Shown here: in pieces, positions 1-64,000 of the stretch | How the letters are laid out: the number at the start of each line of letters is the position of its first letter | Position numbering within the stretch: the stretch's first letter is position 1 | Origin: Hyalella azteca | Taxonomy: Eukaryota; Arthropoda; Malacostraca; Amphipoda; Hyalellidae | Direction: 5' to 3' | Assembly (NCBI RefSeq): GCF_000764305.2 | Contig: NW_025932834.1 | Location: 22,765 to 86,764, forward strand | Length of the DNA stretch: 64,000 bases | Position numbers and translations under genes: made by a program | The notes under the pieces: model-generated | What the model was told of the DNA's origin: nothing | Seen by the model: only the letters and a program-made list of their open reading frames with translations | Databases searched by the model: none

Positions 1-295
1 TCTGTCTGTCCGTCCGTGATTTCACGTTTTCGTCGACAAGAAAATGCGCCCTCTGTCACTCACTGCATTGAGTACTGAGTTATATTTTTTGCCTTGTGTG
101 AGTCATCCTGACCCATGTTGGCCCTGTAAATGTGTGTATCAGTCCGCTCTCAGTTTGCGTAGCAGCCAAAAAAGTGCGTCACTATTTAGACAACATGACC
201 CATTCATTCCTCTGAGTGTACATGTCGCTCCGACGCGGACCAGCGAAGCTCAGACTTCAGGGCAACGCTCCCGCTGCTCAAGCCGTGAGCAGTGA
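1..295. repeat. Dispersed repeat copy A
   Basis: The first 130 bases closely resemble the reverse complement of about 20463-20560. Shared elements are a GTCCGTCCGTGA-like run, TTTTCGTCGAC, GAAAATGCGC and an ACTGAGTTATAT tail. Part of the remainder (TGACCCATG..., CACTATTTAGACAACATGACCCATTC) resembles 9105-9215 and, more weakly, 26995-27035. This is therefore an interspersed repeat rather than a gene. The 83-residue open frame across it has no recognisable domain. Family unknown. Confidence 0.55.
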
Positions 296-1994
296 TTATG
301 AGTGTGGTGAGCGCAGCTGCTCAAGCCGTGAGCAGTGATTATGAGCGCAGTGAGCGCAGCTGCTCAAGCTGTGAGCAGCCGTGAGTTTCATTATAAATCT
401 ACATTCATTTCTCAAGTCACTTTTCTTGAACGGTTTGCTGTAAAAATTTCATGCAGCGGACTAAAGTTATGCTCTCTATAGTGATTCTTTAATTGAAAAC
501 AAGTTTTTCATTTCACGATTTGTCCTCTTCATTTACGTCTGAAATAACTAAACAATTAAATGACTAGAATTAATTGAAATTAAAATGAAATGATATTAAA
601 ATTAAATGACATTAAAGTTAAATTACATTAAAATTAAGCGACATTAAAATTAAATGATATTAAAATTAAATGCCATTGCATCTAAAATGTTACCGACATT
701 TTCTGATTAATTTTAGTTTTAAGCACGGCCATGGGAAAAAGAAAACACATGAAAAATTTATGGAAATAATACTTCAATGCTTGTGAGGAATTTTTTTAAA
801 ATACCGGAAAATTGAGACATCGACTGAACAGTTACAGTCAATATTTCGAAGCATTGAACATCAAAACATGAAAATGTTCTCGGATCAATGCAAGTTTAGT
901 TCGTAATTCATCATGAGATGTAACAGCCCCAGGCCACGCTCGAGTGCTGCTATAGGAGAACAGGTGTTCTTGCCACATGATTGAGCAGAGGCAGCAATCA
1001 AAGCCGTTAATCTAACTGCAGTGTTGATCGATGATATGGGATTTTAAACTTGAATTAGCACAATTATAACGCTTGCAATAGATATTTAAATTCTTACACT
1101 GAAGTAACATTCGACTCTGGGAAAAAAGTTTCAAGACAATGTCGAGGTTAGTATTTTGATATATAGGGTGTAGTCTGATTGCTGCTATTGTGAACTTGAT
1201 TTGAATTTATTGCACCACAACCTCGTGTACGCAGTAAAATATAGCATTGAAATGTAGTTATATAATAATTTAAACTTTTCCACTGCTTCTCAGATATCGG
1301 AATAATAATCCAAATTATTTATCACACTCCTGCACAAATGCATCTTATTTATTTAATAAAAGTTTTCTAGTAAATTCAATGCTAAAACTAATAGTTTTAC
1401 TCTCTCTCTTTTTATCAGATAAGAATAGTACACGAATCTATGCATATGCTTTATAATGCAAGTTCACATTTAAAGCTGAAAAAGACCCAAGAACTTTCGC
1501 TATCGAGATTAAGCGCGGCATTTCAGCTTGTTTAGTCATAAGCGAAATATTAATTGTTATTTATACGTCTTTGCATCAAATCCTTCGTAAAAAACGGCAG
1601 GTGCAGTTAGCCAACAATTTTATTCAGAAGATTATTAAGATCAATTTTATTTGAATATCTCGCTGACATGATCAAGATGATTGACATTATTTGATTTTAA
1701 AACTTCTGTTGTCTTTTATTATACTCACTGATTCACGCTAACCATGATTATCCTAAAATAATCTTTCCATTGAACCATTCCCAATTACTCAACGAGATTT
1801 TTTTTTCTGCGGAAACTGCGGAAAGTTTTCCATTCATAGATCAAGAAACATCATTTCTGGTGCTTCTTCAGCCCCATTCATGTGTGTAGTGAAATACAGC
1901 GATGAATGAGAAATATATGAATGAGAATGGATGAATGAGAATAAATGAATGAGAATAAGCACTACAATGAAGGTCGCGCGGTCGAGAAACTAGT
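296..1994. other. AT-rich intergenic stretch
   Basis: It begins with two to three copies of a GCTCAAGCCGTGAGCAGTGA-type unit (about 275-390), followed by a degenerate 17-base AATTAAATGACATTAAA array (about 555-680). After that I see only AT-rich DNA without a supported exon, RNA gene or transposon end. Confidence 0.5.
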
Positions 1995-2056
1995 ATGACT
2001 ATTTGTGCTGAGTCATTCTTTGTGTGCTTACTGTGTTTGAGTTTTTGCTATTGTGA

Positions 2057-2236
2057 AAGGTCACACCAGTCGTGCTGCCAGAGGTCACACCAGTCATGCT
2101 TCCAGAGGTCACACCAGTCATGCTGCCAGAGGTCACACCAGTCATGCTGCCAGAGGTCACACCAGTCATGCTTCCAGAGGTCACACCAGTCATGCTGCCA
2201 GAGGTCACACCAGTCATGCTGCCAGAGGTCACACCA
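2057..2236. repeat. 24-bp minisatellite, cut by assembly gap
   Basis: Seven to eight copies of a 24-base unit GGTCACACCAGTCATGCTGC+CAGA, near identical apart from CTGCC/CTTCC variants. All frames are open only because the period is a multiple of three. The array runs into the N gap, so its true length is unknown. Confidence 0.9.
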
Positions 2237-2500
2237 NNNNNNNNNNNNNNNNNNNNNNNNNNNNNNNNNNNNNNNNNNNNNNNNNNNNNNNNNNNNNNNN
2301 NNNNNNNNNNNNNNNNNNNNNNNNNNNNNNNNNNNNNNNNNNNNNNNNNNNNNNNNNNNNNNNNNNNNNNNNNNNNNNNNNNNNNNNNNNNNNNNNNNNN
2401 NNNNNNNNNNNNNNNNNNNNNNNNNNNNNNNNNNNNNNNNNNNNNNNNNNNNNNNNNNNNNNNNNNNNNNNNNNNNNNNNNNNNNNNNNNNNNNNNNNNN
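2237..2500. other. Assembly gap (N run)
   Basis: A 264-base run of N separates two different tandem arrays, the 24-bp unit on the left and the 18-bp unit on the right. The gap is probably a collapsed repeat. Confidence 0.98.
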
Positions 2501-2712
2501 GGCCTCTACGTGTACATAGGCCTCTACGTGTACATAGGCCTCTACGTGTACATAGGCCTCTACGTGTACATAGGCCTCTACGTGTACATAGGCCTCTACG
2601 TGTACATAGGCCTCTACGTGTACATAGGCCTCTACGTGTACATAGGCCTCTACGTGTACATAGGCCTCTACGTGTACATAGGCCTCTACGTGTACATAGG
2701 CCGTTACGTGTA
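2501..2712. repeat. 18-bp minisatellite
   Basis: Eleven essentially perfect copies of GGCCTCTACGTGTACATA followed by a decayed copy (GGCCGTTACGTGTATTTA). The near-perfect identity indicates recent expansion. Long open frames here are an artefact of the period. Confidence 0.95.
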
Positions 2713-4460
2713 TTTAAGCGAGTTGTAATAGTAAGACCCCTAGAAGACCACATCATAAAGGCTTCTGTCAAACGCCGTGCGCTGCAATCTACCGCTAGAC
2801 GTGGTCTCACTTAACCCCATTCTTCCGTGCACAAATATTGCAATTCCCTTACACTGCTTCGGTCGGTAAAGTTTGTTTGGTGCGCGGCCTGCAACTGTGA
2901 ACTGCACCTCGCAAACCACACTTTCCCAGGTAACGATCGCATTTAGAACTTTAACCTATTTCCGCTGCCGAATGAGGTACGAATGAAAACTTGAATGAGG
3001 TACGAATGAATCACAAACTTGAAGTTGGAATCACAAAACTTAGGTATAAATCACAAACTTTAGGTATGAACCACAAACTCTAGGTATGAATCACAAACTT
3101 TAGGTAGGAATTGCAAACTTTATCTTAGAATTATAATTATAAATCTTAGGTAAGAATCACCTTGGAATGGAATAACAATATTTAGAAAAGAGTCACAATC
3201 TTAGAAAAAAATTACAAACAAAATAAATCAATTACAAATCTTAGGTAAGAATAAATGAAGAAATGGAAGTGCTTGCTCTGCACAATAATAAAAATGTGCT
3301 ATGGAATCTAAGCCGTTTGGCAGGATCACATGTCCGATATTTTATAATTCTTCACAAAATTTCATGTATTTAAATATTATTAAAATTTTATTATTGTTGT
3401 TCATGAACTGGCCATTGTGACAATTTCGTTTATGCATCGCTCTGTTCGGAGCATAAAACGCGCTTTGAAAAATGCGAATTCTTTAATTTATGCTAGGAAT
3501 ACTTGAAAACTATCTTTCAATGCATTAAATTTGGCCCGGGACTACATTTTATTGGAAACCATCGTAATTAAGTACGTAGGCTTTCAATTAAAACTTGATA
3601 ATAATGCGTAGATGTTAAAGAATTTATCCCCTTTGAAGACGCGAAAAAAGTTTAATCCAAGATACTGCGCGTTGCGATTGGACGTATTTTCCATGAGTTT
3701 CATTTTTTATTACTAAATTAATTATCTAATTTCAAACGTTTTAAATTTAAATAAAATCAATTTACATTTCATAAAAAGATAGAATATTTTGTACTTACAA
3801 TATTGAAGATCAAAATAAATTGCTTTGTTTTTTTTTTACACACTGGATTAATACTACACTGGGATTACATTCCCCCTACTTTTAGAATCAGCTTTCCACA
3901 ATAAATCCAGTGTTGGACGTGGTCTCAAAGCGCTGTATTTACATAGAGCTTTCACAGTAGCAGGCGGGATTATTTACAAGCTTTTAAGTCACGAAGCAGT
4001 GCAGTGTTCACGTCAATCTCAAGATAGTACAAGTTTCTAGCAATCACCGAGCACAAAAACACGTAAATATATTGCAATTTAAAATGGCTACAAAGCAAAA
4101 GAATGTTTTGGCAGTCACAGTATTCGTAATTGTCTGAGTTAGTACAATGTTCTTCCAGTCGGCAGGTACAACAACAACAGAAAAATGTACTACATTTTAA
4201 AAACGTTACAAAGCAAGAGAAATTATTGTTATCACAAAGTTAAAGTGTTACAAAATAACAATATTAGTAACAGTCACAGTGCAGTGTTTTTCAGTCACTG
4301 AGCACAATTAACAAAAGAAAAAAGCATTGGAATTAAAAAATATTACAAAGCAGAAGAATGTCTTGAAGTCACAGTATTTGTAACTGTCAACGAACGTGAC
4401 ACGAAGCCAACGGCCTTTCAAATTGCGTGTCCGTCACATTTCACGGCTTGACACGCATCC
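2713..4460. other. AT-rich intergenic with degenerate repeats
   Basis: Holds a degenerate array of GAATCACAAACTTTAGGTAT-like units at about 2985-3250, and loosely repeated CACAGT...TTACAAAGCA segments at 4060-4380. I see no supported gene. Confidence 0.5.
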
Positions 4461-4479
4461 CTGAAGCGTGTCTAATATG

Positions 4480-4745
4480 GCTCAGCTGTCTCGTCTGTGT
4501 TATGTCTGTGTCTCTCCTGTGGCTGTGCTTTGGCTCGTCTGTGTCTCGTTTGTGTTATTTCTATGTCTCTCCTGTGTCTTGACTGTGTCTCGTCTGTGTC
4601 TTGTCTGTGTCTCAGGCGTGTCTCGTCTGTGGTTCAGCTGTGGCTCGTCTGGGTCTTGTCGTGTCTTGTCTGTGTCTCGTCTGTGTCTTGTCTGTGGCTC
4701 TGCTGTGTCTCGTCTGTGTCTCAGCTGTGGTTCAACTGTGACTAA
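4480..4745. repeat. TGTCTCGTC-type low-complexity repeat
   Basis: Pyrimidine-rich array of short variant units TGTCTCGTCTG / TGTCTTGTCTG / TGTGGCTCAGC. The open frames across it (102 and 82 codons) consist only of repeated S-R-L-C-L-V residues, so I treat them as non-coding. Confidence 0.85.
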
Positions 4746-5394
4746 TCAGACTATAGAATTGGGTAAATTTCCATGAACTCTCTAGAAACACTTCATTAAC
4801 ATTGTTATCGTTAGAAATGATTGGTGGATCGCTACCATATTTTTCTCAAAATTTGGTTCTAGCACTAAGAAACGAGTTCAAGACATCCTGTCTCAAACAC
4901 AGTGTGAATTAATGCTGAAAGCCTAAAAGCAATTTCAATTGGCAAGATGTTTTTTTTTTATTCAAGATTGCCGCAAAATAAATTTTTCGTATGACGACAA
5001 TTACACTAATTCCTTCAAATGACCATAAATTATGGACATTTCTTGCATTAAGTTCGCTCGTTAGCGTATTTATATCAAAATTGCGTGAAATGTTGGAAAA
5101 TATTGGACATTGCACTTAAAAGCATAAATTAAAAAAAAATAGCTGACTTTTTGTAGCAATTTTTCACGTTTGTGAAAATAACAAAAGCGACGATGAATCC
5201 GAAGACATAATACATTCAAGAATAGCGGGTAAATGTTAATGTTGTTAATTCATTGACAAAAATCTTAACGATCGTGACTAATTTTGTCCGGGACAATTAA
5301 TAATCGTGAATAATTTTGTCTTGGTGCTAAAAACGTAATTTAATTCGTTATGGTCATTAGTATTCTATTGCCTACAAGATTGATGCACGTGCTA

Positions 5395-5625
5395 TTGCCT
5401 TAAGGATTGGCGTATGTGTTACTGAACACAAGATTGGTGGATGTGTTACTGAACACAAGATTGGTACTGAACACAAGATTGGTGTACGTGTTACTGAACA
5501 CAAGATTGGTGCATGTGTTACTGAACACAAGATTGGTACTGAACACAAGATTGGTGTACGTGTTACTGAACACAAGATTGGTGTACGTGTTATTGCGCAC
5601 AAAATTTGTGCATGTGCTACTTCCC
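5395..5625. repeat. 27/17-bp mixed minisatellite
   Basis: Alternating long (GAACACAAGATTGGTGTACG + TGTTACT) and short (GAACACAAGATTGGTACT) units, about nine copies. Three overlapping open frames over the array are a by-product of the repeat. Confidence 0.9.
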
Positions 5626-5629
5626 AAAA

Positions 5630-8372
5630 CTAAAATTATTTCTCCAACGGTTAAATATATCGAATAGATCGTTTCCGCATTGCAGGCTAACAGTCGTTGG
5701 AACCGATGACTTCAATTAAGAACAATAAAATGAATCGTTGATTCCCAGTCTCTTAAGCGAGTATGTAACTACCAACCCTACTAATTCGAACATCAAATAC
5801 CATTAAACGTGATTGCTATGAACATCTTTCACCATTCTTTATAAAAGTCAACACCTGCCGAACAAGAAATCCTTATACTAAGCTGGAATTTCTCGGAAAT
5901 GACATGACGCTCAGCTCATTTTATTAGACAATTCCGCCACATTTTTTCTGATCAATTAGCGTATTAGTATACAGGGAAATCAATGGATAGTAGTAGGTAA
6001 AAAAAATTACACATTAGTATTAAAGAATGTCGCTAACCCTACGTTGCGCGGGATGTTGTGCGTAATAATTGCTGGTTAAGCTGTCAGATTAAACCGTCGC
6101 AATTTGGGAAGATTTTGTAAATGAAAACCAACATACCAATTAGGCTAAGGGAAATATTTAAGTTAAATGTCTCGCAATCAATAATAAAAACACTACAAAG
6201 TACCCAAAAGAGTATTAAATAACTCATTTTTGTTATGGATTTATAATGAATCTTAAGATACAGGATTTATAGTTTGAAAGAAAATTTTGAACAACTTCAT
6301 CAATCTTATTACCAAATTTCAATCTGCTAACCTTAACGTCAAAGCTCCTTGCGCTTGGTAACCGTCGTACACTCAGTGAGCAGCAGAAGCTCTACCGCTA
6401 TAGCGACGTTACAGCAGCCGTTCAGTCAACTGCTGACCGTACAGCTCCAGAGTCTCGACTGGAAGGCAGCTGGCAACTCGCAAACCACGGCATGCACAAT
6501 TGCACACAAAATGAACCTCCGGTGAACGAGGTTCGAGCTGAGTGCGGTCACGGACGTCACCCGAAGCTGCAACGGCAAATAGAGCAACAACTAACGAAAA
6601 AAAAGAAAACGTACAAATATTTATTGTGCGCGCAAAAAAAGTGATCCAGTACAGAGGCAGTGGTAAGTGAAGCTGTGAGAATTTTTATCCAAAAGGCATC
6701 TAATTGTTGCGAATTTTTGCTTATAGGATTTTACACACAAAAATTCGATTTAATTAAATGTTCGGGAAATCGGAGCTGAGAAGGTAAACATATTCCTGAG
6801 CAGTACCTGACAATTAAAGGTGTTTTCAGTTATTTAGGAATATAATATATCTATAATAGTGTTAGCCTGATAGTGATAATAATATAGTGCTGTCAACGTG
6901 GGAGAATAGGCCGTGTCTGCTCTCTTACCGATTCTTAACATCCCAGAATTTTCAATGTCAAATAGGTCTCGAACCTACTGTACAAGTCACTGGTCCAATC
7001 ATGATGTTTCTTAACCACTCGACCATCTCATCATCCATCTTGTACATCGCCGCGATAACATCCAAATCTACTCAACTCACGTAATAATTTAGTTTTCACG
7101 TCCAGTGCAGGTGCGACGTTAAATTTTCGCGCGATCCCTTTTGTTTAGGAACGAAGCATATTTGGGAGCCGCGGTACCTGCCCTATCGTTGATTAATCTG
7201 CTCTTGCTGTGAATAGCTCATCAGCTACGCTGCTACTTAGTTGTGTGACGTATTGTTGTGCATTTGTTTACATTTATCATAGTTACCTTAATTAAACATC
7301 GTTTCACGGGTCTAATGAAGTTCACGTTTTTTTATCTAAACAAAGGAGATTCTTGATTACCTCTTGCAGACTTTACGAAGACCCAGGCACCTCATTTGCG
7401 TAAGCGGACGCTTGTTAGATAGCGCTGTGGATGTGCATTAAAATTTTTCATGTTAAAATATCCTTTCAAAATCTGGATAATCCTGTTAATAATTTTTATT
7501 AAACCCAGTTTTTTCCCTTGCAGTCTGTAAATGTGAAGATCGAATTCGATAAGTACTAAATAGTTTCATTTAATATCCTCGATGAATTTATCATGTCAGT
7601 GGGGCCGTTCCAAAATTAGGTTCTTCAATTTAAATAAGAGTCAGTTCAGTCGTTCAAAATAGAATTTTCGGTGAGAACTTCAATGATTCAACGACAGATG
7701 TTTGTTCCAATGCGGTTCAAATAAATAACTTCTTACGTTCAACTTGCGAATTCCCCAAAACTTAGAAATTTGTTCAATTTAAAATGGCAAAAATGCTGTT
7801 AAAATTTCGCTAGTGTCAATTCAGCCGTTCATGAAATTAAATTAGGATAAATAAATTTTTAAACTTTAGGATTCTCCCAAACCAAGAAGTTTATACACTT
7901 AGAACAGCAAAAATGCTGTTCAAATTTTACGAATGTCATCATGTTTTCTGGCAAAAAGTGTATTCACATAAGGATACAAATTGAAACGCCGGAAGCTTTG
8001 CATCGTAGTCATATCATCGTAAAAAGGTAATTGGGGTAATTATAAATGGATTGTGATAGCTTTCATGTATTCCTCAAAAGTAGCAGCAAACAATTTGTGG
8101 TCTAACATGACAGAAATAGAAGAAAAGAAGTGCATAACAATAGATTTGGGAAGTTAATTTTAGCAGCATAACATGTAAAACTTTCAAATCTTACATGATG
8201 CAACCATAATTCAACCAAACTTTAGTCTACTGTTGGTTTTACAACAGAAAAGATTTTACACCGTTGCTCCCTACAACGTTCTTGCGGAATCATTCCAAAA
8301 TATATGAAGGCATTCATCACTATTTTCAGTTGCCACGAATTGTAAACAAGCTTGTCATCAAATGTTCAGGAT
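5630..8372. other. Intergenic, no supported gene
   Basis: Mostly AT-rich. A more GC-balanced island at about 6340-6670 (CAGCAGAAGCTC..., CAGCTCCAGAGTC) could be a promoter or 5' exon of a plus-strand gene, but I found no open exon to attach to it. Confidence 0.4.
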
Positions 8373-8664
8373 TTACACAGTTTTCACGAACGTTGACAAT
8401 GTGTTGGCGACATCGACAAAGACTCTTTCTGCGTCTTGAGTTCCTTTGACGGCACCGAAGATGAACTGTTGATTCTCTGCCTGACGTATGAACATGCGTG
8501 TTGCCACCAGCACATATGGCGTCTGCAGGGTTGACCAACGCACTCCAAAGAAAGGGAATTTTTCGATTCGGTCGTCGCCTTCAGCATTGGACGAAAAGTA
8601 TCCGTTCAAAAAGTTTTTCACGCTTGATTTGACGCAGTTGTCGTACCACCAACCACCTTTGTGC
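8373..8664 (-). CDS. FReD gene, last coding exon
   Basis: Begins HKGGWWYDNCVKSSVKNFLN, the conserved P-loop/WWY-x-NC region of fibrinogen domains, and ends at TAA (8375-8373) after VANTLSTFVKTV. The C-terminal part (about 50 residues) is more divergent than usual for the family. Confidence 0.9.
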
Positions 8665-11498
8665 CTGAAAAGATAAGTTGAATGCCTTTTTAATAAAAGA
8701 AACTGAGACGCATTTGTTATTTTTTCCGCTCAGTACAAATTGATCATAAATTCCAATTTTTTTCTGAAAAATATTATTTTTAATTTTTGCAAAGTATAAT
8801 TGGGTATCGAACACCAACCCTCCAGGCAAATAATGCTGAAACAACGTTGATTTAGAATTGATTTCATTAAGATCAACGTTTTTTATACGTAAAATGAACC
8901 TCAGGGGCCGTATTATCAAAACTCGGAACAAGTATCGGCTTCAGTACGCTTACCGGCCCAAGTACACGTGAAGGCCGATTTCTCGCCAGTGATTGGTGGA
9001 ATTAGATTGAAAAGCCGTCACTGATTGGCTGATGGAGTTACGATTTCTTAACTATTTATGATACCTACTCAAATAAATGAAAATGAGTGAGACTCAGTAC
9101 ATCCATTTGCCCTTGTGCGGGTCAGCCTGACCTAGTTTGACCCGGCATAGGGGCATATCTGTGCTTCGTGCAGAAATTGTCCCTCACTATTTGGACAACA
9201 TTACCCATTTAGTTCTTTGATAGTACGGCGCTAGACTACTCACTTGACGGCGCAGTTGCCCAGGAAGGCGTCCACGTCGCGGTCCAGCGTCGTGAACCCC
9301 CGGCCATCGGACGCCCGCAGCGCGTCGCCCGCCGCACCTCCGAGGTATCTGAAACCAAGTAATTATTTCATGATTAATTATCAAGGATGCAATTCATAAC
9401 AGTTCAATGCAATTCATAACAGTTCAATGCAGTTCATGACAGTTCAATTCAATTCATACCAGTTCAATGCAATTCATAACAGTTCAATGCGATTCATAAT
9501 AGTTAGGGAGTCGTGAACAGGGGTATAAGGTGTAATCTAAATCGTAAGAAAACTGTTCAAACATTTCATTAAAATTATCAAAAGTTGTTTCTGTTCTGAA
9601 AAGTTATTTCATTAATATGTAAAACAATATGTTGTACTCACTGACTTTTATTGCAATAACTCACTTTCCGAGGTGGAGTTCATAGTTGCTCTCAGGACCT
9701 CCGACGACGATGGACTCGTAGTGAGCCAAAGCTGTAGCCCCTGAAGCATCTGTTAGTTCGACGAGAAGTTCATGCCGTCCCGAAGTAGTTATTGAATTCA
9801 AACAGTCCAGACCCATGAAGTAACCTTTCTGCAGGTCCCCGAATCCTTTTCTGTAGTTATCCAAGGTTGTGTCGAACAATCCAGCGTCTGGATTCTGCCT
9901 TTCTCTTGCTTGGATTGTGATCCAGTTCCCTCCATAGGTATCGGTACAGTAACGTTCACACAAAACAGGGTTCGGTTCACCGTGACAGAAGTACAAGTCT
10001 TGCCGCTCGCTATAAGTTGTCTCAAAAACTATGTAGTATGCATCTATTGTTGTTATTTGTTCTGGATAAACGACCTTCGTGATGGCTAAGTTTTCAAAGA
10101 TCTGTTCGACGACTGTAACAAGCCACTGGAAAAGTTCAGGGTTCGTGTACAGTAGATTCCTGACATAATATTCAATGGTTGCAGTGTTGACTTCGCTGAT
10201 AGAGAATATTTGAATAAGAGTATCGAGGCTTTCAGTCAAAGTTTGAAGGTAAGGCAATTGAGCTTCAAAGTCTGCAGGAGACGCCACGACTTGCATTTGA
10301 GCCATCATCAGTTCTAAAATTTGCTGAATCTGTACTTCGTTAATCAACGACAGAACCGAAATGAGACCATCCAAGTAAATATTCCCAGTTTGAACAGTAA
10401 TTCCTCCAGGGAAATGAATAATTCCAGGGACAGGGTCTGGGTTAATGGGGTATTTCCAATTGATTTTAGGTGACAAAGTAGTACTAGTACTAGGCGGGAT
10501 GGTTACAGGTTGTACGGTGGTGCTCACTGCCGGAGGGCGGGTGATTACAGTAATTATTTCGATAAGATATCGCTCTATGCTTTTTGCAACGGAAACAGGC
10601 ATGCCCAAGTCTGGCAGACATTGCATGGCACTCTGCGCTAGGCACAGCTTCTGGGGTGACGTCCGACATACAGAGTACAGCGTAGAGCACAAGTCTTCAT
10701 CGAGTTGAGGGACATAGCAATTGTTCTGCATAGAGCCAGAGGTGATAACAGTTCCAGCCCATGCCTGGGAAGCCGACACAACCACCAGCAATAAATTGAG
10801 TCGATTCAGCATCGCAAATTATTTTCTGCAATAGATGAGGAGAGTACTATTAAAATTAGATTGGGACCAAGAAAATGAGAAAAATACAGTCAGAATGAGA
10901 GGAGTAAAATTATAATGAAAATCGGACCATGAAAATGAGAGAAATTTACTTATCAAATTGAGACTAGTATAATCAAATGAGAGGAGTATAATTGAAATGA
11001 AAATAATGCAGCTAAAATGAGAAGAGTTTAATCGGAGTGGGAAGAATACATTTGAAATGAAAAAAGTTTAATCAAAAAGAGGGGAAAGTCAAGGAAAAAA
11101 CTTCTTCGAGAAACATCTCCTATGATTGAAACCTTTAGAAACAGAATGTATGTTTCTCCAGATATACAGATTTGTTTCGTTTTGAAAAATGAATCCTCAT
11201 AGATAACGGATAATTTTTCGTTTCCGTTGATCGATGCAGTAATTCCTTTTAAAAACTGCAATATTATAATAATAATTGTAATAATTTCAGCTCTCGAGCC
11301 TATAAATCAGGACATATTATTGAGAAGTCTAATTAAACTGAAATTAATTGCACATTTGTTTAATCGAAAAAATAAAATATCTTGGATACGAGTTCGGTAC
11401 AATTTCATTTTTCTATCACGCAACCTTACCTTCGACGTACGTGTACAAAGCAGAGCCTCTCTTTGCAGTTTGTCCGGGTGTTGGGATCCGCAGTTACT
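8373..11498 (-). CDS. Secreted fibrinogen-domain (FReD) protein, whole gene
   Basis: Exons in transcript order: 5' UTR 11498-11430; coding 10812-9665, 9348-9244 and 8664-8373. Joined in phase (2, 2) they give 514 codons plus TAA. The product starts with a signal peptide (MLNRLNLLLVVVSASQAWAG), then a Cys-containing N-terminal segment, a Thr/Pro-rich linker with a run of hydrophobic helices, and a C-terminal fibrinogen domain from about residue 270. FReD hallmarks are visible: GNWITIQAR, DNYRKGFGDLQKGYFMG, GRHELLVEL, the calcium-loop-like LDRDVDAFLGNCA and GGWWYDNC. In the family such proteins are secreted lectins or immune recognition factors (ficolin/tachylectin/angiopoietin-like). The ligand here is unknown. 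Start chosen because the signal peptide follows it directly and an acceptor lies just upstream. Confidence 0.9.
9060..9225. repeat. Dispersed repeat copy B (inside the FReD gene)
   Basis: GGTCAGCCTGACC...GACCCGG...CACTATTTGGACAACATTACCC resembles bases 105-215. It lies in intron 2 of the FReD gene. Probably a degraded interspersed element of unknown family. Confidence 0.4.
9244..9348 (-). CDS. FReD gene, coding exon 2
   Basis: 105 bases between TTTCAG and GTGAGT, encoding YLGGAAGDALRASDGRGF and TTLDRDVDAFLGNCAVK. The D-x-D-x-D-like loop before NCA is the usual fibrinogen calcium site. Confidence 0.9.
9392..9505. repeat. 20-bp tandem repeat in FReD intron 1
   Basis: About six copies of AGTTCAATGCAATTCATAAC with scattered substitutions. 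It does not include an exon edge. Confidence 0.9.
9665..10812 (-). CDS. FReD gene, coding exon 1
   Basis: Encodes the signal peptide, N-terminal segment with CYVPQLDEDLC and CRTSPQKLC, the linker and the first half of the fibrinogen fold, ending NYELHLGK. The donor GGAAA|GTGAGT is consensus and leaves phase 2. Confidence 0.9.
11430..11498 (-). other. 5' UTR exon of the FReD gene
   Basis: Starts at the initiator A within CTCAGT and ends at a consensus donor (GTCGAAG|GTAAGG). The intron would end at CTATTGCAG just upstream of the ATG at 10812. Predicted from splice consensus only. Confidence 0.6.
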
Positions 11499-11530
11499 GA
11501 GTCCTCCAGCAAAATACCGGTCGTTTTATA
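11496..11530 (-). promoter_or_regulatory. TATA box plus TCAGT initiator of the FReD gene
   Basis: On the minus strand TATAAAAC (11530-11523) lies 32 bases upstream of the A of CTCAGT (A at 11498). This is the normal TATA-to-initiator spacing in arthropods. A splice donor 69 bases downstream and a signal-peptide gene after one intron support it as the core promoter. Confidence 0.75.
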
Positions 11531-11689
11531 TCCTTCTTATGAGGGGACTTGTGGTTGTTGAGAGAAGATATTAAATTACCGTGACGTCGAAAACGCCACA
11601 CACGTGACTCGAGTCTCGGTTCACGACATCTTGGCCGAGGTGATTGTGTCTAGAATGTCAGAACGTAAACTACAAAGAAGGATTTTTTA

Positions 11690-11900
11690 GTGCTGTTATG
11701 TCTAGTGATCCTGACAGCGAATGACAAATTAGGCTTTTAGGTCTAGTATTTCTGATAGAGAACTAGAAGAAGGCATCACTAGTGCTTTTGTTACCACTAT
11801 TTCTGACAGAGAACTCAAAGAAGGCATTACTATTACTTTTGGGCCTAGTATTTCTGAAAGAGAACTGGAAGAAGGCATTACCAATGCTTGTTTTGACTAG
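11690..11900. repeat. Degenerate ~60-bp tandem repeat
   Basis: Three to four copies of a TCTAGTATTTCTGATAGAGA + ACTAGAAGAAGGCATCACTA-type unit, upstream of the FReD promoter. Confidence 0.7.
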
Positions 11901-12530
11901 TATTTCTAATTTTCATGAGCGCTAAATGATTTCATCTCGATATCTCGTTTCCATGGTTTCTACATCATCTTTTGCTAGGCTGTCAATATTTTTGTGACGT
12001 AAAAAATAACGTGGCACCGAAATTATTTGTGTGAGTCTTGGATTTCCCTCGCGTACCAATATTGGTGCGCGTACCAACAGTGGAACACAACCAACAGTGG
12101 TGCGCGTACCAACAGTGGTACCTGATATAGTTTGTTAACCACCCGAACTGCCGTCATGGAGCCATTATTATGCATTAATTATGATATTTCAGTCTAGATA
12201 GGCTCATTCTCAATAATATTCACTCAATTGAGTAGCAAGAATTTATACATTAATTTCGTTTTCTATTAAGCTGGGATCTATTATCGCGGCATTTCATCGA
12301 ATATTTTTTATTGTAACACGGCGAGCGGTAGCAAGTTATTTCCACGCTTACCTAATAAATCTTTTTCTTTTCATCTTTTTTTCAGTCAAAAGCCCTGCTG
12401 CTCAGCACCAAAATCAGATCTTCAGCGATCAGTTGCAGCAAAATTATCTCCCACTTGCACCTTAATATTCATCGACAATTTGTACCATAACTTGACACTG
12501 CTAGAACTTATCGCGATATTTATCTACAAC

Positions 12531-13408
12531 CAGAGGTGGGCAGTAGCGCGCTACATGTAGCGGCCGCTACATTTTCAGTAGCGGTAGCGACGCTACATTT
12601 AAGCAATTGTAGCGGTAGCGGTAGCGCCCGCTACATATTTAAGTAGCAATACGTGGTTTTGCCGCTACAGCGCTACCGCTACATTTATAGATAAAGCCTT
12701 TAGATTTTACTTAATAGTATTAAATATTATTTAAAAACCAGCATGATACATACATAACATAAATTACAGAATAAAATGTACGAAAGATTTCGGTGTAATG
12801 TTGTCAACCTCAGCCTCTTACTATATATAGTGTCAACATGTTAGTTGTTACTTGTTGTTACCAGTTACCACTTACAGGTATTTTTTCATGTTTCAGTTTG
12901 CTTAGTTATTTTACACAGTTATTTTTATCTTACGCCTTCCCTACATAGATGTCTACTTTAATCTACCAATCTCAAAAATAATCCGCATATATATTCAAAT
13001 AAAAGACCGATTTTTTATATGTATATGTGGATAATTTCTGAGATTGGGAGATTAAAGTAGACATCCATGTAGGGAAGGTAAAACATAAAACTAACTGTAA
13101 CTTTTATTTACTGAATCTAACCCGTACTAGTTCGGTTAGGTTAATTGCAATAAAGTTGCATTGATATATTTTGAAAATGTTTTATTATCATTAAATGTTT
13201 CTGAGTAAATCCCAATAGCAGAACAATAAATATTTAGAGATTTCCAATAATTTTTGCCATTGTAGCGGCTAATGTAGCGCGCTACATTTTACTGTAGCGG
13301 TAGCGCTCGCTACAATCTACTGGGTGTAGCGGTAGCGCCCGCTACATTTAGAGCATGTAGCGGTAGCGGTAGCACCGCTACATTTCAAAGTAGCGCTGCC
13401 CAGCTCTG
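12531..13408. mobile_element. hAT-type MITE (878 bp)
   Basis: Ends are CAGAGGTGGGCAGTAGCGC and, inverted, CAGAGCTGGGCAGCGCTAC. Flanking 8-bp direct repeats TCTACAAC (12523-12530) and TCTATAAC (13409-13416) match at 7 of 8 positions, the target-site size of hAT elements. The subterminal 130-150 bases at each end are packed with GTAGCGGTAGCG and its complement, probably transposase-binding repeats. No transposase frame is present, so it is non-autonomous. Confidence 0.85.
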
Positions 13409-13577
13409 TCTATAACTGAGGCTTCTTAAGTTATTCGATATTTATACTTTGTTTACGGACACATTACCAGTCCCCATGTTATTTGTACCTAAATGCCTGG
13501 TAACGGGAGTTACTGTCAGTAGACAGGATATAGTTAAAGGATATAGTTAAAAAAGGATATAATTAAGGATATTGTAA

Positions 13578-13846
13578 ATAAAATACTTGTAAAAACTTTT
13601 TAAAAAATCACGTTTTTCTTGTGGACTAAAAAGTAGAAAATAAATTATGGCTCGCCCCCAAAAAAGTGTGTCGGGCAGATTTATGATTAAAGCGAAAAGC
13701 ACACAACACACGAATTTTGGAAATTTGATGGTGAACGTACAGCCCGACCCACGTTTTTTGGGGCGGGCCATAATTTATTTTCTACTTATTAGTCCACAAG
13801 AAAAACGTGGTTTTTTAAAAAGTTTTTTTTTCAAGTATTTTATTTT
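13578..13846. mobile_element. Fold-back MITE with ~100-bp inverted arms
   Basis: Left arm 13578-13676 and right arm 13742-13846 are inverted copies. Both contain CAAGAAAAACGTG, AGTAGAAAATAAATTATGG and a C/G-rich GCCCCAAAAAA core, with a loop of about 65 bases. The two short open frames here (minus 13547-13771 and plus 13647-13892) are mirror images caused by the inverted repeat. Flanking target duplication not resolved. Confidence 0.75.
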
Positions 13847-13859
13847 CTCCTTTTTAGTC

Positions 13860-15710
13860 CGTTGCTACACATGGAAAACCCTAATTATATAGTTTATATT
13901 CTACTTTATCTAATGACTTGATTAAGTATGACTTGAGGTACGTATCGATGATACGCTGCGTCCGCGCCTGCTCGTCTATAACGTCAGCGCCCACATGTCA
14001 TACTATATATATACTATATATATATATATACTTTACTCAATTAAGCTACTAATTTTGGTCTCTAATTGCTAGTTTTTATGATTGTATCTGAAATTGTTAG
14101 GCGAAAATAGCCTGCATATCGAAATTCAGATCTCTAGAGCAATCAGAAGTGGGCTAATTTTCGCTGTCAGTGTTAACAACAAACAAATCCACAAACAAAC
14201 AAACGCGAAGCTGGGTAAAGAAAAACGTGTTAAAAAGGATATAGTTAAAATGATTCTGTGGAGCGAAGTATTCATAATAAAGTATGAATCAATATCTTGT
14301 GCGATAACATTGCTTTAATATGTTTATTAATTCACTAACGAAAATGTAGTTGCTGAATGAGATTTTAAAGTAGCATTTTAATCAACGAATAAATGACTGA
14401 TTTTTCCAGAAATGTACTTCACCACGATGTATTTTACATTATTTATTTTCATACAAATTATCCTTCTGCTACATAACTAAATTAATCGTACATTATCAAT
14501 AATTAGATAATAATTATTTATACATATCATTTCTGCTACATCGACTCCAAAATGGATGGCTCATATTGTCTAAATAGTGACACACTTTCTGCATGTAGCA
14601 CTGGTACGCCTTTTTGCCGTGCCACACAAATTCTAGCTGACCCACAGAAGTTAGACAATGCATCATTATTCGGACAAAATCTCATTCAGTGCTCTTAGTG
14701 TATGCGTTATAGAGGGGTCTACGATAAAAAATATAGGGGGGTGGGGGGATGGCGTCCCGTTTCATATTTGAAAGTTATACTTGAAGGTTTTCCATAAGCA
14801 AAAAATTCAATTGCAAAATTTACGAAACTTCTGTAGTTTTGTACACTTTAATCAATAGAAAATTTGGGCGATTACAAATTGCGAATTTACAACTAGGCTA
14901 AATGAAGAAAAATTTTTTTTCTAGAGTTCAAGACATTATTGCATCAAGCTTGAGAAGAGCACACGTTAGTAGGCGCTTGTTGATAAGCAATTTTTGAACG
15001 GATAATTATTTTTCACAATAGTATAAATTTCATTAGATTACGAGCTTTACAAACACAATTCTTTTCTATATTTCTATATTTCATGTTGTTAGCAGGCAAT
15101 CACATTGGACGTTCACCAGCAGCATTGAACCTGCTGCTCGCCAAAAAAAAATCATCTATCCGGTATAAAAAAGGATTTAATAAAACGTATTAAATGTTAT
15201 ATTAACTCTTGAGAAGTTATGTTTGACTTGAACTTGTATAAGTATAACTGGAATGCCCGCTCGACCGTACCTCTCTGGCAACGAATTCAAGATGAATTCA
15301 AAACCAAATAAAGCATAACGAAACATATGCGCAACTAAATAACATTACAACAGAAATCAATGCAAACTTTCATCCATGCAACCAAATATTGAACAACAAA
15401 ATATCCATAGAACCAAGTATCAATACAACCAAATTTACAAAAAAAGTAAAGTATTTGCACAACCAAGTTTCCGTACCACCTATCATTTGTGCGACAAAAA
15501 AAAAAAAATAATAAATAACCTTACACTAAAATTTCAAATTATCTTCAAATTCAAATATTATTTCTACCAGATAATTTATCGAACTCAAAAAGATATCCGT
15601 ACAACCAAAAATATTATTTAAAAAATAACATCCGTAAACAAATATTTGTTCAACACAAAGAAATATGTTTTCAACCAAATTTTCGTTCAACAAACACAAA
15701 TGATGATTAT
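13860..15710. other. Intergenic, downstream of Vps53
   Basis: AT-rich. Contains a TA dinucleotide run at about 14005-14030 and A/T-rich CCAAATATTG-like units at 15370-15700. No supported gene. Confidence 0.5.
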
Positions 15711-15923
15711 TTAAATGAGCCTTCGAGCTTTAAGCATTTTTTCAAGCTTGGCTATCCTGCTAAGTTCGTGTTCAGGAGAAGCGACGGTAGCGGTGTTGGT
15801 TGTGTTGGTTGTTGTGGTGGTTGAATTGATGGTTGTTGCAGAAGCGTCGGACTCAACCGAGGTGCGTTGTCTGTAGCTCTCTAGCAGCGGTGCTTTATCT
15901 TTGATGCCTCTCAGCTCCAGCAC
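15711..15923 (-). CDS. Vps53: Vps53 last coding exon (21)
   Basis: [20 protein letters not shown], a Thr/Asn-rich linker, then [21 protein letters not shown] and stop. The C-terminal SRI-x-KLEK-x-K motif is typical of Vps53. Two further acceptors 63 and 126 bases upstream are in frame. Confidence 0.93.
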   Translation of the reverse strand: MLELRGIKDKAPLLESYRQRTSVESDASATTINSTTTTTNTTNTATVASPEHELSRIAKLEKMLKARRLI

Positions 15924-18900
15924 CTGCAGGTATTTACTTAATAAACCTGATATTCCGCTATCTTTGATGCCTCTCAGCTCCAGCACCTGTAGGTATTTAC
16001 TTAATAAACCTGATATTCCGCTATCTTTGATGCCTCTCAGCTCCAGCACCTGCAGGTATTTACTTAATAAAGGTATTTACTTAATAATATATCCCGCTAT
16101 CTTTGATGTCCTACAAGTCTTTACCAAAACAAATGCAAACCTATTCCAATATAATGATAGAACCTCTTCAATAGATAATATTGACTTATACTTATCATGT
16201 ATTCTCCTCGGACTTTCTCTCCCAAAGCTGCAGAATGGGACTGTGAAAAAGTGATTGTGAATGAGATTGTGAAAAAGTATTCATAATCTAAGGATTACCA
16301 ACCTGCACGTAAACGCCTGTGTTATCTCGACTGAGCTTACATTTAAATTAGTATTGAATAAATATAACTGTACAAATTCTTGAAAAATATACTGTATGGG
16401 ATGATAGAAGAAAACGAATCATTGTGTGCCCCAAAAATGCGGTGTGTTCTAATGACAATCCTTATATTTACTTGAAAATTTTCCATGTAAATCACCTTTT
16501 GGAAGTCGGCGAGTGAGAGATCAGGCATGAGGCGGATGCTCTTTTCCACCAGCTGCATCGGCGAGCTGTACTCTCCCATCACAACCTGGGCAGAAATTCA
16601 CTTAAAAATATATATCCAATGTAATAATAATAATAATTATCTAGATAGAAACCTAATTAGATAAGTACAACTACAAAATATTATATGAGCCTAGAAAGAA
16701 GCATACTTTAAAAATAACAAGTATAAAAAACCCAGAGGTAATAACAAATAAATATTATATATATATATAAATAAATAAATATTATAGCAATTTGGGCAGA
16801 AAAACAATGCAATGTCTCCATCAGTAAAAAAAGTTGTGTGAAAAACTGTCTGAATCTAGGCATGCATTGCGCAAGTTGGTTATCAATATTAAGTCAGGAA
16901 GTCAAGAGGTAAATAATTTAAAAAATTACAGCATTCTCGTACTTCAATTAATAAATGATAGCGCTTTAAAAACGACGAGTAACGTATCCATAGACTGAAG
17001 ATTACACTCAAAAAACTAACCTGAAGAACGAGTTCAGGGCGCGCGAGGCTCTTGGTAACCATCCTCGTGTAGGATACGGGAGGATCTCGGATCACCTGCG
17101 CGACAAACACACGTTTAGGAAACTCCCCAGCCAAACAAGACCTGCGGATCTGACAAGCAACAAGCACTCAGAGTTCCTTTATTGACAGATGAAAGAGTTT
17201 CCAGAGTTCTTTTCTACGGATTTATTGTTTGATACAAAGGCACCTCTCCCCAAAGGCCCCCCAAAGGATCCCAGAGTTCGTTTAGGGACAGATGAATGAG
17301 TTCCCAGAGTTCCTTTCTACGGATTAATTGTTTGATACAAAGGCACCTCTCCCCAAAGGCCCCCCAAAGGATCCCAGAGGTCGTTTAAGGACACTAACAC
17401 TAAGTCATGCTGCAAGCACCACTTTTGACGGCTACCAAGCGCCGCCCACCAGCGACACTGAGAAATAAAATAAGCTTCCCGAGGCTCGAACCCACGGCTA
17501 GCTCTTCTCATCTCGATGCCGCTACCACTGAGCTACCATAACAATAACAATAATCGAGACAATTATATTCTCCAGCATTGATTTTACTTTGATTAAACTC
17601 TAGTACATGCATTCCTGTGACGTCATAAACTGGCAAAATCAACTGCTATTCGGTCGGCATTTTAGCACACGAGATTGCAAAAAGCCAAAAACATCAATCT
17701 CTTATGAAACTTAGAGATATCAAACACTGCATTAACAGTAATCCTACGGCCTTGAGATATTAACTCTTTTTACCCTGTAATTAGGGTAACAATACCTGTT
17801 GTTACCACATAAATAGCATTGTGAACGCCTTATCATATACGACGTTTATAATATAATATATTTATAATATGCCTTATTATACACGGCTTTTATAACAAAA
17901 TATATTTATAATACGCCTTACTACATACGGCGTTCATAATATAATATATTTATAATACGCCTAATTTTATACGGAGTTTATAATATATTATATTTATAAT
18001 ACCTAATATAAACGTGTGCAATACATAGAACACTAAGTCTCAATATTACATACACACCTTTGAGGCCATGACAGGCATGTGCAGCAGCACCGCCTTGAGA
18101 GCGTGACAGTCTCAATATAAACGNATAAACGTGTCCAGTCTTAAGATAAACGTGTCTAATGTATAGAATAGACACAAGTGTTAACACGACACACCTTTGA
18201 GGCCATGACACACCTTTGAGGCCATGACACACCTTTGAGGCCATGACACACCTTTGAGGCCATGACACACCTTGGAGGCCATGACAGGCATGTGCAGCAG
18301 CACCGCCTTGAGAGCGTGACAGTCCAGCAGCAGCTGCTCGCACCCGATGCTGTTGATGGGCCGACAGCGATACACCTGCACCAGCCAATATTATAGATTA
18401 ATTATGAACATTTAATATTGTACAGCAAATATTATTAGAGGGAATCCTCTATTAATAAAAAAGCAAATAGAGTACTAAAGGATTCCAACTCAAGATGCAT
18501 TTCGGAAGTTAAACTTTGCTCTTTGCTTCAAAAATTACTTTTAATCATGCAGTTATTTTTAAATCTCCGCTTTCTTAATTACTGGGAGTATAAATTGCAC
18601 TAGTAAGTATTTATACGCTACTTTTAACTTTGCGCTTTAACTATGAGTTGATAATAATCTTGCGCCATTGAAGCATCAGTGACGAATAAATTCACGAAAA
18701 TATGAATGTTATCACCTATCTAATTTTCAACAGAAAATAAATTCAGGAAAATATAAATATGATTATGGCAAAATTCGACATGCCAATAGTGAAAGTAGGA
18801 ATTGATTCTAAATTTCATCACATTACTCAACTTCAGCAATTATTCACTTGAAATGAAAGACCTTTTCATCTTAATGCAGAAGAAATTAATTCTAATTGCA

Positions 18901-21900
18901 ATTAAAAGGTGCGAAAAAAGTAGTATAGTAACTAGTAAGGCGGAAAACTGACCTGTTGAGTGAACTTTATGCATATCCCTGCAGCCAGCTTGTCACAAAA
19001 TCTAAAAGAAATAAAACACAATATATTTAAATTATAAAATACAATATATTTTAATAATAAAAACATAATATTCATTAAAAAAAACATACATTGAAACGCA
19101 CGAAAAGATGAATAACCACAGGAGCGACAAAAATACAGGCAGTTGCTGGAACTAGTAATTCCAATATATTTCAACAAGATTTGATCTCATTTTGAATAAA
19201 TATCCGTAGTTAAGATTTGAGGTGATTATCAACACTGAAAAAATCTGGTTCTTGTTTCATTAATAAATTCGTGATCATGTCTTCAATAATAAAATTTTAT
19301 ATACGTAAGTATAGTAATCAGAGGCAGCATCACGGCATTAAATTGTAGCATTACTGCATTGATCATCATTGTATCTGGATTTGAGAAACACTTTATCTAC
19401 TTATTTATTATATAAAAAATATAATGCACACACCTGGTGAAGTGTTCACAGCCACGGTACACACCTGCTGAAGTGTATACAGACACGGTACACACCTGGT
19501 GAAGTGTTTACAGCCACGGTACACACCTGGTGAAGTGTTTACAGACACGGTACACACCTGGTGAAGTGTTTACGTGAGGTGTGGAGATGGTAGCGCACTA
19601 GAGGCACGGTGGTGCTGAGGTGAGCTGAGAGCTGAGACACGTACGAGCTCTGGTCGCCTGTCTGCTCCAGCAGCCAGTTCAGCTTCGGGATGCTCGCCAG
19701 ATATCCATCGCAGAGCGACTCTACGTGGCCCACCAGCAGCAGGATGCACTGCAACAACAATGATAATATGAAATCCCGGTGATAAACTGAAACAACAATG
19801 TGACACTGAGATGCCAATGTGACACTCAGATGCCAATGTGACACCGAAATGCCAATGTGACACCGAAATGCAAATGTAACACTGAGATGCCAAAGTTACA
19901 CTGAAATGCAAATGTGACACTGAAATGCCGATGTTAAACTGAAACACCAAAGTTACACTGAAATGCAAATGTTACACTGAAATGCCCAGGTTATAATGGG
20001 AATTACCATTCGAATTGAAACTGTTACCAGTTACCAGGTATGTAGTCTTAATAAGCGATAAGTGGCAGACAAAAGGCTACATAAGATGCGATCTATGAGG
20101 ACAAGGACACAAAAGAGCTCTGTAATATGTATATAACTGCCTCGCGAAAAGCCGTGACTTTAATCAAAATTTCCCCTCAAATGAATTATATCGCCTTGCT
20201 GACCATTTGCTAAGAAGACAGTGACATTTCAATAATTCTTTGTGCTTCTAGAATTAAACTTGTTATCGAAATACATTGAGTTGAGGCCAGGGTATTGTTA
20301 CCTGAGATAGCACCGCATGAAAAAGTTCCTCTTCTGCAGCCAAAGAAATGTTTGAAGGAGCTGAACTGATGGCACTTGATGCGGAGGCAGCGAGAACTTT
20401 CCGAGGTGCATCTGGATCTGCGAATAAGACCGAGATTACAGATATTGCATAAATCATACACAAAAAAATATAACTCAGTACTCACTGCAGTGAGTGACAG
20501 AGAGCGCATTTTCTCGTCGACGAAAATTTGAGGTCACGGACAGACGGACGGACGGACCTGGCGAGCACAACAGTGCATTTTTTCCATAAATGAGAAAATG
20601 CGCTAAAAAGGCCAAAATTCATATAATGCTGAAGTTTATCATGAGGCCAAGTGACAGCCAAGTGACTTAAAGCCCCTGGTATGGACTTCGGGCCATATAC
20701 CATTTTTCCAACAGTTTGGCCTGCAGTTTGTTGGCCATTATAAACAAGACTCTACACACCTGGTATGGATTTTGGAGCCAACTGCCACTTCAACAGTTTG
20801 GCCTGCAGTTTGTTGGCCATTATAAACAAGACTCTACACACCTGGTGTGGATTTTGGGGCCAACTGCCACTTCTCCAACAGTTTGGCCTGCAGTTTGTTG
20901 GCCGTTTTAAACATGACTCTACACACCTGGTATGGATTTTGGAGCCAACTGCCACTTCAACAGTTTGGCCTGCAGTTTGTTGGCCATTTTAAACATGACT
21001 CTACACACCTGGTATGGATTTAGGGGCCAACTGCCACTTCTCCAGCAGTTTGGCCTGCAGTTTGTTGGTCATGTGGGCGCAGTATTCGGCCGACACCAAC
21101 ACTGAACAAACTTTGCGCACCTCTTCCTCCGAGCTCAGACGCAGACTCTCTCCACCTTCTCGCACCAGTAGAGACTGGACCTGCAACAAACAAATTGTGT
21201 TATGAATTGGCATAATTGCACCCGTTTAGTAAAAGGTGTGATGTATATGCAAAATTGCACTCGTATTAAGTTAAAGTGTGTGATGTAATGTATATGCAAA
21301 ATTGCACCCTTATTAAGTTAAAAGGCGTGATATATTTGCATTATGCACCCGTATTAAGTTAAAAGGCGTGATACACACGCATTATTCCACACTTGCCAAT
21401 GAGGTTTAACGCATAAAATTTCACCCAAGTTATGCTAAACGTCATGATGTATACACTAAGTTCCGCCTTTGCGCACCAACAGAGACAGAAACTGGACCGA
21501 ATAACTAAGTAATGCATATGAAAAATTCCATCTGTTATCAGATATAAAAAAAAATGTCAGCAGAAATTCATGTACTACCTACCTCAAACGCATTGTTTAA
21601 AAAAAACGTTTGAAGTGTTTTTTGTAGTTTACAAAATCTTAAATACGTAGCCTTGATATGCTTGACCACGATTTTCTCCTGAAGCTCACTAATGGTTAAT
21701 GAGACATTAGCTGCTGGTGAGCAATGGTTGATGTTCTGAATGACCGACTAACATAGTCGAGAAACGATCAAACTGCTATATCATGTCTTTAGGAATAGTG
21801 CCAGATACCTGAGAAATCATGGTAAAAATGTCCCATATTGACGAGACATCTGGGTATTGATGAGAGAAATGATGGCACTGATATCTTTCCGTCTTTACGA

Positions 21901-24900
21901 AGAGTGCCACGTACCTGAGAAATGATGGCACTGATATCTTTCCCGTCTTTACGAAGAGTGCCACGTACCTCAGAAATGATGGCACTGATGTCTTTCCCGT
22001 CTTTACGAAGAGTGCCACGTACCTGAGAAATGATGGCACTGATATCTTTTCCGTCTTTACAAAGAGTGCCACGTACCTCAGAAATGATAGCACTGATGTC
22101 TTTCCCGTCTTCACGGAGAGTGCCACGTACCTGAGAAATGATGGCACTGATATCTTTCCCGTCTTCACGGAGAGTGCCACGTACCTGAGAAATGATGGCA
22201 CTAATGTCTTTCATGTCCTTAGGGAGAGTGCCAAAGCCCTGCTGTGATGCCTGAGGCAAAGCTTCCCTCAGGACCCTCGTGGCAAACTCCCGCAGGCGTC
22301 GCTGGAAAATCGCTATGAGATTCGGCAGGCCATAGCCCTGCTGGGACACGCGGAGGTATTCCACCAGCATGTTCTGCAAGACAAAATTATATCTGAACAC
22401 GAAACGATGATCGTTCATGATTGAGTACGTGATCATATTAAAATAGTTGACTTAAAACGCAAGTTAACCTAGAATCCAAAAGTAAAGGTTTTTTACCAGC
22501 ATGTTCTGCAAGATAAAATTATTTCAGAGCACGAAATAGCTATTAGGTACTTGATAATATTAAAATAGTTTAAATAAAACATATGTTAACCTAGAATCAA
22601 AAAGTACCAAAAGTAAAGGTTTTCTATCAGCATGTTCTACGAGACAATGGCAGTTCAGAACAAGGGAAATGAAGTAAGCACTTATGACGAAGCTATGCAG
22701 GAGCATATGTTCAGTCTTAAAATGTCTAGCAAATTACGGAGCAGGCAATAAGTACAGCAGCTATCTCAATCAATCGTCAGTTATGGAAAGATCGGGTTCC
22801 AAAGGCCGGATCCCTTGTGAATCAAGTCACGAAAAGTACAAGAATCGGCAACAGGCCATGGGCCTATTTCTTCAATGCCGACACTTCTATTCTATTCTAT
22901 CGTTAGTTGGTAACATTGCACTTCATTAAATAATTCCAAAGATAAGCTTTTCAATGAAGCAAAGAGCATTTTCGATGAGATATGGGGTCTCGCTTTGCGT
23001 TTAAAATAGCAAGATATAAAAAAATTTACGCCATCTTATACAGCGTGAAGAGTTCACCACAGCACGGCATCACACCGCCTCTCCTCACCTTATACAGCGT
23101 GAAGAGTTCACCACAGCACGGCATCACACCGCCCCTCCTCACCTTATACAGCGTGAAGAGCTCACCACAGCACGGCATCACACCGTCCCTCACCTTATAC
23201 AGCGTGAAGAGCTCACCACAGCACGGCATCACATTGCTCTCCTCTTCTTCCACGCGGTCGAAGCTGTAGCTCTTCACCGCACTCATGAAGCGCTCGATTT
23301 GTTCGCCCAGGCGTCTGTAACATATGTTATCTTAAGCTATTTGTTGCTAGCTAATTTCTTCTAGACGTATTGTTTTTTACTTGAACAGTTATCTCATGTA
23401 GGTGAATAAATCAAATATTACGGATAAGAGACAAAATAAGATAATTATCAAACAAAGAGACAAAATGTGAAAGCAAATTAACATGAGCAATAGGTATAGA
23501 ATTATTGGGTGCATCTGTCAAGCTTAGTGAATAATCATGCAAATGACTGTGATTAATATGTGTAAATGATCACTTAGTATGAATACCGTAAGTATGAATA
23601 CTACATCATGGCTGAATCTAGCGAAATGAAATAGCTAGCGATGAAAAATTCACCGTGCTTTAAATGCAAATAATTGAATCGAAAATGTGATGAAATTTCT
23701 TGAAATGTTTTGTTTATTAAATTCTCAGTTAATTTATGATTTAAACAATTACTAGAGTAATAATAACCAAATAAGATTGTTACTACGACGATATCATCCC
23801 AAGAATGCTATTTGTTCATTACGGTAATTATATGATCGTTCAAGAGCCAATAGAGTGAGCCAATACATTACTTGTCTAAAGTATTAAGGTGATGATCGTT
23901 CATGAACCAATAAGAACATTACTTGTCTAAAGTATTAAGGTGATGATCGTTCATAAGCCAATAAGAACATTACTTGTCTAAAGTATTAAGGTGATGATCG
24001 TTCATAAGCCAATAANTTCATGAGACAATAAAGTGTTATTACTTGTCTAAAGTATTGTGATGATCGTTCATGAGACAATAAAGTGTTATTACTTGTCTAA
24101 AGTATTGTGATGATCGTTCATAAGCCAATAAGAACATTACTTGTCTAAAGTATTGTGATGATCGTTCATGAGACAATAAGAACATTACTTGTCAAAAGTA
24201 TTGTGATGATCGTTCATGAGACAATAAAGTGTTATTACTTGTCTAAAGTATTAAGGTGAATATGAAGGTAAGGCAGGAAGCAGCTTGTTATAGCTCCGTC
24301 GTAAGGGCTCGGCGCAGCAGCAGGGGGAGGCTGGCTGTCTTCCCCGGCATTGCTGTTGCTGGCCGCAACTGAGCTCTGCAAATAACATTAATATATTCAG
24401 AGAGAGTAGGTCAAATGGTTTATTTGAACAGAAAAATACTATTTAAACAACAGAAACACTAAGGTAATAAGTCTGAACAACAACAATATTGTACACACAA
24501 TATGTGTGAAGTTGTGAACAACAATTGCTTGGTAAGAAAAACCCAAACGCCTTAGAATGATGTGTACAAATAGCATTGATTTGAATTGATAGCTATTAAT
24601 CAGTCAGTAAAACCGAAATGTTTATTATAAATAACGAAAACAAACAGAACGCATACAAATACGTCCGCCATGTGCACTGGTTCACATATTCAGTAATTTC
24701 AGCCTCAAGAATTCCACTCGTGACTACTGATGGCTACACAGTATACAGGAACAAAACTCATAGCACTCATGAAATCCTGTAAACAATTTATTTCAGTTAC
24801 CCTGTAACTATAGTAACAAACGAGTAAAATTAGCAGACAATTAATAAAAAATAGTAACAATAAAATAAAATTAGTAAAAAATGGTAACAAATGAGTAAGT

Positions 24901-27900
24901 TAGGGAAAAATAGTAACAAGCAAGTAAAATTAGTGAAAAATAGTGACAAGCAAGTAAAATTAGTGAAAAATAGTAACAAACTAGTTAAATTAGTAAATAC
25001 TAGTAACGCACCACGTCTTCGGAGCGAGGCGTGAAGCGACCAGCAGAAGAGGTGGCGCTAACAGGACTTCTTGGCGAAACATCAGAAGGCTTTGGTAATT
25101 TTTCGTTGCTGTTGTCGAGTAAATCTTCATAAGTGAAGCTGGTGCCGTACTTCTGTATGATCAGACTCTCCATGTCCGACAACAACCTGACAGTAACATA
25201 CCTCTACGGATTAGATAACATAAAAATCATGAACAATTGCATGGCATAGCAAAATAACATAACAAATAGTGCTTTCTTTTCATTCCCGACAACAACACAG
25301 TTTCACAGGTTCTCCACTTCGGCCAATAACTTGACAACAAGAACAAACAAAAAACCTTTGATCATCACAAACATTCATTTGGCACAAATACGTACAAGTC
25401 TGGCTTTTTCATATTCACTATCTGCATAGTCACACAGTCATTTCTCCTCTTCAGAAAACGAAGTAATACAAGCAAGACATAATCTATAATCAAGGAGTAG
25501 GTAATACAAGCAAGACGTAATCTCTAATCGACACGCTCATACTATCATTCAATTGAGTACCTACCTATATTGTGTGTTGTTCGAGCAGAGCTTGAAGAAG
25601 TTCGTGGAACTTAGGAGCAATACGTACAGATGAACTTGCATGCCAATATTTTTGTACATGAACTTCAGTTTAAACATAGGATTCCACCATAGCTAAGAGG
25701 CTCTCTTCCTGTATTTGAATCCCTGCTTATAGTCCACAATAGCTCATGAAGCTATCAGGCAAATTTTTGCATTAATGATCGCGTGTAATTACTGTTCCTG
25801 TACATGAATCTTGGTATGAAGTATTCCATTCTGGCAATTAAATGAGGTTACAGATTACGAAATGAATTATACTGCTTTTTCTGTACATTCCTTACAATTG
25901 TGGCAAAATACATCTGTTTCTGTATATTGAACTGTTTGTACGTAGGACTCCCTGCTGACCTGTGGGCCTGCAGGATGGCGGTGGAGTCGATGTCTGCGGT
26001 GCGCAGCGCCATCGCCTGCGTCAGCTGCTCGTGTGTCAGGCGACAGAAGCTGTACGCCAGGCGAGCAGGTACCTGCACACACACACGTATACAATAACCT
26101 TTATTTAGTATAGGTTGCAGAATTTGTTCTCTTAAGCAGGTTTCATTGAAGACCAGAGAATCTGTTAACTGGTCTTCAATGTAACCTTTATTTATAAACT
26201 AAAAGTGAAGTAAGTAACGTAAGAGACACACATAATACACTGACATATATACTACCGAGGGAACATCTGGGCGAGGAACAGCTCACCTTCCAGCCTGGAG
26301 GGAACATCTGGGCGAGGAACAGCTCACCTTCCAGCCGGGAGGGAACATCTGGGCGAGGAACAGCTCACCTTCCAGCCGGGAGGGAACATCTGGGCGAGTG
26401 TTCTATCGAACTCGACGGCGGCTCTAAGGAACCACTTCCGTCTGAGGTCGACACAGGTGAGCCACCCGTCACGCTCTGAGCCCGCGAACACCGCCCGGTA
26501 CTCAGCCAGCTGGTGCTCCACCACCAGCTCCATGATGCTCCGTCTGGAGGGTGGAGTTCATTAGACTAGTGCTACACCACCAGCTCCATGATGCTCCGTC
26601 TGGAGGGTGGAGTTCATTAGACTAGTGCTCCATTAACAGCTCCATTATGTTCCGTCTGGAGGGTGGACTTCATTAAAACCTCAGGCAATCAAGAGGCAGG
26701 AAATATATTCATTAAAAAAATAAGAGACCCATTCCATCAGAAAATAGGGATCAATTCATCAAAAAATTCAGCAGAGAGGGACTCAGTCCATCAGCAGAAG
26801 AGGGACTCAGTCCATCAGCAGAGAGGGACTCAGTCCATCAGCAGAGAGGGACTCAGTGCATCAGCAGAGAGGGACTCAGTCCATCAGCAGAGAGGGACTC
26901 AGCCCAATACAAGGGAGGGATCAATTGATCAAAAAAGGACTGAATTCATCAAAAGTGCAGTCCATCAAGCTCCGCTGTTCATGCTGAGAGTGAGAAAGTG
27001 GGTCGCTATTTGGACCGGTGACCCATTCACGCACTGACAAGTCAGCTCACCGGACATTCTTGTCAAGGACATTGGCAACGAGGCAAGCCTCTGCCAGCTG
27101 GTAGGACGGCGTTGCTAGGGATGCTGTCGATGATCTGAAGTCTGCCAGGATTTGCTGCTCCAGTTCCTTCTGATTCTGCAGCACCTGGTGAAAAAGCGGC
27201 AATTAATTTTTGTCATAAAATTCATGTATAATATGAAATGAAATGTTGGATTATTCAGCAATGAACAAGAAAGGCTTGACTGATCTGAGACATGCAGCAG
27301 TTAATGACAAAACAGCAATGAATTTTTGCCAAAAAATTTAAGTATGAAATGAAACTAGTTGGATAATTCAGCAACGTACAGGAAAAGGTCACCTGATCTG
27401 AGAGCTGCAGCAGCTGACGACATAACAGCGCTGAATTCCGACCAGAAAATATTTTAATAATATGAAAAGAAACGTGAATAATTCAGCAAAGTAAGAGATA
27501 GTCTCATCCAATCTGAGAGCTGCAGCGCTAATGACGAAACAGCATTGAAGTTTTGACATAGAAATATAATATTATTACTAATATTATTATTAAAATAATA
27601 ATATTATTATTAAAATAACAATATTATTATTAAAATAACAATCTTAAAAGGAACATATATAATTAAATTCTCACCTGATCAGAGAGCTGTTTGACCTGCG
27701 GGATGTGGGTGTAGCGTGACAGATGCTGCATCACGTTCAGCACGCCCTGCAGCAGCGGTGCCAGCTCACCATACTGCCGTGCTGCCATCATGCTCCTGAG
27801 GAGAACAGTGCTGATCATTACACGTTAACTGTAAATTGGGCCATTTTTATGCGTGTCAATGATTACTTCCTATTGTTACTTATGTGGCATTTTTTGCTCA

Positions 27901-30523
27901 GAAGCAATACTTGGCACAAATTACAATAAAAAGCATATAAATCACAATTTACTTTTCAATTTTTGTTCCTAAAATATCTGTGTGAACACAAGGGGTTTGT
28001 TTCATTATTGGTTAAATGCAAGGCCCAATGTATTCATGAAGAGGATAAAATCATAAAAAGTTACAACTAACAATGATATCTTTTTTATTTATTAGCACAA
28101 AATACAAAAGTTGTATTATCCAAATTAGTGCAACTTTAACCTTGGTTATAAACACAAAATTTTAAATCAAAAACCTTATTTTGTCGACGCCCTCGGTAAG
28201 CATCTGCAGGTGGTTGAGAGTATTGATAGAGGTCGTGAGGTTTCGCTTGCCAGTATCCAGCTGGCGGATGTCGCGGGTTATGGCTCGCACTCGCTGTTCA
28301 GACTCTCCAGATGTCACCTGAAACAAGGAAGTCACTTTTGTACAAGCAATGCTAACTTGTAAGTTGTCACCAGAGACACGTAAGTCACAGCCTATCCACT
28401 CTATAGTAATTTGCATCTATCCAGAGGTCACCTGAGACAGGCAAGTTACCCCCTATAAACTCAATACTAATTTGCAACTATCCAGAGGTCACCTGAGACA
28501 TGCAAGACACACCCTATACACTCAATACTAATTTGCAATTATATACAGGTTACTCAACTGGAATTAGCTGATTGTGCTAAAAAAAGTAATGGTAGAATTT
28601 ATTGTGAAATGTTTCAATAACATCAGGTTGCTTCCATAAATGATTCAATAACAGTGTAATACATAAATAATTGACTGCCATCGCCATTTCAAATGCATTT
28701 CTGAGAAAAAAAAAGGCTGCAGTTTTTAACATCAATTGCTTTGAAAGCTATTTAAAAAGATTTTATTTAAGGTGCCAACTGGACTCGGTGTGGAAGTAAT
28801 TATTTTTCATAGATAGTTACACACCTTAATTTCTTGAAACCTGGCTGAAAGTTGCCGAATGGACTCTTCTGCACTCTGTAGTGAATCTTGCCCAATCTGA
28901 AACAAATCTTAAGTGTAATATTAAAAACATCTTAATAATTCTGTTTGTAAATTACAGAATAAAATGATTGACAGACCTACACAAATGTTAAGAGGATTTA
29001 TATGATTGAGGTTGTCTGGAGTCTAAACTTGGCTAAACTCATATCATCTAGTGCTCAAATTGATTATGGTCTACCTCCTAGTTCAAGCTATAGTTCCTAG
29101 CTGAAGGTTTTAGTGTGAGTCTCAAGTTTGAAAATTAAGTAAAAGGCATAAGTTCAAGGCCTAAGCTTACAATATAAGTGTAAAGTTGAAGTTTGAGGCC
29201 TAAATGAAGAGCTCAAGGTTAAGGTCTAAGCATAGGGCTCAAGTTCAAGGCCCAAGTGAAGGACTCAAGTTCAAGAATTAATTAAATACAGCGCTTATGT
29301 CTCAGACTAAAGTAAAGGGGATTACATTTAAGGCTTCAGTTTGAGGCTCCTTACTTGTGAGTTGATAGCCAGCTGCCTGACCAGCTGCTGGGTTTCATTC
29401 TCAACCAAGGAGAGCTTCACCCTCATCTCCTCGAGGACCTCATCCAGCAGATGCAGGGACTGCTCGGCAGGAAACCTCTCATTGATGTAGTCCACTGCAT
29501 TGAAGTCAGGGGAGTCAAAAGGATCTTCTCCAGGTACTATCTGAAAAAATTAACCACAATAAACAACAAAATAAATAATTTCTCTTTAGTTGTTAATATA
29601 ATCAATGATTAATTTGTTTAGAAAATATTTTTACTACAAATAATTATGATCCAATGAAGAACTTCAGAAGAGTTGCATACAAAATTTGTAAACTTTAAAA
29701 GCAATAATTTATATTTTAATCAAGAAGATTGATATGTTTCTTTCAGTGGACACATTCAGAACACAAATTAGTAATCTTGGGCTGCGCTGTTAACATTTTA
29801 GGTGTGTTTGAGTTTTGGGCTGTGTTGTTTGAAAGATTTTTTGCCTGATTTATTCTGTAATGTGAATAATTTCAAAAATAAATGACATAAGATGAATGAT
29901 ATTTGTTCTGAGGAGTACACATGAAAATACAGAAAAGTTTGATCAATAGAGGAGTAGAGAATTTTTTTTATAAAATGAAATCTAATGTGGAAGGAGTATG
30001 TACCTACAAAAAAAAAAGGGGTAATTTTCTATTATAGGTATTACACATGTCTGTAGCAGGGATGAAGGAATAACTAAAGTAAAGTGATAGTATAATTATC
30101 CACAAAATGCCTTAAATCTTATATAGTACGGTACCGTACATATGATATCTAGGTAGGTACCGTACAGAGTTTGGAAAAGGGATAGTATGAAATTTTATAC
30201 AAGAATACATATGCTACAAAGCATCAACTTCAATTCAGTTAACAGGAAAGCACAATGAGATCCATCTCATAATATTCTCATTAACAAGACTGCTGGGTGC
30301 TAACTATACAGTTGATTAATATCACAAGCATTCAACTTCATCACACATTTCATTAAAAATGCTGCTTACATTCTACTAAAAATTTACAGATATCAATAAT
30401 TAATATAATTATTATTACCTCTTGTATGGCAGCAATAACAGATTTTGAATATTGTAGAGGCAGTTCTTCTGTGTTGATATCAGTATCATCATTTGAGCCT
30501 AATTCTGATATCAACTGAGACAT
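15711..30523 (-). CDS. Vps53: Vps53, GARP/EARP tethering complex subunit (whole gene)
   Basis: Twenty-one coding exons on the minus strand join in phase into 908 codons plus stop. Order: 30523-30419, 29540-29355, 28896-28825, 28317-28175, 27795-27675, 27184-27051, 26543-26369, 26072-25960, 25609-25565, 25186-25012, 24375-24239, 23314-23194, 22373-22185, 21180-21009, 20417-20302, 19748-19558, 19001-18953, 18375-18271, 17095-17021, 16585-16496, 15923-15711. Family-diagnostic stretches include [102 protein letters not shown] and the tail [17 protein letters not shown]. Vps53 acts at the trans-Golgi and recycling endosomes, tethering endosome-derived vesicles. A Ser/Pro/Ala-rich insert (exons 10-11) makes it somewhat longer than vertebrate Vps53. 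Many junctions are embedded in tandem repeats; see the exon entries. Confidence 0.95.
15908..16085. repeat. 63-bp in-frame array of the exon 21 acceptor
   Basis: Three acceptors (exon-side bases 15923, 15986, 16049), CCTGCAG|GTGCTGGAG or CCTACAG|GTGCTGGAG. The inter-acceptor sequence is open and encodes [19 protein letters not shown] + LQ, so upstream acceptors would add 21 or 42 residues. A partial fourth unit lies at 16065-16085. Confidence 0.92.
16496..16585 (-). CDS. Vps53: Vps53 coding exon 20
   Basis: [20 protein letters not shown] + [10 protein letters not shown], 30 codons, phase 0 to 0. Donor AAAAG|GTGATT. Confidence 0.92.
17021..17095 (-). CDS. Vps53: Vps53 coding exon 19
   Basis: [20 protein letters not shown] + ELVLQ, 25 codons, phase 0 to 0. 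Corresponds to the K-A-P-A-S-Y-T-K-I-V helix of other Vps53 proteins. Confidence 0.92.
17168..17400. repeat. ~113-bp direct duplication in Vps53 intron 18
   Basis: Two copies of a segment with TACAAAGGCACCTCTCCCCA and AAGGCCCCCCAAAGGATCCC, preceded by AGAGTTCCTTT. Wholly intronic. Confidence 0.88.
17810..18000. repeat. AT-rich ~35-38-bp array in Vps53 intron 18
   Basis: Four to five units of TACGGCGTTTATAATATAAT + ATATTTATAATACGCCTTA. Confidence 0.8.
18054..18110 (-). pseudogene. Orphan 3'-half copy of Vps53 exon 18
   Basis: Repeats the last 52 or so bases of exon 18 ([18 protein letters not shown]) plus its donor, 160-220 bases downstream in the intron, with no convincing acceptor. It looks like another round of the junction duplication. 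A lone N lies at 18124 just beyond it. Confidence 0.8.
18185..18280. repeat. 19-bp array of the exon 18 donor, five copies
   Basis: ACACCTTTGAGGCCATGAC at exact 19-base steps from 18191 to 18267. Each carries minus-strand GCCTC(A/C)AAG|GTGTGT. Period out of frame. Confidence 0.93.
18271..18375 (-). CDS. Vps53: Vps53 coding exon 18
   Basis: [35 protein letters not shown]. 35 codons, phase 0 to 0, covering the conserved G-x-E-Q-L-L-L-D motif. Confidence 0.93.
18953..19001 (-). CDS. Vps53: Vps53 coding exon 17
   Basis: Short exon [17 protein letters not shown], 49 bases, phase 2 to 0, with TTTTAG acceptor and CAACAG|GTCAGT donor. Confidence 0.9.
19428..19572. repeat. 31-bp array of the exon 16 donor, five copies
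   Basis: ACACACCTGGTGAAGTGTTT-type units at exact 31-base steps (CACCT at 19431, 19462, 19493, 19524, 19555). Each gives a minus-strand CACTTCACCAG|GTGTGT. One copy (19462) has CAGCAG|GTGTGT. 31 is out of frame. Confidence 0.93.
19558..19748 (-). CDS. Vps53: Vps53 coding exon 16
   Basis: [56 protein letters not shown]. The G-D-Q-S-x-Y-V motif is diagnostic. Phase 0 to 2, donor ACCAG|GTGTGT. Confidence 0.95.
19790..19995. repeat. 17-18-bp array upstream of exon 16
   Basis: About a dozen copies of GAAATGCCAATGTGACACT variants in intron 15. It does not contain the exon 16 acceptor. Confidence 0.9.
20302..20417 (-). CDS. Vps53: Vps53 coding exon 15
   Basis: Completes a D codon, then [35 protein letters not shown]. 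116 bases, phase 1 to 0. The helix corresponds to the family's ISSSIQLLVQDLD segment. Confidence 0.88.
20459..20590. repeat. Dispersed repeat copy C (inverted relative to 1-130)
   Basis: Contains GTCGACGAGAAAATGCGCTC in reverse orientation and the ACTGAGTTATATTTTTTTGTG tail shared with the start of the window. It lies in Vps53 intron 14. Confidence 0.6.
20675..21075. repeat. 82-85-bp array of the exon 14 3' end and donor
   Basis: Five units (donor-side bases near 21009, 20927, 20842, 20760 and a decayed one near 20677). Each repeats the last 60 or so coding bases of exon 14 ([22 protein letters not shown]) plus CCAG|GTGTGTAG. The period is not a multiple of three and TAG follows the donor, so extra copies are non-coding. 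Confidence 0.9.
21009..21180 (-). CDS. Vps53: Vps53 coding exon 14
   Basis: [57 protein letters not shown], phase 0 to 1. The VSAEYC...LQAKL helix is the central Vps53 signature. Confidence 0.93.
21195..21400. repeat. ~55-bp degenerate array in Vps53 intron 13
   Basis: Three to four units of TATGCAAAATTGCACCCGTA + TTAAGTTAAAAGGCGTGA. Confidence 0.75.
21888..22230. repeat. 54-bp in-frame array of the exon 13 donor, six copies
   Basis: Donors of the form CAG|GTACGTGG or GAG|GTACGTGG recur at exact 54-base steps (exon-side bases 22185, 22131, 22077, 22023, 21969, 21915). The coding frame is open throughout and repeats an 18-residue peptide [18 protein letters not shown]. Single-base variants (Q/E, R/K) distinguish the copies. 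Confidence 0.93.
22185..22373 (-). CDS. Vps53: Vps53 coding exon 13
   Basis: [40 protein letters not shown] and KDISAIISQ. 63 codons, phase 0 to 0, matching the family's FQKYLREYAWKI-like helix. The donor CTCAG|GTACGT is the first of six equivalent donors. Confidence 0.9.
22485..22650. repeat. Decayed duplication of the exon 13 acceptor side
   Basis: CAGCATGTTCTGCAAGA(C/T)AAAATTAT recurs at 22365 and 22498, and in weaker form at 22628. The first copy spans the exon 13 acceptor (TTGCAG|AACATGCTG). Period about 130 bases. Confidence 0.65.
23035..23235. repeat. 51-54-bp in-frame array at the exon 12 donor
   Basis: Four copies of a unit that includes the exon end. Three carry TATAAG|GTGAGG. In the distal copy (23035) the donor is lost (AAGATGG). 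The frame stays open across the array and repeats [18 protein letters not shown], so each donor choice would add 17 or 35 residues. Confidence 0.9.
23194..23314 (-). CDS. Vps53: Vps53 coding exon 12
   Basis: [19 protein letters not shown], an acidic EEEES run and [14 protein letters not shown]. The donor TATAAG|GTGAGG is repeated downstream at 23143 and 23089, adding 51 or 105 bases in frame. Confidence 0.93.
23868..24255. repeat. 48-51-bp array of the exon 11 donor, eight copies
   Basis: TTACTTGTCTAAAGTATT-containing units start at 23868, 23919, 23970, 24039, 24089, 24137, 24185 and 24235. Each has the minus-strand exon end plus donor (AATACTTTAGACAA|GTAAT). A TAA follows at once in frame, so read-through is not coding. 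An N at 24016 and the 69-base step suggest a local assembly problem. Confidence 0.9.
24239..24375 (-). CDS. Vps53: Vps53 coding exon 11
   Basis: Ser/Asn/Pro/Ala-rich start, then the conserved [20 protein letters not shown] + D-K. The donor GACAA|GTAATA is non-consensus at -1 but is the only one in phase (2), and the next exon restores K-R-L-G-E-Q-I. Confidence 0.88.
24870..25005. repeat. 27-bp array downstream of exon 10
   Basis: Four to five copies of AAATAGTAACAAGCAAGTAA + AATTAGTG abutting the exon 10 donor without including it. Confidence 0.8.
25012..25186 (-). CDS. Vps53: Vps53 coding exon 10
   Basis: [20 protein letters not shown], then a Ser/Pro-rich low-complexity part ([16 protein letters not shown]) ending SEDV. 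Donor GACGTG|GTGCGT is the best choice that keeps phase 0. This lineage-specific disordered loop lies between the two halves of the protein. Confidence 0.85.
25565..25609 (-). CDS. Vps53: Vps53 coding exon 9 (45-bp microexon)
   Basis: Encodes [15 protein letters not shown] with split codons at both ends (phase 2 to 2). It fills the place of the conserved T-N-F segment that follows the I-x-x-x-H/R helix in other Vps53 proteins. Acceptor CCTAAG lacks a good pyrimidine tract, so this exon is less certain than its neighbours. Confidence 0.7.
   Translation of the reverse strand, partial: FHELLQALLEQHTI
25960..26072 (-). CDS. Vps53: Vps53 coding exon 8
   Basis: [20 protein letters not shown] then [17 protein letters not shown]. 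113 bases, phase 0 to 2. Acceptor TGTGCAG, donor CACAG|GTCAGC. Confidence 0.93.
26259..26370. repeat. 41-bp array at the exon 7 donor
   Basis: Three copies of GGGAACATCTGGGCGAGGAA + CAGCTCACCTTCCAGCC-type sequence. On the minus strand each carries GGCTGGAAG|GTGAGC. 41 is not a multiple of three, so distal donors would shift the frame. Reading through reaches TGA at the next donor. Confidence 0.9.
26369..26543 (-). CDS. Vps53: Vps53 coding exon 7
   Basis: [15 protein letters not shown] start, then [20 protein letters not shown] and [11 protein letters not shown]. Both ends are duplicated. The acceptor region recurs at 56-bp steps (exon-side bases 26599 and 26655) and the donor region at 41-bp steps (copies next to 26322 and 26281). 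I chose the pair that keeps phase (2 to 0). Confidence 0.9.
26525..26680. repeat. 56-bp array at the exon 7 acceptor
   Basis: Three copies of CCATGATGCTCCGTCTGGAG + GGTGGAGTTCATTAGACTAGTG. Each contains the minus-strand acceptor CCTCCAG|ACGGA. The third copy is slightly decayed. Confidence 0.88.
26755..26945. repeat. 23-bp minisatellite in Vps53 intron 6
   Basis: About seven copies of GAGAGGGACTCAGTCCATCA + GCA. Wholly intronic. The 124-codon open frame over it is repeat-derived. Confidence 0.9.
27051..27184 (-). CDS. Vps53: Vps53 coding exon 6
   Basis: [16 protein letters not shown] followed by a short Ser/Thr insert and [15 protein letters not shown]. 134 bases, phase 0 to 2, donor TCCG|GTGAGC. 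Confidence 0.93.
27190..27545. repeat. ~110-bp degenerate array in Vps53 intron 5
   Basis: Three to four diverged units, each with GATCTGAGAGCTGCAGCAGC-like sequence. On the minus strand that segment resembles the exon 5 end plus donor (for example CTCTCAGATCAG|GTGACC near 27393). It appears to be decayed duplication of the exon 5 donor region. Confidence 0.5.
27675..27795 (-). CDS. Vps53: Vps53 coding exon 5
   Basis: Arg completed across the junction, then [20 protein letters not shown] and [20 protein letters not shown]. 121 bases, phase 2 to 0, donor GATCAG|GTGAGA. Confidence 0.93.
28175..28317 (-). CDS. Vps53: Vps53 coding exon 4
   Basis: Encodes [20 protein letters not shown] onward, including [13 protein letters not shown], the best conserved part of the Vps53 N domain. 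Ends phase 2 at ATAAG|GTTTTT. Acceptor copies occur upstream in the intron (see the 28317-28540 array). Confidence 0.95.
28300..28540. repeat. Tandem array carrying copies of the exon 4 acceptor
   Basis: Units of about 57-61 bases. Two well-preserved copies repeat the acceptor and first codons (minus strand TCTCAG|GTGACCTCTGG, exon-side bases at 28431 and 28492), and a decayed copy lies at about 28373. In the copies the reading frame hits TAG after V-T-S-G, so only the authentic acceptor at 28317 continues the protein. Confidence 0.8.
28825..28896 (-). CDS. Vps53: Vps53 coding exon 3
   Basis: 24 codons ([20 protein letters not shown] + QEIK), matching the coiled coil of the family. TTTCAG acceptor and AAG|GTGTGT donor. 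Confidence 0.9.
29355..29540 (-). CDS. Vps53: Vps53 coding exon 2
   Basis: 62 codons, phase 0 to 0. Encodes the conserved N-terminal FNAVDYIN...FPAEQSL motif and the following coiled-coil segment ([19 protein letters not shown]). Confidence 0.95.
30419..30523 (-). CDS. Vps53: Vps53 coding exon 1
   Basis: Begins [17 protein letters not shown]; 35 codons, phase 0, donor CAAGAG|GTAATA. A TTGCTTTTCAG at 30593-30584 would place an acceptor about 60 bases upstream of the ATG, so a separate 5' UTR exon is likely. Confidence 0.88.
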
Positions 30524-31072
30524 TGTGGCTTATCAATAATAAGCAAGATCTAGGTCAACTCAATAGTATGGGATATTTAAACTCTGAAAAGCAAATTAAA
30601 TTGTGATTTGGTAAAAATTTTCATTCTATTTAATATAGAATGTTCAATGTTGAACAGAATTCTGCTCCTTGTGATAAAAAGAGACATAAGGTAACATAGA
30701 AAGTCAAAAGCCAGTAAATTGTTACCTACTGGCTAGTGGCTACATGACAAGATTACAGGCCAGGTCTACAGGATTGGAATTTTTTAGTTGAATTACTGGA
30801 ATCTCAAGGTCAAGGTTCCAAAGAGACAAATTTTCAATAAAGTTTAGAATCTTGTAGCCAAATAAAACATTTTTGTTAACAATAAGATAGGAGGCAATTC
30901 ATCTACTACTACTAGCAGGATTCTTGTGAGTTGTGGCTGTGGCCTGTGGGTGTGGGAAAGCTCTGGTTACAGCTCAAAAGGTAGATAGGTATATTACAAT
31001 CCTGCATCCCTGCCCATTCAGTCACCACACAGTGCACAGCCAAAATAATGCTATTTTGAGTTTTGATTATTA

Positions 31073-31587
31073 GGGTAAACGCGGTATATTCCGACACTTT
31101 AAGGACGCATCGAGAAATGAAAAACTATAAAAAAAAACCTTATGCATTACATAAGTTCTGTTGCCTTCACATGACTCTCAAAACACTTCACTACGCGTCA
31201 GCAACGATGAAACGTCACAAAATGTTGCCATATTTAAAGTATACTTAAAGGATTCCTAATATATTCACAGACGTATTTAAAAGTCTCAAACCATAATATT
31301 CTTCCTATAAAAACAGTTATTCACTATTTGGTAGAGCCATGTCAACTGTCAAATTTGACACATTTTTCGATCTCACCACGTGGCATGCATTGTCTCTCTT
31401 TGGATCTTAATATTTTCCCACTAGATGGCCAAGACCTAGTGTTTTTGCAGTATTTCGACACGCAAATGTATGACGTCACCATTTCAACCATCAACAAACG
31501 CATGGAACTAAAACAAAGCTTAATATAAAGGAAAAACTAGAGAGGTGACGGAATTACCCACGATGACGGAATATACCGCGTTTACCC
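31073..31587. mobile_element. Tc1/mariner-like MITE, 515 bp, TA-flanked
   Basis: Perfect 21-bp terminal inverted repeats (GGGTAAACGCGGTATATTCC-G and its complement) flanked by TA on both sides (31071-31072, 31588-31589). No transposase frame is visible. It lies about 550 bases upstream of the Vps53 start codon. The two ~60-codon open frames inside have no recognised domain. Confidence 0.85.
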
Positions 31588-31589
31588 TA

Positions 31590-32989
31590 CCTTAATCATT
31601 TAATGCATAATTTTTCTTTTTACAATTACTTGAAACACTTGAACAGAACAAAAATACTTATAATTATTAATCTTAAAAGTAAATTCAATCAACCATCCTA
31701 AGATTGCTAAGAATAATTTATTTTAATAAAACTTTCTACCATTTTCTCAGTTGCTATAAATATTGTAACATTGGTAACTTGTAAGAGTGTTACATTATAA
31801 CATTATTTAACATGCTTAGTGAATAGTGCTTACCTACATCTTAGTGATCTTACTGCCAAGTCCCAATCCAATGGATAGGGTGATAGGTGATTAGTGGCAA
31901 ACGAGAGGTTTTTAGAATCAATTCATTTTTAATTTCATCATCTACTCAATAATGTGAACAATTTCTAAATTCTAATGTATAATAATCAGATAATGCTGGT
32001 ATCCAAAATCCTTTACTGGCAAATGATCATCTTTACCTAGTTTATTTAATTATAGGACTCATAAATGAACTTGAGAAAGAGTCTGAAAAGTTCTCTGCTT
32101 TATCACAGGCACACTGCCCAATGCCGGTATATGGTTATGTTATGATGATGATGGGCTCAGGCCGCTCAGTCCGGCTCACAGAGTCAGCAGTCTTTAGCCT
32201 TAGCCCTTGGGAGTTGGGCTTAGGCTATAGTTCACGTAGCAGAGCCTGCAGAGTGCAGAGGGACTATTTCTAGAAATGAAAAAATACTTTCCAGTGCACA
32301 ACGGTCACAAGGTGAAGGTGGAATATAATGGAGTAATAACTGATGTCTGATAATATATATAGTATAATAATAATCATATATAATTATATATATAAGACGT
32401 GTCACGTGGGGCCGTGGGGGTAATATATTTTTTTTTATAGTTGGTTTTGGAGGCTTCCAGTGCTTGTGCACTGCCCAGCCTGGTCTCTGTCACTCTTTTG
32501 ATGAAAGACTATGCACCGTGCAAAGGGGCTCAATGGCCCAAGTACCTTATATGCAGCATGCACCCAACATCCAGACAATTGAATTGGTCATGTAGCAAGG
32601 TTTTCAATATGCAAGTGATATATGCAGCATGCCTTATAATAACATGCACAGTGCGTCAAGCTTTATGCTGTAATAAAGCACCCTAACAGCATGCTAAATT
32701 GCACAAGTATGCCAAAAAATTAAACAAAACAGAACAAGAAAGAAGAAGAAGAAAAGAAAGAAAAACAAGAAAAAAATTTATATATACACATTTTTTTAAG
32801 TTCTTTGATTTGAAGGAGAAAGCACCCCCAGTTTGGAGCTACATCAGAGAGGCAGCTCCACTTTCCAGCAAATATTGCTGAGAAATAGAATCACGGCTCG
32901 TAGAAATGGAATCACGGCTGGCAAATCCATAAAACCACGGCTCGAAAAATTCAGTCGCGGCTCGCCAAGTAGATATATTCCATACTAGA
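31590..32989. other. Intergenic, no supported gene
   Basis: AT-rich with short TA runs (about 32340-32400), a purine-rich stretch at 32730-32780 and LINE-like flanking words. A 60-codon Lys-rich open frame at 32699-32881 is low complexity and not accepted as a gene. Confidence 0.45.
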
Positions 32990-34130
32990 AGTGAGCTATG
33001 GTGTCATCTACTCGACATTCTGGACAGACCCCCATAGCTGCCATTCCAAACCGGGCACGGTGGGCACCCACGCCTGCATGGCCCAGACGAAGGCGGGCCA
33101 CCGCACACTGCAGAGATCTAGTCAGAGTCTCAGAGAGCTATAATCTATATAAGTGATGCATCCATCAAGGTTGTATCTGAATTGGCCACAGCCCACAACC
33201 AGTAGCAGCAACCTGAGTCTGCCAGCATAGTGGCAAAGCAGAGAGTTTTTTAGACTTTCCCTCAAGTTCAATTTTGAGCATTATAAGTAGACCAGTATCA
33301 TGGATACCAGCATTTGCATTATCATACATAAGAAATTGGTTTAAATATTGAGTAGGTAAATGAGGAAATTAAAAATTAACTGATTCTAAAAAGTCTCTGG
33401 TTTGCCACTATGTCTGCCAGTATGCACGCCAGTGGCTGTTAAAGGCCTGAGCTAGCTGCCCATATGACTCATCAAAAGAAAGTATTGAACAAGAGGACCT
33501 GTCACCATAGTGGCAAGGCAGAGAGTTTTTTAGACTCTCCCTTGAGTTCATTTTTGAGTCCTATAAGTAGACCAGTAAAGTATCATGGATACCAGCATTA
33601 TCTTACATAAGAAATTGGTTTAAGTCTTGAATAAATAAGGAAATTAGAAATGAACTGATTTTAAAAAATCTCTGGTTTGTCACTATGCCTGTCACTGCTG
33701 TGCGCCAGGCTACCTAGCAATCCGATCAGCCACCTCATTTCCAAAAACTCCACTATGACCCTTCACCCAGCAGAAAGCAACCGAGTTTAGCCCCCTCTGA
33801 AGAAGAAGGGCGTGAATAATATATACTATTGCAGCATAGGTAGGATGGCGGCGGCGGGTATTAAGGATCAGGTGCAGCCGCAGGGATGACTTTGAGTCAG
33901 TGAAGATCACTACCTGTCGGTTTTGTAGCTCAACTAGACTGAGGTCTGAGTGTCATCTGCAGTGCCTTGTATATGGCAAACAATTCTGCGCCCATCACTG
34001 AATGGCTTGGTGACAACAGCCAACCAGTTGCAGCTGAAAGCAGGGGGATGTATACACCTGCAGAAACAGTGGGGGTAATAGTTGTTGTTGTTGTTTTGTC
34101 TGCTTCTTGAGGAAGTGGAGTCGTCCTCCA
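32990..34130 (-). mobile_element. Decayed non-LTR retrotransposon 3' end with RNase H
   Basis: Minus-strand fragments in order: GAELFAIYKAL (about 34000), then an RNase H segment at 33907-33710 with FTDSKSSLRLHL, VAFCWVKGHSGVFGNEVADR, then after an interruption ARLRLGHAGVGAHR and CPECRVDDTIAHF (about 33120-32985), the post-RNase H zinc-knuckle-like region of LINEs. Stops and an internal duplication (about 33215-33680 contains two copies of a TGGCAAGCAGAGAGTTTTTT-like unit) show it is dead. Clade not assigned. Confidence 0.8.
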
Positions 34131-34888
34131 TACACCTCACGGCTCAAAAGGCTCCCCCGTCTGGCAAGCCAATCTGTAATAAATAAGGCTATTAGGCAAA
34201 ATAATTGTGTCTTATGATCATTAAATAGTGCATCTGATTAGTCTACCGGTTAGTAACCCTTACCTAGCACTAATCTTGTCATTTGGACACAAGGAGGGGT
34301 AATAGTTCAAAGCTGAAGTTGCTGAAGTGGCGAACGAATGATTCATGAACTGCCGCGGTGGGATGAATTCCGCAATTTCATTGGGCAGATGTTACGGTTG
34401 CAGTTATTGCTACGCAAGTGACGCCTTCAGGCTTCAGCCACTGGAGCCTTGGACGCAACTTGGGGTTGCACTATCGTATTTTCGCAAATTCTCAGCGTCT
34501 TATTCGCCTTCAGCTTTCAAGTGGTCCAAAATGTGTTTGGTACCAACGTCTTCGGTTCTGGGTTCGTGACCGTGGTAAATTACTCATCTGAATAAATTTT
34601 ACTCCAATGGCGATGAGACTAGGATAGACTGTGTAGTATATCCGGCGTAGAAGAATAAAGGTGCTTGTACATGGGGATAGTGCTGACGGCTAGTAAATCT
34701 GGCTAGTGACGGTCGCTTGGTGACTATCCGGCAAGTAAGCCTGTACACGTGGAGAGTAAAAGGTGACGCTAACTTCTCGTTCGCGCCCGCCAGTGCGTCG
34801 TTAGAAGCCGTCGAATGAGGTCTGTGAAGATGGATAGTGTGATCACCTTCAACAACTCGAGTTTGTACGTCTTTTTATACTCTATATT

Positions 34889-35101
34889 CTAGCCCTTAAA
34901 TATACAGCGTCGGGAACAACTAATAAGGTCTTCTTTCCGTTTAAAAATACTCGTTTCTCTCTTCATTTTGTTGGAGTAACCATCATGGAAAACATCATAC
35001 TTTAATTCATATTTTTGGAATATTTCAAAGAATAATTTAATATCGTCTGGAATACACTTTGTTGGATTCCTCTTAGAAACATTATCGTTCAAACAAGCCA
35101 T
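34889..35101 (-). CDS. Unrecognised 70-codon open frame
   Basis: ATG-initiated frame beginning MACLNDNVSKRNPTKCIPDD, rich in Phe, Lys and Asp, with no low complexity. It could be the first exon of a gene or a transposon-derived (DNA-binding) fragment. I do not recognise a family and see no clear donor. Confidence 0.2.
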   Translation of the reverse strand: MACLNDNVSKRNPTKCIPDDIKLFFEIFQKYELKYDVFHDGYSNKMKRETSIFKRKEDLISCSRRCIFKG

Positions 35102-35389
35102 GATTCACGTGACCCAAGATACTTCACAGGAGCGGCACAGATGCTCTCACCATGGCTGCATCAGCGCTACTAGCCACTTCTCCAGCCACGAAGGAATGGA
35201 AACAAAATATATATGATGACTATGTCACAAGTTCAATATATTTATTGAAATAGGTAACTGGCACAAAGTAGGCGAAACCTATAGCTCAGGCTCCGGTTGG
35301 TAGGAACTTCTCACAACGTACGCTCCCAGCCACTGACGATCGTGAAGCTGTGGGTGCACAAGAGGAATTTAATTTCAGTTATAAGTTAG

Positions 35390-35492
35390 ATACAGTTATC
35401 GTTATAGTTATCAGTTATCGTTATAGTTATAAGTTATAGTTATCAGTTATAGTTATCAGTTATAGTTATCAGTTATAGTTATCAGTTATAGC
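35390..35492. repeat. ATAGTTATCAGTT short tandem repeat
   Basis: About eight copies of a 12-13-base GTTATAGTTATCA unit. Confidence 0.9.
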
Positions 35493-35637
35493 GGATGTAA
35501 GGTTCTTTTAGGATTACTCAGGACAGCAGCACGTACGCCCCGATCATGAGCCCAGAACTGTGACAACTCATATGGCTCACCTTCACTATCAAGGGCGCAC
35601 GCCAGTCCCAGGGCGGGTCCCACGCTACTAGAAGACT

Positions 35638-35770
35638 TCGGATGGTCGGACGGCACACGTCGGATGGTCGGACGGCGCACGTCGGATAGTCGGACGGCAC
35701 ACGTCGGATGGTCGGACGGCACACGTCGGATGGTCGGACGGCACACGTCGGATGATCGGACGGCACAATA
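35638..35770. repeat. 22-bp minisatellite
   Basis: Six copies of GTCGGACGGCACACGTCGGA-TG. It lies just downstream of the last recognisable prolyl hydroxylase exon, where further exons would be expected. Confidence 0.93.
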
Positions 35771-35981
35771 CACGCATTTAATCAGTCATTATTTCATTAG
35801 ACGGTTTGAAATACCTTTTTTGTTGACAGGCACAACGAAAAATTGGTATTTTGATTGGTGTTAGTCAATTCAATAATCATTTATCGACTTGTCAAAACTT
35901 CGTAAAGTTACAGCAGTACAACGAGATCTCACAGCTGAATGACATCCAAAATGTTATCGCAAGTTCTAGTGTTCCCCTCAC

Positions 35982-36144
35982 GTTATTGAGGTCGAAAAAG
36001 TCGACGTGGACGTCGTAGTGGCCTCCCACGCCGTAGTTGAGGACGTGCAAGTCCTCGGCCTTGGTCGTGGACAAGCCCGTCATGCTCGCGACACGGCGCA
36101 CCACGGCGTCCACTGTCCTGCTGCGTCCAGAGCTCACCCACGCG
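35982..36144 (-). CDS. P4HA coding exon 7 (HxD iron-binding motif)
   Basis: AWVSSGRSRTVDAVVRRVAS, MTGLSTTKAEDLHVLNYGVG, GHYDVHVDFFDLNN. The His and Asp of HVD are present. Donor AATAAC|GTGAGG, phase 2 to 0, so at least one more exon is expected. Confidence 0.92.
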
Positions 36145-39100
36145 CTGCCGGTACAAATATTGCAAAATTCAAATTGAACAAAATTCCAGATCAGATATAT
36201 GCCCCAAGAATATTCTGATAAACTTTATCATTTCTTGCTATTATTTTCATAATAGATTAACATCAAGATACACATTCCTTCATGCGTGGCCTGTGCAGCA
36301 TATTTATAGTTTCTGTAGGGTGCACTCGAAGAAAATTCCTATACTTGAAGTTGTTTCCTAACTGACTCACGTTTTTCCGATCCTAGCGAGAGACTTCATT
36401 TTCTTGTGTGTAACGAAAGAATGGACTTCTGTGGTCTGGAGTTCAGGCTCCGCTAAGCGTTTAATTTCAGCGATTTCTGCGTCGCTGACGACGTCCCTGA
36501 AGAGGAGGATGGCCGGGTCCGGCCACACGAGTTCCGCTTTGAAGCGCAGCAAGGCACCGTAGGGCACGGCCTCGTGGACGTAGCCGCAGTGCTGGGAGGA
36601 CAGCACCTCTGACGACTGCCGACGTTATTCAGTTAAGTCAAAGTTAATTTAAATTGGTCCGTGAATTGAGAATTGCGGACTAACTTTTTACCAATGAGAA
36701 CCTCGAATATCGGTGAAATCTTGTAGGTACAAGAATTTAAATCCTTATTAATTTATTAGTTATATTAACCTCATTCTACGTTATTTTTACTTGGGATACA
36801 TTTATCAATTTGAAGATATTAATACATTGGAAATTACGTTAACAAAAGCAATAGCTCGCTGCGTTGAGCCTTGTGCCTGCGGTGCATCCAGCTCAGTACT
36901 CGAATTGAATTTAGGGACAAGCTAAACTTCAATATCACAATTATTGATATCGAATCATGCAGTAAAAATACTAAGCTTCCAAAATTTCCTGATTTTCTGC
37001 ACCCATATTACCTGAAATATTTTAATTGGATGTGCAACGGATATTAGAATTGTTCACTAATTGTTCACCTGGAGCATCTCTCCCCGACAGAGGCGGTGGT
37101 AGTTGTCTGTGAGCTGGTCGACATGTTCGCTGCCGTCGCGCATCGAATAAATCGTCTTCTGGAAACTCCCTGGAATGCCCATCCCGGAGAATTCATCAAG
37201 CACCTGCTCCGAAGCTTCCTTGGCCAGTGTTTCTACCATCTGCCTCTGAAATTGAAAATATTGGTAGTTTCATATACAACGTCATCTGCTCACTCGACGG
37301 CTAATTTGCCGATTGTTTATGAAATGTAGGGTGTTTCTTGCTCCAGGAAATTACTGCTTGATCTGTTGAAATATCATATTAGTTTTTCACGGCATTAAAC
37401 GAGTTTATGAAGCGAATTAAGTTTAAGAAATTTTGGAACAGTATTAGAACAAATTAGCCAAGTTTTGGGGTGTAAAACAAGTAATCCCGCGCTACAAATG
37501 AAGCAAGGAAGAATCAAGAAAGGAAATAATATTATTGTTTTTCTCATTTTACTGTCTGGAAAATCATGAAATTCTTGATACTCTTTTTATTTGAATTCAG
37601 TTAAATGAACATGCAGTACTTCTTTATTCTAAATAATGCTTCTGCTTTAAATACCGCGNGCTTTCCATTACCAACCGATCACCACCGTTGTCAGAGCAAA
37701 TCTCTTCTTGCCCTTCATTTGTTTTAACTGTTTACAAAATAAAAATAATAAATTTTATCCCGTTTAAGAAAATGAAGCACTTAATTAAGACAGACCATTT
37801 TTCTGCGCTTGTTCATAGCCTGGACAGTCTCGTGGAGCTTGCGGTTCTCCGCGGCAGAGAGCACGCGCTTCTCACGCAGCAGAGTCAGGCCGCGCTGCGT
37901 CCAGCGCTCGCTCAGGTCGAATTCCAAGTTGACGAAACTTTGCTGCCCGAAGCGCAAGCAATCCTCAGCTGTCAATTTGGTGTCAAATTATCAGTGAATC
38001 TCGAATATTTGAATGCTATGAATTTTTCCGGCACCATTAATAATTGAATGCAAGGCTTTTTGGGCAGTACAAGTTATGCGTCGTATTTTTAATGTGAGCA
38101 TCGGTTTCATCAGAAAGAATTAATTTAAAGTGATTTGTTCCTTGTTGACCTCAAAAGTTTAGATAAAACATAACAGAAAGTTTATCATGGATATAACTGA
38201 GGCGCATAAATGTGTTCACAGTTGATATAAATAAAACCTTACATTATAACCCAGGAAAATGGATCAGGATTTTACCAGTTAGATGAGAGGCTTGAGGAGC
38301 ATCCAAGATCCTCCCCTGGAGGAGTTCCTCGAAGGGCAGGTCATAGGTGTCCTGGAGACGCACTAGTGCCAGCGCCGCCCCATTCAGGTCGTCTTCCTTG
38401 GGGAGCGTCAAGCCCTCCTTCACTGACGCCAGGCGACGTCGTACATCTGCATCATCGTGACCAAACCAACGGCCGGTAGATGTTGCGTTAGTAATTTGCT
38501 GAATTATTCGTTAGGATTTACTGTTGACTAAGTAGATAAGTTAACAAATTATCGTTGAACGAGATATTACTTGCAACTTAATTTATTTATAAAAAATATA
38601 AGTTATATTACCGAGATGCTAGATGAAAGTAAATACCTCTGATTTGGTCGACTGAGTCGATAGCATCCAGCACGTCGCTGTAGTCGAGAGTGAGGCGTCG
38701 CAACAGATGGTAACTCGCGACAGGATTACTCAGCTGACTGCTGCTGTCTTTACTCCATCCATCAACATATCTGAGGTGAATAAGAAGGCTGATGTGTGCC
38801 TTGATGTAAGGATAGTAATAAAAAACCGTTTTAATGATCTTAAACAAATTAAAAAACCCCACAATACCAAATACTATAAAACAATTTTAAAAAACATGCA
38901 AATTTACCCTATACTGTAAAAAACAATATAATCTAATAATAAATAACGAGAAGCATTGCTTGATTAACAGTAAATTACGACTAATAACAATAATATCAAT
39001 AACTACCAACATATAGCTTAGCCATAACACACTTAAAGAACTGCGCATGTAGCAGTTACTTCAAGAAATGCTCATCTCGCAGACGAAAAATAACGTAAAA

Positions 39101-39722
39101 TTCTTATGTTGATTTCCTAACAAACGTGTCGGAGTGCCACGTTGAGCACGGGAAAATACAATATACATAATAAAAATTATGTGGAAGTGAAATAACTCAA
39201 AGATGCGACGCTTCTCAGGATTATCTTCATGGCTCAAATTCACAACTACATTGAATTGAAAAGTAAGTGAACTTTCAGTAAAAAAAATACTAAAATGACA
39301 TATACCCGGCCCGGCAATTCAAGGACACAAGTCCCGGCACGCTGACAGGCACTCAAGTCCCATGCAGCACGCCAAAAAAGACTCAAGTCCCGGCACGCCG
39401 CTTCTCAGGATTATCTTCATGGCTCAAATTCACAACTACATTGAATTGAAAAGTAAGTGAACTTTCAGTAAAAAAAATACTAAAATGACATATATATAGG
39501 CGCTTTCTGCAAAATTCAAGCACGTTACCTCCTGACAGTGTCGAGCCTGCGGTCTTGCTGCTGCAGGTGCTCACGAAGGACAGCAACGACCTCGTCTTCC
39601 ACTTCCGCCAGTCGCACGACTGACGAAGCTGACGTGTGCACATCACCGATGCCCGCAGCGCACTGTTCAAAAATCGCCAGTGCCATGCAAGAAAAACTGA
39701 AAAGCCTCATGTAATTGCCCAT
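35982..39722 (-). CDS. Prolyl 4-hydroxylase alpha subunit, C-terminus not found
   Basis: Seven phased exons: 39722-39529, 38770-38637, 38446-38276, 37968-37796, 37245-37069, 36615-36371, 36144-35982 (419 codons). The product has a signal peptide (MRLFSFSCMALAIFEQCAAG), the P4HA N-terminal coiled region, the TPR-type peptide-binding domain (GAALALVRLQDTYDLP, LTAEDCLRFGQQSF), YHRLCRGE, and the start of the double-stranded beta-helix fold with DPAILLFRDVVSDAEIAEIK and NYGVGGHYDVHVDFF. The HVD pair supplies the first two iron ligands. Family members are ER 2-oxoglutarate/Fe(II) dioxygenases that hydroxylate collagen proline in an alpha2beta2 complex with PDI. The remaining ~105 residues, with the distal iron His and the 2-oxoglutarate Lys, could not be located down to 33700. 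Confidence 0.88.
36371..36615 (-). CDS. P4HA coding exon 6
   Basis: Begins SSEVLSSQHCGYVHEAVPYG and contains LVWPDPAILLFRDVVSDAEI, AEIKRLAEPEL, the entry to the catalytic domain. Phase 0 to 2. Donor AAAAC|GTGAGT. Confidence 0.9.
37069..37245 (-). CDS. P4HA coding exon 5
   Basis: RQMVETLAKEASEQVLDEF then DQLTDNYHRLCRGEMLQ. L-C-R-G-E is invariant in animal P4HA proteins. Phase 0 to 0. Confidence 0.9.
37796..37968 (-). CDS. P4HA coding exon 4 (peptide-binding domain)
   Basis: A-E-D-C-L-R-F-G-Q-Q-S-F, then WTQRGLTLLREKRVL, the TPR-like substrate-binding helices. Phase 1 to 0. Donor AAAATG|GTCTGT is acceptable but not strong. Confidence 0.85.
38276..38446 (-). CDS. P4HA coding exon 3
   Basis: DVRRRLASVKEGLTLPKEDD, LNGAALALVRLQDTYDLPFE. 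The G-A-A-x-A-L-x-R-L-Q-D-T-Y motif is the strongest family signature here. Phase 1 to 1. Confidence 0.93.
38637..38770 (-). CDS. P4HA coding exon 2
   Basis: RYVDGWSKDSSSQLSNPVAS + YHLLRRLTLDYSDVLDAIDS, matching the family's K-x-W...HPVNAYKLVKRL segment. Phase 2 to 1. Confidence 0.88.
39208..39495. repeat. Direct duplication split by a 96-bp insert
   Basis: Two ~95-base copies of a CGCTTCTCAGGATTATCTTC...AAAATGACATATA segment (about 39208-39303 and 39399-39494) flank a GC-rich block 39304-39399 that also occurs, apparently identically, at 43698-43793. Located in P4HA intron 1. Confidence 0.88.
39529..39722 (-). CDS. P4HA coding exon 1
   Basis: Two candidate starts: MGNYMRLF (39722) and MRLFSF (39710). 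The latter gives a cleaner signal peptide. Continues VVRLAEVEDEVVAVLREHL and QQQDRRLDTVR. Donor AGGAG|GTAACG, phase 2. Confidence 0.85.
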
Positions 39723-39982
39723 TGCCAAATACTCGTGACGATCATTTAATTGATAATTTCACTTCCCAATTTTGTGATCACTTGTTAGTTTTTCAATGCA
39801 ATATTTCCGCAAGTCAGTAGAACAACGTACAGTAAAAAGATATGGAATAACCTTATATTTATTAAGGAAATGGTGCGAGCGACGCTACTGGTTGCGGCAA
39901 AGGTGCGTGCGGAATTGAGGTGCGATTCAGCGGCAGCGCGCGGAGCCGCCTGCCGGCGCACGCACCGCGTCCGAGGCCGTGG

Positions 39983-40213
39983 GAGCAGAGGATACGAGGA
40001 CGCGGTGACATCGCTGCTCACCGTGACGCTTGGACTGTGAAGAACTCACGTATTAATACACGGGTGCACACATTTACACATGCGGACACTGATATGCAAG
40101 CAGAGGATACGAGGACGCTGTGACATCGCTGCTCACCGAGACGCTTGGACTGTGAAGAACTCACGTATTAATACACGGGTGCACACATTTATACATGCGG
40201 ACACTGATATGCA
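39983..40213. repeat. ~115-bp tandem duplication upstream of P4HA
   Basis: Two copies of GCAGAGGATACGAGGACGC...GGACACTGATATGCAA. Each contains, on the minus strand, a donor-like sequence (GTCACG|GTGAGC or GTCTCG|GTGAGC). It could span a 5' UTR exon end, which cannot be shown from sequence alone. Confidence 0.85.
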
Positions 40214-40214
40214 A

Positions 40215-41455
40215 GTGACCACACTGTTATATCGGCACACTGATACAATCCGAAACTGGGGCATAGTAATACTGTATATCGGTAAATACTAAGGTATTTT
40301 GCATGAGCATCATTTTTGCATGATCCAATTCATTAAGCATGAAAGTACTCAATATGTATAGAGTGCTTCAAATTTTATCCAAAATTTACATCACAATAAA
40401 TCGGATGGGAAAATTTACCATTTGTAAATACAAAAAAATTGAGATAATAAAGCACATTTATATTTAAATTTAGCAAGGATTTCTGTTAAAAATAATTTTT
40501 GCGAAAATATTTAAGGAATAAATATTCTGGGTTATTAGTTTTTCAATTATATTTTCTATAATTTTCTCCCAAATTGCAAATTGTTGGTATCATAAAAATA
40601 AAAACTGTATCAAAGATAAAATAGCTGTTTTCGCTCAAGTTTAAACCTAGTGTGACATTACGAAATATGTCACCTTTCTTATTGTTCACACAGTAATTAA
40701 ATGACCTTATAATTAATTACTGTCTCACATGAAAATAAAGCTGCTTTGACAATAAGTACAATGGGAGCTGATGGGGAATATAATTGCATTCATTATCACC
40801 CCCAGCTTCAGTTAACTCCTCGATGATTTCGTTAGTTTTTCCTATTCATGAACGACCAAATTCTGTTTAGTGAAAAGTGACCTATGCAACAGATTTTGTA
40901 CATTGAATTTTTTTTCGGTTTTACATTCAATCGTCATTCAAGGGAGACTGCATGTCAGTATAAAAGTCTCTTATTATCAATGAATTCAACAACCAATTTT
41001 TTGCACTTAAAATTCCAGTTTGCACTAAACCATTAATATATTTTTAACAATTCGCACATCATTCAGACTTGCCGATCATTAATCAGTGGCTTAGATTATT
41101 AACCTTTTAAATTAAGCGCTGTCATTACAATAAAGTTAGCAGGAGTTTCAAAAATTATTATATGACGAATATTCTACGGAAGAAAAATTAGTTTTATCAC
41201 AATGTAATTGTGTAATTCTTTCTTCTGGAATACGCTTTATATGCATTCATTTCGCCTGGGGCATGCGTGCGCTCCACAGTGTATCCATAGGTGACTTAGT
41301 TAGCAACTTAGCCCTTTAGCGCCCGGCTACCACTTCACCGGTAGTAACTTTCATGGGACAGTAGTAAGCTTTCTTTTGCTCATTCTGACTTCTGCGAGCG
41401 AGCACATTTATGAGTGCCATACTCGTTATGAGTTCATGTACATTAATACACTTAC
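40215..41455. other. Intergenic or intronic, nothing supported
   Basis: AT-rich. No exon with good splice sites seen on either strand. Confidence 0.45.
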
Positions 41456-41604
41456 CGTTCAGTTCTTGCTCAGCCATCCTCAAGTGACCCACGGCAGCAG
41501 AAGCCAAACTTCTGCGGCCGGAATCTCTTTCGCTGGAACTCCGCGACAGACGAGTTGCCGGGGGCTGAACGTTGGCTGGCTGAGGGCCCTGGGGCGAGAT
41601 CTGT
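41456..41604 (-). CDS. Candidate exon, Ser/Arg/Pro-rich
   Basis: Reads RQISPQGPQPANVQPPATRL, SRSSSERDSGRRSLASAAVG, HLRMAEQELN between GGCAG and AACG|GTAAGT. Phase 2 to 1, compatible with the exon at 42707-42770. Resembles a disordered cytoplasmic tail. Product not recognised. Confidence 0.5.
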
Positions 41605-42706
41605 CTGCCTGTGAAATATTCACAGACGCTAAGTTCGTGTCAAAATTAACGCTTTGAGGTGTGGTTAAGTCCGATTAACACCATGAATGCTGTTGGTTAA
41701 ATAAAGATAAGCAAAGACTCAATTAAAGTAAGAGTAAAGCACGGTAGATTTCTTGCTAGTAACTTTGATAATATACGTAAGAAAAGATTAACAATTTCTA
41801 CTGGATATATAGGTGCGATGAAACTGAACTGTTAAGCCCCAGTCCAAATTTTCAACACTGATTTTCCAAAGGTTTCAATGGAGGTCGTCGGAAAAAAGTT
41901 TATGAAAACAGACATTACACAATTTTATCAAAACCCTAAAATTTGTAACATACATTTTGCTACAAGATATGCCAGGGGTAATTCAGTTCACAATGATTAT
42001 GAATGTTCAACTTCCTGCAATACTTCACTGCCAAGGCACATGCGAAATATTGCTTAAGAATGAACTGCCAGGTAAACTTCGCTACTGAGAGAACGGGCGA
42101 ATGATGGTCGGAATAAAAATATCTAGGAAAATTAGGATTACAGAAAAATCTTCCTGTTTGTTGTTTCAAACGCTATCCATAATATTAAAATTATTGTTAA
42201 TGTACTTGAAATGAACGCGTGTGCGATTAAATACTTTTATTACTGGCATCCTAAAATAACAAAATGGCATGTGTGAATAAAATTGTTGTAGTACAACTAA
42301 CTGGATTAAATGAAAAAAAATGGCGTGAGTAAGTAAAGCAAAATAATCTCATTTTCACGTCTAATAAGGTTTTCATCAGTTTCGGCCGTTGAAAAATCAG
42401 CTGTTGCCATTTAGAATGTTCAATATTTATAATTTTTCTGTCCGACTTTGTTGGATCAATGACTGAGCACATATGTTTTTTAGATCTTTAGTATAAATCT
42501 TGGAAGTAAATTCACATAGAAAAGAAGCTTGGTTATCTACGAAATGAATCACATTAATATCGAATCCTACTCTAATATACTTTAATATCGTAATCATACT
42601 TCAATTTTATAATAATTTTCGAATGTCATAATCATATAACAACTCTCAGCCTTTAAGCTCAAATTTTTATTTAAATTCATCCGCTGAATAGCCATTTGGT
42701 ACTTAC

Positions 42707-42770
42707 CTGGTAACGTGAACGTTGCCGACTCCAAGGAAACCGTCGTCTGAGTATCGCTCAATATCCGCCC
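42707..42770 (-). CDS. Candidate 64-bp exon
   Basis: Strong splice sites (GATTACAG| and CCAG|GTAAGT). In the frame that joins to the 41456-41604 exon it reads ADIERYSDDGFLGVGNVHVT. An alternative frame is also open, so the frame is inferred from phase only. Confidence 0.5.
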
Positions 42771-42849
42771 CTGTAATCCGATCGGACGGCAAGATTTTCT
42801 TCTTTGCCGGAAATTTCCGGGAGCTTCGAACTGAAGCATCGGTCGTGAG

Positions 42850-43195
42850 CATCGCTCGGAAGAATTGGCCGGATGCACCGGTCGGGAGCATCAGTCGTAA
42901 GCATCGGTCGGGAGAATCTGTCGGGAGCATCGGTCGGGAGCATCGGTCGGGAGAATCGGTCGGGAGCATTGGTACGAAGCATCGGTCGGGAGCATTGGTC
43001 GGGAGAATCGGTCGGGAGCATTAGTACGAAGCATCGGTCGGGAGCATTGGTCCGAAGCATAGGTCGGAAGTATCGGTCGGAGCATCAATCAGGAGCATCG
43101 GTCGGCTGCATCGTTCGGAGGCATCGGTCGGAATCATCGGTCGGGAGCATCGGTCGGGAGCATCGGTCGGGAGCGTCAGTCAGAAGCATCGGCAA
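42850..43195. repeat. 13-bp minisatellite
   Basis: About 26 units of AGCATCGGTCGGG with variants (AGAATCGGTCGGG, AGCATTGGTACGA). Because 13 is prime to 3, several frames are open for over 100 codons. These are not treated as genes. Confidence 0.95.
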
Positions 43196-43659
43196 GATCA
43201 TAGGCCGCAAAAAAAATCCAGAAAAAGTTGATCTTAGAAGAAGATGGAGGAAAGCAAACACTTCACCCGAAATGAATTTTTTTTTTTGCAGTATTGTGAA
43301 GTGATCTCTCAAAAATCTATGCCGACAAACAGGGATATTGCTTGCAATCTAGTTCAATTTCAAAGTCAAATTAATTTGAAGTACACGAACCGATTTGTCG
43401 GCAGAAATATAGAAGCTTTACTCATGAATAATTCTATAACTTAAATTTTTGAGCTGTCAACTAAAGTTCAAATTGAACTTTAATTTAAGTCACAGGTTTT
43501 GGTTTTGATATTTGTTGAGGTACCGGTTGTGCTCCTAGGTGGTGGTTCTGGCTGTGATATTAAGTTGAAATTCTGGTTGAGATATCAATCCATAAATGGA
43601 TGTTTATTGATGTAAGTCATGTAACCAAAATAAGGAAATTCCTGACAAGCCTAATTTTC

Positions 43660-43810
43660 ACTCAAAAAAGATCCCGGCACGCCAACAAGGACTCAAGACC
43701 CGGCCCGGCAATTCAAGGACACAAGTCCCGGCACGCTGACAGGCACTCAAGTCCCATGCAGCACGCCAAAAAAGACTCAAGTCCCGGCACGCCAACAAGG
43801 ACTCAAACGA
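43660..43810. repeat. Second copy of the 96-bp GC-rich block, with short repeats
   Basis: 43698-43793 appears identical by eye to 39304-39399. The surroundings add further CAACAAGGACTCAAG(A/T)CCCGG units, suggesting this is the source array. Confidence 0.88.
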
Positions 43811-44786
43811 TCAAAGTCCTCGGCAATAATCGTCCGATATTCGACAAGCTAACAACAATAATACTAACATTATGTAAATATTTAAGCATATTAATCAAAG
43901 GGAATGCGTTAAATTAACGTGGTACGAGCAATGAAAATAAGAGGATGAAATTATCAGCTGGAGTGAGGAATAATTAATCATTGAATAATTTGAATGCAGC
44001 TGAAACGCATGCATGAAAAATTCAGCGAGTTTTATGTTTTTTTATGTGGTTTATCAAGTGATTCTCCTACAAATATAAAAATTATTATTTATTTCAAATG
44101 TGATTGTCTGCACGGGATTTCGCTTGTATATTTATAGATTAGCCACTGATTCACTATAATTCTGAAGTTAAAATCGGTTCACTAGATATGTGGCGTGTAC
44201 TTAATCCTTCGCATTCATTTTTGTTGTAAACTGCGAAAAATTTGTACTGTTTGCCAGACCATCGAATGAAACTGGAAAATCTTTTCAGAATTTTAGCTTA
44301 GTCGAGATTTAAATTTATGCATTATCCTAACATAACTGATCTGAGAAAATCATAAATCATCTGATTATTTGAAAAAATATTTGCAAAACCGCCAATTTTA
44401 GTACTATTTTAAATTTAAATTCAATTTCCTCTTCCTCATCGACAATTGAAAATGAAAATATAAAATTTAATAAGAAGCTCTGACTAAAATAAACTTTGAT
44501 TGATTCGCAGTAATGACATATTTTATTTCCGTGACGCGGTGTTTGCTATCTTGAATAACACAAATTTCGTATATATAAAAGCCTGACCTGAGGGTTATCC
44601 ACTGCTTAGAAATTGGCATTTAAAATGATAGGCCATAAGAAATAGTTATAACAGGATAAAATAAGTATTAGCAAGGAACTTTTAATAAATTAGATAATGT
44701 AAGGTTTACCCCAGCAAAATTCAAAGTATGTGTGTGTCTGACTATAGCAACGGCCGTCATCCACGACAGAAGACACTAGTACTTAC

Positions 44787-44906
44787 CTCTTGGGTATGAT
44801 GAATACTTTGATGCGGGATTTGAGCAAATGTGGTAATAACAACGTTGGTGGATGTGGCCACATTAAGTACATATAATGCATCGCATCCAAATAATTTAGT
44901 AATATT
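44787..44906 (-). CDS. Candidate exon, hydrophobic
   Basis: ILLNYLDAMHYMYLMWPHPP + TLLLPHLLKSRIKVFIIPK between CATTGTAG and AAGAG|GTAAGT. Phase 2 to 2, and joins in phase with 45082-45200 (G-L-L-L-V-I-L-L). Looks like part of a membrane protein. Family not recognised. Confidence 0.55.
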
Positions 44907-45081
44907 CTACAATGAATAACGTTAATACACGTCATTGTATTTTAATTGCATTTACAATGAAGAGTTGCAAGTCCTAAATTGATTACATATTTTGCTCATA
45001 CATTAATTCATTCCTTAATTAATAATCACATTCTTGTTGTCTACGAATTATTTACACACCGAAAGATATTAGAAATCTCAC

Positions 45082-45200
45082 ACCAGGAGCAGTCCATTCA
45101 AATATCCTTCGTCGCCAGAACCTAATTTGATTGCTATATTCTGCGCCTCGTGTGCCAGCATCGCTCCAGCCAAGCGCAGTAATAACGCAAGGAAATTTGA
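45082..45200 (-). CDS. Candidate exon of an unrecognised protein
   Basis: SNFLALLLRLAGAMLAHEAQ + NIAIKLGSGDEGYLNGLLL between TTTCTTAG and CTGGT|GTGAGA. Phase 0 to 2. The next exon in phase is 44906-44787. Confidence 0.55.
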
Positions 45201-45299
45201 CTAAGAAATAATTTAATCAACAGAATTTACTCCCCACCAGCCTTGATTGATTATCCTGAGCCAACCGCCAATCGCGCCTGCACAGCGCCGGTATCAGCC

Positions 45300-45500
45300 T
45301 CCTGATTATGGTGCTGCTTAGGCGAGCGCTTCACTTCCACCTGATTATGGCGCTACTACGCATCACTTCCACCCGATTATTGCGCAACATACGTTTCATT
45401 TCTGCCAGATTATGGTGCTACATTCGCTTCACTTTCCCTGATTATGGTACAACGGTGCAGCGGACGCTTCACTAACGCCTGATTACGGTGCTTCGTAATG
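45300..45500. repeat. ~55-bp degenerate repeat
   Basis: Four units with CCTGATTATGG(T/C)GCT...GCTTCACTTCC. Confidence 0.65.
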
Positions 45501-45728
45501 GTCTAAACTCACAAACCACTCATCTTATTTCAAGGAAGTCCCAATATTTAATTGCTTCAAAATAAATCCAACGTGATTCCTACCTTGACAAGATCTTGCT
45601 CGATCGTTTGAAATAGTCTGTCTTTGTACGAAATGCATCGCAATTTGTTTCACGTTGCCATTTAGTAGAATAAATTGCCCATTTTCTATATTTCATTCAT
45701 TTAACGTTAAACGGATTTAATTTTCTAG

Positions 45729-45838
45729 CCTTTGAAGAAGCACTGGAAGTTGTTGAGAGATTCGATCCCACGCTCGATGAATTGGAAAAGCAATCCTCGT
45801 GTTTATTATTCCACTGTGGAATTCTTCCAATTACTGTA
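45729..45838 (+). pseudogene. Possible GR exon remnant
   Basis: After TTTTCTAG the plus strand reads FEEALEVVERFDPTLDELEK, reminiscent of the FEEALLCERFLRK end of the downstream GR exon, then stops. Weak evidence. Confidence 0.25.
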
Positions 45839-46058
45839 TTTCCACTGTAGAATTCTTGAAATACATTCGCAGGTGATCACCAGACAAGACAAAGTATTAC
45901 GGTTGGTAAATGTGTCTTCTGGCGCTTTGGAACTACAAGAAATTGGAGTGAATTTCATTGTTATATGCATTTTCAATAATTCAAGTCTTTTAAGTAATAA
46001 ATTTTATTTCTTTTTAAAGTGCCGAGGCTGGGCAGCATTTGCTGCCTTCATTGTAGTA

Positions 46059-46788
46059 ATGACCGAATATAGGTTTGGAGGAACATTACGTGTCGGCTCT
46101 TGTGCCAAACGTCTTGTCATCTTGCGGCAAATACATAAGAAAATAATGAGTTTTTAAGTGTGCAAAAATATTTTTTGAATGTGGTTGGTCTGCTTTGCTT
46201 CGATTGTGCGAAAACGAGGCTTCATGTTCCCTGGATGTTGTATGGATTGACTATTCATTTTAATATTATCTTTGTGTTGTGGGGCTGTCCGCCAGAGAAG
46301 AAACACAACACAAACTTGTATTTTTTCCTGATATTTCGTCGTATTTGCGACGCCTCAAGTAGTTTTTTGCTCCTACTCAACTCGCAGGGATTGGCCAAGG
46401 TGCTTCGTTTTCTGATGCGCTGCCAAAAAGACGTCAAGATTCGTTCGTATATGACATGAAAATTCGTGACTTAGATAAGCCCATGTTTGCCTTGTTTATA
46501 GCTTCCCTGTTCACATCGTACAAGTTTTGGACCTCTGCTTTGAATGCTGGCGGAAACTTTGCAGCTGAAATGAATGTACGCCAAATGCGATTGCTTGCTT
46601 ACTGGAGTTTTTTTGGATTTCTAGTTATTTTCCATGATTTCAGCCAGAAATTAACAAGAATTGCAGAATTCCGTTGCCGCTATTTGACAGGTACGATCTA
46701 CTCGTATAAGAAGAACACGTCAAGCTTGCAACATGAAACCGACGTTCAGTTCGAAGAAGCTTTGCTCTGCGAACGGTTCCTCAGGAAG
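46059..46788 (+). CDS. GR-like gene, large 5' exon (two frame breaks)
   Basis: MTEYRFGGTLRVGSCAKRLV in frame 3 passes to FLNVVGLLCFDCAKTRL in frame 2 and then to MKIRDLDKPMFALFIASLFT in frame 1, ending FEEALLCERFLRK|GTGAGG. Four to five hydrophobic segments. Order and spacing fit GR TM1-TM4. Confidence 0.6.
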
Positions 46789-49700
46789 GTGAGGGGAGTC
46801 ATATTTTTCCTCAGGAATTTCATGTTTGTTATTCCAAACCCCTCAGTTTGTCGGATTATTGCATGTTATTTAATTGATTTAATTGTCAAAAATTGTATGC
46901 CGTTTGGTTCTGAAAACTTAAGATGAGCTGTGTCGAAATGTTCAATAATTTCGATGATAATATTTAATTCTATTGTTTTTACTAGAAATTTAGTTCTTCT
47001 AGATTAATTTGACAATAAATAATATAATACCAACTCTTTTCCCCTTGACGTTTACTCTATTTCTATCCTGATTCACATGAACATAAACTATCGATTCACC
47101 TTGTCACAAAAAGTGAATGAAAAATAGCAACAAAATGATTTTTCTATAAAAACAAGATTTAGGATATGCAATGAATTTTTTTTCTGAAAGTTCCCTCGTT
47201 CAAATGATTATTGTATTACGATTCTATTTAATGTTGAATGAATAATTTCAATCCTTGAAAGATTATGAAGGTGAAGAAATCTTTTGTCTGAACATTCTTT
47301 GCAATATTAGAATATTCGTTTAATAGTTTCGGAAAAATTTATCTTTAAATATTAGCTGAATTATAAACATGTACACAATGTGTGAATAATATTATTTTCT
47401 TGTAAAGACTATCCAGGTTAAGGAATCTTTAATCGGAACTTTATCTTGGGCGATGACGGTACGCATTATAGGCGAGGTTGCCAACATCGCATGCTACGTC
47501 TACCTCTTCGTGACGGTTAGAGAGAAGATGCTGGCCATGACGATCACACTTCTTGCAGGCTTCTTGTTCCTCCTGTACGAGACCGGAGAACAATTCTCAA
47601 GCAAGGTGATGATGTGCACGAAGTTATTGAATATTTGCTATATTTGCTGGCCATGACGATCACACTTCTTGCAGGCTTCTTGTTCCTCCTGTACGAGACC
47701 GGAGAACAATTCTCAAGCAAGGTGATGATGTGCACGAAAATATTAAATAGTAGCTATTTATAGCCTGGCTCGATAATCCGTGTAGTTTTAAAATACCGTG
47801 ATACCGAATCCTATAAATAGAAAAAAATAATGTGTGCTAATTAACGAGACATGCCTTCAAACCCGCATTCGACTCTTTTATTTCAGCATTTGGAAAATGC
47901 CATTATTTTCTAATTAAATTTGGGTTCTGCAATTTAAAAAGGAAATTTTCTTTCTCACCCAATTTTTTCCTCCAATTAATGCAATGCTTTACTAATCTCC
48001 CACTATGAATGGAGTTTTCACTGATACCAGCGATATATTTTATAAACAACTGTACTGCGGCACTAGGCTTCAGACCCACAACCTTTGAGACAGATTTAAG
48101 ATATGAATTAGTCTCGTGCATCATTTATCGTTTTTTTAATAAAAAATTCGTCGTTTCTACATCTACAATGTTCAGCCAAAAATTCTTATATGCATCGGAC
48201 TTCTCGATTTTATTGCATTTTGTTTTGTTTTCAATTTGTTGCAACTTGAATCCAATGATTTGCATTGAAGTTATCGCATCTTATTTTTCTTCTTTATATT
48301 TAAGAAACAACAATCTTCAATGCTTACATGACTACGTAATCAAATTCTGAGTTTGTTTCAGAAACTTGAGACTAAGTAGTATCTTTCTAAGTAGTATCGT
48401 TCTAAGTAGTATCATTCGAGTATTTCTGATCGCAATGGTGTGAAATAAAATGTATACCAGAGTTATACATAAGTCTTCTTGATACGAGATACTTAATAGG
48501 TAAGGAAAGAAAAATAATATGAGCCCATCTACCTCTGTTCTCTTGGACTGATATTCAAATGCAAATATTAGTTATTTGGTGCTTCAGGACCGTATAATAT
48601 ATTTCGAGTTTCTAATTCAATTTGGTTAATTGACAGAGGCTGTAAAATTTCCATTAAGTTGACCTCTATAAAATCCCAACAGCAATTGTTTGGGAAAATG
48701 ACACATTATTTTCCGTTAATATCCATGGCGATCTGAGGGCATAAATCATGTAAAAATACTAGTTGACTCTTAAATATTTTGATGATGACCCTTAAATATT
48801 TTTTATAAATGTTTGTGTAAAGTTGACGCTTAAATATTTTGATCACAATTATGTATATATTTTGTTCTATATATTTCAGATGACAACGCTTGCCAACGAT
48901 GTGCACGACTCCGCCTCAGGAATCAGAGACGAAAGACTGCATCGTCAGGTGGAATAATTAGGTAAAAAAATCCATTTAACGTCCGTTAATTATTGATAAT
49001 AATTTATTTACATGGGGTATTGTCTAATGAAATATCCACTAAGAAGTTTTTTATTATTGTGGTACTTATATGGTGTTCAAATTGCTTTGCTTGTTTAAAA
49101 AAAAAACAGCTCATACTAATTAATGTTGCAGTAAAATTCCTTAGCTAATTTTTATTTTCTATTGGATCAAAATGCTTGTTCACTGTTCGAAAATTTCTAG
49201 ATCGAAAATTTTTGTGCCATTTTGAATGTTTGATGTTTAACCGAATGTTTTGAATGTTTAACCGAGGCATAATTTTAATCCTTTCACGTCATATTATATT
49301 ATTTAATATATGATTCAGAATTTAATTCGTATATCTTTTACTAGTTGATGCGGGTCAGAGAGCAGTTGCTGAGGCTGGCTCCTTTCACCCTGGGCGGCGC
49401 GTACACTTTACGACGGTCCTCCTTTGTGACGGTAAATTCCAGTGCCCACGAACATACATCTTCACTTTCTTCTACTGTCATCAACTTGAATGCTTGCATA
49501 TAATTAGACTATTGTATTTATTTTAAATTATCTTCTAATTTCGTTTTGTATTCATTGATCTAAGCCATGAAATCTTCGCCTGTTATGCACGACCCGTGCG
49601 TCAATTTGATTTTGCCTGAATTTTCGAGGGCAGCCCAAATTTTGCTTGAACTTTTGAGGACAGATTATGTTAATGTTAATTCCTCAAAGCCATCAACATT

Positions 49701-49870
49701 AAATACCAAATTTAATTGGAATCATTTATGTGTGTCAACATAAAAATCTATTAATTTGTATCCCGATTTACGTACGTCTCCATATTTCATGATGTAAGAA
49801 ACTTAAAAATTATCTTCCTCTCTAGGTGCTGTACTCGCTCCTGGGTTTTGTCATCATCCTCTGCAAATGA
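46059..49870 (+). CDS. Gustatory receptor-like 7TM protein, reading frame broken
   Basis: Exons: 46059-46788 (interrupted), 47417-47605, 48880-48948, 49345-49431, 49826-49870. The last four join in phase 0 at every junction and give the typical arthropod GR C-terminus: a TM5/6 exon (ESLIGTLSWAMTVRIIGEVA...LAMTITLLAGFLFLLYETG), a short loop exon, an exon ending LAPFTLGGAYTLRRSSFVT and a final TM7 exon VLYSLLGFVIILCK. The canonical TYhhhhhQF is replaced by a shorter ending. The first exon needs two frame changes (near a T5 run at about 46152 and at about 46455). GRs are ligand-gated cation channels of chemosensory neurons, and the ligand here is unknown. Could be a young pseudogene or carry assembly indels. 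Confidence 0.75.
47417..47605 (+). CDS. GR-like gene, exon 2
   Basis: VKESLIGTLSWAMTVRIIGE to GEQFSSK, 63 codons, phase 0 to 0. The 3' part and the donor AGCAAG|GTGATG are tandemly duplicated 116 bases downstream. Confidence 0.78.
47530..47745. repeat. 116-bp duplication spanning a GR exon end and its donor
   Basis: About 93 bases from GCTGGCCATGACGATC to GTGATGATGTGCACGAA recur 116 bases later, reproducing 76 coding bases and the splice donor (exon-side bases 47605 and 47721). Out of frame. Confidence 0.92.
48880..48948 (+). CDS. GR-like gene, exon 3
   Basis: MTTLANDVHDSASGIRDERL + HRQ, 23 codons, phase 0, TTTCAG acceptor and CGTCAG|GTGGAA donor. Corresponds to the intracellular loop before TM7. 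Confidence 0.7.
49345..49431 (+). CDS. GR-like gene, exon 4
   Basis: LMRVREQLLRLAPFTLGGAY + TLRRSSFVT, the conserved pre-TM7 segment of GRs. Phase 0 to 0, donor GACG|GTAAAT. Confidence 0.8.
49826..49870 (+). CDS. GR-like gene, terminal exon
   Basis: VLYSLLGFVIILCK then TGA. TTCCTCTCTAG acceptor. Short TM7 exon, as usual for the family. Confidence 0.8.
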   Translation: MLYSLLGFVIILCK

Positions 49871-52800
49871 AAGACTACATGACCGAAGAGGCATTAATCA
49901 AAAATTGTCAACAAACTCATTACTGAGGGAATACTCAAGTTCGACATAAGTAGCAAAAGTGAGCCAACTTTTAATTATGCAGAAAATTTCTTAATTTATT
50001 TATTTATTTTCGGTGACGACAGCCTTTGTGACATTAAAACTTGATGTTGCCTTACAGTCACTCGGCCAGCAATTGTCAATATATGAATGATAATCGTAGG
50101 ATGTTCTTTATGGCACTATTATATTAAACCTGCTAGTTTCATGCATTATCATTATAATATTTATTATAATAATTAATTCAACTAGTTATTTACTTTTAAA
50201 CTACACAAATGCTTTGCATGTATCACGATTATCAATTTATCTGTTTACAAAGTAGGTCTCCAACCAGTAACTCTGCTAATTAACTCGAAATTTTTGCCAA
50301 TACAACGAAATTAATTCCCTTCATAACGGTGTATTTGTTAAATAAATAACATGGGTGTCAGTTCAAACGTTTCTGAATTTAGTTTCTTTCCAATGGCTCT
50401 TTTAATTTAACTCGAAATATTACTTCAACCCCAGAAATTTTTTCATGTGGGCTCAGTCTTTTCTGCATTAGGTACCTAACCGATAGCTGCCTCAAATGAG
50501 TTGGATCTCCACCAAACACATAAAATATGTTAATTTCACAAAGGTGCAGTGACTGTAAAATTTAGGGTATTTGTATTTCTCCGTTCTGAATTATTTAATT
50601 AACCTACAACTGAAAATAAAATTTGGTTAATTTGGATATCCAAATGAAATTGCATCCCCACTTAATCCGAGAAAAAGGTTTATTCTACAACTGCGCAGTG
50701 ATGAAACAATAATTGAATTAATTATATGTACACCATAGTTTTGTTATACTTTGAATTTAACTAAGTAAGCCATTCAATTTTATAAATATTTTTCATCAAA
50801 CTCTTTCTTGTATGATACGATAGGACAATCAATGAGTGACACAATACACTGAACGTATAGTCTTGAATTTTATTACTTACTGAACGTGAGATCATCATAG
50901 ATGAACTCGACAAATTTTAAATAAGTATTCCTTTTTATAAAATAATACGATTACTCCATAATATGAACGAAGACGATATATAATCATTTCAAAGCTGATC
51001 GACACCAAAGTTATGAAAGTGTCGAAAATAAGATTATTCCGCTCCATTCAGTGTTGATTGAACAAATTAAAAACAGATTAGTGGGAGAAAGCTTTCAAAA
51101 CTCTCTCTTGCTTAACATTGTCATCTCTATTATTTGCTAGAAAGTTGTGTAAAATTCCGTAAATTAAATCGAAGCAAAGGAATTTCATTAATAAAATAAC
51201 TTTTGTATTGTTCGTCGCATTGTTGCTCTCGTTAAACTTACTCAGTCGCTGTTGATATTTGCCTCCGCGAGCCAGAATAATTTAAGATTGTTGTGCAATC
51301 TGGCGATGATAATACAATATACCATTGCCACCTAGCAAATAATGGTTATTTATCGGAACCAGTGATTCCATGGATAACTTTGAAAATTTTAGAAATATTA
51401 GCCTTCAGTCTGGAAAATCGAAAATTGATTGGAACATTTGAACATCAGATAACCTTATTCAACATGCAAATAAAATTGCACTTATACGTGCGAAAAATTT
51501 CTCTAGTTTTGTCCTAATATTTATATAACAAAATATATATATTATATATTTTATATTTATATAAAAATATAAATTATATATTTTGGTTATATTGGTTATA
51601 TATTTATATATAATAAATATATAACCGAGTATGTGGTTACAGACGAGAGAACCTGTGGAGGAAATAAGGAAGAGCTTCATTAATGTAATCGGTACCATAC
51701 AAATACATAAAAATTTATTTGTGTAGTTATGAAGTTACTTTCATATAATTCATCAGTGAGGATGCATTTCAAATTTATACAGAACTTTGCCGCATATATT
51801 CAAGGCCCAAGAATTTGTTGAAAAACCTTCATTATTAGAATACAAATGATCATTGTAGCCGCCATTTTCCATTTCTCTGGAATTTGCAGATGTAGAATTA
51901 GTCTACTAGACGTAGTTTATTTCTGATGCGTCAGAGCATTCAGTGTTGGACCCCAGACGCCTGTATAGTACCCGAGGAACCAAGCTATTCGGTCAGTTAG
52001 ATTTGTTAATTATTTGAACTATTGATTATACCGTTTCATACTTTTTGATGTATCTTGGTTCATACATTGTCATTTCAGATTGATGCAGCAAAAAAAAACA
52101 TTGTAAATTTCGCTAGAATTTTATTTTTGCGCCATAATTTGTGCCCGAAATGGAGAAAGTCAGGATGAGAAAATTAAATGTTATTATGATTACTGATATA
52201 TTACTACTGATATATTAAGTTAAGATGATAAATTCAATTCATAAAATACGTATTTGTTGATTAATTCAATGAGTAAAAAAATTCTATAACTTACACTTCA
52301 CCAGAAACTCAGACGAAAGTTTCCTGATACAAATTTCTAAAGTTATAGAATTTAAAAATTATAAAATAAAAAAGTTTTAAAGTTACAGCATATAACAAAA
52401 ATTAACTATTCAGCGAGCAAATGAATTGTATATCTTCAGCAAGAAAGTGGCTTCTGCGCAAATTACCAAAATATAAATAAAGTGGGGAGTTCATACCGGC
52501 CATCGCTGCCCGGTATGTTTTCTTGCTATAGGTTGTCCTCATGGACGCCAAATATGTTATTTTGTGACGAAATTTTAAACAGATTTATATATTTATAAAT
52601 TCATTATTGGATTAAATCGGAAAATTTCATATACAATTTTCAGTTTAGGTATGCACCCGAATACTTTAAATGTCAAGCTCATAACAAACAATCAAAAGGC
52701 ACATGTAACAATATATTTGCTAAAAAGAAAATAAATGACAGCTTCTGAATAATTTAACCATAGTATTGCAACTGTATTCCATAAAATTTAAAGATAAATT

Positions 52801-53820
52801 AATGAACTAACAGAAGACGAGTTCGAGGCTAAGAATATAATTTTCCTTTTCTAGAAATTTCAAAATACTGAATTATTAAAAGTGGAATTTCTTTTAGCGT
52901 GCTAACGAGAATCCCATTATATCAACCTCATGAAAGGTAAATTGTCAAAGTTATAATTATGAAAATTATCGGAAAATTACGCTTGGCATGTTAGGCCAAC
53001 TTCCAATTAAGGTTAATAGCCTTGTATAATAAAGTTTATCCTCTATATCAAAAAATAAATTCAGAATATCCCTGATCGGAGCAATTTTATCCCTATTATT
53101 TATTGGTTTATATGCTTTTTCAACGAAAATTTCACAAAAAAATAGAAACCGGGTCCTGATGTTGAACTCTAGAACAGGAAATTGTTCATCAATTTATCAG
53201 AAGAAATTCTTGATTTTAATGTAAAAATTAAGGACTAAGACTGGGTATTCTCTTCTGAAAATTCCCGATTATTTGTTATTTGTTCTTCCTCTTCTTAAGC
53301 TCCGAAATAGATTTTTATTGCATAATAGAATTTACGTTCCCGAGTTGAGGAGTCAACTACAGAAAGGGTTGCGAGCGAAATATCACTGGATTGATAATTT
53401 TTCAATAAATTCATTTCATTCGTGCCCGATTCTGGTTTCATGATGAGAATATGACAGAGAAATTAATCCAATTTGGCATACAATTCATGATTTTGAGTCA
53501 GTCATTGCACGAGTCAAGCAATGCTAGGCATCATATGTCAAGTAAGTTGCTGTTCTAATTCAAATAGTAATAGCTTCAGTATCGATTTCATTAATTAGGC
53601 CTTTGTTATAACATAATCTGAATATAAATAATGCAGGCATCGTTTGTAATATCCGGTAAAATATTCACAACAACAGGAAATCTGTAGGGACACTATGCAT
53701 CTTTGTTATCAGTTTTATTTATTTTCAAGAATAGCTAGCAGTTTTGCAAACTATCCGTGCAACTTATAGGTTATGTCGTTGTCCGCGTCGGAACAACAAA
53801 AATTTGCTATACTAGGTTAA
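49871..53820. other. Long AT-rich intergenic region
   Basis: Nearly 4 kb with no supported exon. Contains TA-rich runs at 51530-51620 and no clear transposon termini. Confidence 0.5.
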
Positions 53821-53826
53821 ATATTA

Positions 53827-54560
53827 CTAATAGTAATGTGTAGATTTATCTTTCCTAAACATGACTTGGCGATCAGACTTGGTAAATTTTTGAATATCTT
53901 CTGAGGCGGTTGGTACGTCGTCATCTAGAGGCTTGAGGTGATAACGCTTTTGTATGTCGCTGAGTTTTGGTTTCTGCCGTTGATCACATTTTTGTTCATC
54001 TAAGTTGTTTGGCAAGACAGCTGCGGGTTTGAGTCGATCAATTGAGACACTTCAGTTTTACCGTCAAGTAATTGGATAGTGAAAATTTTCGGGAATCGTT
54101 GTAAAACGAGGTAAGGGCCGGTGTACGGAGCTTCATTCAAGCGACGCATTCGGTCCACACGGAGCCACACGTGAGTGCAATTCTTCAGCTGTTTTGGTAC
54201 GTGCTGTTTCCGACACGAATGATGATGGTTCGAAAGAAAGTTTAGCAGGTATGTTTCGCGCATTAACTTGACTAGTTTCTGATGCAGTCTTGGGTAACTT
54301 CTTTTTTTTATGAGGTTCGTTGGTAATGAATGGTCTTGTATAGAGCAAGCTACTGCCAGTGACCGCTGAATGCTCAGTAACCGGACTCTTTAGGGGTACC
54401 TCGTAGTCCAAGTAAGGCAACTGGTAGGGCTTCAATCCATGATTCTCTACGAGCCATTATGGCTGCTTTTCAATGTTCGGTGAAGGCGTTCCACCATACC
54501 ATTACTCTGTGGATGGTATGATATAGTACGAAGGCAGTGGAAGGCGGTGGCTACTTATAG
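53827..54560 (-). mobile_element. Ty3/gypsy-type retrotransposon remnant (integrase C-terminus)
   Basis: Minus-strand fragments: SYHPQSNGMVERLHRTLKSS (end of the integrase core, about 54530-54470), then ALPYLDYEVP-like sequence, VWLRVDRMRRLNEAPYTGPY and LVLQRFPKIFTIQLLDGKT (GPY/F module), and a hydrophilic C-terminal tail ending at a stop near 53827. Frame shifts and stops interrupt it, and no LTRs were found next to it. Confidence 0.82.
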
Positions 54561-55320
54561 ATTGACATTCTTTCTTCGTCGATTCAGTGATTCGTAGTGT
54601 CACAACAACTTGGTTCGCCAATGTTTGAGGTGCAACCTTCATACTTTACAAAATGCACTTTGAACATTATCCTCGGCAAATTCGTGTTGTAATTCCCGTT
54701 CTAAGTTCTTAAATTCTAGCGGTACCGAACCAACCGTTCCGCTATAAAGCATTAGCTTACAATTTTGCATTACTTCTAAACACAAATAAGTAAGTAGAAT
54801 TATCTTATATAAATGAAATAATTTTCTTAAGAAGAATATTCGTTAAGATATTCGTCTTACGATATTCGTTATTTCAACGAAATGCTAATATTATCTTTGG
54901 TATAATTGCGTCGGATGTTAACCAATATTTAGTATAAAGACGTCGGATAATATAACATCGGAGTGAATGATTTCAATTTATATCATCCCAAAAAGGAAAT
55001 GCTCTTTCATGAAAATATGCTGTCAATAAAAACCCTGCCATCTCAAATAACTTAGAGGAAAACATACATAAAATATCGTTCATCTCGAATATATATGGAT
55101 TGGAAAATATTTAATTTAGCCCAAACTTGGGCTCGAAGTCGTTGATCACAGCAGCAAAATGAGAGACGACGCAGCTTCTGAGAAGTCAGAAGCATCTGGG
55201 AGAGACAATATATTGATTTTAAATCTTCCAGCATGATTTTTAATTGAAATTTAACACTTAACACGTTGACTACGATTGCTTCATCTTGTACAATTATTTC
55301 ATTTTTTGTACTTTTTTTAA

Positions 55321-55552
55321 GCAGGGTTGCCAGACGGTCATTTTTTCCGGACAAATTCCGTGATTTAGTTTCTCTCAATTGCGTTGGCCGGCTAAAATTT
55401 ATGATAGAGGTGCTTCATAATTAAATTTTAAATACTGCAAAAAGAAAATAAGTGGAATTTTTATAGCGGAACCTACAAATAAACTAGTATACATTGAATT
55501 CTCGGCATTTTTGGGCCTTTTTTGTTCTCGGATTTGGCCGATTTTAGGCAAC
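55321..55552. repeat. Short interspersed element with inverted ends
   Basis: Starts CAGGGTTGCCAGACGGTC and ends GGCAACCTG. The GACAAATTCCGTGATTT...GTTGGCCGGCTAAAATTTAT interior recurs at about 58595-58660. Possible MITE. Target duplication not seen. Confidence 0.5.
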
Positions 55553-55975
55553 CTGAATTATGTACCACTACGTCCTGGAGAAATACATTTCGTGGTACGC
55601 ATATGTACCAATACGTAGTCAACGTGTTAAATATTATTTAGAACAAAATTTAATTGGTTATTTGGGAAATTTTAGGATCATCAAAATGCGCTTGGCTACA
55701 TTCCTATATGTACAGACTCTTCTAAATTTCAACATATCGAGTAAGATATTGTAGAATTATATTATCGTTCTTAATAAATTGATATTACAAATTAAAATAC
55801 TTCCAAAGGCCATTGCGTTGGTCATGAAAATTAAAATAGACCAATTTTGAGAGGCAATATCATAACTCTCATCTGATGTAAAGAAAGCAAAGGGCGTTAT
55901 GCCAGTCTACTCCAAACAGCTTGAATTAAGACTTATGGATGTTTCTTAAGAAAACATAAAGTACAACATCCTCCG

Positions 55976-56230
55976 TCACACTTGATACTTCATGCTCCAG
56001 ACTAGCATGCAATAAATACAAGTTCTCATCGCATCAGTGAGGCGCTGAGGTGACCGACACACCGCAAACATCATGATCATGTAGATGAGCAGGAATAGAG
56101 GTATCATTCCATACACCATATTTCCGGACAACATGTTCGATGCCGCAGCCATTATGTTCACGACGCAACTGAACAACAAACTTATTCCACCGCCCAGGCT
56201 TTTGGTGAACTGCTCCTTGATGCGCACAAC
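55976..56230 (-). CDS. Second GR-like gene, exon 2
   Basis: TTATGCAG acceptor, then GR-type TM5/TM6 sequence. It runs to a stop at 55976 after WSMKYQV. In intact GRs a donor would lie near TDAMRTC, and none with good consensus is present. Confidence 0.55.
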   Translation of the reverse strand, partial: VVRIKEQFTKSLGGGISLLFSCVVNIMAAASNMLSGNMVYGMIPLFLLIYMIMMFAVCRSPQRLTDAMRTCIYCMLVWSMKYQV

Positions 56231-57239
56231 CTGCATAAGGTATTAGATTTTGGCCTTCATGGCTTGTAGCATGGCTAAGCGTTGTAAACATCTAGATTGA
56301 AACGAGTTCAAACTCTCATTGATGAACAATGTATTCTAGCCTGCATGACATTTTGGTATCACGGAATTCAGCATTTATCAGGTATGAAATTAAGCTTGAA
56401 ATAGGGAAACTGTCGACAGTTCTGCAACATTTTTCTCAAAATCCATTTGCATTATATAAGATATTTATGTAAAACCACCAATTCAAGGCAAATGGTTGGT
56501 CAGACTGACGAATATCACAGAAAAAATATACAAAAAATCATTAAGAAGTTTGCTTATGGTACTTTACCTTCTCAAATCTACGTTGAAATGTATTCACACT
56601 CCTTGCTATTTCTTTCGTCCTGCTAAGCTCCGCTTCATGGACAGCATCGTCCAGATCGTGCTCAGCGTCTTGCAGAAACCTGACGTTCTCAATGGCCACG
56701 ATGCGACAAATTATGACCAACATGCAAGACTCGACCAGAACGTGTGAGTGAAACATGGAGTAGATCACCTTCAGGAAGAGGCTGCCATGTTCCACGAACA
56801 TCAAGTAAATGAACGAAGCAAGAACGGTAACACACAGAACAACCACTGAAGTCCTGACCACAGAATCCAGTTTTTCTGGCTTTTGACTTGAAGATTTTTT
56901 GATTTCATCGCCTGAACTCGATCCATCATGCGGTACAAGGTATCACTGTTATAGCTCATAGGTAATCCAATTATAGCCAGAGAGAATAATCCACCGAAAA
57001 TGAAACGAACCGTAAGAGATGCCCTAGCTGAGGAATGTTCAGTATTCGGAAGATAAATGTAGAAGGCGAAAAATAATACCATGCGGCTTCATCCGCTGTG
57101 CAATTGTGTCCAGGAATTGGTGCTCGCAGTTCCAGGAATTGTATGGCGTCGCGGCTGAGCTGTTGGAGACGCAACCATCAGTGCGGCGGAGACCATTCGA
57201 TGGTTCATCTTGTAAGCTCACAGTTGTGTTACGGTTCAT
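55976..57239 (-). CDS. Second gustatory receptor-like gene, broken and incomplete
   Basis: A large exon 57239-56568 begins MNRNTTVSLQDEPSNGLRRT and contains FIFGGLFSLAIIGLPMSYNS, TSVVVLCVTVLASFIYLMFV and a long amphipathic loop (DAEHDLDDAVHEAELS) ending RRFEK|GTAAAG. A second exon 56230-55976 reads VVRIKEQFTKSLGGGISLLF, FLLIYMIMMFAVCRSPQRL. Layout and loop positions match the GR gene at 46-50 kb, on the opposite strand. Two frame changes are needed in the first exon (near 57070 in a T-rich run and between 56945 and 56870), and no TM7 exon was found below 55976. Pseudogene, or a gene with assembly errors. Confidence 0.6.
56568..57239 (-). CDS. Second GR-like gene, large exon
   Basis: Frame path 2 to 1 to 2. 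The middle part is read in a different frame from both ends. Donor GAGAAG|GTAAAG, phase 0. Confidence 0.55.
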
Positions 57240-57599
57240 AATTCACTTAAATTAGGGGCCGATTGAAGCATCTAACCGTCATTAATTTGGACAGAAAAAT
57301 GTTTATTTCCTGTTAATATTATAATACAAATGAATAAGTTCATATATATAATATATATTATAATAGAAATATATTTTTTCTGTTAATTTGGTTCTTAATT
57401 TTCGCAGTGCAATTTCCAGTTTTAAAAATCTTCTGAACTGTGTTGACGCTAAACTCCTCATTTGAATATCTTGACCGAAATAAATGACATCGAATGCTTC
57501 TGGCTCCAATGTTGCATATTCCGGAGTTGAAATAAGTAATTTGTGGACTAACAGTTAATTTGACACAAATTAGTGGCATCTTTGTTAATTATTTCGTTT

Positions 57600-58734
57600 T
57601 TATTAATAAAAAATAAGAGTAACTAAACTTTCCGTTTGGGGCTGCAGGACAGAAAGACTTGACATCGAATCTCATTTATTGTTTGAAACGCAGGAATAAC
57701 ATTGAAAAAATCAGGAAAGTAAGGTAGCTGGTGAGCAGCTATGAAACAATAATAATTTATAACTGAAACGAGGAAAAAAGATTAGAATCAGCAAAGAAAA
57801 AATCAGGAGCAGTAGAGGAGAAATCATGAACAATGTTAAAAATTATGAACAGTTATAACAATAAATGAAATAATAAGACTTAATTCCTGCCTGTGCTCAT
57901 GCACCCAGCACAGTTAGCACGCTAACGCATGATTTCCCTTCGTTTATGTTGGTAAATTTTTCTACCAGACCTATTGACCTGGTAAATATCGATGAAAACT
58001 GTCTACATTCTCAGGCTGGGAGCAGCTTCCGACACCACAAGTCTTCACAAGTTATAGGAGAAACTGTCTACATTCAAGCAAGTGTTAGGTACCTACGTAT
58101 GGCTTTGTCGGATCAATGAATTACGATCCTGAGATGGGATTTCGAAAGTTCTTTATTTATGTAATCATTTTACTATGTGAAAATCGAAATGTATTCATAA
58201 TATTAATCATAATAACATAATACTACACAAATTTGATTCAACCTGAAAATCAATAAACATATAATTATTAAAAAAGTTAGCACATGCAATCAAAACACCA
58301 GTGAGATATATTTAGGAATAATTATTATATTTGATAAATATTTCAATGTAAAATGTAGCAAATGTTTTTTTTAACTACTACCCTAAGCTAAGAAGTTGTG
58401 TAAATAGTGAAGAGAGCTGGAAGATGCTGCTAATTAATTACATTGTCCAGGAGTAGACGATATCTCGCGACGTATGTTTGCTAACTCATCCTGAGGACAC
58501 ATTTCAACATGCCATTTTTCTCATTTGCTGTGCGGCCATTGCCTGCCTAAACCTTTCGCTTATGTCTGAGGATCTGGTTTGTAAGATAGTTTTTTCCGAC
58601 AAATTCCATGATTTCGTTTTTTCGATTTCGTTGGCCGGCTAAAATTTATGATAGCGGTACTGCCTTATTGTATTTTACATCATTTAAAAAATAAAACAAT
58701 TTAATTTTTGTAACGCAACAAACAAACTTATAAG
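57600..58734. other. Intergenic, nothing supported
   Basis: AT-rich. Includes a partial copy (about 58595-58665) of the element at 55321. Confidence 0.45.
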
Positions 58735-59794
58735 CAGAGCTGGGCAGCGCTACTGTAAGGTTCAAGTAAAGGACGACTCCAAATTGATTCGACGATTAAC
58801 CCTAATCTGCCACCGATCTTAACAAGGGAGGAATGAGAGCATGATAAACAAATATTTATTAAACAAAATGCGTAAATTGAACACTGGTAAATGAAAGGTT
58901 GAAAAGATCCTAATAATTATCGCACAACAATGATAGTACACAAGGTGGTTCACAGCAAAGGTGGTTCACAGCAAAGGTGGTACACAGCAAGGGCTAGTGA
59001 ACTTGGGTTGAGACTGTTCTGGTGCAGGTACTGGAGTTGAGAAGTACGGTCGAGGTCGGCCTAACTAAGAGCCGCATTTGCTGGCCAGGCAAAGAGTCGG
59101 TCCTAATAGGGACGCTACAGGTGCACTCGAAAATAGTGACAGTAGGTACGATGATACGATCCGACCGAGTTACAGCAATTGAATGAGACGAACTAACAGG
59201 GGCTACAGGCCGGTAACGCCACGTCATCAAATAGCATGGTTGCCAACCCTACGAGCAGCCGTAAAACTTACGACACAAAAATAAATTTAAGTAACCGAAA
59301 TCAAAACGGGTGAATTTCCCTTACAGCTACTTTGAAATGTAGCGGCCGCTACCGCTGCCGCTACATGCTCTAAATGTAGCGGGCGCTACCGCTACCGCTA
59401 CTGAAAATGTGGCGGCCGCTAGTAGCGGCCGCTCCATGTAGCGCGCTACTGCCCACCTCTGGTAACAACTAACATGTTGACACTAGTAACAGGCTGAGGT
59501 TGACAACATTACACCGAAATCTTCCATACAGTTTTAATCTGTAATTTATATTATGTATTTATCATGCTGATTTTTAAATAATATTTATTACTATTAAGTA
59601 AAATCTAAAGGCTTTATCAATAAATGTAGCGGCAGCGCTGTAGCGGCAAAACCTCGTATCGATACTTAAATATGTAGCGGACGGTACCGCTACCGCTACA
59701 ATTGCTTAAATGTAGCGCCGCTACCGCTACTGAAAATGTAGCGGCCGCAAGTAGCGGCCACTACGTACATGTAGCGCGCTACTGCCCACCTCTG
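58735..59794. mobile_element. hAT-type MITE, rearranged, with nested solo LTR
   Basis: Outer ends CAGAGCTGGGCAGCGCTAC and, inverted, CAGAGGTGGGCAGTAGCGC match the 12531 element, and the whole is flanked by a perfect 8-bp target duplication CTTATAAG (58727-58734 and 59795-59802). Bases 59460-59794 match the reverse complement of the left half of the 12531 element. An additional terminal motif (CTACTGCCCACCTCTG) sits internally at 59444-59459. Confidence 0.88.
58754..59325. mobile_element. Solo LTR (572 bp) nested in the hAT element
   Basis: Begins TGTAAGG and ends CCTTACA (TG...CA with a 7-bp inverted end), flanked by the 5-bp duplication GCTAC (58749-58753 and 59326-59330). Removing it rejoins the hAT terminal sequence GCGCTAC|TTTGAAATG exactly as in the 12531 element. 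Internal GGTGGTTCACAGCAAA repeats at 58940-58990. No internal retrotransposon region remains. Confidence 0.88.
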
Positions 59795-59802
59795 CTTATA
59801 AG

Positions 59803-61104
59803 TGAATATTGAATTGTGGGCCTCTTTTGCCTGTTCTGCCTTGGCAAGCGTACAATGCCTGCCCACCCGTTGGCCTTTCTTGGCAAACGTTCAATGCTCA
59901 CCCGTTGGTCTGCCTTGGCAAACGTACAATGCCCACCCCTTATTCTGCCTTGTTAGGCGCGAACTAAAGAGCTTGAGGCCTGGGCATCGTACGCAGCCAC
60001 TATATGGTTGAACTTTAACAGAAAAATCGAAACAATACTCAGTAGTGAAGACATCCAAATAATGAAAAAGCTCTGATTCAACAGGGACATTTGAGTTGTG
60101 AAATGAGGAAACCTCAAGCAAAGAGTGCAGTCCCATTATGGCGTCCGAAAGCTGTTAACACAGCAGGGTCACTGGCTTCCGCACACAATCCACGGATGCA
60201 GCAGGATGGCGGTTGGTCCGCGCCTTGAGTTTGACGCCACTTCTCGATTGCCGGGTCCAAGTCACGGGCCGGAAGTCACGGGAGGTTCATCGCTAATGCA
60301 GAGTCGTAGGTCACCGTCACTGAAAATAAGAAATGAAGGTCAGTGCGACACAGTGGCGAAATACCGATACTGTGAATACCGATAACTTAATTTACATTGT
60401 CACCGGACGTTCGCCACAACCTGTAAACTAGTCAGAATGCTCAGATCCCCGCGGCCAAACGCCGGCAACTATCTTGTAAAAAGTTCAATTGCACTTTATT
60501 GCACTGGGATGTCTCCCATTAAAACTTCAATTACAAGGATAAAACGTAATTTTATTTCAGCAAAGCACAATTTAAAACAGGCACGGTTAAAATTTAAACT
60601 AGAGTGACATCAGGTTCATGATAGAGGAGGAATTTACTAAATTTTTCACGGCACAGCCACGACTCCAGCGTTAGAGCAAGGAATCGCTGAGAAATGATAG
60701 AGCGGGGTGAGTACAGGTATGAGCCTCACTGTAGGGCTGGCGGGACACGACTCTCACTACCTGACGCACAGACGCTCAGACCTGACCTCGTACTAGACAG
60801 TTCCAACTGCTATAGGTCTGACTCACATGTCACTGGCGCAGCTTCGCCAGACGCAACAGAATAATTTCGTCACAAAAATGCTCATGAGAACGAGTGATAG
60901 GATTAATCGAGTAATAAATATTAGTGAACGATGTTCATTGTTCACAACATCACCGCTCATTGTCTCTGAAGTGACTTGAATTAATAAGAGGTACTGCATG
61001 GCAACATCGTGATCGAATTTAATTCCATCTTTATATATAACTCCACAGAAGCCTTCCTAACCTCTCAACATCTCCCACTATAGTCTTCTCATCCCCACAC
61101 ATCC
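59803..61104. other. Intergenic, nothing firmly supported
   Basis: Short repeats of TGCCTTGGCAAACGTACAAT at 59830-59950. Several short open frames, none with splice support or a recognisable domain. Confidence 0.4.
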
Positions 61105-61234
61105 TCACTGGTCGACTTCGCTGCGCGTGGCGCCTGCACCGGTGGTGCGGATGCCCTCCTCGTGTAGCAGCGCCAGCAGCCGCCGCTCCTCCTCCGCGCT
61201 CAGCGCCGACTTCTCAATACAAATGACCCCGTAC
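61105..61234 (-). CDS. Last exon of an unrecognised gene
   Basis: After CTCACAG it reads YGVICIEKSALSAEEERRLL, ALLHEEGIRTTGAGATRSEV, D-Q, stop. Joins in phase (Arg split) with the exon at 61948-62021. Charged helix then a soluble-looking C-terminus. I do not recognise the family. Confidence 0.65.
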
Positions 61235-61947
61235 CTGTGAGACATTATAATGTCATTTAAGTAAAATAATGGATGCAATTGCACTGAATGCTGGAGGATA
61301 AGCACAAGTCACACTCTAGATGGAATTGCGTCATATTAATACTAATCTGCAGCCATCTACCACAGGTAAATGGCTGCAACCCCAGAAAGATGTCTTATTA
61401 TTTAATCATTTTTCCTAATTGAAGAGGTTCGAGGCTTCAAAACACCAGCGTTTCAAGCGCGGCCAATAGCTGGCTAGCTACAACACTTGGAAGCGAGCGG
61501 TGAATTGATTCCTCAGAAGGAGTCGCTCTTCCGCCCCCAGACAACCCTGCGCTCCCCTGCCCCATAACGCGACTACGAGGAAGTAATGCGCCGTATACAT
61601 GATACTGCTGCTGCGTTCTGTGGCAATCATGATGAGCGCAGTCAAAACTTATTAGTTCAAGCTGATAAATCATCAGTAAATTTTGTTATTAACTTGTTAT
61701 ATTATACTTTTAATACTGTTTGTTTACTATATCTGATGGGAACTGGTTCACTCGATTCAATACTGGCGCCAGCCAACAAACGATGAACTCTCGTCTGCCA
61801 TCAGCCTGTCACTGAACTAGAATATTTATCAATATTGATGACAGTATTTTGTGGTGCCTAATTGATTACGAGCAGTAGTTTTGTATTGAAAGCTGGAAGG
61901 AATGATAACATCAGACCCATATCATAGTCAGGCAGCAGGCGACTGAC

Positions 61948-62021
61948 CTCTTGCTGATTGGGGCGTAAGCCAGCGCCGTCTGGGCCACGGCCTCGCAGCT
62001 CCCGGCCACCGGTCCGAGCAC
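61948..62021 (-). CDS. Penultimate exon of the same gene
   Basis: VLGPVAGSCEAVAQTALAYA + PISK then AG|GTCAGT. TGGCTGCAG acceptor. Phase 0 to 2. High GC relative to flanks, consistent with coding DNA. Confidence 0.65.
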
Positions 62022-62299
62022 CTGCAGCCAGGGAGGAGGCGTGGTTGGTAGAGGCACAGCTGTCACGGAGGCATCCATTACGGGCGTTGCAACAGCTTTT
62101 GGGAAAAATTAAATGAAGTTAAACGGTCAATTTCAACCATTTCTGCACAAATATTAAACGAAAAACTTGATGGATCAATACGTTTATTCTAACCGTCCTC
62201 GCTTTTGGAGATGCAGTTCACGCGGAGGGGCGCAAAACTACCTGCTAAATGTGACGGGGCAACCTGGGCCGCTGTTCAGTTGCGTACAGAAGCCTGCAT

Positions 62300-62635
62300 G
62301 CGCTGCTTAGCCGCCCGAAAGTGTTGCTAGAGCAGCCCGCTTGTTGCTAGAGCAGAACGCTTGTTGCTAGAGCAGCACGCTTGTAGCTAGAGCAGCACGT
62401 TTTGCTAGAGCAGCATGCTTCACGCTAGAGCAGAACGCTTGCCACTGGAGCAGCACACTGTCGCTAGAGCAGCACGTTTGTCGCTAGAGCAGCACGCTTG
62501 TCGCTAGAGCAGCACGCTTGTTGCTAGAACAGCACGCTTGTCACTAGAGCAGCACGCTTGTCGCTAGAGCAGCACGCTTGTCGCTAGAGCAGCACGAGCG
62601 TCGCTAGAGCAGCACGCGTCATCATCTTTCACACA
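62300..62635. repeat. 20-bp minisatellite
   Basis: About 17 copies of CTAGAGCAGCACGCTTGTCG with variants, in the presumed intron upstream of the 62021 exon. Confidence 0.95.
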
Positions 62636-62880
62636 GCAGGAGCTGCTCGGGCTACCACGGACGCTAACGACAAAATATTATAAATATAAACAAATTATCA
62701 AAAACTTTCATTTTAATTTAATTTCATTTTTTTAATGGAAAAATTGAGAACAATATTGACTAAAATGAGTGCAAAATAATAATAACTTTTGTCAAGTGAA
62801 ATTCCAAACCCAACGCACCACCCACAAGTATCAATGATACTCATAACAACGACTTTGATATTCCTGCTGGTAATACTGAC

Positions 62881-63020
62881 CGAGGACATCATATTTGTCC
62901 CGCAGGGCGCTGAGGTCGAGCGGAGCCTCGAGGCGTATGAGCAATCACGTTGAGGCCGCGACGGCTGCCAGAGCCGTGACGCCTGCAGCCGTCCGGATGC
63001 CGCCGTCGAAACGTTTAACT
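62881..63020 (-). pseudogene. Coding-like segment with an in-frame TGA
   Basis: On the minus strand KRFDGGIRTAAGVTALAAVA is followed in the same frame by a TGA (62947-62945) and then LLIRLEAPLDLSALRDKYDV. Composition suggests coding sequence of the gene ending at 61105, but the stop, or an unrecognised exon boundary, leaves it unresolved. Confidence 0.3.
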
Positions 63021-63235
63021 CTGCACCTGCAGGAAGTTCATAATATTCCTGAAATGGGCCGAAGAAAACCTTAACTCTGCACCTGCAGGAAACTCGTAAT
63101 ATTCCTGGAATGGACCGAAAAAAACCTTAACTCTGCACCTGCAGGAAGTTCATAATATTCCTGAAGTTGGACCAAAGAAAACCATAACTCTGCACCTGCA
63201 GGAAGTTCATAATATTCCTGAAGTTTGACCAAACA
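63018..63235. repeat. 57-59-bp array with an acceptor-like junction
   Basis: Four copies of CACCTGCAGGAAGTTCATAA + TATTCCTGAAGTTGGACC. On the minus strand each holds CCTGCAG|GTGCAGAG, an acceptor-like sequence abutting the coding-like segment 63020-62881. Confidence 0.85.
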
Positions 63236-63739
63236 CAAGAAAAAACGCGAGCCTTGCATCTCCGCCACACGGGCGCCTCGGGCTGCGGGACGGCGTACAG
63301 CCATGATGGAAAATCTGAGCATGGATAATACAAATAAACAATGCAGAAAATAATTACATTGAAAATGTATTTAAATATTTATTACGGTAATTTTTATTCT
63401 AAATAAGAATGATAATGATAAAATAATTAAAAATTAAACAAAATGCAACCTGCGGGGTAGCAAATTATTACCTTATTTAGATTATTTTTTTATTTGTTCA
63501 TTCCTACATTATTTGTTTATTCAGATTGCCTTCTTGTTAGAGGCTTGTAAATTTTCTGCTTTGTCTTTGGAATAATTAATAATTATACTAAGATTTTTAT
63601 GGCATGAATATCACATAATTTATTCGTTAAAGTAATAAATACATTGGACTATTATTCTATTGATATTTTATTTTAATTATGATAATTTAATCATATTAAA
63701 GACTAAAAAGTGAGCCCAGCAGCACCTGGGAGGCAATTT

Positions 63740-64000
63740 CTCAGTTGCCTTGGGACTTCATCCAACACCACATGCATGACCATTAATAACATAAAACTCA
63801 TCCAACACCACGTGCATGATCATTGATAAAATTAAACTTATCCAACACCACACCACAAACATTAATAACATTAACTCATCTAACACCACATGCATTACCA
63901 TTGATAACAATAAACTCATCCAACACCACATGCATGATCATTGATACCATTAAACTCATCCAACACCACATTCAAGACCATTGATAACATTAAACTCATC
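63740..64000. repeat. ~40-bp minisatellite running off the window
   Basis: Seven copies of CTCATCCAACACCACATGCA + TGACCATTGATAACATTAAA with substitutions. It continues past the right edge. Confidence 0.95.

Follow-up and report, generated by a model that had tools for sequence, protein, structure and literature searches.

Tandem arrays spanning exon–intron junctions of Vps53 in the amphipod Hyalella azteca

What places tandem arrays across the splice junctions of a conserved gene, and which of the resulting splice-site copies enters the message? The question is raised by a gene at 15711–30523 on the minus strand of a 64-kb stretch of DNA (here called the window) from the amphipod Hyalella azteca (genome paper, Poynton 2018). 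We identified the gene as Vps53 on the basis of the Pfam domains Vps53_N and VPS53_C and of protein matching, the best match being H. azteca Vps53 isoform X2 (892 residues; P0001), itself a database prediction. The gene was modelled by hand as 21 exons, bounded by GT/AG splice sites and joined in a continuous reading frame, giving 40 internal exon edges with exon 9 included (38 in the annotated 20-exon isoform). When exon 9 was skipped and the exon 10 donor moved 3 bp upstream (25015), the translation was identical to all 892 residues of P0001, so that, apart from exon 9, the edges on which the analysis rests match an independent annotation. That annotation, a predicted protein, takes the exon-proximal copy at every array of the gene. 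Exon 9 (25565–25609) has GT/AG sites and is missing from P0001 and from five other aligned crustacean Vps53 proteins; it is probably an alternative exon or no exon at all.

Arrays and their junction copies

Arrays were called with Tandem Repeats Finder (TRF), which gave 84 rows in the window that merge to 56 arrays, 19 of them in Vps53. Nine edges of the gene lie inside nine TRF arrays, with 14–64 bases of array on the exon side: both edges of exon 7, the donors of exons 11, 12, 13, 14, 16 and 18, and the exon 21 acceptor. A tenth TRF overlap, at the exon 6 acceptor, includes 9 exon bases only, and the exon 4 acceptor lies just beyond the TRF limits (20/24 match at 114 bp; copied in the adjoining array). 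As a second measure, we took for each edge the best ungapped match, within 500 bp, to a 24-base segment with that edge at its centre; 11/40 edges (7/20 donors and 4/20 acceptors) reached at least 20/24, and no position did so in five mononucleotide shuffles of Vps53, so the repeats themselves are not a product of chance. These 11 comprise the exon 13 acceptor and the ten edges that the first-pass annotation had placed in tandem arrays, all ten of which were confirmed by TRF or alignment with the junction inside the repeat unit; the periods reported there agree with TRF. Of the two edges it had described as decayed, the exon 13 acceptor is a good case (22/24 at 132 bp) and the exon 5 donor a weaker one (18/24 at 282 bp).

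The arrays, all on the minus strand with the gene, are given here in the order of the exons. Exon 4 has an acceptor array of period 61 (28304–28542; TRF call at 28366–28542, exon copy joined by alignment) with three upstream acceptor copies, two of which keep AG. Intron 5 contains decayed 113-bp units (27176–27685) with copies that resemble the exon 5 donor (18/24) and, weakly, the exon 6 acceptor (15/24); to the eye, the units at 27176–27675 seem to run from the exon 5 end through a short intron into the beginning of exon 6, as though an entire small intron had been copied several times together with its flanking exon ends. Exon 7 is flanked by an acceptor array of period 56 (26513–26675) with two decoy acceptors, one identical over 32/32 bases, and a donor array of period 41 (26257–26398) with two decoy donors, one identical over 27/27 bases (TRF and alignment for both). 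Seven decoy donors follow exon 11 in an array with periods 48 and 51 (23865–24252; TRF, alignment); a single N at 24016 separates the 51-bp from the 48-bp units, and the true length there is uncertain. The exon 12 donor array (23035–23244; TRF, alignment, translation) has units of 51/54 bp and an open frame, and two of its three decoys keep GT. Upstream of exon 13, two acceptor copies, both with AG, lie at 132 and 263 bp (22370–22650; seen by alignment, with no TRF call), and downstream a donor array of period 54 (21864–22233; TRF, alignment, translation) has 6.9 units and a frame open through five decoys.

The remaining donor arrays belong to exon 14 (20675–21072; period 82–85; four decoys, three keeping GT), exon 16 (19428–19573; period 31; four decoys) and exon 18 (18188–18286; period 19; four decoys), each called by TRF and aligned. 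Exon 21 has an acceptor array of period 63 (15896–16087; TRF, alignment, translation) with two decoy acceptors and an open frame. Intron 18 also holds, at 18052–18124 and near a single N at 18124, a 54-base copy (53/54) of the 3′ part of exon 18, 213 bp away; this copy stems either from an earlier junction duplication of greater length or from a haplotype left unmerged.

Donors and acceptors are thus both hit (seven donors and two acceptors by TRF, with the acceptors of exons 4 and 13 added by alignment). Five junctions have at least one decoy that matches the functional site at every base compared: the exon 7 donor (copy at +41), the exon 7 acceptor (−56), the exon 13 donor (+54, +162 and +270), the exon 16 donor (+31 and +62) and the exon 21 acceptor (−126). 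The periods of the junction repeats span 19 to 132, with unit lengths unrelated between loci. An introner-like repeat family common to the introns was rejected, because inspection showed different consensus units and periods from one array to the next; these differences, together with an array at another junction in the amphipod Trinorchestia (see below), bear out the earlier view of the arrays as independent events. Array expansion, that is, extra copies, accounts for ~2.9 of the 12.1 kb of Vps53 intron, which supports the proposed growth of introns from the exon boundary as a consequence of the duplications.

Placement of arrays and base composition

Whether the arrays are concentrated at junctions, as the first-pass annotation had proposed, depends on the null. 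The comparison it had named beforehand as a refutation test, carried out here within Vps53 only, gave no excess: 11/40 edges (27.5%) are in arrays compared with 25.4% of intron positions (those at least 30 bp from an edge). This equality speaks against a mutational process directed at junctions, such as template switching at AG|GT motifs or co-transcriptional breakage, that would create arrays there beyond what base composition would bring. As a null, however, coverage is weak: every copy of an intronic array adds to the count, whereas an edge array adds only at the place where it began. We therefore counted each array as a single birth, took the introns at their pre-expansion size (~9.2 of 12.1 kb) and found 9 edge arrays among 17 against 2.5 expected (P = 1.4 × 10−4). 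Adding the decayed edge cases gave 12/20 against 3.45 expected (P = 8 × 10−6), in favour of junction targeting, and counting them as intronic together with two more intronic units gave 9/22 against 3.65 expected (P = 0.004). These birth counts omit a weak repeat in exon 21 (15793–15836), split the array at 27176–27646 by hand and use a hand-set list of eight intronic arrays. Counted by births there is an excess at edges, and counted by coverage there is none, so that the claim of non-random placement is only partly supported.

The same tendency is stronger among high-identity arrays (at least 90% matches and a score of at least 100). In Vps53, 9/11 of these span an edge compared with 19% expected (P = 1 × 10−5; merged arrays, a count that leaves out the intronic array 27580–27646), or 9/12 if that array is kept unmerged (P = 4 × 10−5). 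Without weighting for GC, both figures would argue for junction targeting. None of the 11 lies in an exon interior, and across exon interiors 6.4% of positions are repetitive compared with 25.4% in introns. Vps53 was singled out for its striking appearance, which weakens the case for junction targeting. Repeat density from intron 3 of Vps53 onward is higher than in most of the window, and local variation in it is large, as introns 4, 8, 17 and 19 are almost free of arrays.

Base composition takes up much of the excess. The GC content of Vps53 is 54% in exons and 35% in introns. Outside Vps53, all eight high-identity arrays in the window exceed 40% GC (mean, 0.51), compared with ~60% of array-free 50-bp windows below 40% GC (P = 0.0008, a bias that rests on 7–8 arrays). 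When arrays outside the gene are taken regardless of age, they show no enrichment in GC (n = 34, period at least 15; mean, 0.379 versus 0.377 in the flanks); a simple GC bias of all arrays was therefore rejected against the background outside the gene, and the bias was kept for high-identity arrays only. Even these are not GC-rich without exception, because the intronic Vps53 array 27580–27646 has 4% GC. With rates taken from outside Vps53, GC weighting raises the expected edge share from 19% to 48–51% at the main setting, for which P, obtained post hoc, is 0.024–0.040 for 9/11 and 0.056–0.088 for 9/12, the latter with array 27580–27646 counted. Across seven settings with merged arrays, which again leave out that array, the expected edge share is 25–50% and P is 0.002–0.034; six of the seven settings leave out the other edge array, at 47529. 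GC weighting also predicts ~1.6 exon-interior arrays per edge array.

GC therefore explains much of the edge excess. After weighting, there may be a modest excess of arrays at edges, in a gene picked post hoc and with few arrays behind the GC rates. This residual, nominally significant in all seven merged settings, counts in favour of junction targeting; given how much of the excess GC takes and the loss of nominal significance at the main setting once array 27580–27646 is counted, we do not regard a junction-targeted process as demonstrated and think it unlikely.

Elsewhere in the window, the array at 47529 is a 116-bp tandem duplication of two copies (47529–47757, plus strand; TRF) in a probable second gene, and holds the end of a probable exon with its GT donor. 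The probable exon (47417–47605, plus strand), with its donor inside the duplication, was recognized from an open frame and AG/GT only, and a protein search with the gene found no homologue at E 0.001. The neighbour of Vps53, a prolyl 4-hydroxylase alpha gene at 35982–39758 (minus strand), has 0/13 approximate edges in arrays, which is uninformative because only 7.3% of its intron is repetitive. Searching the window by tblastn with four crustacean relatives found no C-terminal prolyl 4-hydroxylase exons, and none of the 25 database matches to the protein came from Hyalella. The first intron of this gene contains an exact 90-base repeat (39209–39298 and 39399–39488, 190 bp apart). Long GC-rich minisatellites lie outside any definable gene at 62322–62617 (20 bp × 15) and 42835–43192 (13 bp × 28), and a 264-base gap (2237–2500) separates two high-identity arrays whose true lengths there are uncertain. 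Neither an Rfam match at gathering score nor a tRNA was found in the window.

We favour, with moderate confidence, a GC-biased birth of minisatellites that are purged in exons and tolerated across junctions, where the exon-proximal copy is spliced and the introns lengthen. The sequence shows that segments of ~19–116 bp spanning an exon–intron junction were duplicated in tandem, and the unrelated units support many independent events. New short arrays in this region would be born mainly in GC-rich DNA, to judge from the few arrays available, and exons are the GC-rich parts of this otherwise AT-rich gene. Arrays inside exons would alter the protein and be removed by selection, which is consistent with their scarcity in exon interiors. 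Junction arrays would be tolerated since splicing would continue at the copy that adjoins the intact exon, a choice that the annotation supports; the other copies would leave as intron, and introns would therefore lengthen from the exon boundary. Such a process would give intron lengthening a visible, recent and measurable mechanism.

Decoy splice sites

The copies carry splice signals of their own, and the first-pass annotation had listed selection for redundant sites as one possibility; on this reading, extra donors would provide robust splicing or regulated isoforms. Among decoy donors listed downstream of their exons (one weak upstream row for exon 18 excluded), 28/30 keep GT; this is in line with such selection but is also largely expected because the arrays are young. 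In 8/11 tested edge arrays, splicing at most or all of the decoys would bring in a premature stop; exon 18 is among these, with a single in-frame decoy out of four. The arrays of exons 12, 13 and 21 differ in that most or all decoys would add sequence in frame, and these open frames would suit redundant sites. The unit is a multiple of three in 4/11 edge arrays, close to the one third expected by chance. Coding selection on the arrays was rejected: despite the open frames at exons 12, 13 and 21, 7/11 units are not multiples of three and stops predominate. Because decoys mostly give premature stops, wide use of them would be unlikely as judged from the sequence.

Constraint on the copied sites was assessed by comparing each with its proximal copy. 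Over all aligned copies, 20/324 splice-site cells differ from the proximal copy compared with 313/1666 elsewhere (P = 2 × 10−9), a contrast that shared history confounds and ragged array ends inflate. Once the ragged copies were taken out, 2/63 columns of the donor 9-mer were variable compared with 40/263 elsewhere (P = 0.010) and 15/104 nearby (P = 0.019); among decoys alone, the figures are 2/63 and 28/263. For this test, one distal or ragged copy was dropped at each of exons 4, 12, 13, 14, 16, 18 and 21 and two at exon 11; the exon 7 arrays were used with every copy, and the acceptors of exons 6 and 13 were left out. The Fisher tests are exploratory and uncorrected, and treat columns as independent although one array shares a single history. 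Neutral copies do not predict lower variation at donor sites, a point against the favoured reading and in keeping with redundant sites. Against such redundancy, the annotated protein takes the proximal copy only, and splicing at the others would mostly yield a truncated product. Selection that keeps redundant sites was not established, and we consider it quite improbable.

A bias in persistence, by which edge arrays stay recognizable for longer because only the exon-proximal copy is under coding constraint and should diverge more slowly from its neighbours—so that an even birth rate looks biased—is very improbable on the identities themselves: edge arrays have higher identity and are not older, with 9/9 TRF edge arrays at or above 90% matches at a score of at least 100, compared with 2/10 of the remaining merged Vps53 arrays (3 counting 27580–27646).

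If tolerance of junction arrays does depend on the exon-proximal copy, and that copy alone is used, position or exon context rather than site strength would decide at the five junctions that have identical decoys. A tentative extension is that, across amphipods, young GC-rich minisatellites are born at exon ends so frequently that boundary-anchored tandem duplication is a main route of intron growth, and that the spliceosome picks the exon-proximal among otherwise identical sites; we hold this to be possible, though on balance doubtful. If true, such amphipod genes would be naturally occurring tests of competition between splice sites that differ in position alone.

Other amphipods and known systems

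Among the 90 Vps53 relatives returned, one has a long tandem peptide repeat, that of the amphipod Trinorchestia longiramus (1001 residues); the only other relative flagged in the repeat scan has a short serine-rich stretch. The Trinorchestia repeat consists of six copies of a 12-residue unit, after which the beginning of exon 6 reads as the opening of a seventh, and sits exactly between the residues encoded by Hyalella exons 5 and 6. The simplest reading, made at the protein level, is that an acceptor-spanning 36-bp array was translated by the gene predictor. Intron 5 of Hyalella, the same intron, carries a different, decayed 113-bp unit; as the units differ, junction arrays appear to have arisen separately in the two amphipods, which would have been hit at different junctions of one gene. 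The Trinorchestia gene model thus carries a warning for annotation, as it appears to render a junction array as six peptide copies. Tandem repeats make up 6.18% of the Trinorchestia genome according to the available text of its genome paper. The Trinorchestia array aside, alignment with five other crustacean Vps53 proteins revealed neither inserted nor missing residues at the array sites in predicted Hyalella Vps53.

The Trinorchestia case also bears on whether a short-read assembly could have duplicated or mis-sized the junction sequence. Single Ns in or beside two arrays (24016 and 18124) and the gap at 2237–2500 between two others are what such an artefact might leave, and one amphioxus tandem duplication of this kind is described, in the parts of the literature available, as aberrantly assembled in the draft genome. 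However, most Hyalella copies carry substitutions or indels of their own, which duplicated reads would not readily give, Trinorchestia has a junction array in Vps53 at the protein level in a separate assembly, and the available text on the lancelet PGBD5 case reports support from re-sequencing data. An artefact is therefore very doubtful as the source of the arrays.

Several known systems resemble the Hyalella arrays in part. Introners, dispersed elements that generate introns, would be expected to form one shared family, whereas the Hyalella units differ by inspection. Intron gain by tandem duplication, described in the available portions of reports on Drosophila (PMC2891723) and potato RdRp (PMC4974935), likewise involves the duplication of sequence with splice signals; in Hyalella Vps53, by contrast, no new intron is evident from the protein alignment. 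In human duplicated genes, internal tandem repeats at exon–intron boundaries can create introns or alternative splicing, according to the sections available (PMC2812944). Those repeats, too, are minisatellite units at exon–intron boundaries that alter introns, but the genes concerned are recent paralogues, whereas in Hyalella existing introns of a conserved gene are lengthened.

The closest likeness is to the 'mirages' of amphioxus, for which the founding paper is Canestro 2002. As described in the text available (PMC3087553 and PMC3902484), mirages are minisatellite-like tandem duplications of an intron–exon boundary, at donors or acceptors, in the genes for Adh3, the globins BflGb6 and BflGb9, troponin C and PGBD5. 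Their units are 10–72 and 150–160 bp, many copies have AG/GT signals, and splicing is reported to be undisturbed, with length and somatic instability also reported. The Hyalella units similarly span the boundary and hold exon and intron sequence at the nine TRF edges, most of their copies keep splice signals, with only the gene-proximal boundary in the predicted message, and both donors and acceptors are affected with unit lengths unrelated between loci. On this sequence evidence, the Vps53 arrays are of the mirage type already described in amphioxus, and the pattern is not new as a kind. In the open-licence literature searched, as far as its available text extends, including the Trinorchestia and Parhyale genome papers, we met no mirages in crustaceans. 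Unlike the amphioxus cases, those of Hyalella, known here from sequence alone, are in a crustacean and affect ten to twelve edges of one gene. They would extend mirages from lancelets to arthropods and so provide another animal group for the study of intron growth and of the choice between identical splice sites.
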